This document shows, in pieces, positions 1-64,000 of a DNA stretch of 64,000 nucleotides. Numbering within the stretch: position 1 is the stretch's first letter; each line of letters starts with the position of its first letter. The notes below the pieces were generated by a model. The model saw only the letters and a program-made list of their open reading frames with translations, made no database searches and was not told where the DNA came from. Source of the DNA: Tubulanus polymorphus (taxonomy: Eukaryota; Nemertea; Palaeonemertea; Tubulaniformes; Tubulanidae). The DNA is taken from contig NC_134028.1 in NCBI RefSeq assembly GCF_964204645.1, forward strand, positions 10,021,001 to 10,085,000, given 5' to 3'. A program made the translations under genes and the position numbers.

Positions 1-1664
1 TTGTATTTTCGTCTCTCATATATCCTTGAAGACAAATGAAGCCAAATTCAAAAAAGACAAATTCATTTCTACAGAATCAAAGATTTATGACAGTATGAAT
101 GCACCAGCATGTTTTATAATCGCAAATATAAAACAAAAATCATAAAATTCTAAATTAGATCTGGCACAATACTTGTTTTAACGGATTGAATCCATAATGA
201 TGTTACATAAATCAATAGTTTTCCTATTGGTTATTCCCATTTTGTTGAGCGTGATATAATTTAGGGGGTTCTTAGCAACTCGGAAACTAGGATTTCTATT
301 GACAGAACTGTATTCAAAGCATACAGAGTTCTGTATACAAAGCATATGGGGTTTAACAGTACCTTTGACCCTGTCACGTATCACTGCAAATCTTTAACAG
401 ATGTGGCTATTTTGAACAAGAAATTACTGTGCCATCTCAAAATGGTCAATTTTTCACTAGCTGACTTTTAGAAACGATGTGTTTTGAGAGTAGCTATTGT
501 GGTAGGAGTTACTATCACTAAGTCGCTGTTTACAATCGGTTGGTTACAGTCACATCTACTGCCAGTGTGCACTATCAAAATGCTAGCACACTAGCACATC
601 AGATGTTTTACAACAGCCACTTTTCAGCAGTAGACTCTTTCAAAAAGCTACTGTGGAAAACCAACTGAATTGAAAGGTAGACTATTTCGGCGTCATTTAT
701 TTGTTATTTGTGATTACATCCAGCAGTCAAATGAATTCATTTCAATCGTTGCCTCAACGTCACGATTTTTTGTATATTTTTCTGTCATATCTGAAACTCG
801 GGTCCCCAGGGCGAATCACTATTAAAGCCGTGAGACTACATCGATGTACCAATGACGTAAGCCGAAAGCCGTTACCGCTCTCCGCAAAATACATTCGTTA
901 CCGTAATCCAACTGAATTTTTATATAATATATGTAATGAAATTTATCAATGAATCGGTCAAATGAAACATTTTCTTAAGAATATGTAAAATGTGCATGGA
1001 TACAGCGTAAATTCAAATCAGCGAAATTAATATAATAATCAACGATTCAGTGATTCAGCGAAGTTCGGAACACCCCCAAAACAATGCACATCTGACTCCA
1101 ATTCTATATAAATTGTCATCCGATTCTAGAAACGTTTTCGTATCAATCATGGCAATTGCGCAATATAAGTATAAGGCTCGCACTTAAACTTCTTTTAAAC
1201 CCTTAATTTGGAATGTGTACGATGTACATTCCTAACTGTTCAAGTCATTCCTCAATGATAGGAGACGTTTGACTGAAACACTTTTGGATTCCTCGTTAGT
1301 CAAAACTACAAATCAACCGACTGATATCGGACCAGCAATAACTTCAAAAACTGATCAAGTTAACTGACTGATCTTAATCTTGGATTAGTGAATACTGCAA
1401 ATATAATGCAGTAAACCGACCTAGGTTACAATATTGTAGCCTCGGTCAGTGTATGCAGATAAATCCGCGCAGGTCAACCGACCTAGGTTACAATATTGTA
1501 GCCTCGGTCAGTGTATGCAGATAAATCCGCGCAACTCAACCGACCTAGGTTACAATATTGTAGCCTCGGTCAGTGTTCCACTGATGAATCATACATTTGC
1601 CTCAACCTAGTCTGCCAGGTTACTTATTGCTTTGTCTTTATCCTGACCCAATCATAACCGTATT
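1..1664. other. Host-like intergenic DNA, no gene recognised
   Basis: No open frame here resembles a known family; the few short frames have no motif. The only clear structure is the 62-bp tandem repeat at 1415-1597. At 1665-1675 a pyrimidine-rich run ending in CAG looks like a 3' splice site just before the Polinton sequence begins, but no upstream exon is visible. The base composition is less AT-rich than in the Polinton that follows. Confidence 0.5.
1415..1597. repeat. 62-bp tandem repeat of palindromic units (about 2.6 copies)
   Basis: The block starting ACCGACCTAGGTTACAATAT begins at 1415, 1477 and 1539, an exact 62-bp period. Each copy contains a near-perfect 34-bp palindrome (CCGACCTAGG ... 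CCTCGGTCAG) that could fold as a hairpin or form a cruciform. The third copy is cut off after the palindrome. Confidence 0.9.
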
Positions 1665-1727
1665 TCTTTTTTCAGCTTTACAACTGATTCCACGAATTTA
1701 ATAATTCCATTTTCGAATAATAATGTG

Positions 1728-3857
1728 TTTAAACCCGAAAATCATATTCATACAGAAAAGTTAATGGTAACTCAAGAAGATAAATATAATTATGTAGTAC
1801 ATTATAGAATGTTAAAGTTTTATTTGAATCAAGGAATGATTCTAAAAAAGTACATAGATATATTTCATTCAGCCAATCTAAGTGGTTAGAAAAATATATA
1901 GATTTTAACACCAAACAGAGAACTGAAGCTAAAACTGATTTCGAGAAAGATTTCTTCAAGTTAATGAATAATGCATTCTATGGTAAGACTTGTGAAAATA
2001 TTAGAAATAGAAATGATATTGAGTTAGTTAGTAATGGTAAAAGAATTAGACATTTACAAACATATCCTAAATTTATGGGTAACAGAATATTTGATGAAAA
2101 TTTAGCCGCAGTTAAGATGAGAAGAACATCAATGAAATTAAATAAACCAATCTATGTTGGCGCTTCAGTTTTAGAATTATCAAAATTACTAATGTATGAA
2201 TTCTATTATAATGTATTACAACCACTTTTTGGAGAAAAACATATAGAAATATTATATTTTGATTCTGTTACAGCTGACACCCCAATATTTTTAAAATATA
2301 ATAATCAAATGTTAATTAGAAGAATTTCAGAAATAATTCCAAAACAAAATGAACTTTATATTTCGTATGGTGAAAAAGAATTAATACAAATAAATGGATT
2401 AATGGATGTTTGAACAAAAATGGATGGGTGAAATTAAAGAATATAATTAGACATAAAACGAATAAGAAAATCTATAGAGTTAGAACTAAATTAGGATTTG
2501 TTGATGTTACTGAAGATCATAGTTTAATTAAACAAAATGGTGATGAAATAAAACCAACTGATATAAAAATTGGAGACGAATTATTACATAAAAGATTTTT
2601 CCAAAGAATGAATCATATGTCATTTGATAAAATAATTGATAATGTTTATAATATAGAACCCGAAACATTGGAAGAAAAAGAATATTTTATCAAAGGATTT
2701 TTTATGGGCGATGGTTCAGCAGGTGTGTATAAATATGTTAGTGGAACTAAATATTGTTGGTATTTATGCAATCAAGATTTGAAATTATTAGAAAGAATTA
2801 AAAAATACTGTGAACAAGTTAATTCACATAAAACATTTAGAATCGGGGATTATATGAAATCATCACAATGTTATAGAATACATGTGAATAATCTAAAGAT
2901 TTTGCAATTAAATATAATGATGAATTCTATATTCATGCAATAGTGAAAAGTAATACTTCAACTAAAGAAAAGATAGTTCCAGATTATGTAATAAATGCAA
3001 AAGATAATTTTAGAAAATGGTTCTTCATTGGATTTTATGCTGCAGATGGTTCAAAAAACTATACAAAACAGACAACTATATCTTTGACACAAAAAGGAAA
3101 AGTTGCTATATCAGGATTAAATATATTATGCAATTCATTAGGATTTAATATGTTAGTTAATATTAGAAAAGATAAACCAAATGTATTTCAATTAACGCAT
3201 GTAGAAAATGAACTAACTGAAGAAGCTAGAGATTTATTTGAAATATCCAATCCTACAGAATATGTTTATGATTTAACAACTGAAGATGGTACATTTAATT
3301 GTGGATTTCCATTAATCATAAAAAATACAGATTCTTACATATTAAAGATAAAAACTGATAACATAACTGATGATTTAAAAAAATTAAAACATCATTTTGA
3401 TTTTAGTAACTATCCTAAAGATCATGAATTGTTTAGCAATGATAATAAAAAAGTTCCTGGTAAATTCAAAGATGAATTAGGTGGTGAAGGAATGATTGAA
3501 TTCATCGGTATTAGATCTAAAATGTATTCATATAAAACTAAAGAACATGAAGCTAAAAAGTTAAAAGGAATAACCAAAAGTGTAGTAGAAAAGAATATTC
3601 ATTTCAAAGATTACATCAATTGATTATTCAATGAAGAAGTTAGAAAACATAAGATGAGATGTTTAAGATCTGAGTACCACGAAATGTTTATTGAAGAAAT
3701 TGAAAAGATAAGTCTAAACCCATTTGATGATAAAAGATATATTCTGGATGATGGAATTCATACAGTTGCTTATGGTTGTAATTTAGATGAATACTTAAAA
3801 TTTAAAAGAGAAGAAACAAAAGAGAACGAGATAATGAAAAGAATTCTAACGTGTTAA
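1728..3857 (+). pseudogene. polB: Polinton DNA polymerase B, C-terminal part with intein (5'-truncated)
   Basis: Family B DNA polymerase that would replicate the element by protein priming. Sequence seen: a region upstream of palm motif B, then motif B as KLMNNAFYGKTCENI at about 1955-2000, then motif C interrupted by an intein (2264-3326), then the C-terminal domain to 3857. The exonuclease domain, zinc fingers and motif A present in copies C and D are missing; homology starts abruptly at about 1728. Disruptions: a frame break near 1890, a TGA in place of a conserved Trp codon at 2411, a one-base loss in an A-run just after it, a frame change near 2940, and a TGA at 3621. It overlaps no neighbour; a small plus-strand gene follows. 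Clearly a broken copy. Confidence 0.9.
2264..3326 (+). other. Intein with LAGLIDADG endonuclease, inserted in PolB motif C
   Basis: Protein-splicing element of about 350 codons lying between the first Asp and the Thr-Asp of the polymerase YxDTDS motif. It starts with Ser in block A (SVTADTP) and ends with Asn (LIIKN), followed by Thr as the +1 residue, the chemistry expected of an intein. A block-B-like VTEDHS (Thr and His) lies about 80 residues in. Two LAGLIDADG-type motifs are present, FIKGFFMGDGSAG at about 2686-2724 and FFIGFYAADGS at about 3022-3054, so a homing endonuclease domain is included. The insertion point matches the pol-c site known for archaeal and giant-virus polymerases. 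This copy has a nonsense codon and frameshifts, so it is unlikely to splice as written. Confidence 0.88.
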
Positions 3858-3886
3858 TCAAATTTTAATAAAAATATGTATTATAA

Positions 3887-4239
3887 ATGGAGAGTAAACA
3901 AACACACAGTGAGAAAAACAATTTATTTCTAGATAGAATTAAAGATATAACACATGGAAATCAGTAGATTATAAATTTAAGAAGTTAAAAGAATTAATAA
4001 TCCATAAGAAATATCTAATTACAAATATTGATACAGTTACTAACAAATATGGAGATAAATTAGTTATACACTTAGAATATGAAGGATTAAAAGGAAATAC
4101 ATATAAATTCAGAACATATTTACCAGATAGATTTCATAGATTATCAAGTGAAGATCTAGAAGAATTATGTTCTGGTGATTTCTATTTCGTATACAAAGGT
4201 AAGAATGAAAAAGGGCACCATGAAATAGATTTCGAATAA
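3887..4239 (+). pseudogene. Small conserved Polinton protein (frameshifted), function unknown
   Basis: Starts at an ATG preceded by the TTATAAATG motif used by other genes here. The first 26 codons run in one frame and stop. The remaining roughly 90 codons, with sequences such as KYLITNID, FRTYLPDRF and FYFVYKGKN, are open in another frame up to the TAA at 4237-4239, implying one frameshift near 3955. The beta-rich, short, basic-aromatic pattern could fit an OB-fold-like nucleic-acid binding protein, but this is inference. Copy C has a minus-strand zinc-finger cassette at this place instead. Confidence 0.5.
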
Positions 4240-4256
4240 GAAAATATGTAAAATAA

Positions 4257-5069
4257 ATGGTAGAATTGAAAGAATACAGATTATTTGTTGATTCAAGAAA
4301 ACTTACAAATTATAAATCTCATAATTTACTAGTTCAATTAGATAGAGAATTTAAGAATTGTGTAGATTTAAAATTAGTTAATATAACTTTATGTAATTCT
4401 TATTATAATATATCAGATAAAACTTTTGAAAATAGAGGGTTTATGATTTATATGAGAAATAAAGATAAATGGTTTCATATATTTTTAAAACCAGGATTAT
4501 ATAATTTAGAATCATTAGCGCAGGAAATTAATAGAAGAGCTCGGTTGAAAATCGGGGGCACTTCTGTATTCCAAATTAAATTTAATAAAATTGATAGTAC
4601 TAATAAAATAAGAATAAAGATATCTAATGAACAACATAAATTTATGGTAAACAAACCACTGGCTAAAATGTTAGGAATTAAACCGCTTACAGTTACTGGA
4701 AACGCAGAGGGCAGCTCAAATATAATACCTTTTACACACTTTTATATTTATTGCAATTTAATCGAGCCTACAAAAACTTTCGAAGCAACTAAAGAAACAA
4801 TTTGTAGTTCTAGTATACTAAATATTTTACCGCTAAAAAATGTTAAACAATTTGGAACTCAAATAAATTATAATTTAACTGAATGTGATTTCAAACCTTG
4901 TATTCCACATTTCAATAATTTTAAATTAGAAATAAGAAATCATAATGGTTATTTAATTGATTTGAATAACTTTCCTGTAATATATGAATTAGTTATAAGA
5001 TGTAAAGAGAAATTTTTTCATTATATAAATGAATATAACTGTTGGGCCGAGTATATGTTTTGGGTTTGA
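4257..5069 (+). CDS. Candidate penton / minor capsid protein
   Basis: A 270-aa protein beginning VELKEYRLFVDSRKL. It is a soluble, beta-strand-rich protein with no membrane segment or signal peptide. Size, position upstream of the other virion genes and conservation in copy C (39808-40559) fit the single-jelly-roll penton of Polintons; I infer this from context rather than from a diagnostic motif. The start is preceded by AAAATAAATG. In copy C the frame ends just after RCKD, inside the promoter-like T-tract of the next gene. Here that stop is lost, giving an extra C-terminal tail of about 17 residues that overlaps the next gene by 41 bp. Confidence 0.6.
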   Translation: MVELKEYRLFVDSRKLTNYKSHNLLVQLDREFKNCVDLKLVNITLCNSYYNISDKTFENRGFMIYMRNKDKWFHIFLKPGLYNLESLAQEINRRARLKIGGTSVFQIKFNKIDSTNKIRIKISNEQHKFMVNKPLAKMLGIKPLTVTGNAEGSSNIIPFTHFYIYCNLIEPTKTFEATKETICSSSILNILPLKNVKQFGTQINYNLTECDFKPCIPHFNNFKLEIRNHNGYLIDLNNFPVIYELVIRCKEKFFHYINEYNCWAEYMFWV

Positions 5070-5385
5070 TTTTAAACATGAGAAAGAAATGAAATTTAAC
5101 ATTAATGATGTAATTACACATATCAAAAATATTACATTTTCTAATGAAACAACATTTGAGTATGAAAAAACAATAGATAAAGAAACTCTGAATGTAGAAA
5201 AGATTACTAATTTAATTAGAGAATCTTTAAGATTTTATGAATTAGATGAAGATTTTATCATCGATGATATTAAAAAAATAATAATTGAAATATATACAAA
5301 TGAAACTAGTAATGAAATAAATGTTGATTTAATCATCACTAAGATAACTAAATATTTTGATGATAGTAATTTTTTTGATAAATAA
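5029..5385 (+). CDS. Conserved Polinton protein, 118 aa, unknown function
   Basis: Acidic, helix-rich small protein starting MNITVGPS with a repeated pattern of Ile/Lys/Asp; no recognised motif. The start codon sits at the end of an AATTTTTTCATTATATAAATG motif, the same gene-start signal seen across the element. Copy C carries an equally long homologue (40576-40929), so the frame is under or was recently under selection. Ends right before the next gene (stop at 5383-5385, next ATG at 5386). Confidence 0.7.
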   Translation: MNITVGPSICFGFDFKHEKEMKFNINDVITHIKNITFSNETTFEYEKTIDKETLNVEKITNLIRESLRFYELDEDFIIDDIKKIIIEIYTNETSNEINVDLIITKITKYFDDSNFFDK

Positions 5386-5607
5386 ATGAGTGATAATAAG
5401 TGGATAATAACTGGATTATATAATGGCGCATTACTATCAGTTGGAACTGTTGGTTATTCAATGGTATTAAAAAAAGTATTCAAGATGGGAAGTGCTAATG
5501 TTGATAGATTTGATATAAATGATATTTTAAAATTAACATTAGCAGTTACTTTATCTAATTTAACTATTGATTATTTGGAAAAACAAAAATATATTCCTCC
5601 CATATAA
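5386..5607 (+). CDS. Small membrane protein, 73 aa
   Basis: Begins MSDNKWIITGLYNGALLSVG. One hydrophobic stretch at about residues 8-27 (LYNGALLSVGTVGYSMVL) and a second, amphipathic one at about 47-60 suggest one or two membrane segments. Preceded by TAATTTTTTTGATAAATAAATG. The copy-C homologue at 40933-41154 is identical over most of its length except for one nonsense codon. Likely a small virion or membrane-associated protein by position; function not known. Confidence 0.65.
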   Translation: MSDNKWIITGLYNGALLSVGTVGYSMVLKKVFKMGSANVDRFDINDILKLTLAVTLSNLTIDYLEKQKYIPPI

Positions 5608-5631
5608 ATGCATAATTTTTTTGCTAAATAA

Positions 5632-6047
5632 ATGGCTTCTGCAATTATAACTATTATAGGATCGGCAATTGTTAACGCTTTAGCATTTACTGGTGGCGGT
5701 TTAAGCATATTGATGAAAATAGTTCATTAGGAGAACGAAGGAGACATAACTTAGCATTAGAGAAATACAATAAAGCAGCAGAAGAATATAGAGAAAAGAG
5801 ACAAAACTATATGGATTACATCAATAAAGAATTATATGATCAGAAGATTTCACATAGAGATTTTTTATCAGTTGATGATGCAATGAGTTTATATAACGCA
5901 GTAACAAATAAAGAAAAATTACATCTATACAAACGTAAATTATCAGATTATTATACCCCAAGTAATGAACAACAGAAATATGAAATAATTTGGATTTTAG
6001 GTGGAACAGTTATTGTTATATTTGTTGCTTATAAGTTTACTAATTAG
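5632..6047 (+). pseudogene. Small Polinton protein with two membrane segments (frameshifted)
   Basis: The gene starts at the ATG of TTTTTTTGCTAAATAAATG. An N-terminal hydrophobic segment (IITIIGSAIVNALAFTGG) runs into a deletion and frameshift near 5700. The rest (5811-6047 and just upstream) has a charged, probably coiled region (EKYNKAAEEYREKRQNY) and a C-terminal hydrophobic segment (IIWILGGTVIVIFVAY). Copy C (41179-41577) has the undisturbed N-terminal part but loses the C-terminus to a Penelope insertion. No enzymatic motif; a virion-membrane or assembly role is only a guess. Confidence 0.6.
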
Positions 6048-6066
6048 TATTTTTTTTTCTAAATAA

Positions 6067-6491
6067 ATGGAAGATAAAGTTGATAAATATTGATATTATT
6101 CCTCATGATATAAATAAAACTAAATTAAAAACATATTTAGAAAAAACAAATATTAGAATTTGAAAGTGACTTAAAGATAAAAAAGAAAAAATATTTGAAA
6201 AGTAAAATTATATATTATCTTATTATCAGTGGTTCGGTTACAATTAGTTCTGTAATAACATTTCTAGCAATATTCAGTCCATTAACACCTTAGGCTATAT
6301 CAATTGGTGTATTAGGATTAAGTTCAAGCGTTTTAACTGGTATAAGTTCAAAATTAAATATAAAAAGTAATAAAGAAAAAATTAAAACTAATATAAAAGA
6401 AATTAATAAATTGAAGAATACACTAGATTATATAATAAGTTTAAATGGTTATATAACAGTTGAAGAACAAGATAAATTATTAAAAGAATAA
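6067..6491 (+). pseudogene. Two-segment membrane protein remnant
   Basis: Starts at an ATG after TATTTTTTTTTCTAAATAAATG but is broken by several frame changes and a TAG near 6292. The readable C-terminal half has a hydrophobic pair (IIYYLIISGSVTISSVITFLA, then ISIGVLGLSSSVLTGISS) followed by a lysine-rich helix and ends at the TAA at 6489-6491. The other Polinton copies have lost this gene: in copy C the Penelope insertion replaces it. Conserved-protein status is inferred from the pattern; function unknown. Confidence 0.45.
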
Positions 6492-6519
6492 ATAAATTAT
6501 TAATTTTTTAATTAAATAA

Positions 6520-7949
6520 ATGGTAGATAGTTTTCCAAAAGCTTTCCAATATAATAAATCAATTAAATATAATATTCCAGCAATAGATTTCAATAAAGAT
6601 ATTACATATAGAAATGAAGTTTTAGATTCATTAACTTATTTAGAAATTTATGTTACTGAAACTAATAATTTTAATGCAAAGATGGAAAATATATTTCATG
6701 TATATCTAATTAATTCTGAAAAATTGAAAGATGAAAACAATGGTTATTAAAATCTAATATGAAGTATTGGCAGAACCAATTAAATTTTGCTGTTTATTGC
6801 GCAACAACAGGATGCGGAATTAGTTGGAATGATCATTTGAATAATTCTAAATATAAATTAATTCAAAGTTTATTTAGATTTCATACATACTTTCAAATCA
6901 GAATAATATTAAATGAATTAGAGTGCGCTTTAACAGGATCTAGGTATTTTAAAGAATTAGATAATAATATTAATTTATCAAAGTTTTATAAAATTTGCAA
7001 TGAATTTAATATAGATATAAATAATTCTGATTTTAGAACAAAAATTGGAACAATAAGATCACTTCCTTGCCCTAAAAAGATTGCAGAATATTGTGCACTT
7101 CCCATACCATCTAATAGTTTTTATAATATCTATAGTAATAAATTAGGTTATGGTAAAATAGAAACTAAGGATTTAGAAACATTAAATTTCAATAAATTAC
7201 CGACATTTTATGATAATTTAAAACAAGAAAACAATAATGGTTGGGTTTATTTCATTTTAGAAAATAATGAAGGTTTTACAAAATCAGGTATACAAAGAAT
7301 AAATCAATCTATTAGAACTTATTTGATATATATTTTAGGTGCGCAAGTTGAAACAAGATCCCCAATAATTGGAAATTTAAATACATCTTTTATATACATC
7401 AAAATTTGATACACAGAAACAATTCAAAGTATTATTTGAAGATTCTATTCATAATGATAAAAATAGATCGATTCCGGAAAACATTGTAAGATATCAAAAT
7501 TATTTAGATAAATCACATATTAGATTAAATTATTGTATAGGCCCTAATCTATTAATTATTTCTAATGATTTAGTATTAAAGATGGGAAATATAATTGGTT
7601 ATAATAATCTAATTAAAACTGCAACAATAAATAATTCATTTGGATTGAATGATATAAATAAAAAGATTATTACTGCTCCAAAATCAATGGAAGGTGAAAA
7701 AAATAAAACATATTCAATCAACAGAAACTAAAACTAATAATATTAAATTAAATAATGATTCTAAAATAAAAGATTACAATACATCAGAAGATACAAAAAC
7801 TGATAATGGTGCCGTATGACACCCACACGGTGATATTCAACATGAAATAATTAAACTAAATGATGATAATAAATCCCATGAAAATACTAAATTAGCTATA
7901 ACTTGTATAGGAATTGTAATCGGAGGAATATTATATTTTAAATTTTAAT
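6520..7949 (+). pseudogene. Large conserved Polinton protein with C-terminal membrane anchor (frameshifted)
   Basis: About 475 codons in three to four frame segments: 6520-6750, 6759-7409, about 7410-7730 and 7730-7949. Landmarks: FAVYCATTGCGISWNDHLNN, SLFRFHTYFQIRIILNELE, GFTKSGIQRINQSIRTYL and FGLNDINKKIITAP. The tail is a charged linker plus one hydrophobic segment (LAITCIGIVIGGILYF) ending in a basic stub. In the inverted copy at 53592-53860 the tail is open and continuous with the preceding codons, so the tail is probably the C-terminus of this protein rather than a separate gene. It is preceded by TAATTTTTTAATTAAATAAATG. A virion-associated role is likely from position; no enzyme motif. 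A 27-bp insertion at 7806-7832 adds a stop codon. Confidence 0.6.
7806..7832. other. Micro-insertion between ATGGTG and CGGTG direct repeats
   Basis: A 27-bp block, GGTGCCGTATGACACCCACA plus a short tail, absent from the homologous gene in the other copies. Nearly the same block occurs at 31685-31711 in a different gene. Both are read in the same frame (GAV, Trp or stop, HPHG). See findings. Confidence 0.7.
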
Positions 7950-7964
7950 TTTTTTATTATGTAA

Positions 7965-9591
7965 ATGGATGTAGAAGGTTGCGAAGATATTCCAATGGAT
8001 CCTTTAGATGAACCTGGTATAAGTGATGAACAACCACCTGATTTTGATGAAACAAGTTTTAGTAATGATAATAAAACAGAATATAATACTAATTTAGGTG
8101 AAGATGATGATTATGATGATGAAACGCGTAAAGAATTTAAAGAATATATGACAGCTACCGAAAGGATAGTTATTTGAACCGCAACATCTAGAAAGGATTT
8201 AATGAAAAGATTAGTAAATACAACTGATCCTCTTATGAAATCTCAATTAAAATTAATGAAAAATAGAGTAATATATACAATTGTTAACGTATTATTACCA
8301 AAAGATGTAATAGATGAAATTGGTTCAGAAGGTGTTGTAGAACAAATTTTAAAAGATGACCCATTTTTCATGAATAATTTAGAATTTAAAAATGATTCAT
8401 GGTATTATAATCTTGAATTAAATAGGAATACTGTATCAATTCAATTATCTAGAATGGGTCAAGAAAATATTTTTGAACCTGGAATGCGAGCATTATCTAC
8501 AATTGAACGTTCAAAAGGTGGTAGAGAATTTCTCAGAATTATATGGAATGCAATCGATAGAATAAATGAAGAAGAACCAATTCCTAGAATTGATATTAAC
8601 AAATATTCACCATTTAAAAATCCAAATTTAAATCCTAATGATGTTGATCCAGAAATGGAAGATCATAGAGATCGATTAGATAAATTAAGATCTTCAACGC
8701 CCGAAACATCGAGAAGAGACACTCAGCCAATTGATAATGATTCAAGTCAATTACAATTAGTATTAGAAAAACAAATTGATAGATTAAGAGATTCAGAAGA
8801 AGAGATGAATAGTACTGGAATAAATCGAATACAATCTTTACTAGAAAAAGGATTACTTGATTTAACTGATGATGAATTAGAAGCATTTCCTGAACAAACA
8901 CGTAGAGAAATTAAAGGTATGCAAGAATCATCTGGTGAAATTGCTAATATAAAGATGAGATTTTCTAAAATAACCATGTTAGAAAAAGAATTAACTAATG
9001 CAAATGAAGAATTAAAACAATTAGAATTAAATAGAGATCTTCAATTAATCGAGGAAGCTGATTATGAAAGCAGAAAGTTAGCTTTAGAAAAAGAAATAGA
9101 TGATTTAAAATATAACAAAGAATTACAGGAAAAAGAAAGAGATACATTATTAAAATCATATGATCTTAATCATATTAAAAAATTAAAAGTTATTTTTAAA
9201 GTTATTACTTAAATTAGAAGGAATAACAATTCTTTCAATTCTAACAGCTGTAACTATGTTATTTACAACAATTGGTTTAGCAATATCAAATGCTTTAAAA
9301 TCTACTCCTACTCCAAATAAACCGGATAAACCCCCGAATGATAATAATTCTATACAAGATAAAGTTAAAGATGGTTTAAAGAAATTAGCAAAATATTTAT
9401 GGGAACTATCTAAAAAATCTGCTGCAGCATTGCCAGGAATTATTGCATCAATTGTTGGTTTTATATTGAAATCTGCAGGAAACATTATTAACTTTGCTGC
9501 TGAACATATTATTTTATTTTTAATTACAGTTGTAAGTGCAATTATTTTTGGGTTAGTAAATATGATATCAAAAAATATCAAGCAAACATGA
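7965..9591 (+). pseudogene. Acidic / coiled-coil / membrane Polinton protein (frameshifted)
   Basis: Roughly 540 codons split into 7965-8177, 8202-9212 and 9200-9591. The N-terminus is strongly acidic (MDVEGCEDIPMDPLDEPG). The middle (8930-9190) is a long charged heptad-rich helix, probably coiled coil. The C-terminal 110 residues carry hydrophobic stretches (MLFTTIGLAISNAL, AALPGIIASIVGFIL, IILFLITVVSAIIFGLV). The same arrangement recurs at 46126-47567 and 52108-53575. Preceded by TTTTTTTATTATGTAAATG and followed directly by the capsid gene. A virion membrane or scaffold protein is plausible, not proven. Confidence 0.6.
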
Positions 9592-9625
9592 TAAAAAATA
9601 AATAATTAATTTTTTTGTTAAATAA

Positions 9626-10858
9626 ATGAGTGGGAGTTATATCAATCCTTCTAAGAATCATAGAATATCTAATGCTATTAAAGCAGAAAGATCACATCAT
9701 ATAATTACTCATAACCCTTCTAATATTAATCCCGATGAAACTTTATATGTTAGAATCCCTCGATTTACACAAAATACTTTTTATGTTCCAAATAGTATTT
9801 ATTTATCAGCCGATATAAAAGTAATCGGTAATAATAATAATTATGTTGTTGATAATGTTGGAAGATATTTGATTAAAAAGTTAACAATAAAGATTGGTCC
9901 AGAAACAGTTTTCTCATTCGATGATTATAATTTATTTATGCATTATAAAGATTTATGGTTAACTAAAGAAAATAGAAATAATATGATATTTCAAGGAATC
10001 CAATCAGAAAACCAAAATAAATTAAGATCAGAAGCACATAATGCAATATTAACTAATTCTGTAGATAAATTGATAAAAAGTATATATGGACGCAAATATA
10101 AAATTCCATTAGACTTTGAATTGATAAATATTAATGCGCCTTTATATAAATACGCAATTCAAGAAGACGTTATATTCGAAATAACATTTGCTCCTGTTAA
10201 TGAAATTGTAATAGCTAGCGTTAATAAAGATATGAGTTATAAATTATCGAATATATGTTTAGAATATGATACAGTAACTGATGAAAATATTTCAAGTATA
10301 ATTCAAACTAAATACAATCAAGGATTTTCATTATTATATGATTATATTGATAAATTTAAAACTGTAACTATTGATGCAAATGATGAAATAATTAATGAGA
10401 ATATTAACTTCCCAAGAAGATCTATTAAAGGTATATTAATATTTTTTACCATTGCAACATTTACTAATGGTGCAATAAATGTTGATAATTATTATAATCC
10501 TGAAATAACAAAAGTAGAAATAACTATCGAAGGAATAGCAAATAAAATATTTTGTCAAGGAATGAGAATGATTGATCAATGGCCAGAAATTAGAAAACAT
10601 TTTATGAATGAAAAAGTGAAATCATCTGAAAATTGTAATATTAATCAAATTGATTATTATACCGGCAATAAATATGCATTATGGTTAGATTTTAGAACAA
10701 CAGAGGATAATTCATTACATGGTTCTGGGAAAAAACTACAGAACACTAAAGATGGAATACAATTATTCATGACAAAGAATAAAGGAATCAAAAATTTTAA
10801 AATGCATATCTATATTATATCTGACGCACAATTAAATATTGTAAATTCTCTCTTGTAA
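9626..10858 (+). CDS. Probable major capsid protein, intact 410 aa
   Basis: Uninterrupted frame beginning MSGSYINPSKNHRIS, beta-rich, no membrane segment. It is the largest intact gene of the element, lies last in the plus-strand virion block, and is present in all gene sets here (copies at 47608-48864, 50844-52087, 54058-54530), as expected for the double-jelly-roll shell protein. Conserved landmarks include NINFPRRSIKGIL, GMRMIDQWPEIRKHF and LHGSGKKLQNTKDGIQ. It is shorter than typical Polinton hexon proteins, so structure prediction is needed to be sure. Start preceded by TAATTTTTTTGTTAAATAAATG. Confidence 0.65.
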   Translation: MSGSYINPSKNHRISNAIKAERSHHIITHNPSNINPDETLYVRIPRFTQNTFYVPNSIYLSADIKVIGNNNNYVVDNVGRYLIKKLTIKIGPETVFSFDDYNLFMHYKDLWLTKENRNNMIFQGIQSENQNKLRSEAHNAILTNSVDKLIKSIYGRKYKIPLDFELININAPLYKYAIQEDVIFEITFAPVNEIVIASVNKDMSYKLSNICLEYDTVTDENISSIIQTKYNQGFSLLYDYIDKFKTVTIDANDEIINENINFPRRSIKGILIFFTIATFTNGAINVDNYYNPEITKVEITIEGIANKIFCQGMRMIDQWPEIRKHFMNEKVKSSENCNINQIDYYTGNKYALWLDFRTTEDNSLHGSGKKLQNTKDGIQLFMTKNKGIKNFKMHIYIISDAQLNIVNSLL

Positions 10859-10907
10859 ATAGTGTTATGTATTAAAATTTTAACTTTAATAAAAATTTAT
10901 ATAATAA

Positions 10908-11707
10908 ATGGAAGGAGGTAAAGTATATAAACATATTCCATACATCGATACACATGAAAATAATGATGGTTTATATTATGTAATACCTTGTAATATAGCT
11001 TTGATATTTGATCCTATTTTCAAAATTTATAAAACTAAACTAATAGAAATCGATAATAATAAAAGTGGTGTTGTTGATAATTTAATGTAATTGATAATAA
11101 TGTAATACCTTCTACATCTAATAATGTAATACCTACTACATCTAATAATGTAATACCTTCTACATCTAATAATGAAATAATATTAAATGTTAGTGAAAAT
11201 AGAAATTATTGTGGATATTGTAAAAGTGAATTTTCAAACGCTACATCAAATTGGAATAAACATATGAATACAAGGGTACATATAAATAATGTTATAGAAC
11301 GTGTTGGTTTAAAAGAATTTATAGAACACCCATTTAGATATGTTACAAAGTTTGTTTCAAATCAAAAAATAAATGGTGAAAAAATATATGAAGATTTATT
11401 ATTAGCAACACCTAATAAAGATGAATTAGATCTAACCGATGCTAATGAAATATTAGGATCAAACACTGTAAATGAAATATTAGGAGCAAACACTAATAAA
11501 GATTCTATGAAACATAAAGTAGAAAATAATGATAAATTTGATTGGATGAATAAGCATAACAATGAAACAACTATTGATGATGCGGTAAAAAAGGTGAAAA
11601 ATAAGTATAAAAATAATAGAGAATTTGAAGAAGAAAATTCGGTGGAGAATTTGAATAAATTGTTAGGGTCTGATAGTGAATTGGAGAGTGATGATGAAAT
11701 TGATTAA
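10908..11707 (+). pseudogene. C2H2 zinc-finger protein with 8-residue repeats (one frameshift)
   Basis: First 60 codons (MEGGKVYKHIPY) stop at 11088-11090. The remaining frame is open through a VIPSTSNN repeat encoded by a 24-bp tandem repeat, then a C2H2 finger (YCGYC ... HMNTRVH at about 11208-11284), then an acidic, lysine-rich tail ending SDDEID. One frameshift near 11085 separates the two parts. Start context is TATATAATAAATG. DNA- or RNA-binding regulator by inference. It is the last plus-strand gene before the convergent minus-strand block; the gene is absent from copies C/E, where the integrase follows the capsid gene. Confidence 0.55.
11095..11174 (+). repeat. 24-bp coding tandem repeat
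   Basis: AATGTAATACCTTCTACATC begins at about 11099, 11123 and 11147, a 24-bp period, encoding the peptide NNVIPSTS three times plus a partial copy. Differences between copies are single bases. Confidence 0.85.
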
Positions 11708-11740
11708 GATATTAATTATATTTAACTCAAATAATAATAT

Positions 11741-12060
11741 TAGTTGAAAATTGTATAAAATAATAGTAAATAAAAAAGGGGGTTTTAAGTATTTAAGGTA
11801 TCTAATAGGGTATCTAATACATATCTAATACATATCTAATACATATTATTTGAAAATACCTTAAATTATATTTCTTTTTTAAATTTATATTGAAACATCA
11901 GTAATAATAAATAACCTTTATTATTTTCAAACTTATTCATATATTAGTTGAAAAAATAAAAATAAATTAGTTGAAAATTGTATAAATAATATTTATTTTA
12001 AAAAAGGGGGTTTTAAGTATTTAAGGTATCTAATTTGGTATCAGGTATTAGGGTATCTAA
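11741..12060. repeat. Tandem duplication of the convergent intergenic spacer and ATPase 3' end
   Basis: The segment TTAGTTGAAAATTGTATAAA ... AAGGGGGTTTTAAGTATTTA occurs at about 11741-11810 and again at about 11970-12045. The DNA between (about 11880-11945) resembles the 3' end of the ATPase gene at 12085-12165. So a unit of roughly 230 bp was duplicated and then diverged. Short ATACATATCTA repeats (11815-11850) lie inside. Probably the 3' ends of the convergent transcripts fall here. Confidence 0.7.
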
Positions 12061-12079
12061 TACATAGGTATACAAATAG

Positions 12080-12691
12080 TTATTTTATAAATTTATATTC
12101 ATAGGGAAATTGTAATCTCAGTAATAATTTTGAACTTTTATTATTCTTTAATTTATTCATATATTCATCATGTAATTCAGTAGGTATAATTTGATTTTCT
12201 TCCAATGATTGTTGCATAGATTTTTTATCTTTGTTATAAAATAAAACTAGAAATCTTATATTCTCCCTAAAGTCTTTAACAATTGAATTATATTTTTGAT
12301 TTAAAACCCATGTTGTTATCCCAAAATGTCCTCCAGAGAAAGCTAGATAACATAACTCCCTTTCTCTAACTTTTGAATCATGTAGATTAGCACAATCATC
12401 TATGATAAATAATGTATTTGATCCTTTATAAGTATCAATTGCTATTTTTATACAATTATCTAAATTTTCTTTTACTGTTTTAGGATTTAATATAATAACC
12501 TTTTTCATCTTAACTATATCTCTATTATATGTTTTATTCATTTCATAAGTAGGACAAAATAATATTATATTATCAAAATGATTCTTATAAATAGTTTCTA
12601 ACAAATCTAATATGAAATGTGTTTTACCACAATTGGTTACACCAGTAACTAACATATTATGCGGTTCGAATATAAATAAATCTTTATTCAT
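12080..12691 (-). CDS. Packaging ATPase (A32/FtsK-HerA type)
   Basis: Intact 203-aa protein. Walker A is GVTNCGKTHF at residues 17-26; Walker B is TLFIIDDC at about residues 92-99; an aromatic/Asn motif (TWVLNQKYNS) follows as in sensor regions of this family. Its known role in Polintons and nucleocytoplasmic viruses is ATP-driven loading of DNA into the capsid. Its ATG overlaps the end of the integrase gene by 8 bp (AATGAATAA), so the two are probably co-expressed. Length is normal for Polinton ATPases. Confidence 0.88.
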   Translation of the reverse strand: MNKDLFIFEPHNMLVTGVTNCGKTHFILDLLETIYKNHFDNIILFCPTYEMNKTYNRDIVKMKKVIILNPKTVKENLDNCIKIAIDTYKGSNTLFIIDDCANLHDSKVRERELCYLAFSGGHFGITTWVLNQKYNSIVKDFRENIRFLVLFYNKDKKSMQQSLEENQIIPTELHDEYMNKLKNNKSSKLLLRLQFPYEYKFIK

Positions 12692-13776
12692 TTATTCTTT
12701 TAATTTTACTAGATAAAATCCATTCACTAAATTTATCATCATATCCTTTATATTTCACCAAAGAATACTTTTTTCCTTTAAGAGTTTTTGTTTTCAATAC
12801 TTTTTCTATTTTGTATTCTATTTCTTCTGGATTTGGTACAAATGATAATTCTTGTTCATAAAAATAACCTAATATTTCTTCATCTTTTAGATCTTCTAGT
12901 TTATAAACAAATGGTTTAGTTAATATTATCTTTTTAATCTTGAATAATTCTTCAGTAAAATTAGGGGTATAACCTTTATAAAATGTTTTTCGATATTTAG
13001 ATATTCTAACGTGTTGTCGTATTTTAAATTTAGGTTCTCCGAAATCATGTGTGACAAATGCGCCATATAAATTATTCCAAACTATTTCTGAATTATCTTC
13101 TTTTCTAGCTTGTATAGGTTTCATATTTATAGAACTATGTTTAGAATTATTATAACCTTTCACTAAATCATCTAACACATCGATATATTTATATGTTTCA
13201 TTAGCAGTAAAATATTTCCACATTCTAGTTTTCAATGTTTTATTAAACCTTTCTATAATAGATGCTTTTTTTATCTGAATGTGTTGAAAAATAATCTACA
13301 TCGTTATCAGATAATAGTTTTTTGAAATGTTTGTTATAAAATTCCTTACCTTCATAAAATTGTATCTTATCTGGAATAGCTTCTTTAAATATTTTCTTAA
13401 AAGCATTTGTAACTTCTATTCCAGTTTTATTTTTGATTGGAATTGACCATGCGTATCTACTGAATATGTCTATAACATTCAGTATCCAGAAATATCCTTT
13501 GTTGTATTCCTCTAAGTTCTTCATGTCAATTAAATCAGCTTGCCGTTGTTGATCAATATATGAAACCATAACTTTTCTTGTTAAATAAGTTTTATCCATT
13601 TTCTTATGGATTTGGTATGTTGGTTGATTTTGTAACCATAATCTTAGTTCACTATATTTTATATCACCATTTTCATTATCAGATTTAATTTCATTCCATA
13701 ATTCTGAAACGTTAGAATATGATACTTCACTCTCTGGGTTATGATACAACTCTCTTAAAAATTGTTCTTTTTTCAT
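12684..13776 (-). pseudogene. int: Polinton integrase (rve core plus chromodomain), frameshifted
   Basis: Retroviral-type integrase that inserts the element. N-terminal part is read at 13243-13776 and the C-terminal part at 12684-13235, in different frames; the break lies in an A-run near 13255. The first catalytic Asp is in QADLIDM. The second Asp position, QFDDG in copy E, is QFYEG here, so a catalytic residue is lost. The Glu-bearing ERFN segment falls at the frameshift. A C-terminal chromodomain is visible (KVLKTKTLKGKKYSLVKYKG, then WILSSKIK). Inactive in this copy. Confidence 0.88.
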
Positions 13777-13782
13777 CTTCTT

Positions 13783-14142
13783 TTAATCCATTAATAATAA
13801 TTTAGATTTAGTTATAATGACTTTATGATTTGACTTATTTTCTGGTATGATAGGTTTATTGTCATTGGAATCATCTTTATCATCAGATTTGAATTTTGAT
13901 TTATATATTACACCGGATAATATAATAACTGTTACTAATCCAATTGTAATATATAATTTATAATTACTTCCAGCATTACAAGAATTAGATGGATTATTAT
14001 TTGAATCAATATCAGGTGATTCATTTATATCAGTTAATTTCTTTTTCTTAGCTTTTTTTAATTCTGAAGATCTTTTACCTAATTCTCTTGCCCATTTAAT
14101 TTGTTTTTCAGATCTAGCCTTTTTCTTAACGCTATCACTCAT
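13783..14142 (-). CDS. Small basic membrane protein, 119 aa
   Basis: N-terminal 35 residues are lysine/arginine-rich (SVKKKARSEKQIKWARELGK), then a polar linker, then one hydrophobic segment (YITIGLVTVIILSGVIY at about residues 64-80) and a polar tail. Its start overlaps the end of the upstream gene by 8 bp and it ends 6 bp before the integrase start, as in an operon-like cluster. A broken homologue is at 31199-31572. It could bind DNA at a membrane; function unknown. Confidence 0.65.
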   Translation of the reverse strand: MSDSVKKKARSEKQIKWARELGKRSSELKKAKKKKLTDINESPDIDSNNNPSNSCNAGSNYKLYITIGLVTVIILSGVIYKSKFKSDDKDDSNDNKPIIPENKSNHKVIITKSKLLLMD

Positions 14143-14737
14143 TTATTTTAGTTAATTTTTGTTCTGATTCATTTTCTGTTTCGCCGTTTGGTTGTAGTAC
14201 ATCTGTTTCGTTCTTACCTGATTTATATTCCATAGGCTTGATGTTCGAAAATGTTATGACGCCAGTAGAAATTAATGTCATAACCGATCCTAATTGAAAT
14301 GAAGCATATCCAACCCATTTTTGTAATTCAGTCATAACTAAATAGTCATTTTTCAAATCACTATATAATTTATTTTCATCATCAATTGGTATTAACTGGT
14401 TACATAACTTAGAATAACATTTGACAATACCATCTGAAATAGAATCATTTATTCGGGCTAATCTAGCTTCTTCATAAATCTTAAAATATTTTATTACTTT
14501 ATCTGGTTTCATAGCATCTAATTCTTGAAAAGTAATAATTCTATTTAAAAACTCTTTAGTTTTTCCACCGGCAATCAATAGTTCTAGATGATGCTTACAA
14601 TATAAATAGTATTCATAATCTATATTACAATTAACTTGAGCACAATTAGTTACAACTGTATCTTTATTATCACTTATACCTAAATCATCTAATGTTTTTT
14701 CAATATCAATACTATTGCTATTAGATTTCTTTGACAT
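14135..14737 (-). CDS. Conserved Polinton protein, 200 aa, unknown function
   Basis: Intact, helical, mostly soluble, with a possible hydrophobic stretch near residues 150-165 (SFQLGSVMTLISTGVITF). Nearly identical over most of its length to the intact gene at 30604-31206 in copy B, which shows the frame has been kept in two copies. It lies between the nuclease and integrase genes. No catalytic motif is recognised. Confidence 0.7.
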   Translation of the reverse strand: MSKKSNSNSIDIEKTLDDLGISDNKDTVVTNCAQVNCNIDYEYYLYCKHHLELLIAGGKTKEFLNRIITFQELDAMKPDKVIKYFKIYEEARLARINDSISDGIVKCYSKLCNQLIPIDDENKLYSDLKNDYLVMTELQKWVGYASFQLGSVMTLISTGVITFSNIKPMEYKSGKNETDVLQPNGETENESEQKLTKINE

Positions 14738-14992
14738 TTATATTAGAGAAAAAAGCGAAAAAAAATATAAGTATTATAAAATGATACCAGTATCTCTTTA
14801 GATTAATACTAGCTTAGTTAAAGGTAAAGAATTTTAGTATTAGTTATTGTTTTTTTAGTATTTTTTATTTGTGATATAAAGTATTCTCTTTTGAAAAGAA
14901 TTGTAAAAGAAAATATCAAAAATTAAAATAGAAATAATGGCTAGTTGAAGGTATGTAATTTTTATTATATTTTATTTGAGATATATTAATCT

Positions 14993-15775
14993 TTAACCAC
15001 TCAATAAAGATTCAACATATTGTTCATTATTTGGATTATTGTTCCATAATTCAATGAATTTCTTTACTTTTGTTAACTGTTCTAAATATAACTGTAAATC
15101 TGGTTTGTCACCTTTAATCATATTTTCCTTCTTTTCAAGATGTCTCAGGTTTTTCCAATTCCAAATTAACTTTTTATCATATTCATCATTCATGTCAAAT
15201 TTAGATATTGGTAACACATGATCAATATGAAAATAATTGCCATAATTATTTATATTCATTTTATCATCGAATTGATATATTATCCATGATTTAAAAAATT
15301 TATCTGAACAATCCAATAAATGTGCTAGTGTAACTGAGTGGTTTTCTTTACTGAATAATTTTGATACTTTAGATCTTAAACATTTTTTCAATTTGTAATT
15401 AAAATCTGTTTGATATCTTTCTTTCTTATAATTATTTTGATACGCATTATAATATTCTCTATTATTATCCCTCCATTCTCTCATATATTCTGTTATATAA
15501 TCTGAGTGATTTTCTCTCCATTGTTTATTTCTAACTTTGAATTTTTCAATATTATCCATATAATATTGTGTTGAATAATTTGAATTATTTTCAAGAAATT
15601 TGTTATTGTATAGTTTAGTACAGCTTTTGCAATATTTTTGTTTGCCATCTTTTTTAGTTTTATTTTTTTGAAATTCTGTTAATGATTTATTCAATTCACA
15701 CTCATTACATTTCTTATAGCATATATTTATTACACCATTATTGTTTATATTTATAGCTTGTGATTGTTCCTCCAT
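14993..15775 (-). CDS. HNH endonuclease with N-terminal zinc motif, 260 aa
   Basis: Residues about 19-57 hold paired CxxC motifs (CNEC ... CKSC), then a lysine/tyrosine-rich linker. The C-terminal HNH core is HIDHVLPISKF ... WNWKNLRHLEKKENMIKG, with metal-binding His residues and the conserved Asn. This matches HNH endonucleases common in phages, large viruses and Polinton relatives. Possible roles are element mobility or genome processing. Start preceded by TTATAAATG on the minus strand. A broken homologue is at 29675-30334. Confidence 0.85.
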   Translation of the reverse strand: MEEQSQAININNNGVINICYKKCNECELNKSLTEFQKNKTKKDGKQKYCKSCTKLYNNKFLENNSNYSTQYYMDNIEKFKVRNKQWRENHSDYITEYMREWRDNNREYYNAYQNNYKKERYQTDFNYKLKKCLRSKVSKLFSKENHSVTLAHLLDCSDKFFKSWIIYQFDDKMNINNYGNYFHIDHVLPISKFDMNDEYDKKLIWNWKNLRHLEKKENMIKGDKPDLQLYLEQLTKVKKFIELWNNNPNNEQYVESLLSG

Positions 15776-15842
15776 TTATAATATATATTTTTATTAAAAT
15801 TGATTAACATTTTAGAATCCTCTTCCATTTCTTCGACTAACG

Positions 15843-16127
15843 TCATCCTTTTTCATTCCTTAAAATATCATTATTCATATTTCTAATATGACTTTTAGAT
15901 TTTAAATGTTCTTTATAATATCTTTTATCGCTGAATGATTGGTTACATGTATCACATTTATATGTTTCTTTTTCATTCTTTAATTCATCTAATTTAGCTT
16001 CTAATATATCATTTCTATACTAATTTCAATTTATTCTCTAAATGTTTTTTAGGTTTATTGTGTCTTGCTTTTTGGGATTTATCTATATTGATATTACATG
16101 TTGAACAGTAGTACTTATTTGCTTCCA
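15843..16127 (-). pseudogene. Small two-finger C2H2 protein (frameshifted)
   Basis: Read on the minus strand from the ATG at 16125-16127. The first frame gives a finger of the form YYCSTC ... HNKPKKH and stops after 36 codons. A second frame downstream gives YKCDTC ... HLKSKSH and ends at 15843. One frameshift near 16018 would link them. Fingers of this type also open the PolB gene, so it may share a targeting or DNA-binding role. In copy B this segment is replaced by unrelated DNA. Confidence 0.6.
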
Positions 16128-16376
16128 TTTTAATACTAATTTTTTTTTTTAAATTGATCTTAGAAGTTCAATGATTTATATCATGTATTATTTCAATCAC
16201 ACTTTACTAACACTTTTAATGTTTAAAAATCTAATCTAACTCATACAAATATGAATATTGAAATAATGTTTAAAATATATCTATATCTCTATTCTATAAG
16301 AGCTTACACTTTTATATTGAATAATCTGTCAATTTAAATGTTATTCATTTACATGATTATTTTAAGAGTAATAGGG
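16128..16376. other. Subterminal region of Polinton right end
   Basis: AT-rich, no gene. It is matched, reverse-complemented, by 28276-28480 of copy B (shared blocks such as TTTAAACATTATTTCAATAT), so it belongs to the element and not to the host. Confidence 0.75.
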
Positions 16377-16537
16377 GTAATAGGCTTTCAGGTTAAAGGT
16401 TGAAGGGGCGAGTGAGTAAAAAATGAAAATAACAATAATTTACAGTTGAATTAGGAGTGTGCGCGACTAATTCAACTGTAAATTATTGTTATTTTCATTT
16501 TTTACGAGCTCGACCCTTCGACCTTTGGTATGAATAT
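16377..16537. repeat. Terminal palindrome of Polinton copy A
   Basis: Starts AGTAATAGGGGTAATAGGC and reads back as its own reverse complement around a centre near 16455 (AATAACAATAATTTACAGTT ... AACTGTAAATTATTGTTATT). The outer part of the right arm, after CGACCTTTGGTATGAA, has diverged. The outer sequence matches the terminal repeats at 28085, 32205 and 60350, which all begin with AG as Polinton termini do. Confidence 0.85.
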
Positions 16538-16565
16538 ATATAGGTATATATTCCTTCTCAACGAA

Positions 16566-17753
16566 TACCCCGTATTTAGCCGGTGTTGTCATATCGCGGA
16601 AAGACGGAATCGCGGAATTTTCCAAAAACGCGGAATTTCTTCATTTTTACTTTAAATAGTAAACGGGTTTTCCCACGGGGATACCCACTGTCGGACAGGG
16701 CACCGGACCGATCGATGCAACGACTTAGGTTCGAATCCCATTATTTGCAGGCAGTTATGGAATTATTATATTACGATACCGTTGACTGGCTGCCACCTGT
16801 AGAAGAAGTCAGAATCAAGTGAGGTGAAAGAGACCAGGCACCTAATGTCTATTTCTATTAGGCAAACTTCGGTTATCGAAGTTCATCGACTTTTTGAGAA
16901 CTTCAGAAACGAATATTATCAGATAAATATTGAGCACGTTCGCGGTGTCGGACCGTAGTTGTTGATGGTTGCAAACATGAAATCCTACGACCAAACAAGT
17001 ACCGGTTCAAATTCCTTTGAAATTATTATAATTTTACGGCCGTCCAGTACCGGTACCAATAAGATTCTTTTGATCCAAATAATCAGCATAGGAACATATA
17101 TGTTATAGCAGTCACAAAGTAAACATTAAAAAAAACGAAACCATTTTATAATCTTTCATATCATTTAATTCTAAAAGATAAACCACATTATTTCGCTTAT
17201 AACAACAATGTAGACACACAACACGCATGAACAATCCTAAGCCAGAATGAAATATACATAATGTCTATTGATTTTCGTCTGACATCGATCCAGTTCCACA
17301 GTTGTGAGTTAACTATGAGTTACTTAGAATCAATTCATTTCCGATGTTTTAAATCCAGAGACCAGAGTCAAATCTTAACTCGGAAGTGAGTCCTGGAGAA
17401 TGACCCATGGTGTCATCACAAATCTTACGTTTACGTACCATCGATTTGTATTCCTTCAGTTAATGCAGCGATACTCTGTATCACTGAATTCGCAAAGCAC
17501 GTATTGCCTAGGTTCTCCATTATTTGGAACAGTATCGTTAAGTTGTTGACTGGCGATATGATAAATTATCAAATACTAATTCCCGGTGTTGAAAACCTGG
17601 GTCCGGTGCCCTGTCCGACAGTGGGTATCCCCGTGGGAAAACTCGTTTACTATCTATAGTAAAAATGAAGAAATTCCGCGTTTTTGGAAAATTCCGCGAT
17701 TCCGTCTTTCCGCGATATGACAACATCGGTATTTAGCGCCCCGTATAGGCCGA
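16566..17753. mobile_element. Nonautonomous DNA transposon with about 165-bp terminal inverted repeats
   Basis: Left arm about 16566-16735 and right arm about 17585-17753 are inverted copies (for example TTGTCATATCGCGGAAAGAC on the plus strand near 16586 and on the minus strand near 17725). No transposase frame lies between; the only open frames are the repeat arms themselves. The interior is unique sequence without gene features. Confidence 0.8.
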
Positions 17754-17789
17754 AAGTGAAAAATCCCAGAGTGGCAGACAAGTGTTACA

Positions 17790-18085
17790 AGTTGGCGGGA
17801 GTCTCACCGTATTATAATTAGATCGCAAACCGCTGCTTGACATTGCGAATTGGAATTGCGAGGATCATTTATCCGTTAATTTTGCTGTATTATGATTAGA
17901 TCTCAGACCGCTGCTTGACATTGCGAATTGGAATTGCGAGGATCATTTATTCGTTAATTTTGCTGTATTATGATTGAATTTCAAACCGCTGCTTGGCATT
18001 GCGAATTCGAGTTGCGAGGATCATTTATTCGTTAACTTTGTTGTAATTTGGGTTAGATCTCAAACCGCTGCTTCAGATGGCGATT
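17790..18085. repeat. 78-bp tandem repeat, about 3.7 copies
   Basis: The box CGCTGCTTGACATTGCGAAT recurs at 17831, 17909, 17987 and, shortened, at 18066, a period of 78-79 bp. Each copy also has GAGGATCATTTATTCGTTAA. Copies differ by a few bases. No coding sense. Confidence 0.88.
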
Positions 18086-18548
18086 TCATTTTTTTAAAAT
18101 TTCATTTGTGCAATTTAAGACCTAGCTAGTTGTGGCTAGGTGGAGGAACTATTCCTATCATTTTAAAGTCGTTTAAGCTTTGTCAAAACCCTCAAAGCAG
18201 TTCTACAGTTGTGAGTTAAATTTTACCCAATGGCAATCGAACTCACAACAGTAAAACTGTTTGTTTTTTTATATTCAATAATAGTTTCTACTGGCGTGTT
18301 AGGTATAGGCCTAGACAATTGTACTGAAGCCAAATAAGTTGTTATTTCTTTCCGGTCAGTTGTAAAGTTGGGTTCTTTATGAATTATATTTTTGTATAGC
18401 TTTACTCAGTCCTGTTTACTCAGCTGCTTGAGATAATGTAAAACTATACAAAAATACAATTTATAAAGGACTCGACTCTATAAAGTTGACTCTCGACTCT
18501 TAAAGATTATGTGCTGCAGGCTTTGTTATTTTGAATAATTCAGTCTTA
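18086..18548. repeat. Gene-free stretch with a fold-back repeat
   Basis: No gene seen. An inverted repeat with arms of about 36 bp lies at about 18366-18405 and 18437-18475 (TATTTTTGTATAGCTTTACT against AAACTATACAAAAATACAAT). A shorter inverted pair around ACAGTTGTGAGTT / AACTCACAACAGT is at 18200-18260. Confidence 0.6.
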
Positions 18549-18861
18549 GGCCCAGTTTATACGTCGCACTTGGACAGGACGAGCTGAAATTTTCGTGTTA
18601 CGTCAAACTCAGCTCGTCTCTAGAGCGTCGTATTAATCAGTTCGGGTCGTCTTCTGTTGCCCCAGTTCGTCTCAGACGTACTACCCGTCTGAACCAGACG
18701 ATCCGACCGACCATAGCGCGTCGTCAAGTAATACGTCGTTCTACGGATGAACTTAGCCTGTGAAGTAAGTTCGAAATTCGTGGAACGCATGCGCACTACG
18801 CTACTTCTGAGCTCAAGGTTACGTGGAGACTCACTTGTCGGAGCTTTTCTTCACATTGAAA

Positions 18862-20294
18862 ATGTCGGATTTAGAGTCAGATATTAGGTGAGATATGTTT
18901 TAAATATATGTTTAATGTCATGTGCCTGTATGGTGGCTGCTGCTTTGCCCTGGATAACATACAAACGCCTTGCTAGATATCCATTTTTTACTTCTTCTCA
19001 CCACAACTTGCACAAGTCACATATGTCAGAATGCTGCTGGCAATTGTTTGCCCACAACAATTATCCTGGTTCCTGAATCCTTGCGTCTTCTGGTTTTATC
19101 GTTCTCGGTCTTCCCTAAATACGCCAGTCAAAAGTCAAATATATTTAATATACATTGGTATAGCTATAGTTCATGAAGCCGTTCTTGTTAATTGAATATA
19201 ATGTGTTTTTTTTAATTTTCAGTTTGTTAATGCGTGAAAGTGAATCCAGTGATTCTGAATTAGAGGAAAATGGAGCAAATAATGAGACTAAGAAATCAGA
19301 TATATGCCTAAGCGATGAAAGCGATGAAGTGACGTCTCCGCCTCCCTGTAAAAAACAGAAGAGGACGCACTGGTCGAATAACGATTTAGATGACATTGTG
19401 GATATAATCGTGAATGATGAGTACCTTAAAAAACGTTTAATATTCATGAATGCAAAAAAACACAGAATATTATGGAAAAGTTCGGGATGAAATGAAGAAG
19501 AGAAATAAGACATTTAAATATTCACCAGTTCAGATTCGTAATAAATTTAAAAAGATGGTTGCAGAATGTAAAAAAGTGAGTCTAAGGTTGAAGACGGCAA
19601 CTGGAATTGATCGATTTATCGGGGAGCGCAATTATGGACAATGGTTCAAGCAACTGTTTCCCGTTGTTAAGACAAGACATGCATGTCAACCAGAAATGGC
19701 TATTGAACCAAGCACAGCTCCTAAGACAGAGTCCAAAATGAAGACACCTGAAGAAAAAGATTCAACAAATTTAACTGAATCTAATAAAACCAGGGCAACA
19801 AGCCCTAAGTGTGAAATAGCAAAGTTTGCCCCATCAGCGGAAATGAGCGCGAAAAAAAGGAAAGTCAAAGAGGAAAAAAACATGAAATGATTGAAATGAT
19901 GAAAAAAATAGCAGACCCAAATGACCCAACTGAATCCTTATTGAAATTCTTTCAAAAGGATAAAGAAAAGGCACGGGAACATGAACTAAAATTATTTGCT
20001 CTGTTGCTTCAGGGTCCTGGTTCAGTTCAAGCTCATGCTCCAGATTCTAGAATCCCAATCCCTTCTGTTAATGTACCAGGTCCTAGTTCTGCTCCAATCT
20101 ATCCTGGTCAAGGTAATTATTCCCTGCCAAATCCAATTCCTGGGCCAAGTGGGTATCAGCCCGAGGTATACCAACCCAATCTGAATACTTACCGGCATGC
20201 CTTTTCCCAAGGCCAACTTGGAGCTAGAAACTTCTTCGAAGATTTTCATAGGTCTGATTCCCAGGAAACTGAGAAACATTATGAATCTCTGTAA
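18862..20294 (+). pseudogene. Harbinger accessory SANT/MADF-like DNA-binding protein, spliced, frameshifted
   Basis: Exon 1 (18862-18887) encodes MSDLESDI and ends at a good splice donor (AG|GTGAGA). An intron to 19222 ends with TTTTAATTTTCAG. Exon 2 continues in frame with an acidic Ser/Glu region. The DNA-binding region follows (THWSNNDLDDIVDIIV ... RNKFKKMVAEC). Two one-base losses in A-runs, near 19460 and 19880, split the frame. The C-terminal part has a Lys/Glu helix (about 19900-20020) and then a Pro/Gly-rich tail. In this superfamily the protein helps the transposase enter the nucleus and bind the termini. The exon structure is inferred from sequence only. Confidence 0.7.
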
Positions 20295-20947
20295 TTTGTG
20301 AAAATGACGTGCAAGTACTTTCAAGTTACTTGTATTTGAAAAAAAAAACCCCGAAATATGCCTAAGTGGACTGTATGTGGAGTAAAGCCACTCCCGTGTG
20401 TAATTATGTTACTTTTTACCTTTAAAGGGGTAATTTACAGTACCTGCCTGCCACCCGGTCAGTTGCACTACACTAATTTTCTATTTGGTGAATCGATTAA
20501 TTGTATTTATCTTGATCAAAAAAGTTAAATTTAATTTTTAACCCAATTTCTGATTAATAAAATTCAGCGAGATTATTTATCTGTTTAGTGTATTGTCATT
20601 TCACTGAGTGGCAGCACAAGTCGTGTACATCGTCCCCCCAGTATTTTGTATCATCATTTCCTACCTGGCAGAGGTGTTAATCACTAGTGAAAATTTTATT
20701 CACGTGTTGTTTCAAGTTTTTTAGATTTTTATTAATCAATTACTTTACTTTCTTTTACGACCCTAAACTAATGGGATTTAATAAAACGAATTGTTGAAAT
20801 GTAATTGAAATTATTTTATTTTCATAATAATTTTACAAGAAAACTTTGTACTACAGAAGTAATTCATTTTAAACTCCACAATGAAAAATAAATTCTTAAA
20901 CTTTCATTGTATACAACGAGTTCAGTTAGTTATTTGTAGAAATACGA

Positions 20948-22268
20948 TTACGCATTCTCGTGTTCATCCCAGAGTTTATCAGTTAACTGTTGACGGATAA
21001 GACCTGCATTCCTTGATGAATCCCTGATAGGTGGGCCATTAATCAAATGGAGGATTTCTTCAATCTGTTCCCTAGGACGCCGCTCAATGGTGTTAACATC
21101 AAATGCAAGGTCAAGTTTTTTGGAAATTGTGTTCCCACGATCCATACAAATATTGTGTAGAATTATACAAGCAAGAGTTGTTATCCTGACGTTACAGGGT
21201 TCACATTCCGATTTCCTCATTAAAACCCTCCATCGTCCTTTAAGTTGGCCATAAGCCCCCTCGGTCACTATTCTACCGCGACTCAAACGAAAATTGAAGT
21301 TCCTCTGTTCAGGCGACAAAACAGCGTTAGTAAATGGTTTCATAAGCCAAGATTTAATGGGGAACGCAGAGTCACCCACAATAAGTGGGGGTATTCGCAC
21401 ACCATTCACATCAAAGTGGATATCAGGTAGAATGTCCCCATTAATAACATCATGCCAGAATTGAGTGGACTGAAATATTATCCCATCATGGGAATTTCCT
21501 GGGAACCCACATGAAGCCCACACAAACCGATACCTGGCATCTACTAGCGCCATGAGAATAACAGAATAAAAGTTTTTGAAGTTATGATAATCTTTCCTTG
21601 CAATGCCACCACCACGTGGGGACCTGATGGGGATGTGGCATCCATCAACGGCTGCCCAGGTGTAAGGAAACTGCCATAGTCCTCCATCTGTATTATTTTT
21701 TCTCTGAAGTCTTGCTCACTCTCAGGCATATGACGGCCAACACATTCTTCCCACATCTACAACATTTGTGACATCCCTGGTGATATTTCGGACGGTCGTT
21801 ACACCCAATCCCGTCATCTCGGATATTGTATAGAAATAATCACCGCGTGAGAGTCTATATAAAGCGATAGCTAATCTATGTTCTGGACTTATCGGCATTT
21901 CAGTCACAATTTCCTTTTCAAGACGGTGTTTAATTCGTTCTAATATATATGAGAATGTCCCTTTAGAAATTCTAAATGTTTTCTTAAACCGCTTCTCACT
22001 GTACTCCTCTGAAGCTAGACTAAACCAGCCTCTATTTCTGGGCAACCTTCGACAGGAACGTCCTCTCGGAATCTGTTGATTTTCTGCATAATTCGCGGCA
22101 ATTAAATTCAAAATCAATGCTCGTCGAATCCGGAACTGGTTTGCTTAAGCTATCATCATGCGTACCTTCAATGAACGTCTTCGACGTGCTTGGTCTAGAA
22201 TAATCTTGAGCAGTAACAGTCGTCTGTTTATAGCCGCCATTTTGCATTGTATGGCGCGTGTGTAGCAC
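20948..22268 (-). pseudogene. Harbinger transposase (DDE), frameshifted
   Basis: Read on the minus strand in three frame segments: 22268-22032, 22117-21722 and 21756-20948. The middle part holds a helix-turn-helix-like region (YRLSRGDYFYTISEMTGLGV). The catalytic core shows Asp in ALVDARYRF, Asp in IVGDSAFP and Glu in TEGAYGQLKGRW, followed by the ILHNICMD motif, all typical of the DDE_Tnp_4 family. Breaks near 22060, 21740 and 21550 make this copy inactive as written. Length is about 430 codons, normal for the family. Confidence 0.85.
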
Positions 22269-22360
22269 ATCCGTATAATTTGAATTACTCGGCTCGAGCT
22301 ATAGTCGTGCTGAACGTGTCGTCGTCGGCTCGTCTATTGGCGCGACTTATAAACTGGGCC

Positions 22361-23411
22361 TTCGTGTAATACATTTGTTTCTACAGACATGCATGTATTC
22401 ATTGCTCTATTTTAGATGTGGATTTTGTGCTGCTGTTAATTCATTCATTCTCGAAAAAGAATTTCTGATAAATGGATTTTAACGTTTTCTTCCCGAAAAA
22501 TCTGGCAACTAATGAACCAGGATTATCGGTGGCAAAACGGGAAATATTCTGTTCCTAAACAGTCAAATATAGTTATTCAACGGGTTTTTAAAACAGAATA
22601 TGCTGTTTTTCATACAGATTTTTTTTTGGTTCATTAGTTGCCAGAATTTTCTGTTTTTTACGGGATATATTTTTGACAGTGTAATGTCCATTTTTATTCA
22701 ATCATTTCAGACGATTTCAACCCCTAGTGGAAATGAACAGGCGGAAGCAGAGGTAATTAAAGTTTCTTATCTGTCAATATTTTTCCGCAGTCGATATAAG
22801 CTGTGCTGCTAACGGGGTCGCTCCCAGTTGCGTCGGTGTATGTGTCGCGTCGCATGTCGACCTAAGCCAGGCTTAAAGGCTGCAGTCGTATCCCAGCTTA
22901 TGTTTACTGCGCTCCGATTTCCAGCAACTGAACCCGACTAGCATGTGAGATACAGCCAGTTGCTGTATGGGAATATATAACAAGTAAGAAAGTTGGCCAT
23001 TTCGTAAAAGCGAAGTGGTGAAGATGTATCAACTGTCAACGATGATGAAATTGCCATATGTCTTCCAAATTCATTATCAGTTGGTGGTACGAAACGGGCC
23101 TCGGGTATCCTAAATTTCCTTTTGTCAATTTGACAAGTTATTATTGCCAATCAATATATTATTAGGATAATTAGGATAATTCCGATAGGTTACCATCAAT
23201 AAATCATTGCTTGCCAGGGTTTGATTGCCCCCGACCGAAGGTCACGCCTACACAAACTCTGGCTACAAACCTTGCATTGATCTATGCGATCGCCCTTGCG
23301 TGGATGAGTTCAACTCAGCTCTCTCCATTCTATGTATCTGGCCATTCAGATGAATGGTAATTGATAGAGCGAACCTTCCGATAAAAATCAACGCATCTAT
23401 GTGACTTGATA
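22361..23411. other. Gene-free stretch with a fold-back element
   Basis: No gene recognised. Inverted arms CTGGCAACTAATGAACCA (about 22502-22519) and TGGTTCATTAGTTGCCAG (about 22628-22646) enclose about 110 bp, a small fold-back or MITE. Near 23212-23285 a block (CTTGCCAGGGTTTGATTGCC ...) is matched in reverse complement at about 23630-23697, on the far side of the MITE at 23412-23577. Confidence 0.6.
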
Positions 23412-23577
23412 TAGGGGTCATTCATTTATTACGTACGCATCAAGGTAAGGGGGAGGGGTCAGTGCAATTGCGTACTGTAAAACTTAATGTATATGAAAAA
23501 ATGGCCGATTTTGCGTACAGAGGGGGGGGGGGTGAAAATCCATATTTTCTGCGTACGTAATAAATGAATGATCCCAT
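23412..23577. mobile_element. 166-bp MITE
   Basis: Perfect-but-one 26-bp terminal inverted repeats: GGGGTCATTCATTTATTACG at 23412 and its reverse complement ending at 23577. It is flanked by ATA on both sides, which may be the target duplication. No coding capacity. The G-run at 23521-23531 lies inside. Confidence 0.85.
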
Positions 23578-24040
23578 ACAGAATAGTGGACGCTAAGTAC
23601 GAACCGATCCGTCCAAGAAATCTTTTAGACCAATGCAGGGTTTGCAGCCAGGGTTTGTGAGGCTTGAGCTTAGGCGGGCCGCAATCTGGCAAGTGAAGGT
23701 ACTACCCACCGTAAAATATGTTATGCGTTAATTGAATTTACCGTAGATTTTTAATCTCAAGCATGCAGCAATGTCATTGTTAATTATATAGATAGTTTAT
23801 GTCAAGTCCTTCGCTTATGCATTATGAGATATCAAATATTTCTGAGCTTATAGATAGCGTTAATGCATAAATTATTAATTATGTTATGTGTGTAGTTGCG
23901 TTTTTAATTTTATGACATTTATGTATTCGTACACTACGTACAGTTGATAATTTTCTTTCGGTATTTAATTATATTGTGCATGGACCTAATAGAACAGCCT
24001 TCTAATTCAGTCTATTCTTCAAGGTGGTTCACCGTGCCCC
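23578..24040. other. Gene-free stretch
   Basis: Contains the right arm (about 23630-23697) of the outer inverted repeat that surrounds the MITE; a minus-strand frame there reads KPHKPWLQTLHWSKRFLG but has no recognisable domain. The rest (23700-24040) is AT-rich without visible features. Confidence 0.5.
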
Positions 24041-24714
24041 GCAGTGTGGTTCAATTAACAAAGGGACGGTTCCTTTATTAACAACATTAAGATCAACCGG
24101 AGATGCTGACCTGTTAATAGCTGAATCTGCATGTGAAAACGCATCAGCGACATCTTTTGTAACCGTTTTAGGTGAAGATACTGATCTACTTATTTTGTAA
24201 CTGCGCCACTACACTGTAGGCAGGGAACCAATACACTTGCAGATTGCAAAGCAGACCAACTCAGTTGATGCCATGAAAGGTTAAACTGATGCCAAGTTTT
24301 TTTAGTTATCTTTTCTTCGTTCATAGTAAGGCAGGATGTAATAGAGCGCCAAGGCGTATACGGCGTAAGCAAGCAGAAAGCAATATCCCGGTACGAACAA
24401 GTGGAACCTAGAAGTTCCTTGATCCTAAAGCAACATCATTAGATATTGAAACTGATGATCAAGATTCTACAGCAGAACTATGTAACGTTGAGACCAATTT
24501 AAGCATGGCCAGGTCATCTAAGTTCAGTGAAAAGGTTTCCAAATCAACTCAACACATTTCACTCGAGAAACCTCTACCTGCACCAACATCTGCAAAGTTT
24601 CATTACTATCGTCTACAGGCTTGGTTGGGCAATGATCTTGCGCCAGAAGAATCGTATGTGATGAACACCCATTGCCCATTTCAATCTATGTTGTATACAC
24701 ACCCTTCTCGTTAA
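24041..24714 (+). pseudogene. Remnant of a PIN/FEN-like domain protein
   Basis: About 24092-24198 reads STGDADLLIAESACENAS ... LGEDTDLLI in one frame. The spaced acidic pairs (GDAD, GEDTD) are the kind seen in PIN/FEN-like nuclease folds of animal repeat-associated proteins. After an interruption, 24505-24714 reads SAKFHYYRLQAWLGNDLAPE, which would fit a C-terminal segment of the same gene. Stops and frame changes separate the pieces; nothing functional remains. Family assignment is tentative. Confidence 0.4.
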
Positions 24715-26280
24715 GATGGCGACACCGATCAATAATTGAGCCGTGACGTCATACGGTGAAAAATACTTCCGTGCTATAATGGCGCTCTTTGCAAAAGTTG
24801 GTGAGTAAACAGGAGAAACATTTCATTGTTTTTCGTCATTAAAGCACTCAAATCATGGATGTAAACGAATGAGAGAATCGCTTAACCTGCCGTACCTATA
24901 ATAGATATCGAATCCTTTCAAATGGACGAATAAGTTCAACAAAATCCGGCTGCCCTTTCCTAGAATTTTACTCGTGTCGTGGGTCGTCACCGTCCAGTCA
25001 TCAGTATAGTATTCTCACTCCCTGTTGTGCGGAAATATTGCAGAAATAATATATACATATGGGAAAAACCGGGACCGCAGAATGCTCGCACAAAGGAGCG
25101 AGCACCTACAACGACTTTTGCCTTTTTTTTCAAAAATGACACCGCTGGACTAATGAACTCCACTCAACAGCACAGCTGGCCTAACCAACCCAACCAAAGC
25201 CAAACTGACTTCTTCTGTCTGTCCGCAGCGTCACGTAGTGAGAATAGCAACAATTAAGAAGCTCAACAGACATAAACAGGAGCAATGAAAATGCTAAACC
25301 ACAACCGTAAAAGCACGTCCGACAGCGAGGAGAACCAAAGCCAAACTGACTTCTTCCGTCTGTCCGCAGCACCACGTAGTGAGAATAGTTAGCCTTGTCT
25401 AAGTCAGAGACAGACTGGTCAATTTAGAAATGTGCGCTTGGTTTTGACGGCCTCATTTCAAAATATGGCCTAGACTGGATTTATAAAACACCAATATTTA
25501 GAATCTTTAATTCCATCATAGGCGTATTGTATACCTACTTTCGAATCCCGAATTTTATTGACAGTCGGAGTCATCATAACATGAATCACATAAATCAATA
25601 TACCTACTTCACTTTTTAGGGGATGCTGCCTCAAGAACAACTGTCACTGATCATGGATATGTTGCGGCCAGCACACTTGTTGACGTCTACGATCGAGGTT
25701 ATGACACTTTCTGCACGTGCAATTTAAGAACATAAAATAGTGTGTCTTTTATATTCCGGGCTAATTCAAATACCAATATTCATTCGACCGTATTTTGGAT
25801 GTATCTATTTTTACATGAAATAATAATTGTGAGAAATTTTCACCGCAGACTTAATTCTTTTATTTAATCGTGAATGTCCAGAGATAGTACTATTGCTCTA
25901 CCGGTACTATGCATGTTGTTTTAATGCCCAAAAATCTACCCCCTCACCTTGTAGTTAATTCAAGTGACTAAACAGATTTTTCGATTTTACCTAGCGGCCA
26001 TTGATATACCAGGAGCGCTTCTACAGAAACGGCTTAAGACTGCAAGAACGGTGAACTTCAATTCTGGTTGAAATGTCTTAAACCGCAGTAGAGAGCTGCT
26101 GACACAAAAGCTGTCTTGGCGATTAAGTACTGAATTGAATTCTATCATGTTAATGTTAAGTTTAATTTTTAATAAACTATATTGATTTATTTTAAGTCGT
26201 ATTTTAGTTACCAGGATTTGCAGTCCTCTTCTTCTTTCGTGGAACTTCGTGAACAACAAGACGACTGCGAACGTAGCTTT
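24715..26280. other. Gene-poor stretch with one direct repeat
   Basis: A 56-bp block (AACCAAAGCCAAACTGACTT ...) occurs at about 25192 and 25333, spaced 141 bp. At 24779-24804 an ATG frame (MALFAKV) runs into GTGAGT, which could be a first exon and donor, but no second exon was found. Other frames here have no motif. Confidence 0.5.
25192..25389. repeat. 56-bp direct repeat, period 141 bp
   Basis: Copies at about 25192-25247 and 25333-25388 differ at a few positions only. The DNA between is unrelated to other repeats in the window. Confidence 0.8.
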
Positions 26281-26297
26281 TCATTTCGAAGATCACT

Positions 26298-27930
26298 TTG
26301 AAGATCTCGCATAAGATTGTTGACCCTGACCCTCTTAAGTGCTTATCTAATTTGAAGAAATTCAAATGCACCTCCTGCAGTAGTAGCACTAATCCAAGAA
26401 ACTTTACTAATACTAGCAGTACTAGTAATTATGATATGAAAACATTCAGTTCCATCAGAGAACGGGGAAACTATGTAGAAAATATTCCAAACATATCATA
26501 TGTTACAATCAGACAACACGTAGAGACATCAGGAAGGAGGATTACTGGAATACATATATTGAAAAGACCTTAAAAGGATATACATTTTTCCTCGGAAACA
26601 ATATTAATAATGTATTTTCTGCTCGGGGTAATGAAAGGAATTTGTGCTTGATTAAATGTCAGAGTTTTGAATCTCAAAAGAAATATTAAGAGCCCCACAG
26701 ATTACAGTGTACACAAAAAGATACCGTGTATGTAGCAAATCCAACATGTTCCTGTGTCGCTGGCTTAACGGTCACTGTAACCATATTGTTGGTTTACTTT
26801 TCTATCTAAACCATTGCAAATATATGGAACTGAAGGAATTCCGAAAACCTGGAACTTGTACTAACGAACCCCAGCAGTGGCATAGACCAGCTGGTGTCAG
26901 TGCTGAGCCTATCATAGGGCGATATGTGCTAAAACCTGAGTATGAAAAACAAAAGGAGTGAGCAGTACACTTTATGATGCTAGAGGCCTAGCAATTAGGA
27001 GTTATGATGGTGCTCAACTACTTTTAGAGGAAATGAAAAAACTAAATCCTCATTCAGGTTTTTTGGGGTAAAAACCTCAATCTCCTCATATCGGTTGGAT
27101 ACGTTCGAACAAGAATGGGCTTTGAAACTCCAGTTGGGTCTACATTAGGTCACCAATTAGCAATTACTGAAGGTGACATGACTGTATACTGCAGTCTGGA
27201 AATGGAAGCAGACAAATCTTACCCATATACCAAGCGAACATTTCCAGACCTACCGTTATCAAACCCAGATGGAAAACTTGCGTTTAATTGTGTTTTGCCA
27301 GACATTTTGTTACATGAACTCGAACTGGAAATCCAACTCAACTGACTTTGGATCATTACATTAGCTTAGAAAAATCTACAGTTGGACAAAATACAAAACC
27401 GCTCTGGTCGGATGCAAGAAAATGATCACTAGCAGTAATTTCGGTAGAATTCTCGGAAGAAAATCCTATTTTGTGGAATAGGATTTTCGTACGATAATGT
27501 ACGATAAGAACGAATCGAAGGCTCTAGATAGGTATATTCAATATATGCAAAACATAGGTTATCCTGTCACTTGTTTCGAATCAGGAATGGTGGTACATCC
27601 ACATGTCCCCTGGCTGGGTGCCTCTCCTGATCGCAGATGTATCGATCGTAAAGTAGGCTTAGGACTTCTCGAAATCAAATGTCACTATTCTTTTCGGGAC
27701 ATAAAGCCACACGGAGCCCGTTCCAATCCAACGTTTTGCTGAGCAGAAGTATAGGAAGCAAATATTTTCTTTGAAAAAGACCATGATTACTATGCCCAGA
27801 TTCAAGGCCAGATGGCTGTGACTGGGTTAACTTGGTGTGACTTTCTGGTGTACACAAGTAAAGGCATGTTTATTATCCGTGTTCCATTTGATCTTGAATT
27901 TTGTAATGAGGCGGTTGCCAAATAAGCAAA
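26298..27930 (+). pseudogene. SWIM zinc finger plus YqaJ-like nuclease remnant
   Basis: A decayed gene in several frames. About 26720-26960 has a SWIM-type finger (Cys, then LNGHCNHIVGLLFYLNHCKY) followed by WHRPAGVSAEPI. At 27497-27742 a YqaJ/lambda-exonuclease-like core is visible (GMVVHPHVPWLGASPDRR, then GLLEIKCHYSF), continued in another frame as YYAQIQGQMAVTGLTWCDF. Acidic and Glu-x-Lys residues needed for catalysis are recognisable. Such SWIM-YqaJ proteins are common, multi-copy genes in invertebrate genomes, probably spread with mobile elements. Frames are broken at several points and the 5' end is unclear. Confidence 0.65.
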
Positions 27931-28084
27931 TTTCTTCATTAGGTATTTTCTTCCTGTCACGAATGAAAATTTAAAAAAATCCATGATACAGTATCTAATT
28001 GATTGAAACAATTTATTATTACACAGATAGAGTTAAACAACCTTAGGAATGTGCACATGTACTGTATATCTTTAATAAGATACA

Positions 28085-28275
28085 AGTAATAGGGATAATA
28101 GGCTTTTATACCAAAGGTCGAAAGGTCGAGAAATTTTCCAAATGTGAAAATAACAATAATTTCTACTTGAATTAGTCGCGTACACTCCTAGAAGTAGAAA
28201 TTATTATTATTTTAACATTTGGAAAATTTCTCAACCTCTCAACCTTTGATATGAAAGCCCATTATCCCTATTACT
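28085..28275. repeat. 191-bp terminal palindrome of Polinton copy B
   Basis: Begins AGTAATAGGGATAATAGGCT and ends with its reverse complement (ATTATCCCTATTACT). The two arms pair almost along the whole length around a centre near 28180 (TTTCTACTTGAATTAGTCGC ...). The outer 45 bp match the termini of the other Polinton copies. Confidence 0.9.
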
Positions 28276-28617
28276 CTTAAAATAATCATATACATGAATA
28301 AAATATAAATGAATAACATATATAAGTAATTAGAAAATCAGGCTTTCAAGCCAGAGTTAAAGAGTACGAGCTCTTTGAGAATAGATAGATAGATATATTT
28401 TAAACATTATTTCAATATTTATATTTGTATGAGTTAGATTTTTAAACATTGAAAGTGTTAGTTAAGTGTGATTGATTTAATACATAGCATTTGCTTATAC
28501 TAGAACATGATTCTATTTGAGCCTATATACATTTCATGTAATGAACTATTGAATACATCTATAAACTCACAGCTGTCACAGCTGTTACTATGACGCCGAG
28601 ACATATGAGTCATAATA

Positions 28618-28800
28618 CTGCAAACGCGTAGAACATTCTAGAAGGTGTACCGGAACTGTGAATAGATGACATGTCATATTCAAAAACGTGTAGAACATTC
28701 TAGAAGGTGTACCGGAACTCTGAATAGAGATGACGTTTCATAATCCCAGACGTGTTCATTCTAGAAATCGCACCGGAACTGAATAGATGATGTAACATAA
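28618..28800. repeat. Diverged tandem repeat of about 60 bp, three copies
   Basis: The block ACATTCTAGAAGGTGTACCG followed by GGAACT.TGAATAGA and a CAT-AAT run occurs at about 28632 and 28692, and in shorter form (TTCATTCTAGAAATCGCACC) near 28755. Confidence 0.7.
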
Positions 28801-29330
28801 CGCTTAGGATATTCTCTCTCGAAACGCAATTAGGAGTTTATAGTTTACAATTCTAAATCTAAATGTAAGTACTGTTTTTTGTAGTTATTAGGGCTATTAA
28901 ATATGAAACCTTTAGATATATTTAAGTGTATTTAGTATATCTTTTAGATAGCTAGATTTACCGCTGATATCTTTTAGATTAATAAAACGTCATACACATC
29001 AAGAAGCGATAGAGAAACTCAAGATACTCTTTCTGACTGAGGAATCAACAGCAATGGATATCGAACCAATAGAAATTGACGTAGAAGCACAAGAATCACA
29101 AAAGATCGAAGAAGAAACTATATAAGAATTTCAAAAACATTAAGACTCCAATGATTAAGTTTAACATTTGTTGATGTAGTTAAATATTTACCAACAATTG
29201 AAAAAATGTTTGTAATTATAAATTGTATTTATAGAAATCAAATGATGTATTGGAAGAAACGACTGAACAACTTGTATAATGTATTGTGTAAATCTGCTTG
29301 GTGAATGTTCTTTGTTCGGTCGTTTCAATT

Positions 29331-29522
29331 ATGATTAGCGCATGCGCATTGATCCAAACCGGGCCTGAATGCCCGGTCTTGCCTAGTGCGCATGCGTTTG
29401 AATTTTCTGTGTTCAGTTGTTTCTATTTTACAGAATTTACAGAATGAATATATAATTATGATTAGCGCATGCGCATTGATCCAAAACGGGCCTGAATGCC
29501 CGGTCTTGCCTAGTGCGCATGC
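29331..29522. repeat. Pair of hairpin-forming direct repeats rich in GCGCATGCGC
   Basis: Two copies (about 29331-29396 and 29457-29522) of TATGATTAGCGCATGCGCAT, then TTGATCCAAA.CGGGCCTGAA and TGCCCGGTCTTGCCTAGTGC ending in GCATGCG. Within each copy GCGCATGCGCA pairs with TGCGCATGCG and CGGGC with GCCCG, so each could form a long imperfect hairpin. Confidence 0.8.
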
Positions 29523-29674
29523 GGCACGGATATTATAACTGGTATGATTTAGATATCAAGGAATAGAAACGACTTATCAAAAGCAGCGAGGAATGAAAAA
29601 GGATGACGTTGGTCGAAGAAATGGAAGAGGATTCTAAAATATTAACCAATTTAGTAAAAAAATATGTATAATAA

Positions 29675-30334
29675 ATGGAATCAGAACAACCACAAACTAT
29701 CAATATTACAAATAACACTGGTGTTATAAATATATACTACAAGAAGTGTTCTAAGTGTGAATTAGCTATAACAGAATTTAGTAAGCGTAAGATTAGCAAA
29801 GATGGTTTTCAATATTGCTGTAAAACTTGTTTTAAACTATATACCAAACAATATCGAGCAGATAATATAGAACATTATAATTATTATATGGCAGAATATA
29901 TGAGAGAAAGATATCAAACAGATCTTAATTTTAGATTGAAACAATGCTTAAGGACTAGATTAACACAATTATTCAACAAAGAAACACATTCAGAAATATA
30001 ATCTAATTTGTTGAGTTGTACAGATAAATTTCTTAAATCATGGATTATATTTCAATTCGATGGTCAAATGAATATAGATAATTATGGAGATTATTTTCAT
30101 ATTGATCATACGTTACAAATATCTAAATTTAACATGAATGATGAATACAATAAAAAACTTATTTGGAATTGGAAAAATTTAAGACCTCTTGAAAAGAAAG
30201 AAAATAAAATCAAATCTAATGAACTAGATTTACAGTTAGATTTAGAACAGTTAACAAAGGCAAAGAAATTTATTGATCAATGGAACAATGATCCGAATAA
30301 TGAACAATAAGTTGAGTCTTTAATGAGTGGTTAA
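29675..30334 (+). pseudogene. HNH endonuclease (copy B), broken
   Basis: Homologue of the intact gene at 14993-15775. Starts MESEQPQTINITNN with the paired Cys motif (CSKCEL ... CCKTC). A TAA at about 29999 and a shortened linker interrupt it. The HNH core follows (HIDHTLQISKF ... WNWKNLRPLEKKENKIK), and one more nonsense codon at 30308-30310 lies just before the natural end. Preceded by GTATAATAAATG. Confidence 0.82.
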
Positions 30335-30603
30335 AGATTAATATATCTCAAATAAAATATAATAAAAAAACAATAACTATCCATTATTTCTATTTTAATT
30401 TTTAATATTTTCTTTTACAATTCTTTTCAAAAGAGAATACTTTATATCACAAATAAAAAATACTAAAAAAACAATAACTAATACTAAAATTCTTTACCTT
30501 TAACTAACTAGTATTAACCCAAAGAGATGCTGGTATCATTTTATAATACTTATAATACTTATAATACTTATAATATTTTTCTTATTAAATTTCTATAATA
30601 TAA
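30335..30603. other. AT-rich spacer with short ATACTTATA repeats
   Basis: No gene. Four copies of a 10-bp ATAATACTTA unit lie at about 30542-30582, just before the start of the 200-aa gene. Otherwise it mirrors 14738-14992 of copy A. Confidence 0.6.
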
Positions 30604-31206
30604 ATGTCAAAGAAATCTAATAAGAATAGTATTAATATTGAAAAAACATTAGATGATTTGGGTATAAGTGATAATAAGGATCCAGTTGTTTCTAATTCTA
30701 TTCAAGTTAATAACAATATTGATTATGAATACTACTTATATTGTAAACACCATCTTGAATTACTAATTGCTGGCGGGAAATCTAAAGAGTTTTTAACTAA
30801 GATAATTACTTTTCAAGAATTAGATGCTATGAAACCAGATAAAGTAATGAAATATTTTAAGATTTATGAAGAAGCTAGATTAGCTAGAATAAATGATTCT
30901 ATTTCAGATGGTATTGTCAAATGTTATTCTAAGTTATGTAACCAGTTAATACCAATTGATGACGAAAATAAATTATATAGTGATTTGAAAAATGACTATT
31001 TAGTTATGACTGAATTACAAAAATGGGTTGGATATGCTTCATTCCAATTTCTTATGACATTAATTTCTACTGGTGTCATAACATTTTCGAACATCAAACC
31101 TATGGAATATAAATCAGGTAAGAACGAAACTGATGACGCTGTACTACAACCAAACGGTGAAACAGAAAATGAATCAGAACAAAAATTAACTAAAATAAAT
31201 GAGTGA
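30604..31206 (+). CDS. Conserved Polinton protein, 200 aa (copy B)
   Basis: Intact homologue of 14135-14737. Only scattered substitutions and small in-frame changes (loss of two residues near residue 150 and gain of two near residue 175) separate the two. Retention of the full frame in a copy whose neighbours are all broken suggests recent activity or chance. Its stop overlaps the next start (AAATGAGTGA). Confidence 0.7.
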   Translation: MSKKSNKNSINIEKTLDDLGISDNKDPVVSNSIQVNNNIDYEYYLYCKHHLELLIAGGKSKEFLTKIITFQELDAMKPDKVMKYFKIYEEARLARINDSISDGIVKCYSKLCNQLIPIDDENKLYSDLKNDYLVMTELQKWVGYASFQFLMTLISTGVITFSNIKPMEYKSGKNETDDAVLQPNGETENESEQKLTKINE

Positions 31207-31572
31207 TGGCGTTAAGAAAAAGGCTAGATCAGAGAAACAAATTAAATGGGCAAGAGCATTAGGTAAAAGATCTTCAGAATTAAAAAAGCTAAGAAAAAGA
31301 AATTAACTGATATAAATGAATCACAGAAATTATCTGATATTGATTCAAATAACAATCCATCTAATGCTTCTAATAGTGGAAGAAATAATTACTTATATAT
31401 TACAATTGGATTAGTAACAGTTATTATATTCTCTGGTGTAATATATAAATCTAAATTCAATAATGATTCTGATGATAAAGATGATTCCAATGATAATAAA
31501 CCTATTATACCAGAAAATAAGTCAAATCATAAAGGCATTGAAACTAAATCTAAATTATTATTGATAGATTAA
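31199..31572 (+). pseudogene. Small basic membrane protein (copy B), frameshifted
   Basis: Begins with the same lysine-rich N-terminus as 13783-14142 and stops after about 35 codons because of a one-base loss near 31290. The downstream frame keeps the hydrophobic segment (YITIGLVTVIIFSGVIY) and the polar tail to the TAA at 31570-31572. Confidence 0.65.
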
Positions 31573-31578
31573 AATAAG

Positions 31579-32204
31579 ATGAAAAAAGAACAATATTTAA
31601 GAGATTTATATTACAACCCAGAAAGTGAAATATCATATTCTAGCGTTTCTGAATTATGGAATAAAATTAAATCTGATAATGAAAATGGTGCCGTATGGCA
31701 CCCACATGGTGATATAAAATATAGTGAATTAAAAACAAAATCAACCAACATATCAAATCCACAAGAAAATGGATAAAACTTATTTGACAAGAAAAGTTAT
31801 GGTTTCATATATCGATCAACAATGGCAAGCAGATTTAATTGACATGAAGAACTTAGAGGAATACAACAAAAGATATTTCTGGATACTGAATGTTATAGAC
31901 ATATTCAGTAGATACACATGGTCAATTCCAATCAAAAATAAAACTGGTATAGAAGTGACAAATGCTTTTAAATCAATATTTAAAGAAGCTATTCCAGATA
32001 ATTTGATGAAGGTAAGGAATTTTATAACAAACATTTTAAAAAACTATTATCTGATAACGATGTAGATTATTTTTCAACACACGCAGATAAAAGAGCATCT
32101 ATTATAGAAAGATTTAATAAAACATTGAAAACTAGAATGTGGAAATATTTACTGCTAATGAAACATATAAATATATCGATGTGTTAGATGATTTAGTGAA
32201 AGGT
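31579..32204 (+). pseudogene. int: Integrase 5' part (copy B), truncated at the copy C junction
   Basis: Homologue of 12684-13776. N-terminal region, the first catalytic Asp (WQADLIDM at about 31823), a frame loss near 32000 around the second Asp, and the ERFN segment at about 32108 are visible. The gene is cut at 32204, before the chromodomain. A 21-bp in-frame addition (AVWHPHG) is present at about 31685-31711. Confidence 0.85.
31685..31711. other. Micro-insertion between ATGGTG direct repeats
   Basis: ATGGTGCCGTATGGCACCCA plus CATGGTG. Copy A's integrase has only one ATGGTG here, so about 21 bp were added between duplicated hexamers. The same sequence, with two base changes, is at 7806-7832 in another gene. 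It also contains the palindrome GGTGCCGTATGGCACC. Confidence 0.75.
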
Positions 32205-32289
32205 AGAAATAGGAAAAGTAGGCTTTCAGATCAGAGGTCGAGAGGTCGAGACACCACTCATCACCACAAGTAATTTTTTTCCCTTATAA
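32205..32289 (+). repeat. Left terminal repeat and leader of Polinton copy C
   Basis: AGAAATAGGAAAAGTAGGCT followed by TTCAGATCAGAGGTCGAGAG and GTCGAGACACCACTCATCAC. It matches the left end of copy D (60350) and, over the outer 45 bp, the palindromic right ends. Followed by AAGTAATTTTTTTCCC and TTATAAATG, the PolB start. Confidence 0.85.
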
Positions 32290-35200
32290 ATGGAGAATGA
32301 ACAACAGCCAGAAAACAATAATGTCAATAAAATCAATATTATTGCCAATATTGTAAAAAATACATCGATAAATCCCAAAAATCACGACATGAAAAATCTG
32401 CAAATCATATAAAAAATGTAATAGATTTTGAAACTCCAGAAAATTCCAATGAAAGAAAAGAACGATTAGATGATATGAATGTGGATGAAATAAAATGTGA
32501 AGTTTGTAATGAATTTATAGTAAAAAGGAATTTTAATAGACTCGAATCACAAAAACACCACCAAAATTTGAGTAATAATGTTTTAGGAAAATATTATTTC
32601 GATGATAAACCTCAACAAGTAAAAAAACCAACTTCAAAAACTAAATCCATTTCAAATAAACCTTACATGGAAAATGTTAGAAATTATATTGATTCACTAG
32701 AAATAAAAGATACAATTGAAATATTAGAAACATTACGTAGTAAAATTGGTCCTGCAGCTATTATATTTAGATTTTTTAAAGGTACAACAATAGAAGATTA
32801 TAGTGAATTTAATGAAATAATAGAAAAAATACTAGATTTGATAACAGATGTTGAATATCCAAAAATTAGTATCTCTGGGAAAGTAAGTTTTTTAAAGTCG
32901 GAAGATAAAATGGATTATAATATTCAAACACTCTCTGAAGAAATAATTTCAAAAACACAAATAAAAGAGAAGTTAGAAAAAATATTTAATGAATTTAAAC
33001 GTCACATTGAAGAAAGATATTTTGAGGGTTCTGGCTTAACATTGAATGAAATTATATTTTTAGATTTAAATGTTTATAATACAAAAAAAAATAAAACATC
33101 AAAAAGTAATAAAATGTTTAAAAATGATTCAAACTTTACAACAGAAAAGGAGGATATTAAAGCATCATCTTATATTAAATTACCATTTACAACAAAAGCA
33201 GTAATAAATATTCAAAATGAAGATAATAAATGTTTTCTATGGTCAATTATTAGTTGCTTACATCCAACACAGGAAAATGTTTGTAGAATAACAGATTACC
33301 GGAAATATGAAACATTATATAAAATTTATCAATATCCAGTAACTATAAAAATGATTCCTAAAATAGAAAAAGTTAATAATTTAAAAATAAATGTATTCGA
33401 ATTAATGCAATTACCAAAGACAAAAGGTGAAAATATTAAAGATTATACATTGGAAGCTTTATATTAAACAGAATATTATGATGATGAAAATGCTATAGAT
33501 TTGTTATATTACAAAAAAGATGCAAATGAACATTATATGTGGTTAAAACAAATTGATTTATTCTTTAGAACAGAAAGTGATCATCATCATAAAATTTATC
33601 TATGTGGAAAATGTTTATCTAAATTTATGACTGAGAATACATTATTAAAACATAAAGAATTATGTGATTATAAAGATTTTTGTAAATTAATAATGCCAAC
33701 AGAAAAAGATTATAAATTGAAATTTACTAATCATAAATTTAAGAATATTGTTCCATTTGTAATTTATGGGGATTTTGAATCGTTGAATAAAGAATTAACT
33801 GATCAAGATAGAAAAGAAATATATAACAAAAAGCAATTATTAAAATCAATGGAAAAAGGAAATGAATTAAATGAAGACACAACACAAGACCTGCCAATTA
33901 TAAATACAATTAAAAAAGTTCATCAAAGAGCTGCTGCTTATGGAATTTATATAAAATCAAATTATCCTGAATTATATGAAAGTCAATATATTTCTTTTAG
34001 AGGTGAAAATGTAGTTAATGATTTTTGTAACAAAATAATTGAATTAGAAAGTGATTTTGCAGAATTATTAAACAATAATAAAAGAATAGTTATGACAAAA
34101 GAAGATGAAATTGATTTTAATTATGCAACTCATTGTTGTTATTGTGAAAAATGTTTTTATTCATTTGATAAAAAAGTTAGAGATCATGATCATTTAAATT
34201 CAAAATATCGTGGAGCTGCTCATGAAGATTGTAATTTACAAGCTAAAAAAGTAAATTTCGTTCCAATATTATTTCATAATTTATTAGGCTATGATACCCA
34301 TCTATTTATAAAACAATTATCGGGAAAATTGGGCGCAATTAATCAAGAAATAGAAGAATATAATGCTGTGAATGGTGTAAATGTAAGAAAATATGATTTT
34401 AAAATATTAGCTAAAACATCTGAAAATTATATTTCATTTCAATTTGGTTGCATTAGATTTTTAGATTCTTATAGATTTCTAGCAAGTTCATTAGATAATT
34501 TATCAAAAAGTTTAGTTGATAATGATTTTAAAATAACTCGATATTATTTTCCAAATGAACAAGATTTTAAATTATTGAGATATAAAGGCGCAATTCCTTA
34601 TTCATTTTATAAAACGCATGATGATTTCAAAGAAACAAAATTAATGAAAGAACAATTTTATGATCAATTAAAAAATGAGTACGTGAAAGATTAAGTTTTT
34701 GAAAGAACGATTAATATATGGAATCATTTTAGAATAAAAAACCATGGTGAATTAGTTGATCTTTACTTAAAATCAGATGTTATGATATTAGCCGATATAT
34801 TTGAAAAATTTAGAGAAGTCAATTTGAATCATGTTAATGGTGATCCATGCTATTGCTACTCAAGTCCTGGTTTAACCTGGCAATGTCGATTAAAATTTAC
34901 AGATATAAAAATGGATTTGTTAACAAATATAGATATGGTTTTATTATTTGAAAAATCAATTAGAGGTGGAATTAGTGGTGTTATGGGAGATAGATATTTT
35001 AAAGCAAATGATGAATATAAATTATTATATATTGACGCCAATAATTTATATGGCTGGGCAATGATGCAACCTCAACCATATAAAATTTTTATATTAACAG
35101 AAGTTGAAACAGATTGGGAAAGTGAAATTGCGAGTTTAAAAGATGAAGCACCCATTGGTTATTTCTTTGTAGTTGATTTAGAATATCTGAAAATATAAAG

Positions 35201-35510
35201 TTTAATACAAGAAACTTACCTTATTGCCCAGAACATTTAGTTGTAGGTGATAGTTATTTAAGTGAATACCAGAAGAAAATAAAACCGAAAGATCATGTTT
35301 TTACAGAAAAATTAATACTTACTCAAAATAATAAATACAATTATATTGTTCATTATAGAATGTTAAAATTTCATCTAAAACAAGGAATGAAATTAAAGAA
35401 AGTACATAGATATATTGAATTTAATCAATCGAAGTGGTTAGAAAAATACATAGATTTCAATACTCAACAAAGAACCATATCACAAACAGATTTCGAAAAA
35501 GATTTTTTTA

Positions 35511-37793
35511 AATTAATGAACAATAGTTTTTATGGTAAAACATGTGAAAATATTAGAAATAGAAATGATATTGAATTAGTAAATAATTCTGAAAGATTAA
35601 GACACCTACAATCAAGTCCTAGACATTTAGGAAAATAAAAGATTTGAAGATTATTTAACAGCAGTTAAATTAAAAAGAACATCAATGAAATTTAATAAAC
35701 CTATATTTATTGGTTCAACTGTTTTAGAAGTATCAAAATTATTAATGTATGATTTTTATTATAATGTTTTACAACCACTTTTTGGGGAAAAGCATATTGA
35801 AATATTATATTTTGATTCTGTAACAGCTGACACCCCAATATTATTAAAATGTAATGATAAAATATTGATGAGAAGAATTTCAGAAATAAAAACAAAACAA
35901 AACGAATGTTATATTTCATATGGTGAAAAAGAATTAATACAAATAAATGGTTTAATGGATGTTTGGACAAGAAGTGGATGGAAAAAATTAAAGAATATTA
36001 TTAGGCATAAAACAAATAAGAAAATCTATAGAGTTAGAACTAAATTAGGGTTTGTAGATGTTACAGAAGATCATAGTTTAATTAAACGAAATGGTGATGA
36101 AATAAAACCAACTGATATAAAAATTGGATATGAATTATTACATAAAAGATTTTTCCAAAGAATGAATCATATGTCATTTGATGAAATAATTGATAATATT
36201 TATAATATAGAACCTGATAATATGTTTGGGGTAATAAATATTGTTGGTATTTATGCAATCAAGATTTGATATTATTAGAAAGAATAAAGAAATATTGTGA
36301 AGAAGTTTATCCAAATAAAACATTTAAAATCATGGACGTTATCAAATCATCAGCAGTTTATAGAATACTTGTAAATAATCCTAAAGATTTTGCTATAAAA
36401 TATAATGATGAATTCTATATTCATGCAATAGTGAAAAGTAATACTTCAACAAAAGAACAGATAGTACCAGATTATGTATTAAATGCAAAAGATAATTTAA
36501 GAAAATGGTTCTTCATTGGGTTCTACGCAGCAGATGGTGCTAAAAAATTTACGAGTTCTCCAGCAATATCTTTAGCTCAAAAAGGAAAAGTTGCTATATC
36601 AGGGTTAAATATATTATGTAATTCATTAGGCTTCAATATGAATATTGGATTAAATTAATGAACAATAGTTTTTATGGTAAAACATGTGAAAATATTAGAA
36701 ATAGAAATGATATTGAATTAGTAAATAATTCTGAAAGATTAAGACACCTACAATCAAGTCCTAGACATTTAGGAAATAAAAGATTTGAAGATTATTTAAC
36801 AGCAGTTAAATTAAAAAGAACATCAATGAAATTTAATAAACCTATATTTATTGGTTCAACTGTTTTAGAAGTATCAAAATTATTAATGTATGATTTTTAT
36901 TATAATGTTTTACAACCACTTTTTGGGGAAAAGCATATTGAAATATTATATTTTGATTCTGTAACAGCTGACACCCCAATATTATTAAAATGTAATGATA
37001 AAATATTGATGAGAAGAATTTCAGAAATAAAAACAAAACAAAACGAATGTTATATTTCATATGGTGAAAAAGAATTAATACAAATAAATGGTTTAATGGA
37101 TGTTTGGACAAGAAGTGGATGGAAAAAATTAAAGAATATTATTAGGCATAAAACAAATAAGAAAATCTATAGAGTTAGAACTAAATTAGGGTTTGTAGAT
37201 GTTACAGAAGATCATAGTTTAATTAAACGAAATGGTGATGAAATAAAACCAACTGATATAAAAATTGGATATGAATTATTACATAAAAGATTTTTCCAAA
37301 GAATGAATCATATGTCATTTGATGAAATAATTGATAATATTTATAATATAGAACCTGATAATATGTTTGGGGTAATAAATATTGTTGGTATTTATGCAAT
37401 CAAGATTTGATATTATTAGAAAGAATAAAGAAATATTGTGAAGAAGTTTATCCAAATAAAACATTTAAAATCATGGACGTTATCAAATCATCAGCAGTTT
37501 ATAGAATACTTGTAAATAATCCTAAAGATTTTGCTATAAAATATAATGATGAATTCTATATTCATGCAATAGTGAAAAGTAATACTTCAACAAAAGAACA
37601 GATAGTACCAGATTATGTATTAAATGCAAAAGATAATTTAAGAAAATGGTTCTTCATTGGGTTCTACGCAGCAGATGGTGCTAAAAAATTTACGAGTTCT
37701 CCAGCAATATCTTTAGCTCAAAAAGGAAAAGTTGCTATATCAGGGTTAAATATATTATGTAATTCATTAGGCTTCAATATGAATATTGGATCG
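35511..37793 (+). repeat. Near-identical 1.14-kb tandem duplication inside PolB/intein
   Basis: Copy 1 about 35511-36652, copy 2 about 36653-37793. The only difference I found is one extra A in copy 1 near 35634. The junction near 36650 (GGATTAAATTAATG) shares ATTAAAT-type homology with both parents. Duplicates motif B, motif C and two thirds of the intein. Confidence 0.9.
35817..36650 (+). other. Partial intein (first tandem copy)
   Basis: Starts at the same Ser codon after the first motif-C Asp and runs to GFNMNIG, where the duplication junction restarts the polymerase at motif B. It lacks the C-terminal splicing block, so this copy could not splice. Confidence 0.85.
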
Positions 37794-37955
37794 ATTAAAT
37801 CTAAACCAAATTGCTTTAATTTAAGCCACACAGAAAAAGATTTAACTGAAGAAGTTAAAGATTTATTTGAAATATATAACCCAACAGATTATGTTTATGA
37901 TTTATCAACTGAAGATGGTACATTTAACTGTGGATTTCCATTAATTTGCTTCAAT
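36958..37955 (+). other. Intein in PolB motif C (copy C), endonuclease damaged
   Basis: Same insertion point and block A as at 2264-3326. Ends FPLICFN followed by Thr-Asp. Compared with copy A, about 65 bp are missing near 37355 (35+ codons downstream of the VTEDHS block), which removes the first LAGLIDADG motif and shifts the frame; the second (FFIGFYAADGA) remains at about 37651. Both tandem copies (this one and the partial copy from 35817) have the deletion, so it came before the duplication. Confidence 0.88.
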
Positions 37956-38407
37956 ACTGACGCCTACATACTAAAAATCAAGACAAATGACATAACAAAA
38001 GACTTAAAAACATTAAAACATCATTTTGATTTTAGCAATTATCCCAAAGATCATGAACTATTTAGCAATAATTATAAAAAGATTGCTGGTAAATTTAAAG
38101 ATGAATTAGGGGGTGATGAAATGATTGAATTTGTTGGGATAAGAAGTACAATGTATAGTTATAGAACAAAAGATCATGAAGCTAAAAAGTTAAAAGGAAT
38201 AACAAAACATATAGTTGATAAACATATAGAATTTCAAGATTATATAAAGTGTTTATATAACTCAATTGTAATGAAACACAAAATGAATTGTTTAAGATCA
38301 GAAGATCACGAGATGTACATTAATGAAGTTGAAAAAACTAGTTTGAATCCATTTGATGATAAAAGGCATATTTTAGATGATAGTATAAAAACATTACCTT
38401 ATGGTTA

Positions 38408-38518
38408 TTAAATTATAAAATCAATGTCATCAAACTCGAAATCACTATTGGTTTCTTCTTTTTCATTTAATTGTTCTTGTATAATTTGTTTAGGTTCTTC
38501 CATTTCATTTTTTCTCAT
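38408..38518 (-). CDS. Small acidic protein, 36 aa
   Basis: Minus-strand frame MRKNEMEEPKQIIQEQ ending in an acidic tail. Its ATG overlaps the stop of the upstream frame (AATGAGAAAAAATGA) and its stop overlaps the last codons of PolB tail to tail. Too short to assign; supported only by tight packing. Confidence 0.35.
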   Translation of the reverse strand: MRKNEMEEPKQIIQEQLNEKEETNSDFEFDDIDFII

Positions 38519-38687
38519 TTAAATAACGTGTTATATTGTGCCACATTTCATCTCGCTCTCCTTGTTTCTTTTTGTTTGTTAATTCATCAAATGGAATTAT
38601 ATTATCGATGTTTAAATAATTTACAATCTTATTTAAAAAGAATTCATAATTAATTGAATCTGTTATTCTATTTTCCAAATAATACAT
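38505..38687 (-). CDS. Small protein, 60 aa, unknown
   Basis: Starts MYYLENRITDSINYEFFLNK inside the end of the preceding zinc-finger gene (20-bp overlap). Helical and charged, with no motif. It may be a separate gene or the displaced C-terminus of the upstream protein after a frameshift. Confidence 0.4.
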   Translation of the reverse strand: MYYLENRITDSINYEFFLNKIVNYLNIDNIIPFDELTNKKKQGERDEMWHNITRYLNEKK

Positions 38688-39663
38688 TAATATTTGTTTG
38701 AATGTTTTCTTTTATATTTTCCATATCTTCTTCTGTTAATTTAGGTTTTTCATAATAATCGTTAAATAATAAATATAAATACATTTTCTTTTCTTTTGTG
38801 TTACATGTTGATGGAATAATTGTGTTTATTATATCTTTCTTAGTTATTTCACCATTTTTATTTTCTATTATTTTCATTTTTTCAAGCCATTGCATATATT
38901 CTGGTGTATGATTTTCTATAGAAAATATTTTAAAAATTTCATCTAGATAATTTAATTTTGGTTCTATGAGAAAATCTCTAGTTTTTTCTTCGTCCCATAA
39001 ATTCCTTTGCCATCCACATTCATTACAAAATAACACAGTACCTTCTTGTCTTAAGGTCGCATAACTACATTGTGGGCATTTTCGTTTATAATCTATTGGT
39101 AATAGATCTTCATTAAGCTCTTGGTATTTTCTTACGTTTTCTTTATGTTTTATTGTTCTATTATGTAGATTTGAATTACTTGTTGTGATAATCAATTTAC
39201 AATATTTACAATAATATGTTTTTCTTGTTAATTCATTATATTGTTTTTCTAACTTTTCAACTGTTTCTTTATTATCTGGTAACGTTTTCTCATATTTTAT
39301 TTTTTCTAATAAACTATTTTTTCTTTCATAGAATTCAGTTTCAAATTTATTAGAAATTTTATCTATATGTACTTTACGAAATTGATGATTCTCCCAATCC
39401 TCTTTATTTTCAGGGCTATACTTTATTCGACAAGGCTCACAGAAATGATCTTTCATTTTATCCTTGTCATAGAATAAGAAAGGTCTTTTCCAAATAATTT
39501 CAGGTTTAACTTCAACAGAATTACTATTACTTTCGTTACTATCAACATTAGCCGTTGCGCCATTAATTTTACACTTCTCTGAATGTTTTTTAACATAATT
39601 TCTTGAGAATAATTTACTACATTTTGGGCAGTTTATTTTAGGGGGTTTATAATTTTTCATCAT
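38668..39663 (-). CDS. Multi-zinc-finger protein with zinc ribbon, 331 aa
   Basis: Intact. Zinc motifs in order: CPKCSKLF ... HSEKC (residues about 11-32), CEPCRIKY ... HQFRKVH (about 72-95), YYCKYCKLI ... HNRTIKH (about 145-168), and a four-Cys ribbon CPQC ... CNECGW (about 194-217). The C-terminal 110 residues are helical. A ribbon plus fingers suggests a transcription factor or DNA-binding protein; I cannot tie it to a named viral family. It is encoded opposite to its neighbours, between PolB and penton, where copy A has a different small gene. Confidence 0.65.
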   Translation of the reverse strand: MMKNYKPPKINCPKCSKLFSRNYVKKHSEKCKINGATANVDSNESNSNSVEVKPEIIWKRPFLFYDKDKMKDHFCEPCRIKYSPENKEDWENHQFRKVHIDKISNKFETEFYERKNSLLEKIKYEKTLPDNKETVEKLEKQYNELTRKTYYCKYCKLIITTSNSNLHNRTIKHKENVRKYQELNEDLLPIDYKRKCPQCSYATLRQEGTVLFCNECGWQRNLWDEEKTRDFLIEPKLNYLDEIFKIFSIENHTPEYMQWLEKMKIIENKNGEITKKDIINTIIPSTCNTKEKKMYLYLLFNDYYEKPKLTEEDMENIKENIQTNINVLFGK

Positions 39664-39739
39664 GTTTTTTCATATGTCGAGCCATATTACTTTTTCTTAG
39701 AAGTTCACAAAAAATTTCGCATGGTATCTTCTCGTCCAT
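39647..39739 (-). CDS. 30-aa C2H2 mini-protein or displaced N-terminus
   Basis: Minus-strand frame MDEKIPCEIFCELLRKS with His at the right spacing (HMKKH) for one finger. Its end overlaps the start of the 331-aa gene in another frame. A one-base change would make it the N-terminus of that gene. The start is preceded by AAATAAATG. Confidence 0.4.
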   Translation of the reverse strand: MDEKIPCEIFCELLRKSNMARHMKKHDEKL

Positions 39740-39807
39740 TTATTTAGGAAAAATTTTATCAAAATTAATTTTTAGTGATGAGCGGTAATTTTTTTATGTT
39801 ATAAATA

Positions 39808-40559
39808 ATGGTAGAATTAAAAGAATATAGAATATTTGTTGATTCTAGAAAACTTACAAATTCTAAATCACATAATTTATTAGTACAATTAGAATTTAAG
39901 AATTGTGTTGATTTAAAATTAGTAAATATAAGTTTATGTAATTCTTTTTATAATGTATCGGATAAAAGTCTAGAACATTTAATTTTTTCAATCTTTTACA
40001 AAAAAAGGAATAAATGGTTTTTTACATATTTAAAACCAGGATTATATAATTTAGATACATTAGCACAAGAAATTAATAGAAAAGCTCGAGCTAAATTAGG
40101 AAGTGATTCCGGATTTAGTATTAGATTTTCAAAAAGTGATATTTCTAATAAAATAAAGATTAGGTTAGCTCATGAAGAACAATTTAAATTTACAGTAAGA
40201 AAACCTTTAGCTAAACTGTTAGGAATTAACCCAGATATTGTAACAGTAAACGCAGAATGTAGATCAAATTTAATGCTTTAACACACTTTTATATTTATTC
40301 CAATTTAATTGATCCTACAAAAACATTTGAAGCAACTAAAGATAAAACTTGCAATTCTAGTATACTAAATATTTTACCATTAAAAAATGTTTAACAATTT
40401 GGAACTCAAATAAATTATAATTTAACAGAATGTGATTTTAAACCTTGTATACCACATTTCAATAATTTCAAATTAGAAGTTAGAAATCACAATGGATACA
40501 TAATTGATTTGAATAACTTTCCTGTAATTTATGAATTAGTTATAAGATGTAAAGATTAA
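39808..40559 (+). pseudogene. Candidate penton / minor capsid protein (copy C), broken
   Basis: Homologue of 4257-5069. Open from MVELKEYRIFVDSRKL to about 40260, then a small deletion/frameshift and a TAA at about 40392-40394. The last part is readable to the natural stop at 40557-40559, which sits within ATTAATTTTTTCACTATATA before the next gene. It shows the ancestral end of this protein. Confidence 0.6.
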
Positions 40560-40575
40560 TTTTTTCACTATATAA

Positions 40576-40929
40576 ATGAATATAACTGTTGGACCGAGTA
40601 TGTGTTTTGGATTTGATTTTAAACGTGACAAAGAAATGAAATTCAACATTACTGATGTAAGTATACATATTAGAAATATTGCATTTTCTAATGAAACAAC
40701 ATTTGAGTATGAAACAACAATAGATAAAGAAACTTTAAATGTAGAAATGATTACTAATTTAATTAGAGAAACTTTAAGATTTTATGAATTAGATGAAGAT
40801 TTTATTATAGATGATATTAAAAAAATAATAATTGAAATATATGCAAATGAAACTAGTAATGAAATAAATGTTGAAATAATCATAAATAAGTTAACTAAAT
40901 ATTTTGAAGATAGTAATTTTTTTGATTAA
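40576..40929 (+). CDS. Conserved Polinton protein, 117 aa (copy C)
   Basis: Homologue of 5029-5385 with the same length and only scattered substitutions. Starts at TATATAAATG and ends next to the start of the following gene. Confidence 0.68.
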   Translation: MNITVGPSMCFGFDFKRDKEMKFNITDVSIHIRNIAFSNETTFEYETTIDKETLNVEMITNLIRETLRFYELDEDFIIDDIKKIIIEIYANETSNEINVEIIINKLTKYFEDSNFFD

Positions 40930-40932
40930 TAA

Positions 40933-41154
40933 ATGAGTGATAATAAGTGGATAATAACTGGATTATATAATGAAGCATTACTATCAGTTGGAACTGTTGG
41001 TTATTCAATGGTATTAAAAAAATTATTTAAAATGGGAAGTGTTAATGTTGATAGATTTGATATAAATGATATTTTAAAATTAACATTAGCAGTTACTTGA
41101 TCTAATTTAACTATTGATTATTTGGAAAAACAAAAATATATTCCTCCCATATAA
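40933..41154 (+). pseudogene. Small membrane protein (copy C), one nonsense codon
   Basis: Homologue of 5386-5607. Identical N-terminus (MSDNKWIITGLYN); a TGA replaces a Leu codon at about 41098-41100 (CAGTTACTTGATC). Otherwise intact to the TAA at 41152-41154. Confidence 0.65.
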
Positions 41155-41178
41155 ATACATAATTATTTTGCTAAATAA

Positions 41179-41577
41179 ATGGCTTCTGCAGTTATAACTA
41201 TTATAGGATCGGCAATTTTTAACGCTTTAGCATTTACTGGTGGTTGTTATTTATTTAAGCATATTGATAAAAATGGATCATTAACAGAACAAAAAAGGCA
41301 TAACTTAGCATTAGAGAAATACAATAAAGCAGCAGAAGAATATAGAGAAAAAAGACAAAACTATATGAATTATATTAACAAGGAATTATATGAACAGAAG
41401 ATTTCACATAGAGATTTTCAATCAGTTGATGATGCAATGAGTTTATATAACGCGGTAACCAATAAAGAAAAATTACATCTATACAAACCTAAATTATCAG
41501 ATTATTATACCCCGAGTAAAGAACAACAGAAATATGAAAAAATATGGATTTTAGGTGGAACAGTTATTCTTATATAG
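41179..41577 (+). pseudogene. Small two-segment membrane protein (copy C), 3' end cut by Penelope insertion
   Basis: Homologue of 5632-6047 without its frameshift: both the N-terminal hydrophobic segment (VITIIGSAIFNALAFTGG) and the charged region are in one frame. The C-terminal hydrophobic segment stops at WILGGTVILI, where the Penelope element starts. About 450 bp of Polinton sequence seen in copy A (6005-6490) are missing here. Confidence 0.7.
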
Positions 41578-41581
41578 TAAC

Positions 41582-41940
41582 AGTTTGTCTTTCTTTTTAC
41601 TACTGACTTTAAGTTTTATTTATATTTATACTCACTATTGTTGTTTATAATTACCCCTTAGTTTGCTTCCCTTTAATCTATTTTAGCGTGTAACTGTTTC
41701 TAAGTTAATTTTCCTTTAGTTTGTATCATCTCTGATTACTTGAATTAGTCTCTTTGTCTCTGGAGTGTATATATATCTCATAATTTCTGTAGTATCTCAT
41801 TATTTCTGAAGATGACTATTACGATATAGTCGAAACGTTGAAATAAACTACTATCTCGAAGTTTCATTTTCGGACTTTTTATTATCATTGTGGGATTCTC
41901 TCCTCATCGCGTCAACACGGATATAGTGTTCTACCAATCG
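41582..41940 (+). repeat. Penelope left terminal repeat
   Basis: AGTTTGTCTTTCTTTTTACT to TTCTACCAATCG. Differs from the right copy at a handful of positions (for example TATTACGATA versus TATTAGGATA). Carries the hammerhead-like core at 41806-41836. Confidence 0.92.
41800..41850 (+). ncRNA. Candidate hammerhead ribozyme in the left repeat
   Basis: CTGAAGA (41806-41812) matches the CUGANGA core, a stem-loop follows (TGACTAT / ATAGTC), then CGAAACG with the GAAA core. Hammerhead motifs with a very short stem III are known in Penelope-like terminal repeats. Folding was judged by eye. Confidence 0.6.
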
Positions 41941-44340
41941 TGATCATGCTACCCACGGATCGAAATATCGTATTAAAATTCTTCTTCTTCACGTTTCCGT
42001 ACCTCGTCGCTAGCTTCCGAAATTATGAGAAATGCTATATCAAATCCAGGATTGCCAAAAGTAAAGTCAAGTTCCTTCAGGAGTGTTATGCCGAAAAAGT
42101 GGTTCCGCGATCACTTTCTTGGATTTGGAAATACGACTTCAGCTCTGCGTTTCCATCCGAAGCTAACAAGCAACTCAAATTCGCTATAGATCGTGCTAAG
42201 GAAGACTTTAACTATCAGTTCTACAAATTCCGTCAATCTCAAAATTATTTGAAGTCACACGTACCGGACCTATTCCTCTGGAAATCGCTCTCCACAATTG
42301 TTCAAGGCTCTGGAAAATATCATCAGCACAGAAAGTCTTACCAACCAACTGAATAAACTCATTGATTCCAGCCCTTGGACTAGATTTAGCAACACCGAAA
42401 ACATAGTAAATTTGTCTTCAACCACGTTATCTTCTACTCAGTGTCAACTTCTCGGATACGGTTTGAATTTTTCTCTTCCTCATCAAGATAAACATGTTTT
42501 AGACTTTGTCACCCAATTGGAATATCGCAAATCATCTCCGAACAGTTTGGACTATAACTTTATATTCATGAATCTACAGGCTATTTGCGATCAACTCAAC
42601 AGGAACCTCTTTGAATATCTACCTCGTCGATTTCGGCTCGCCCTCCAAGAACTACTGAAGTTTAAGACTATTAAAATATCTAAGGCTGATAAAGGTGGCA
42701 AGATTGTGATTTTAGATCTGGATAATTATAATGTTAAAATGCAATCTCTCTTGGATAATCCTGGTGTTTATAAGAAACTTAAATCGAATCCTCTTCCTCG
42801 TATGCAAGCTAATTTCAACAGAAGTCTTTCGGATATTATTAAACGTTTCCCCTCCGCTAAAGAAACTCTGAATAAGTTCCATTCACGTCTTCCCTCTTTA
42901 CCATATATCTATGGATTGCCTAAAATTCATAAAGATAATGTTCCACTGCGCCCTATAGTCTCCAATTGTAATTCTCCTACATACCGGTTATCTAAATTTC
43001 TCGCGAAACAGTTATCTCCGGTGCTCGGTTCGTTCTCTCCGTCGCACCTTCGCCATAATCAACACTTACTTGAACGTATTAAGAATATTATCCCTGGCAA
43101 CGACAAATTTATATCATTTGATGTTACTTCCCTTTTTACCAATGTTCCTCTTGGACCTACTCTTGATTTCTTAAAACGCAGATTACCATCACTTAACATT
43201 AACTTCGGCATTCCTACGGATTGTATCATCGTCCTTATCTCTATTTGTACGACGGACTCCTTTTTTGAATTCAACAATTGTTTTTACGAACAGACATTCG
43301 GTATCGCTATGGGAAATCCTCTTAGTCCTATTCTAGCTAATTTATTCCTAGAACATGTTGAATCTGAAATATTGCCTCTTTACACTGATATTCACCCTAA
43401 AATCTGGCTCAGATATGTTGACGATGTTCTGGCTTTGGTTCCCTTTGACTTCAATGTTGATAACTTTCTTATATATTTAAACTCCCTTTACCCGTCTCTG
43501 GCTTTTACGTATGAATGGGAATCTAATAGTAAAATACCTTTTCTGGATGTTTTGATTTTTAACTGTGGATCCTTTTTGAAATTCGCGGTTTATAGGAAAC
43601 CTACCAACGCTGAATCCTACCTCCATTACTTCTCTTTTACTTCTCCGGATATTAAACTCGGTTTAGCTCAAGGATTATTTCTTCGCGCTTTGAGAATTTG
43701 CGACCCCTCATTTCTACCCGATGAAATTCACCATATTAACCAATCTCTCAAAAAACTTGCCTACCCGGATTTCCTATTGAAAAAAGCTCTACTTAAAGCT
43801 CGTACTACGCATTTTAGAAATAACAACCCTAGAACTCCTACGTTGGCTACCGATAAACAGCCTATCATTGTACCGTATGTACCTTTCCTCGAGAATTCTT
43901 AAGTTTCTCTTCGGTCACTAAATAAACAACTTATCTTTAAATACAATAATAAACTTAGTAACATATTGATTAATAACAAACCGAAAACCGAATCCCTAAA
44001 CTGTGGAATTTATAAAATACCTTGTAAAGTTTGCGACAAAGTATATATAGGAGAAACAGGTCGGAATCTTAATCAACGCATAAAAGAGCATAGATTAGAT
44101 GTAAAAAACTTTAAACCTGAAAGCGGAGTTGCTAGTCATGTTTTTCAGACTTCACACAATTTTGATTTTGCTAATGCTGAATTAATTTACCCTTGCAGCG
44201 ATAAAACTAGAAGACATATTTTGGAATCTGCATTAATTATTGAAAATTCGAACAACGTTGTAAACCTTAACAATGGTTTTTCACCCCATAATAAACTTAT
44301 ATCAAAATTCCTCTGTAAACTGGCTAAACTCAACACTTGA
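41940..44340 (+). pseudogene. Penelope reverse transcriptase / GIY-YIG endonuclease (two breaks)
   Basis: Single polyprotein interrupted by one frameshift near 42300 and one TAA at 43900-43902; otherwise in frame to 44340. N-terminal linker 41940-42300. RT motifs: KISKADKGGKIVILD (about 42670), LPYIYGLPKIHK ... LRPIVSNCNSPTY (about 42900-42985), FGIAMGNPLSPILANLFLE (about 43300), and the catalytic YVDDVLAL (about 43417). GIY-YIG nuclease at 43966-44340: GIYKIPCKVC, VYIGETGRNLNQRIKEH, and Glu in ILESALI. The element copies its RNA using nicks made by this nuclease. Only two lesions suggest a young copy. Confidence 0.9.
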
Positions 44341-44432
44341 TTTCCCCTTTGATTATTTGTTATTTGTTCTCTCATTCATTTCGTCTCTGACTTAACTTGT
44401 ATTCACCTTTGTTTTAATTTAAGTGCCCCCCT

Positions 44433-44791
44433 AGTTTGTCTTTCTTTTTACTACTGACTTTAAGTTTCATTTATATTTATACTCACTATTGTTGTTTATA
44501 ATTACCCCTTAGTTTGCTTCCCTTTAATCTATTTAAGCGTGTAACTGTTTCTAAGTTAATTTTCCTTTAGTTTGTATCATCTCTGATTACTTGAATTAGT
44601 CTCTTTGTCTCTGGAGTGTATATATATCTCATAATTTCTGTAGTATCTCATTATTCCTGAAGATGACTATTAGGATATAGTCGAAACGTTGAAATAAACT
44701 ACTATCTCGAAGTTTCATTTTCGGAATTTTTATTATCATTGTGGGATTCTCTCCTCATCGCGTCAACACGGATATAGTGTTCTACCAATCG
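44433..44791 (+). repeat. Penelope right terminal repeat
   Basis: Near-identical to 41582-41940, ending TTCTACCAATCG, followed by TAATAAATTATTAATTTTTT, where Polinton sequence resumes at the position matching 6490 of copy A. Confidence 0.92.
44651..44700 (+). ncRNA. Candidate hammerhead ribozyme in the right repeat
   Basis: CTGAAGA at 44657-44663, the same stem-loop with one base change in the loop, and CGAAACG at 44682-44688. Conservation of the pairing residues between the two repeats supports it. Confidence 0.6.
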
Positions 44792-44821
44792 TAATAAATT
44801 ATTAATTTTTTCATTATATAA

Positions 44822-46109
44822 ATGGTAGATAGTTTTCCAAAAGCTTTCCAATATAATAAATCAATTAAATATAATATTCCTGCAATAGATTTTAATAAAG
44901 ATATTACATATAGAAATGAAGTTTTAAATTCATTAATTGATTTATATATTTATGTTACTGAAAGTAATAATTTTCATGTAAAGATGGAAAATATATTTCA
45001 TGTGTATACAATTAATTTTAAAAATTTAAATGAGGCAAAACAATGGTTATTAAAATCTAATATGAAGTATTGACAGAACCAATTAAATTTTGCTGTTTAT
45101 TGCGCAACAACAGGATGTGGAATTAGTTGGAATGATCATTTAAATAAACCAAGTTTACCATTGATGTTATCACTTTTTAGATTTCATACTTATTTTCAAA
45201 TAAAATTAATATTAAATGAATTGAATAATAATATTGATTTTTCTAAGTTTTATAAAATATGTAATGAATTTAATATTAATTCAAATAAAGATTTTAGAGC
45301 AAAAATTGGAACAATTGGAGGATTAGGAATATTATATACTAAAGAATTTGGAAAAATAATGACAAATTCAGATATAAGAACACTAAATTAGAATGAATTA
45401 CCAAAATATTATAATAATATACAACAACAAAACAATAATGGTTGGGTTAATTTCATTTTAGAAAATAGTGAAGGTTTTACTAAAGCTGGAATACAAAGAA
45501 TAAATCAATCTATTAGAACTTATTTAATTTGTATTTTAGGCGCGCAAGTTGAAACAAGATCCCCAATAATTGGAAATGATAACACTTTATTCGATGCGCA
45601 GAAACAATTCAAAGTATTATTTGAAGATTCAATCCATAATGATAAAAATAGATCGATTCCAGAAAACATTGTAAGATATCAAAATTATCTAGATAAATCA
45701 CATATTAGATTAAATTATTGTATAGGCCCTAATCTATTAATTATTACTAATGATTTAGTATTAAAAATGGGAAATATAATTGGTTACAACAATCTAATTA
45801 AAACTGCAACAATAAATAATTCATTTGGATTGAATGATATAAATAAAAAGATTATTACTGCTCCAAAATTAATGGAAGGTGAAAAAAATAAAAAAACATA
45901 TTCAATCAACAGAAACTAAACCTAAGAATATTAAATTAAATAATGATTCTAAAATAAAAGATTACAATACATCAGAAAATATCAAAACTGATAATATTCA
46001 ACATGAAATAATTAAAACTGATAATGATAATAAATTCCATGAAAATACTAAATTAGCTTTAACTTGTATAGGAATTGTTATAGGAGGAATATTATATTTT
46101 AAATTTTAA
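44822..46109 (+). pseudogene. Large Polinton protein with C-terminal membrane anchor (copy C), broken
   Basis: Homologue of 6520-7949 (starts MVDSFPKAFQYNKSIKY after a TATATAAATG). TGA replaces a Trp codon at 45071-45073, a TAG lies near 45390, and the frame shifts at the A-run near 45890. The tail (charged linker, then LALTCIGIVIGGILYF) is readable to 46109. No 27-bp micro-insertion here. Confidence 0.6.
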
Positions 46110-46125
46110 TTTTTTTATTATATAA

Positions 46126-47567
46126 ATGGATGTAGAAGGTGGAGAAGATATTGGAATAAATAATTTTGGAGAACCTGGCATAACTGATGAACAACAACCT
46201 GATTTTAGTGAAACAAGTTTTAATGACGGTAATGAGCCAGGACATAATAATAATTTAAATATACCTGATTATATTAAAAACGCAGAATCAGAATTAAATC
46301 CCGAAAATTTAGACCCAGATTTAGTAAAACAAGATTTAGATAATTTAAACAAAATACCTAAATTAGAACATTTAATTGAAAATTCTGAACTTAATATAAA
46401 TGATGAAGACGTTGGACCTTTAGCAGATTAAATAAACATTTTTAGATAATGGTAAATGGTATTATCATTTGAAAGGTGATTATTATATTGATATCATGTA
46501 TAAAAATAATAAAAATAAAATATTAACAAAATCAACTTTGAGTAATCTAGATCCAGATAGAATTAAAAGAATTAGTAATAGTAATGTACTAACTGATATT
46601 ATAAAACAAGAATAAACTGATAATGATATAGACATATTTAAACAAAGAATTAATGAATTATTTGAAATAATCAAAAAGAAATCAGAAACAGAAACAACTT
46701 CTGAACAGAATATAACTTCCAAAACTAGTAAACTTAAATCAAATAAAGTTCCAATCGAAAAACTTTTACCGAATGGATTAATTGATGCAACAGATCAACA
46801 ATTAGAAGATTTAAATATATTTTCTGATGAAGCAATTAGAGAAACTATTAGTATAAGAAATGAAGCTGATAAAATTGCACATAATAAAAGTATGAGATAT
46901 TATAATTAGAACTTTAGAAAAAGAATTAACTGATAAAAATAAAGAAATAGAACAATTAAAGTCGGATCTTGATCGTCAAGTAATTGATAAAATGGAATAT
47001 AGGCAAAAAGAATTACGTTTAGAAAAAGAAATTAATAATTTAAAAGATAATTTAGAATTACAAAAAGAAGAAATTAAATCATTATTTAAATCATATGATT
47101 ATAATATTAATAGATTAAAAGTTATTTTCAAAAATTTGTTGATAAAACAAAATTCTGAAATATCATTGAAAGATAGAATAGAATTATTATTTAAATTAGA
47201 AGGAATAACAATTCGTTCAATTCTAACAGCTGTAACTATGTTATTTACAACAATTGGTTTAGCTATATCAAATTAATTAAAATCTACTCCTACTCCAAAT
47301 AAACCGGATAAACCCCCGAATGATAATAATTCTATACAAGATAAAGTTAAAGATGGTTTAAAGAAATTAGCAAAATATTTATGGGAACTATCTAAAAAAT
47401 CTGCTGCAGCATTACCAGGAATTATTGCATCAATTGTTGGTTTTATATTGAAATCTGCAGGAAACATTATTAACTTTGCTGCTGAACATATTATTTTATT
47501 TTTAATTACAGTTGTAAGTGCTATTATTTTTGGGTTAGTAAACATGATATCAAAAAATATCAAGTAA
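46126..47567 (+). pseudogene. Acidic / coiled-coil / membrane Polinton protein (copy C), broken
   Basis: Homologue of 7965-9591. Begins MDVEGGEDIGINNFGEPG. Nonsense codons at 46429-46431, 46615 and 47275 and a frame loss near 46905. The coiled-coil part (46990-47130) and hydrophobic tail (to the TAA at 47565-47567) remain readable. Start is TATATAAATG after a seven-T tract. Confidence 0.6.
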
Positions 47568-47607
47568 ACATGATAAAAAATAAATGATTAATTTTTTTGT
47601 TAAATAA

Positions 47608-48864
47608 ATGAGTGGGCGTTATATCAATCCTTCTAAGAATCATAGAATATCTAATGCTTTTAAAGCAGAAAGATCACATCATATAATTACTCATAACCCT
47701 TCTAATATTAATCCTGATGAAACTTTATATGCTAGAATTCCTCGATTATCACAAAATACTTTTTATGTTCCAAATAGTATTTATTTATCAGCCGATATAA
47801 AAGTAACCGGTAATAATAATAATTATGTTGTTGATAATGTTGGAAGATATTTGATTAAAAAATTAACTATAAAGATTGGTCCAGAAACAGTTTTCTCATT
47901 AGATGATTATAATTTATTTATGCATTATAAAGATTTATGGTTAACTAAAGAAAATAGAAATAATATGATATTTCAAGGCATCCAATCAGAAAACCAAAAT
48001 AAATTAAGATCTGAAACCAATAATGCGTTAGTAGCTAATGATGTAGATAATTTGATTAAAAAGATTTATGGAAGCAAATATAAAATTCCATTAGCCCTTT
48101 GAATTGATAAATAATAATGCACCTTTATATAAATATGTAATTCAAGAAGATATTATATTTGAGATAACATTTGCTCCTGTAAATGAAATTGTATTATCCA
48201 GCGTTGCTAAAGATATGGGTTATAAATTATCGAATATATGTTTAGAATATAATACAGTAACTAATGAAAATATTGCTAACACAATTCAAACTAAATACAA
48301 TCAATGATTTTCATTATTATATGATTATATTGATAAATTTAAAACTGTAACTATTAATGCAAATGATGAAATAATTAATTAGAATATTAACTTCCCAAGA
48401 AGATCTATTAAAGGTATATTAATATTTTTTACCATTGCAACATATTCTAATGGCGCCATAAAGGTAGATAATTAATGATTAATTATTAATCCTGAAATAA
48501 CAAAAGTAGAAATAACTATCGAAGGAATAGCAAATAAAATATTTTGTCAAGGAATGAGAATGATAGATCAATGGCCAGAAATTAGAAAACATTTTATGAA
48601 TGAAAAAGTAAAATCATCTGAAAATTGTAATATTAATCAAATTGATTATTATATCGGTAATAAATATGCATTATGGTTAGATTTTAGAACAACAGAGGAT
48701 AATTCATTACATGGTTCTGGGAAAAACTACAGAACACTAAAGATGGAATACAATCATTCATGAAAAAGAAAAAAGGAAGCTTAAATTTTAAAATCCACAT
48801 TTATATTATATCTAACGCACAATTAAATATTGTAAATTCACAATTAGATAGTATTCAATATTAG
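47608..48864 (+). pseudogene. Probable major capsid protein (copy C), broken
   Basis: Homologue of 9626-10858 with the same start context (TTTTTTTGTTAAATAAATG). An extra base near 48090 shifts the frame; nonsense codons at about 48305 and 48380, plus stops in a mutated stretch near 48475 and a loss near 48725, follow. The C-terminus ends SQLDSIQY-like at the TAG at 48862-48864, slightly longer than in copy A. Confidence 0.7.
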
Positions 48865-48894
48865 AAATATAAAGTTAAAATTAAGGATATATAA

Positions 48895-49390
48895 ATGGGT
48901 GGTAAAAAAACTCCTAATACTAAAGAACAATATTTAAGAAATGTATATTACAACCTTGAGTTGCTTATTCTTTTACCAAAAATATATGGCGTCAAGTAAA
49001 ACAAGATAAATTAGATAAGATAATCCCACAAAATTTAGTTAAATATAAAGATATAAATGAATTTATGTTAGAACAACCAACATATACAACATAAAAAAAT
49101 TGTTAGAAAATATAAAACTCGTAAAACTATGGTAAGTTATGTAGATCAACAGTGGCAAGGAGATTTAATTGATATGAAAAATGTTAAGAAAGATAATGAT
49201 GATTATTGGTGGTTATTGAATATAATTGATATTTTTAGTCGTTATGTATGGAGCTTCCCACTTTATAGAAAAGATGCTGTACAAATATCAAATGTTTTAA
49301 GAAAATTTCTTTCGGATGATAAACTAAAACCAGAAAAAATACAATTTGATGATGGAAAAGAATTTGATAATTCACTTGTTCATGAACAAT
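48895..49390 (+). pseudogene. int: Integrase 5' part (copy C), truncated at the inverted junction
   Basis: Starts MGGKKTPNTKEQYLRN, 30 bp after the capsid gene. The N-terminal part is frameshifted near 48960; 49129-49390 contains the first Asp (WQGDLIDM) and the second (QFDDGKEFDN). Sequence ends abruptly at FDNSLVHE, where it joins ATPase sequence of opposite strand. Confidence 0.85.
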
Positions 49391-49685
49391 CATCTATAAT
49401 GAATAATGTATTTGATCCTTTATAAATATCAATTGCTATTTTTATACAATTATCTAAATTTTCTTTTACTGTTTTAGGATCTAATATAATAAATTTATTA
49501 TTTCTAGTAATATTTCTATCATAAGTTTGATTAAATTCATATGTTGGACAAAATAATACTATATTATCAAAATAGTTTTTATAAACAGTTTCTAATAAAT
49601 TTAATATAAAATAAGTTTTTCCACAATTTGTTACGCCAGAAATTAACATATTATGAGGCTCAAATATAAATAATTTCTTATTCAT
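49387..49685 (-). pseudogene. Packaging ATPase, 3'-truncated
   Basis: Homologue of 12080-12691. Walker A (GVTNCGKTYF) and Walker B (TLFIIDDCS) are present; the frame ends right after Walker B at the inverted junction. It lies 2 bp after the integrase stop, so integrase and ATPase stay adjacent and co-oriented as in copy A. Confidence 0.85.
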
Positions 49686-50813
49686 TTATATATTTTTAAT
49701 TTTACTTGATAATATCCATTCATTAAATTTATCTGGCCATCCAACCCATTTTACTAAAGAATATTTTTTTCTTTTAACAGTTTTTGTTTTTAATACTTTT
49801 TCAATTTTTTATTCTTGTTCTAGATTTTCAGTAGTTAAACTTAATTCTTCTTCGTAAAAGTAGCCATCAACTTCTTCACCATCTAAATCTTCTAATTTAT
49901 AGACATATGGTTTTGTTGTTATTACCTTTTTTATTTTATATATTTCCCTAGTAAAATTTCGATCGTATCCTTTGTCAAATATCTTTTTATACTTAGAAAT
50001 TCTAACATTTTGACCAACTTTAAATTTAGGTTCACCAAATTCATCTACAAGAAATGCTCCATATAAATTATTCCAAACAATTTCAGCATTTTCAGGTTTT
50101 CTAGCATCAATAGGTTTCATTCCAATAGAAGAATGATAAGAATTATTATATCCTTCTATCAATTTTGGTAAAACATCAATCCATTTAGTAGTATTATTTG
50201 CTGTAAAATATTTCCACATTCTTGTTCTTAATGTTCTATTAAATCGTTCAACAACTGCTGCTTTTTTATTTGATTTTGTTGAAAAATATTTAATATTATG
50301 ATTATCTAAGAGTTCATGAACAAGTGAATTATCAAATTCTTTTCCATCATCAAATTGTATTTTTTCTGGTTTTAGTTTATCATCCGAAAGAAATTTTCTT
50401 AAAACATTTGATGTTTGTACAGCATCTTTTCTATAAAGTGCGAAACTCCATACGTAACGACTAAAATTATCAATTATATTCAATATCCACCAATAATCAT
50501 CATTATCTTTCTTAACATTTTTCATATCAATTAAATCTCCTTGCCACTGTTGATCTACATAACTTACCATAGTTTTACGAGTTTTATATTTTCTAACAAT
50601 TTTTTTATGTGTTGTGTATGTTGGTTGTTCTAACATAAATTCATTTATATCTTTATATTTAACTAAATTTTGTGGGATTATCTTATCTAATTTATCTTGT
50701 TTTACTTGACGCCATATATTTTTGTTAGCAGGATAAGCAACCGAACTATCAGGGTTGTAATATAAATTTCTTAAATATTGTTCTTTAGTATTAGGAGTTT
50801 TTTTACCACCCAT
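49686..50813 (-). pseudogene. int: Polinton integrase with chromodomain, almost intact (one stop)
   Basis: The best integrase in the window: 375 codons in one frame with a single TAA at 49809-49811 where the chromodomain begins. Catalytic Asp in WQGDLIDM (about residue 94), Asp in QFDDGKEF (about residue 157), Glu in VVERFNRTLR (about residue 192). The chromodomain (KVLKTKTVKRKKYSLVKWVG, then WILSSKIK) follows the stop. Starts MGGKKTPNTKEQYLRN after GATATATAAATG, just downstream of the capsid gene. Confidence 0.88.
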
Positions 50814-50843
50814 TTATATATCCTTAATTTTAACTTTATATTT

Positions 50844-52087
50844 CTAATATTGAATACTATCTAATTGTGAATTTACAATATTTAATTGTGCGTCAGATAT
50901 AATATAAAAGTGCATTTTGAAATTTTTGTCTCCTCTTTTCTTTACCATGAATAATTGTATTCCATCTTTAGTGTTCTGTAGTTTTTTCCCAGAACCATGT
51001 AGTGAATTATCCTCTGTTGTTCTAAAATCTAACCATAGTGCGTATTTATTGCCGGTATAATAATCAATTTGATTAATATTACAATTTTCAAATGATTTCA
51101 CTTCTTCATATATAAAATGTTTTCTAATTTCTGGCCATTGATCTATCATTCTCATTCCTTGACAAAATATTCTATTTGCTATTCCTTCGATAGTTATTTC
51201 TACTTTTGTTATTTCAGGATTATAATAATTATCAACATTTATTGCGCCATTAGAATATGTTGCAATGGTAAAAAATATATACCTTTAATAGATCTTCTTG
51301 GGAAGTTAATATTCTCATTAATTATTTCATCATTTGCATTAATAGTTACAGTTTTAAATTTATCAATATAATCATATAATAATGAAAATCCTTGATTGTA
51401 TTGGGTTTAAATTGTGCTAGCAATATTTTCATTAGTTACTGTATTTTATTCTAAACATATATTCGATAATTTATATCCCATATCTTTAACAACGCTAGAT
51501 AATACAATTTCATTTACAGGAGCAAATGTTATCTCAAATATAATATCTTCTTGAATTACATATCTATATAAAGGTGCATTATTATTCATCAATTCAAAGT
51601 CTAATGGAATTTTATATTTGCTTCCATAAATCTTTTTAATCAAATTATCTACATCATTAGCTACTATTGCATTATTGGTTTCAGATCTTAATTTATTTTG
51701 GTTTTCTGATTGGATGCCTTGAAATATCATATCATTTCTATTTTCTTTAGTTAACCATAAATCTTCATAATGCATAAATAAATTATAATCATCTAATGAG
51801 AAAACTGTTTCTGGACCAATCTTTATAGTTAATTTTTTAATCAAATATCTCCCAACATTATCGACAACATAATTATTATCATGACCAGTTACTTTTATAT
51901 CGGCTGATAAATAAATACTATTTGGAACATAAAAAGTATTTTGTGTTAATCTAGGAATTCTAACATATAAAGTTTCATCGGGATTAATATTTGAAGGATT
52001 ATGAGTAATTATATGATGTGATCTTTCTGCTTTAATAGCATTAGATATTCTAGAATTCTTAGAAGGACTTATATAACTCCCACTCAT
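50844..52087 (-). pseudogene. Probable major capsid protein (copy E), lightly broken
   Basis: Open from the ATG at 52087 (context TTTTTTTGCTAAATAAATG) to 51446, then a TAA at that site. A second nonsense and a base change near 51410 and 51280 follow; the C-terminal 103 residues (51155-50844) are open and end LDSIQY. Confidence 0.7.
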
Positions 52088-52107
52088 TTATTTAGCAAAA
52101 AAATTAA

Positions 52108-53575
52108 TTACTTATTTTTTATTATTTTTTCTTGATATCTTTTTGATATCATATTCACTAACCCAAAAATAATAGCACTTACAACTGTAATTAAAAATAA
52201 AATAATATGTTCAGCAGCGAAGTTAAGAATATTACCTGCAGATTTCAATATAAAACCAACAATTGATGCAATAAATCCGGGTAAAGCTGCAGCAGATTTT
52301 TTAGATAGTTCCCATAAATATTTTGCTAATTTTTTTAAACCATCTTTAACTTTATCTTGTATAGAATTATTACCTGGGGGTTTATCTGGTTTATTTGGAG
52401 TAGAAGTAGATTTTAAAGCATTTGATATTGCTAAACCAATTGTTGTAAATAACATAGTTAGAGCTGTTAGAATTGAAAGAATTGTTATTCCTTCTAATTT
52501 AAATGATAACTTTATTCTATCTTTTGATGATATTTCAGAATTTGGTTTTATCAACAAATCTTTAAAAATAACTTTTAATCTATTAATATTATAATCATAT
52601 GATTTTAATAACAATTTAATTTCTTCTTTTTGTAATTCTATGTTATATTCTAAATCATCTTTTTCTTTTTCTAAACGTAATTCTTTTTGCCTATATTCTA
52701 TTTCATCAATTACTTGATGATCTAAATCAGACTTTAATTGTTCTATTTCTTTATTTTTATCAGTTAATTCTTTTTCTAAAGTTCTAATTTTAAAATCTCT
52801 TATACTTTTATCATGCGCAATTTTATCAGATGCAAGTCTTATACTTTTAATTTCTCTAATTGCTTCAACAGAAAATATATTACTTAAATCTTCTAATTGT
52901 TGATCTGTTGCATCAATTAATCCATTCGGTAAAAGTTTTTCAATTGTCAATTGGAACTTTATTTGATTTAAGTTTACTAGTTTTGGAAGTTATATTCTGT
53001 TCAGAAGTTGTTTCTGTTTCTGATTTCTTTTTGATTATTTCAAATAATTCATTAATTCTTTGTTTAAATACGTCTATATCATTAACAGTTAATTCTTGTT
53101 CTATAACATCAGTTATTACATTACTATTACTAATTCTTTTAATTCTACCTGGTTCTAATTTTTCTAAAGTTGATTTTGCTAATATTTTGTTTTCATTTTT
53201 AAAAGTGATATCAATATAATAATCATCTTTCAAATGATAATACCATTTACCATTATCTAAAAAGTTTAATTTATCTGCTAAAGGTCCAACGTCTTCATCA
53301 TTTATGTTAAATTTAGAATTTTCAATTATACGTTCTAATTTAGGTATTTTGTTTAAATTATCTAAATCTTGTTTTACTAAATCTGGGTCTAAATTTTCAG
53401 GATTTAATTGTAATTCTGCATTTTTAATATAATAAGTCATATTTAAATTATTATTATATTCTGGCTCATTACCGTCATTAAAACTTGTTTCACTAAAATC
53501 AGGTTGTTGTTCATCAGTTATGCCAGGTTCATCTAAAGGATCCATTCCAATATCTTCTCCACCTTCTACATCCAT
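52108..53575 (-). pseudogene. Acidic / coiled-coil / membrane Polinton protein (copy E)
   Basis: Two overlapping frames: 53575-52940 (acidic N-terminus, MDVEGGEDIGMDPLDEPG) and 52950-52108 (coiled coil plus hydrophobic tail). One frame change near 52945 is the only visible lesion, making this the best version of the gene. Total about 485 codons. Hydrophobic segments: LTMLFTTIGLAISNAL, ALPGFIASIVGFILKS and IILFLITVVSAIIFGLV. Confidence 0.65.
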
Positions 53576-53591
53576 TTATATAATAAAAAAA

Positions 53592-53860
53592 TTAAAATTT
53601 AAAATATAATATTCCTCTTATAACAATTCCTATACAAGTTAAAGCTAATTTAGTATTTTCATGGGATTTATTATCATTATCAGTTTTAATTATATCATGT
53701 TGAATATTATCAGTTTTAATATTTTCTGTAGTATTGTAATCTTTTATTTTGGAATCATTATCCAATTTAATATTCTTAGTTTTAGTTTCTGTTGATTGAA
53801 TGTGTTTTCTATTTTTTTCACCTTCCATTAATTTTGGAGCAGTAATAATCTTTTACATTT
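53592..53860 (-). pseudogene. C-terminal tail of the large membrane-anchored protein (copy E)
   Basis: Open frame through KIITAPKLMEGEKNRKHI and on to the hydrophobic segment ending ILYFKF. This is the only copy where the linker to the upstream protein is in frame. Homology is cut at about 53860 by the duplicated integrase fragment. Confidence 0.6.
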
Positions 53861-54027
53861 ATATCTTTATATTTAACTAAATTTTGTGGGATTATCTTAT
53901 CTAATTTATCTTGTTTTACTTGACGCCATATATTTTTGTTAGAAGGATAAGCAACCGAACTATCAGGGTTGTAATATAAATTTCTTAAATATTGTTCTTT
54001 AGTATTAGGAGTTTTTTTACCACCCAT
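53861..54027 (-). pseudogene. int: Integrase N-terminal fragment (re-duplicated)
   Basis: Near-identical to 50640-50813. Begins MGGKKTPNTKEQYLRN and ends at the junction after KYKDIN. Spaced 3214 bp from the parent copy. Confidence 0.85.
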
Positions 54028-54057
54028 TTATATATCCTTAATTTTAACTTTATATTT

Positions 54058-54530
54058 CTAATATTGAATACTATCTAATTATGAATTTACAATATTTAAT
54101 TGTGCGTCAGATATAATATAAAAGTGCATTTTGAAATTTTTGTCTCCTCTTTTCTTTACCATGAATAATTGTATTCCATCTTAAGTGTTCTGTAGTTTTT
54201 TCCCAGAACCATGTAATGAATTATCCTCTGTTGTTCTAAAATCTAACCATAGTGCGTATTTATTGCCGGTATAATAATCAATTTGATTAATATTACAATT
54301 TTCAAATGATTTCACTTCTTCATATATAAAATGTTTTCCAATTTCTGGCCATTGATCTATCATTCTCATTCCTTGACAAAATATTTTATTTGCTATTCCT
54401 TCGATAGTTATTTCTACTTTTGTTATTTCAGGATAATAATAGTTATCAACCTTTATTGCGCCATTAGAATATGTTGCAATGGTAAAAAATATTAATATAC
54501 CTTTAATAGATCTTCTTGGGAAGTTAATAT
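54058..54530 (-). pseudogene. Capsid C-terminal fragment (re-duplicated)
   Basis: Near-identical to 50844-51316 with a few changes, including a one-base loss at about 54181. It contains GMRMIDQWPEI and LHGSGKKLQNT and ends at NINFPRRSIKGILI, next to the hairpin at 54532. Confidence 0.85.
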
Positions 54531-54531
54531 T

Positions 54532-54563
54532 TAGGGTTTTCTGTTATTTCACAGAAAACCCTA
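54532..54563. repeat. Perfect 13-bp hairpin at the Polinton/host boundary
   Basis: TAGGGTTTTCTGT - TATTTC - ACAGAAAACCCTA. It lies exactly where capsid homology ends and non-Polinton DNA begins. Confidence 0.85.
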
Positions 54564-54570
54564 TTGATAT

Positions 54571-55530
54571 CCGCGTGATTATTATTACTATTATTTTCTT
54601 CCACACTATTTTTACCAAAAGAACATAGGCTTTGTTACCTTACCGCTGTTTCATATACAATCCATATAATATCGTTCAGCTCACTGAGATCTACAAATAG
54701 CCCGCGTGTTTTTTCACGAATCATCGTTACAAAAGCGCTGTCGGGCCGTAAACATCGAAAATTTAGCCCCATTCAATGGGGCGACATGTTTTTCGAGTCG
54801 TCATCCCGAAATCAACCCGCAGGCCGACTGTCACTTCGATTATCAATTCAAGTATAATTGAACTAATTTTTTGCCGCAGACTTCACATTCAGTCGCGGTC
54901 TTCAAACAGTGATTTTAACAATAGCCCATTTTCCTCATCAAATCATATTACCGATACACTAGAAATTTACTACTTTAGATTTTAAAAGCACTGTCGAGCC
55001 GAAAACATCGACGAATCGACGTGTGTTACTACATCGTCGTTCCGGGGATCAGCTGCGAGTTTCTCCTCATCATGAGAATCAAATCGAGTACAAATTAATT
55101 TATAACTACCAGTGATTTGGCTGCAGGCGTCAAGCAGTTAGTTTAGCAATACCTATTTTTCTTTACCAAATTAACCGTGTATTTACTAAGATAAATCATA
55201 AGTGTACCGGGGAGTCGTAGGCCAAAACTAAACACGCCGAAGAGATATAGCGGAGAAAAGGTGTTATGTCGACGAGGTATCAAAATAAAGAAATATATTT
55301 ATCCGGCCGCGGGCTTCAACCTCTATATCAATACTATCAATACTCTATATTTCCTACTGTACATACCGATCATTGTCAAATCCACAAGGTATTTACTAAA
55401 TACAAGTATACAACACACTCCTATCCGTATGCTGGACTCACACTTGACATTCGGAGTAAGCGTTCGCTGTGGAGGAAAGGAGATCGTTCGCTGTGTCGCT
55501 TGAAGTGTTTATCGAGTTTTACGCGACCTT
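54571..55530 (+). repeat. 0.95-kb direct repeat, left copy
   Basis: Matches 59340-60290 over its whole length with many small differences (for example TTTTCTTCCACACTATTTTT, AGCACTGTCGAGCCG, GGAGTCGTAG, TTGACATTCGGAGTAAGCGT). No coding sense beyond short frames. Both copies face the same way and enclose the minisatellites and LINE remnant. Confidence 0.88.
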
Positions 55531-57367
55531 AAGGCTTTAGTATGGTGGCTGATACGATAAAAAAACACGAATATGCAAATGAGGGCGACATTACGACAAA
55601 ACGACAAAACTAAAATAACGCGAGAAAACAATGATTTTGATTTTGTCGCCCGCGACAATTCAATATTTTGGTTTTATCGCCCGCGACAATTCATTATTTT
55701 GGTTTTATCACTTGCGACAATTCATTATTTTGGTTTTGTTGCCCGCGAAAATTCAATATTTTGGTTTTAACGCCCACGACAATTAACTACTTTGGTTTTA
55801 CCGCCAGCGACAATTCAGTATTTTGGTTTTATCACTTGCGACAATTCATTATTTTGGTTTTGTTGCCCGCGAAAATTCAAAATTTTTTTGTTTTATCGCC
55901 CACGACAATTCACTACTTTGGTTTTATCGCCAGCGACAATTCATTATTTTGGTTTTATCGCCCGCGACAATTCTTCTTTATGGTTTTGTCGCACGCAACA
56001 ATTCATTATTTTGGTTTTATATTTTGTTTTTGTCGCCCGCGACAATTCAATATTTTGGTTTTATCGCCTGCGAAAATTCAATATTTTGGTTTTATCGCCC
56101 GAGACAATTCATTATTTTGGTTTTATCGCCGGCGACAATTCATTATTACGGTTTTATCGCCCGCGACAATTCATTATTTTGGTTTTGTCGCCCGCGACAA
56201 TTCACCATTTTGGTTTTGTAACCCGCGACAATTCATTATTTTGGTTTTATCGCCCGCGACAATTCATTATTTTGGTTTTATCGCCCGCGACAATTCATTA
56301 TTTTGGTTTTGTCGCCCCGACAATTCTTTTTTGGTTTTGTTGCCCGCGACAAATCATTAGTTTGGTTTTGTCGCCCGCGACAATTCAATATTTTGGTTTT
56401 GTCGCCCGCAACAATTCAATATTTTGGTTTTATCGCCCGCGACAATTCATTACTTTGGTTTTATCTCCAGCGACAATTCATTATTTTGGTTTTGTCGCCC
56501 GCGACAATTCTTCTTTTTGGTTTTGTCGCCCGCGACAATTCATTAGTTTGGTTTTGTCGCCCGCGACAATTCAATATTTTGGTTTTGTTGCCCGCAACAA
56601 TTCAATATTTTGGTTTTATCGACCGCGACAATTCATTACTTTGGTTTTATCTCCAGCGACAATTCATTATTTTGGTTTTGTCGCCCGCGACAATTCTTCT
56701 TTTTGGTTTTGTCGCCCGCGACAATTCATTATTTTGGTTTTATATTTTGTTTTAGTCGCCCGCGACAATTTTTTTTTTGGTTTTGTCGCCCGCGACAATT
56801 CAATATTTTGGTTTTGTCGCTTGCGACAATTCATTATTTTGGTTTAATCGCCCGTGACAATTCAATATTTTGGTTTTATCGCCTGGACAATTCACCATTT
56901 TGGTTTTGTCGCCCGCGACAATTTATTATTTTGGTTTTGTCGCCCCAACAATTCTTTTTTTGGTTTTGTCGCCCGCGACAATTCAATGTTTTGGTTTTAT
57001 CGCCCATGACAATTCATTACTTTGGTTTTATCTCCAGTGACAATTCATTATTTTGGTTTTGTCACCCGCGACAATTCTTCTTTTGGTTTTGACGCCCGCG
57101 AAAATTCATTATTTTGGTTTTATATTTTGTTTTTGTCGCCCGCGACAATCTTTTTTTTTGGTTTTGTCGCCCGCGACAATTCATTATTTTGGTTTTATCG
57201 CCCGCGACAATTCAATATTTTGGTTTTATCGCCCGCGATAATTCATTATTTTGGTTTGATTGCTTGCGACAATTCATTATTTTGGTTTTGTCGCACGAGA
57301 CAATTCATTATTTTGGTTTTATCGCCCGCGACAATTCCTTATTTTGGTTTTGTCACCCGAAGAAAAT
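55531..57367. repeat. 31-bp minisatellite (array 1, from 55636, about 55 units)
   Basis: Unit of the form TCGCCCGCGACAATTCATTA followed by TTTTGGTTTTA. Because 31 is not a multiple of three, all three plus-strand frames stay open for long stretches and give repetitive peptides; these are not genes. Each unit boundary contains TTGTCGC-CC-GCGACAA or a near version, a 7-bp hairpin. 55531-55635 is unique flanking DNA. Confidence 0.92.
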
Positions 57368-57689
57368 TTTGAAGACGCTTTGATCAATTACCTTGATCTT
57401 TCGTTTATATTTGAATCTACCAAAGGCCCATCAGCATAAGAAAATTGGGTCGATCTGACTCAAGATGGCCGTCCTATGACCTTTTTAGTGCCCAAAAATG
57501 TCAATTTTGGCCAGAATTCTAGGTCCTGTAGCTTCCTACTGGTTTGCCATTTCTCATTGCAATTGCTGATGGGTATTCTTTAGAGAGGGATGTTTTATAC
57601 CTGGGACAGGTATTTTGATCAGCCAATTATGACGCAATTTGCGGCCATCTTGGTGTCATCAGTACTCATTCGTAGGTGGGAAAAAGTTT
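57368..57689. other. Unique spacer between minisatellite and 155-bp array
   Basis: No gene or repeat seen. Contains AAGATGGCCGTCCTATGACC and similar low-copy-looking sequence; it may be a diverged first unit of the following array. Confidence 0.4.
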
Positions 57690-58445
57690 TTCCACATTAA
57701 ATTGATACCTAAGCATATTGTGTTACTATATTCAATTGGAAAGTTGTAGCCCATAACGTGTTCTATGATTTTGGTGAGTTTCAAGGTCATGGGTTTTTGT
57801 ATGTGGCCATCAGGGGGCGTTGAATAATACAATAACTTAGCATCGCTATATTATATTTGTACCAAGGCATATTTTGTTACCACAACCAATTGCAAAGTTA
57901 TATCTCATGACATCGTCTATGATTGTGGTGAGTTTTTAAGAACATTAGTTATTCCATATAGTCACCAGGGGGCGTTGAATAGTAGAAAAGCTTAGTTTTT
58001 CCTTATTAGATTGGTACCTAGGCATAGTTTGTTACCATGATCCATTGCAAAGTTGTAGTTCATGACATCGTCTATGATTGTGGTGAGTTTTTAAGGACAT
58101 TAGTTATTCCATATAGTCACCAGGGGGCGCTGAATAGTAGAATGGCTTAGTATTTCCTTATTAGATTGGTGCCTAGGCATATTTTGTTACTATGATCAAT
58201 TGCAAAGTTGTATTTCATGACATGTACTACGATTGTGGTGAGTTTTAAGGTCATTGGGTTTTGCATATGGTCACCAGGGGGCGTTGAATAGTAGAATAAC
58301 TTAGTATTTTCATATTAAATTGGTAACGAGGCATATTTTGTTATCACAATCAATTACAAAATCAAAGCTTCTCACATGTTCTATGATTGTGGTGGGTTTC
58401 AATGTCATTGGTTTTTGTATATGGTCACTAGAGGGCGTTATGTAT
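57690..58445. repeat. 155-bp tandem repeat, about five units, each with a CACCAGGGGGCG box
   Basis: The marker GCATATTTTGTTA occurs at about 57713, 57867, 58022, 58177 and 58331 (period 154-155). Each unit also carries CACCAGGGGGCGTTGAATAG or a variant at about 57809, 57963, 58118, 58272 and 58425. Confidence 0.9.
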
Positions 58446-58511
58446 TGAAATTGTTAGATTGTTGAGCATTTGAAACCACTTCCCAAGTGAGCATGGTGTC
58501 CCTGGACCCCT

Positions 58512-58975
58512 ATTTTGGTTTTGTCACCCGCGACAATTCAATATTTTGTTTTGCCGTCTGCAACAATTCATTATTTGGTTTTATCGCCCGCTACAATTCA
58601 ATATTTTGGTTTTAACGCCCGCGTCAATTCATATTGCGGTTTTATCGCCCGCGAAAATTCATTATTGCGGTTTTATCGCCCGCGACAATTCATTATTTTG
58701 GTTTTGTCGCACGCAACAATTCAATATTTTGTTTTGCCGTCTGCGACAATTCATTGTTTGGTTTTATCGCCCGCGACAATTCAATATTTTGGTTTTAACG
58801 CCCGCGTCAATTCATTATTGCGGTTTTATCGCCCGCGAAAATTCATTATTTTGGTTTTATCGCCCGCGACAATTCATTATTTTTGTTTTGTCGCCCGTGA
58901 CAAATCAATATTTTGGTTTTGTCACCCGCGACAATTCATAATTTTGGTTTTGTCGCCCGTGGTTTTGTCAGAACA
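58512..58975. repeat. 31-bp minisatellite (array 2, about 15 units)
   Basis: Same unit as the array at 55636-57367 but with more variants (CCGTCTGCGACAATTCATTG, AACGCCCGCGTCAATTCA). The 155-bp array therefore sits inside a split minisatellite. Confidence 0.9.
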
Positions 58976-58982
58976 TTAAGTT

Positions 58983-59290
58983 TTTTGGTCGAACAGTGTG
59001 TTAAGGTCGTTTTGGAAATTTACTCGGTCTGGTATATTTTGGATTACTGTGTATGTCATTTGTCAGGACATTAAACAGAAGACGACTTAGGATACTACCT
59101 TGCGTTACTCCAATAGTTAGACCGTCTCATTCCAAGATGAGGCGTTCCGTTGATTTCGGTTACAAGTTTCCGTTCAGAGATAACTGCTGAGCCATTTGGG
59201 TGACCTATCATTGATACTGTTTCCTAATAGCCTGTTTAGTAATGGCTGATGCTGAGCCTTATCAAATGCTTTGTTGAAATCCACCGTTGG
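58983..59290 (-). pseudogene. LINE reverse transcriptase fragment
   Basis: On the minus strand: TVDFNKAFDKAQHQPLLNRL, WLSSYL, then after a frameshift GVTQGSILSRLLFNVLTNDI. The DFxKAFD and GVxQGSxLxxLLF patterns are RT motifs A-side and B of non-LTR retrotransposons. Only about 100 codons remain; the YxDD motif is absent. Confidence 0.82.
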
Positions 59291-59339
59291 ACATGATTCT
59301 AAGACTGTGCAGAAAACCCGTTATCGCTGCTTTGCAGCT

Positions 59340-60290
59340 ATATTCATTATTATTTTCTTCCACACTATTTTTACTAAAAGAACAAAGGCTTTGTTACCTT
59401 GACGCTGTTGTCGATACAATCCATCTGATATCATTCAGCTCACTTCGATCTACAAATACCCCGTGCGTATTTCGAAGAATCATCGTTACAAAAGCACTGT
59501 CGGACCGTAAACATCGAAAATTGAGCCCCATTCAAAGAGCCGACATGTTTTTCTAAGTCCTCTTTCCGAAATCTACCGCACGTTTCTTGTCACATCAATT
59601 ATCAATTCAAGCATAAATTAACAAATTTATTACCCAAAGATTGCCCATTCTGTCGCGGTTTTTAAAAACTAATTTTAACAATAGCCCATTTTCCTCATCA
59701 AATCGTATTACCGATATACAGGAAATTTACTACTTTAGATTTTAAAAGCACTGTCGAGCCGTAAACATCGACGAATCGACGTGTGTCACTACATCGTCGT
59801 TCGGGGGGATCAGCTGCGAGTTTCACCTCATGGGAATCAAATCGAGTACAAATTAATTTATTACTACCAGTGATTTGGCTGCGGGCGTCATGCAGTTAGT
59901 TTAGCAATACCTATTTTTCTTTATCAAATTAACCGTGTATTTACTAAGATAAATAATAAGTGTACCGGGGAGTCGTAGACCTAAACGAAACACGCCGAAG
60001 AGATATAGCGGAGAAAAGCTGTTATGTCGACGAGGTATCAAAATAAAAGAATATATTACTTTATTTGGCCGCGGGCTTCAACCTCTATATCAATACCATC
60101 AATACTCTATATTTCCTACAGTACATACCGATCATTGTCAAATGCACAAGGTATTTACTAAATACAAGTATATAACACAATCCTTTCCGTATGCTGGACT
60201 CACACTTGACATTCGGAGTAAGCGTTCGCTGTGGGGGAAAGGGATCGTTCGCTGTGTCGCTTCATTGAAGTGTTTATCGAGTTTGACGCG
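59340..60290 (+). repeat. 0.95-kb direct repeat, right copy
   Basis: Second copy of 54571-55530, ending just before the left terminus of Polinton copy D. Differences are spread evenly, so the duplication is not very recent. No gene. Confidence 0.88.
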
Positions 60291-60349
60291 GCTGTAGGCC
60301 TACCGGTACTGAGCTTTACTGTCTCAAACGAACACAGTATAATTGTTGC

Positions 60350-60424
60350 AGTAATTGGAAAAGTGGGCTTTCATACCAGAGGGCGAGACACCACTCATCA
60401 CCAAGTAATTTGTTTTCCTTATAA
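60350..60424 (+). repeat. Left terminal repeat and leader of Polinton copy D
   Basis: AGTAATTGGAAAAGTGGGCT, then TTCATACCAGAGGGCGAGAC, then ACCACTCATC as in copy C. The AGTAAT start matches the palindromic ends at 28085 and 16377. A short AAGTAATTTGTTTTCC stretch and TTATAAATG precede PolB. Confidence 0.85.
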
Positions 60425-63400
60425 ATGGGGGAGAATGAACACCAACCAGAAAACAATAATGTCAATAAAAATCAATATTATTGTCAATATTGTAAAAAAT
60501 ACATCGATACATCTCATAAAACACGACATGAAAAATCTGCAAATCATATAAAAAATGTAATAGATTTTGAAACTCCAGAAAATTCCAATGAAAGAAAAGA
60601 ACGATTAGAAAATATGAATGTGGATGAAATAAAATGTGAAGTTTGTAATGAATTTATAGTAAAAAGGAATTATAATAGACATCTCGAATCACAAAACATT
60701 ATAAAAATTTAAATAAAAATGTTTTAGGATTAGAATATTTTGATAATAAACCTCAACAAGTAAAAGAATCAACTTCAAAAACTAAATCCATTTCAAATAA
60801 ACCTTACACGGAAAATGTTAGAAATTATATTGATTCACTAGAAATAAAAGATACAATTGAAATTTTAGAAACATTACATAGTAAAATTGGTCCTGCAGCT
60901 ATTATATTTAGATTTTTTAAAGGTACAACAATAGAAGATTATAGTAAATTTAATGAAATAATAGAAAAAATACTTGATTTGATAACAGATGTTGAATATC
61001 CAAAAATTAGTATCTCTGGGAAAGTAAGTTTTATAAAGTCAGAAGAAAAAATGAATTATAATATTCAAACACTCTCTGAAGAAATAATTTCAAAAACACA
61101 AATAAAAGAGAAGTTAGAAAAAATATTTAATGAATTTAAACGTCATATTGAAGAAAGATATTTTGAGGGTTCTGGCTTAAAATTGAATGAAATTATATAT
61201 TTAGATTTAAATGTTTATAATACAAAAAGAAATAAAACATCAAAAAGTAATAAAATGTTTAAAAATGATTCAAACTTTACAACAGAAAAGGATATTAAAG
61301 CATCATCTTATATTAAATTACCATTTACAACAAAAGCAGTAATAAATATTCAAAATGAAGATAATAAATGTTTTCTATGGTCAATTATTAGTTGTTTACA
61401 CCAAACAGAAGATATGACGCATAGTTTTAGAATAACAAATTACCGGAAATATGAAACATTATATAAAATTGATCAATATCCAGTAACTATAAAAATGATT
61501 CCTAAAATAGAAAAAGTTAATAATTTAAAAATAAATGTATTCGAATTAATGCAATTACCAAAGACAAAAGGTGAAAATATTAAAGATTATACATTGGAAG
61601 CTTTATATTTAACAGAATATTATGATGATGAAAATGCTATAGATTTGTTATATTACAAAAAAGATGAAAATGAACATTATATGTGGTTAAAACAAATTGA
61701 TTTATTCTTTAGAACAGAAAGTGATCATCATCATAAAATTTATCTATGTAGAAAATGTTTATCTAAATTTATGACTGGGAATACATTACTAAAACATAAA
61801 GAATTATGTGATAATAAAGATTTTTGTAAATTAATAATGCCAACAGAAAAAGATTATAAATTGAAATTTACTAATCATAAATTTAAAAATATTGTTCCAT
61901 TTGTAATTTATGGGGATTTTGAATCGTTGAATAAAGAATTAACTGATCAAGATAGAAAAGAAATATATAACAAAAAGCAATTATTAAAATCAATGGATAA
62001 AGGAAGTGAATTAAATGAAGATATAATTCAAGACCCAACAATTATAAATACAATTAAAAAAGTTCATCAAAGAGCTGCTGCTTATGGAATTTATATAAAA
62101 TCAAATTATCCCGAATTATATGAAAGTCAATATATTTCTTTTAGAGGTGAAAATGTAGTTAATGATTTTTGTGATAAAATGATTGAATTAGAAAGTGATT
62201 CTGTAAAATTATTAAACAAAAATAAAAGAATAGTTATGACAAAAGAAGATGAAATTGATTTTAATTATGCAACATATTGTTGTTATTGTGAAAAACGTTT
62301 TTATTCATTTGATAAAAGAGTTAGAGATCATGATCATTTAAATTCAAAATATCGTGGAGCTGCTCATGAAGATTGCAATTTACAAGCTAAAAAAGTAAAT
62401 TTCGTACCAATATTATTTCATAATTTATCAGGATATGATACCCATCTATTTATAAAACAATTATCGGGAAAATTGGATGCAATTAATCAAGAAATAGAAG
62501 AATATAATGCTATGAATGAAGCAAATGTAAGAAAATATGATTTTAAACTATCAGCTAAAACATCTGAAAATTATATTTCATTTCAATTTGGTTGCATTAG
62601 ATTTTTAGATTCTTATAGATTTCTAGCAAATTCATTAGATATTTTATCAAAAAGTTTAGTTGATAATGATTTTGTTATAACTCGATATTATTATCCAAAT
62701 GACCAAGATTTTAAATTATTGAGATATAAAGGCGCAATACCTTACTCATTTTATAAAACGCATGATGATTTCAAAGAAACAAAATTATTAAAAGATCAAT
62801 TTTATGATAAATTAAAAGAGGAGTATGTGAAAGATGAAGTGTTTAATAGAACATAAATATTTTAAATATTTGGAACCATTTTAAGATGAAAAATCATGGT
62901 GAATTAGTTGATTTATATTTAAAATCAGATGTTATGATATTGGCTGATATATTTGAAAAATTTAGAGAAGTTAATTTGAATCATTTTAATGTTGATCCTT
63001 GTTATTGCTACTCTAGTCCTGGTTTAACCTGGCAATGTGGTTTAAAATATACAAATGTAGAATTAGATTTATTAAAAGAACCAGATATGGTTTTATTATT
63101 TGAAAAATCAATTAGAGGTGGAATTAGTGGTGTTATGGGAGATAGGTATTTTAAAGCAAATGATGAATATAAATTATTATATATTGACGCCAATAATTTA
63201 TATGGTTGGGCAATGATGCAACCTCAACCACATAAAAATTTTATATTAACAGACGTTGAAAATGGTGATAAAACTGATTGGGAAAGCGCAATTGCGAGTT
63301 TAAAAGATGAAGCACCAATTGGTTATTTCTTTGTAGTTGATTTAGAATATCCTGAAAATATAAAGTTTAAAACAAGAAACTTACCTTATTGCCCAAAACA

Positions 63401-64000
63401 TTTAACTGTAGATGATAGTTATTTAAGTGAATACCAGAAGAAAATAAAACCGAAAGATCATGTTTTTACAGAAAAATTAATACTTACTCAAAATAATAAA
63501 TACAATTATATTGTTCATTATAGAATGTTAAAATTTTATCTAAAACAAGGAATGAAATTAAAGAAAGTACATAGATATATTGAATTTAATCAATCGAAGT
63601 GGTTAGAAAAATATATAGATTTCAATACTCAACAGAGAACCATATCAAAAACAGATTTTGAAAAAGATTTTTTCAAATTGATGAACAATAGTTTTTATGG
63701 AAAAACATGTGAAAATATTAGAAATAGAAATGATATTGAATTAGTAAATAATTCTGAAAGATTAAGACATTTACAATCAAGTCCTAGACATTTAGGAAAT
63801 AAAAGGTTTGAAGATTATTTAACCACGGTAAAATTAAAAAGAACGTCCATGAAATTTAATAAACCAATATTTATAGGTTCAACTGTTTTAGAAATATCAA
63901 AATTATTAATGTATGATTTTTATTATAATGTTTTGCAACCACTTTTTGGGGAAAAGCATATTGAAATATTATATTTTGATTCTGTAACAGCTGACACCCC
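60425..64000 (+). pseudogene. polB: Polinton DNA polymerase B (copy D), partial, frameshifted
   Basis: N-terminus MGENEHQPENNNVNKNQYY with two C2H2 fingers (YYCQYC ... HEKSANH and KCEVC ... HLESQ) up to a frameshift near 60700. A long frame to 62856 holds the exonuclease motifs (VIYGDFESLN about 61906; FHNLSGYDTHLF about 62419) and an endonuclease VII-like segment (CCYCEKRF ... RDHDHLNSKYRGAAH about 62280-62370). A second frameshift near 62855 leads to an open frame from 62886 to the window end with palm motif A (LLYIDANNLYGW, about 63176) and motif B (KLMNNSFYGKTCENI, about 63676), then motif C with the intein. The missing 3' part is outside the window. Confidence 0.9.
63981..64000 (+). other. 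Start of a third intein copy (cut by window end)
   Basis: The codon for Ser after the first Asp of motif C, then VTADTP, exactly as at 2264 and 36958. Only the first few residues are inside the window. Confidence 0.8.

What the first reader, a model, noticed from the sequence alone, without database searches (positions are those of the whole stretch)
2264..3326. Intein in the catalytic motif C of a Polinton DNA polymerase in an animal genome
All three PolB copies (2264, 36958 and 63981) carry an insertion between the first Asp and the Thr-Asp of YxDTDS, starting with Ser and (where visible) ending with Asn before Thr. Block A, a VTEDHS block B and two LAGLIDADG motifs are visible. This is the pol-c insertion site known from archaeal and giant-virus family B polymerases. 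Inteins are essentially absent from animal nuclear genomes, so a virus-like transposon carrying one in an animal is unusual and suggests transfer from, or shared ancestry with, large-virus polymerases.
Basis: partly seen in the sequence, partly recalled or inferred. Interest (0 to 1): 0.9.

Follow-up and report, generated by a model that had tools for sequence, protein, structure and literature searches.

The report
Intein in an animal's Polinton polymerase
A self-splicing protein insert (an intein), of a kind best known from giant viruses, sits in the DNA polymerase of about three hundred copies of a virus-like transposon in an animal genome, beside many copies without it, and it appears to have moved from one transposon subfamily to another.

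Summary
Window 2264-3326 is an intein between YFD and TDS of motif C (pol-c site) of a protein-primed, Polinton-type family B polymerase. Uninterrupted copies elsewhere in the same genome encode 355 aa: Ser1, TEDH block B, two LAGLIDADG motifs, Asn355, Thr+1. TIGR01445 and LAGLIDADG_3 score above their curated cut-offs. The host is an animal (39 Wnt exon matches). The genome holds 309 matches to the intein's 5' junction, and at least 150 polymerase copies (list cap) match an intein-free relative straight across the same site. In 32 uninterrupted copies the intein is under purifying selection (dN/dS 0.21; endonuclease part 0.23). The window's first copy is a transplant: its flanks belong to the intein-free subfamily (best 97-98%; mean 80-81% to intein-bearing copies), while its intein is 88% (mean; best 90%) identical to the other subfamily's. 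Homing or gene conversion would leave this pattern. The protein-primed polymerases' inteins form a clade beside, not inside, the sampled giant-virus-type pol-c inteins; the polymerases themselves are not giant-virus-like. Both complete window copies are broken. Splicing and cutting are inferred, not assayed.

The parts
1964..2263 (+). Polinton PolB, N-extein of copy 1, up to ...ILYFD (subfamily A type)
   Evidence: over 330 bp 97% identical to intein-free copy L117, mean 81% to 69 other intein-bearing rows
2264..3326 (+). Intein, copy 1 (1063 nt; interrupted by a stop and frame changes). S1 at 2264, last Asn 3324-3326
   Evidence: an uninterrupted relative in the same genome matches TIGR01445 and LAGLIDADG_3 above cut-off
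2500..2523 (+). Block B region (VDVTEDHS)
2946..3326 (+). Second LAGLIDADG motif and C-terminal splicing region
   Evidence: LAGLIDADG_3 E 5e-4 and Hom_end E 4e-3 on the piece 2946-3620, both just under their cut-offs
3327..3623 (+). Polinton PolB, C-extein of copy 1, from TDSYILK
   Evidence: over 280 bp 98% identical to intein-free copy L110, mean 80% to 60 other intein-bearing rows
35817..36640 (+). Intein copy 2a, 5' part; first unit of a tandem duplication
   Evidence: 35508-36640 equals 36650-37781 at 99.9%; junction match G000:C4:10056808
36958..37955 (+). Intein copy 2b (998 nt, shortened and with a frame break), subfamily B polymerase
60425..63980 (+). Polinton PolB, copy 3, up to YFD (with frame changes)
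63981..64000 (+). Intein copy 3, first residues; runs off the window
   Evidence: beyond the window the protein match goes on without stops (G000:C4:10084681-10085388)
12080..12691 (-). A32-like packaging ATPase of a Polinton copy
   Evidence: PF04665 E 4e-11, 43.2 bits over cut-off 22.8
12684..13776 (-). RVE integrase with chromodomain (two frames)
   Evidence: PF00385 22.4 bits (cut-off 25.1) and PF00665 28.2 bits (cut-off 32.6), both below cut-off
49809..50813 (-). RVE integrase of another Polinton copy
   Evidence: PF00665 42.7 bits, above cut-off 32.6
51446..52087 (-). Probable Polinton major capsid protein (also 47608-48102 and, by DNA similarity, 9626-10858)
   Evidence: PF16903 Capsid_N E 0.0017 and 0.0009, below cut-off; 9570-10436 pairs with 51277-52143 at 92%

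Best explanation
It is a pol-c intein carrying a LAGLIDADG homing endonuclease, living inside the replicative polymerase of an endogenous Polinton. The polymerase is made as a precursor whose catalytic motif C is split after the first Asp. The intein removes itself (Ser1 acyl shift, transfer to Thr+1, Asn355 cyclisation) and rejoins YFD to TDS. Its endonuclease is inferred to cut intein-free YFD/TDS alleles so that repair copies the intein in. One subfamily of Polintons (B) carries the intein in roughly 300 copies; a second (A) is mostly intein-free and was entered at least twice, the window's first copy being one of the results. Shown: insert, site, residues, selection, empty sites, and (for most of the insert) more recent ancestry of the inteins than of their host genes. 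Inferred: splicing, cutting, and that the transfer was by homing.
For: Profile hits above cut-off. Exact empty site: the nearest public polymerases lacking it (P0121-P0123, 72% identical over 529 aa) read YFDTDSYILK, and 20 of 20 sampled intein-free loci of this genome read Y-F/L-D-T-D-S/A. In 32 uninterrupted copies T83, D85, H86, D150, D262, D337, N355 and T+1 are 32/32, S1 30/32. dN/dS 0.21 over the intein (bootstrap of pN/pS 0.19-0.30), 0.19 Hint-N, 0.23 endonuclease, 0.19 Hint-C. The insert splits the two catalytic Asp of motif C, so an unspliced product should be a dead polymerase, yet the flanks are strongly conserved (dN/dS 0.04 and 0.11). Mobility: third-codon-position identity of copy 1 to 34 B copies is 0.675 and 0.650 in the flanks, equal to the A-B background (0.667, 0.639), but 0.820 in the intein; Fisher p 6e-8 to 7e-3 against each of the 34 (not independent). 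Ten places, copy 1 included, match an A-type N-extein plus intein at 89-100%, then a gap to 81%. Inteins of 5 of the 6 A-type copies with both ends found form one clade (100/100); the sixth, L128, lies inside B inteins.
Against: No RNA, protein, splicing or cleavage data. The penultimate His of canonical inteins is missing (K 27, V 4, F 1 of 32), though 103 of 115 PF00136-borne pol-c inteins have K there too. S1 is lost in 2 of 32 otherwise open copies. All 6 A-type inteins with both ends found carry frame lesions, so no working A-type copy was seen. The closeness of copy 1's intein to B is uneven: ten bins read 0.89 0.93 0.95 0.95 0.92 0.85 0.93 0.81 0.75 0.84, so the stretch at about 745-960 nt is no closer than the flanks. 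Ordinary recombination between elements could move an intein without its endonuclease. Only part of the copies was read.
Confidence: 0.88

Rival explanations
1. The intein is real, but it reached subfamily A by ordinary recombination or gene conversion between multicopy elements, not by endonuclease-driven homing.
For: Hundreds of related copies offer many partners. L128 has an A-type N-extein, an intein from within B and, judged by its TDAYILK junction, probably a B-type C-extein, which is what one crossover would leave. The similarity of copy 1's intein to B is uneven along its length.
Against: For copy 1 both flanks are A-type: the C-extein from its first bin (0.90 to A, 0.71 to B), the N-extein up to about 55 bp before the junction; the last 55 bp do not tell A from B (0.91 and 0.89). 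Endonuclease residues are 32/32 conserved and that part has dN/dS 0.23, expected if it is used.
Confidence: 0.3
2. The intein was already in the common ancestor of subfamilies A and B and was lost from most A copies (vertical descent with loss).
For: Related Polinton polymerases P0001, P0002, P0036 and P0181 carry it too, so it is old in the group.
Against: A- and B-borne inteins are more alike than A and B polymerases at third positions (0.82 against about 0.66), and L128's intein lies within B inteins.
Confidence: 0.1
3. An ordinary, unspliced insert of the polymerase with intein-like sequence.
For: The penultimate residue is not His; no splicing assay exists.
Against: It splits the catalytic motif, begins and ends with splicing residues, matches intein profiles, and is precisely absent from close relatives.
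Confidence: 0.03
4. Contamination or mis-assembly: viral or microbial DNA, not part of an animal genome.
For: Low G+C (about 24% against 31-41% around).
Against: Intein copies lie on each of contigs C1 to C12 of a 268 Mb genome with Wnt genes, and in the window between other transposons and repeats.
Confidence: 0.01

Closest known systems
Mimivirus PolB intein and other giant-virus-type (PF00136-borne) pol-c inteins
   Same: Same site (YGD|TDS), similar length (351 aa in Mimivirus, PMC549080, passages read; P0102), Ser1, Asn last, Thr+1, penultimate Lys usual (103 of 115), LAGLIDADG_3 listed for many; P0102 is 38% identical. Of these rows only P0102 bears a name; 'giant-virus type' is my label for the rest
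   Different: Host polymerase is PF00136, not protein-primed PF03175; those inteins form a separate clade (97/96); Mimivirus is a large virus of amoebae, not a transposon in an animal chromosome
Inteins in other Polinton-type polymerases from public unnamed contigs (P0001, P0002, P0036, P0181) and in a distant pPolB (P0003)
   Same: Same site; P0001, P0002 and P0003 fall in one intein clade with the window's (100 SH-aLRT; 94/78); P0001 64% and P0002 49% identical
   Different: Source organisms not named; P0002 keeps the canonical His-Asn end; P0036 and P0181 are cut short and were not in the intein trees; P0003's polymerase is only 21% identical to the window's
Homing-endonuclease insertions in Polinton pPolB (Jeong et al. 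2023, not held; cited in PMC11071308, passages read)
   Same: Nuclease domains inserted in Polinton polymerases, which PMC11071308 suggests 'result from intein invasions'
   Different: As recalled from the Jeong abstract (not checked here) those are HNH and VSR nucleases; the passages of PMC11071308 that I saw describe no LAGLIDADG pol-c intein, no intein-free alleles in the same genome and no selection test
Fungal nuclear inteins (PRP8, VMA; names from paper listings and recall)
   Same: Inteins in eukaryotic nuclear genomes (Green et al. 2018, PMC5784728, passages read)
   Different: In host genes of fungi; [quoted passage not shown]

Membership tests
Intein | N-terminal splicing region (blocks A, B) with Ser/Cys1 and TxxH | tested here: met
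   TIGR01445 33.5 bits over cut-off 24.5; S1 30/32, T83 and H86 32/32
Intein | C-terminal Asn followed by Ser/Thr/Cys+1 | tested here: met
   N355 and T+1 32/32
Intein | Penultimate His | tested here: not met
   K/V/F in 32 of 32; evidently not required in this subgroup, since 103 of 115 PF00136-borne pol-c inteins have K and 4 have H
Intein | Precise in-frame insertion; homologues lack it | tested here: met
   P0121-P0123 and 20 of 20 sampled intein-free loci uninterrupted at the site
Intein | Protein splicing activity | not testable with these tools
   needs expression of the intein in a reporter
Intein | PF14890 Intein_splicing profile | tested here: inconclusive
   E 3e-7 but 30.7 bits, below cut-off 35.8
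Intein | Hint fold | not tested
   no structure was predicted; by sequence the archaeal intein PI-PkoII (2cw7) is the best solved match
pol-c intein allele | Insertion after the first Asp of motif C (YxD|TDS) | tested here: met
   site definition in PMC549080 (passages)
LAGLIDADG homing endonuclease | Two LAGLIDADG motifs with acidic residues | tested here: met
   PF14528 32.7 bits over cut-off 22.5, two stretches; D150 and D262 32/32
LAGLIDADG homing endonuclease | Cuts the intein-free allele | not testable with these tools
   only the sequence outcome (transferred intein) was seen
Polinton (Maverick) | Protein-primed PolB (PF03175 type) | tested here: met
   67.3 bits over cut-off 25.8 on an uninterrupted copy
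Polinton (Maverick) | RVE integrase, A32-like ATPase, capsid genes | tested here: met
   PF00665 and PF04665 over cut-off; the capsid match PF16903 is weak, below cut-off
Polinton (Maverick) | Terminal inverted repeats and target-site duplication | tested here: inconclusive
   window elements are nested and truncated; no clean terminal repeat pair was made out; target duplication not looked for
Animal host | Metazoan-specific genes | tested here: met
   39 Wnt exon matches, about 11 genes by position, 0 of 14 control genomes; one Wnt-5 exon has gastropods as nearest named hits, 75% and 71%

The most novel reading that the evidence does not exclude
A three-layer parasite: an active homing intein that spreads as a selfish gene among hundreds of germline copies of a virus-like transposon in an animal nucleus, keeping both occupied and empty alleles side by side, so that homing of an intein can be watched as a population process within a single genome; and protein-primed polymerases hold their own, so far unrecognised, branch of the pol-c intein family outside giant viruses.
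Probability: 0.6. Interest if true: 0.9.

Novelty: new variant of a known kind. Interest (0 to 1): 0.8.

Why it matters
Inteins have been described as absent from metazoan genomes (PMC5784728, passage). Here the junction of one occurs in 309 places of an animal genome, with at least 150 empty sites in the same nucleus and a conserved endonuclease. That makes long-standing questions testable: whether inteins home in animal cells, how a homing gene persists without fixation, and whether virus-like transposons carry inteins between host groups, as Ogata et al. proposed for DNA viruses (PMC549080, passages). It also adds a branch to the pol-c intein tree outside giant viruses and archaea.

Tried and rejected
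Direct Pfam scan of the window's own pieces gave only sub-threshold intein and LAGLIDADG hits, because the copies are broken; an uninterrupted copy from the same genome settled it. A frame lesion shared by the A-type inteins (a dead or frameshift-decoded progenitor) was considered because several have 1063 nt; apart from a one-base difference at the very end, seen also in B copies, no indel is shared between two of the six. Nesting of the Polinton inteins inside a giant-virus group, suggested by a similar 'FNTGFPLIVKN' end, was not found in the careful tree; the earlier quick tree put one PF00136 row, P0012, beside them at SH-aLRT 90. The archaeal root is a long branch, so the root is unsure (warning). 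IMG/VR scans: with one intein, 4 loci, of which 2 contigs (one present twice) carry pol-c inteins in other family B polymerases and one is unrelated; with P0002, none; with the intein alignment, 11 loci, and in genome contigs 8 archaeal loci. Solved structures: PI-PkoII is the best match. Terminal inverted repeats were not resolved. COX1 for the host's identity was asked for repeatedly and 18S rRNA once; neither was answered (not completed). Papers: searches (held open-access library only; mostly listings seen, passages of six papers; a seventh, PMC4028283, holds neither 'intein' nor 'homing endonuclease') showed no report of an intein in an animal Polinton; Jeong et al. 2023 and Kapitonov and Jurka 2006 are not held, so this does not show absence from print.

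Rows dropped: of 635 hits, 120 are listed; 118 inteins were cut out by a rule that demands D-S/C at the start and N-TDS at the end (so first and last residues of those rows are built in); 84 rows went into the quick tree and 39 hand-picked P rows, 3 window-genome copies and 8 loci into the careful one; of the 19 loci L079-L097, 8 were used. In one search, 14 of 122 exteins remained after removing near-copies. L046 was left out of the flank and intein comparisons (aberrant); 5 of 76 intein-bearing rows had no 5' junction by the pattern; two of the 69 B rows (win2b and L001) are the two halves of window copy 2. L129 and L132 gave only the 5' junction. L001-L008 were top hits and L009-L014 were picked for long frames; of the 60 copies taken at spread ranks (L019-L078) 25 were uninterrupted.

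Full report
WHAT IS THERE. At 2264-3326 the polymerase gene of a Polinton is interrupted between the Asp and the Thr of YFD|TDS. The same junction occurs at 35817, 36958 and 63981. Copy 1 is interrupted by an in-frame stop and frame changes, copy 2 by a frame break and a shortening, copy 3 leaves the window. Elsewhere in the same genome open copies exist: 32 of 74 loci read are uninterrupted through the insert and at least 10 codons on either side, 25 of the 60 taken at spread ranks. The full insert is 355 aa, matches TIGR01445 (33.5 bits, cut-off 24.5) and LAGLIDADG_3 (32.7, cut-off 22.5), and lies below cut-off on PF14890. The flanking polymerase is PF03175 (67.3 bits, cut-off 25.8). Nearby window genes are an RVE integrase and an A32-like ATPase above cut-off and a weak capsid match below it, so the element is a Polinton; its ends were not resolved.

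HOST. The window is part of a 268 Mb assembly of 77 contigs. It has 39 Wnt exon matches, about 11 genes by position, and none in the 14 control genomes. One Wnt-5 exon is nearest, among named sequences, to the snails Biomphalaria (75%) and Bulinus (71%), then to an octopus (64%) (120 of 315 hits listed, many unnamed, only proteins of similar length findable). I infer an animal, perhaps a lophotrochozoan; the species is unknown.

COPY NUMBERS. The 5' junction pattern with up to 2 mismatches has 172 + 137 = 309 matches, and 0 in the reversed control. A 160-aa piece of an intein-free relative (P0122) matches 150 listed places (the cap; 1703 candidates) straight across motif C, many in frames of 1350-1360 aa. 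So occupied and empty sites coexist in large numbers.

RESIDUES AND SELECTION. In the 32 uninterrupted copies T83, D85, H86, D150, D262, D337, N355 and T+1 are invariant and S1 is kept in 30; the penultimate residue is K 27, V 4, F 1. Nei-Gojobori dN/dS over all pairs: N-extein 0.04, intein 0.21 (Hint-N 0.19, endonuclease 0.23, Hint-C 0.19), C-extein 0.11 (pairs are not independent, and open copies were selected). Both the splicing and the endonuclease parts are thus constrained. The closest two of the 32 differ by 0.7%, the median pair by 6.2%, which suggests amplification until recently.

EMPTY SITE. The public polymerases nearest to the window's (P0121-P0123, 72% over 529 aa) read YFDTDSYILK. 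Among the 120 listed relatives (of 6650 hits) 4 carry an intein by motif (P0001, P0002, P0036, P0181), 53 are clearly uninterrupted and 63 were unclear by the first pattern; a looser pattern gave 70 with DTD and 46 other, some of them ending before the motif. In this genome 20 of 20 sampled intein-free loci read Y-F/L-D-T-D-S/A.

TRANSFER BETWEEN SUBFAMILIES. Flanks fall into two subfamilies, about 80% identical in DNA: A (the 20 intein-free loci) and B (69 intein-bearing rows in the N-extein tree). Window copy 1 is A-type on both sides (97% to L117, 98% to L110, both intein-free; mean 81% and 80% to B), but its intein is 88% (mean of 61; best 90%) identical to B inteins. At third codon positions copy 1 against 34 B copies gives 0.675 (N-extein), 0.820 (intein), 0.650 (C-extein); the A-B background is 0.667 and 0.639; B against B is 0.869, 0.889, 0.934, so unequal rates do not explain it. 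Fisher tests against each of the 34 give p from 6e-8 to 7e-3, median 7e-5 (not independent). Against this stands that the closeness is uneven: in ten bins along the insert copy 1 against B reads 0.89 0.93 0.95 0.95 0.92 0.85 0.93 0.81 0.75 0.84, so the stretch at about 745-960 nt is as far from B as the flanks are; and the last 55 bp of the N-extein are too conserved to tell A from B (0.91, 0.89).

A genome search with copy 1's own piece lists 10 places, copy 1 included, at 89-100% identity before a gap to 81% (150 of 1229 candidates scored); 7 of the other 9 were fetched and all have A-type N-exteins (28 rows: 20 intein-free, 8 intein-bearing, SH-aLRT 100). Five of those gave both ends; with copy 1, 5 of 6 inteins form one clade (100/100), while L128's lies within B inteins (99/87). 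The N-exteins of the 8 are scattered among the intein-free ones (8 changes, shuffled mean 7.8), though starred branches force only one (quick tree). All 6 inteins carry frame lesions, no internal one shared. Reading: at least two entries into A, the first by an unbroken intein. Homing is the simplest mechanism; plain recombination is not excluded, and L128 looks like a longer tract.

RELATIVES. In the careful tree of 50 inteins those of protein-primed polymerases form a clade (94/78) beside the PF00136-borne pol-c inteins (97/96), together separated (100/98) from IMG/VR and archaeal ones. P0003, whose polymerase is only 21% identical to the window's, has an intein inside the pPolB clade (97/87), so the intein seems to have moved between distant protein-primed polymerases. 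Lack of the penultimate His is usual in the PF00136-borne group (103 of 115 Lys, 4 His). Mimivirus' intein (351 aa, YGD|TDS) is the named reference (P0102; PMC549080, passages).

PRIOR KNOWLEDGE. Green et al. [quoted passage not shown] PMC11071308 (passages) says that Polinton pPolBs contain diverse homing endonuclease domains and suggests intein invasions, citing Jeong et al. 2023, which is not held. The nuclease inserts are therefore foreshadowed. A LAGLIDADG pol-c intein with splicing residues, with empty alleles in the same animal genome, under selection and on the move, did not turn up in searches.

LIMITS. No wet data; species unnamed; a sample of the copies only; subfamily of unread places judged by identity; the tree root is unsure because of long branches; intein-free B copies were not sought; no structure was predicted.

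Noticed in passing
window 35508-37781: A 1.13 kb tandem duplication (99.9% identical units) inside PolB copy 2, covering the N-extein and most of the intein; very recent or an assembly artefact.
   Followed up: partly
window 42253-44337: Penelope-like element: reverse transcriptase ORF (PF00078, E 5e-10) followed by a frame that looks like a GIY-YIG nuclease by eye.
   Followed up: partly
window 19170-22144: Harbinger-like DNA transposon (DDE_Tnp_4, E 5e-19, minus strand) in the host-like stretch, with plus-strand ORFs beside it.
   Followed up: partly
window 55600-59000: Repetitive open frames (units like ...RDNSLFWFYRPRQF...) with strong AT skew (-0.31 in 56001-58000).
   Followed up: no
L111 (G000:C8:3465248-3465727): Intein-free polymerase with an A-type N-extein but a B-like start of the C-extein (TNDITKDLK), a possible recombinant right at the intein site.
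   Followed up: no
L015 and L017 (IMG/VR contigs): Viral-contig family B polymerases with pol-c inteins; the one in L017 is short (about 159 aa), without an apparent endonuclease.
   Followed up: partly
P0127: A UniRef protein labelled Sulfurimonas sp. is 58% identical to the Polinton polymerase, probably eukaryotic contamination of a bacterial record.
   Followed up: no
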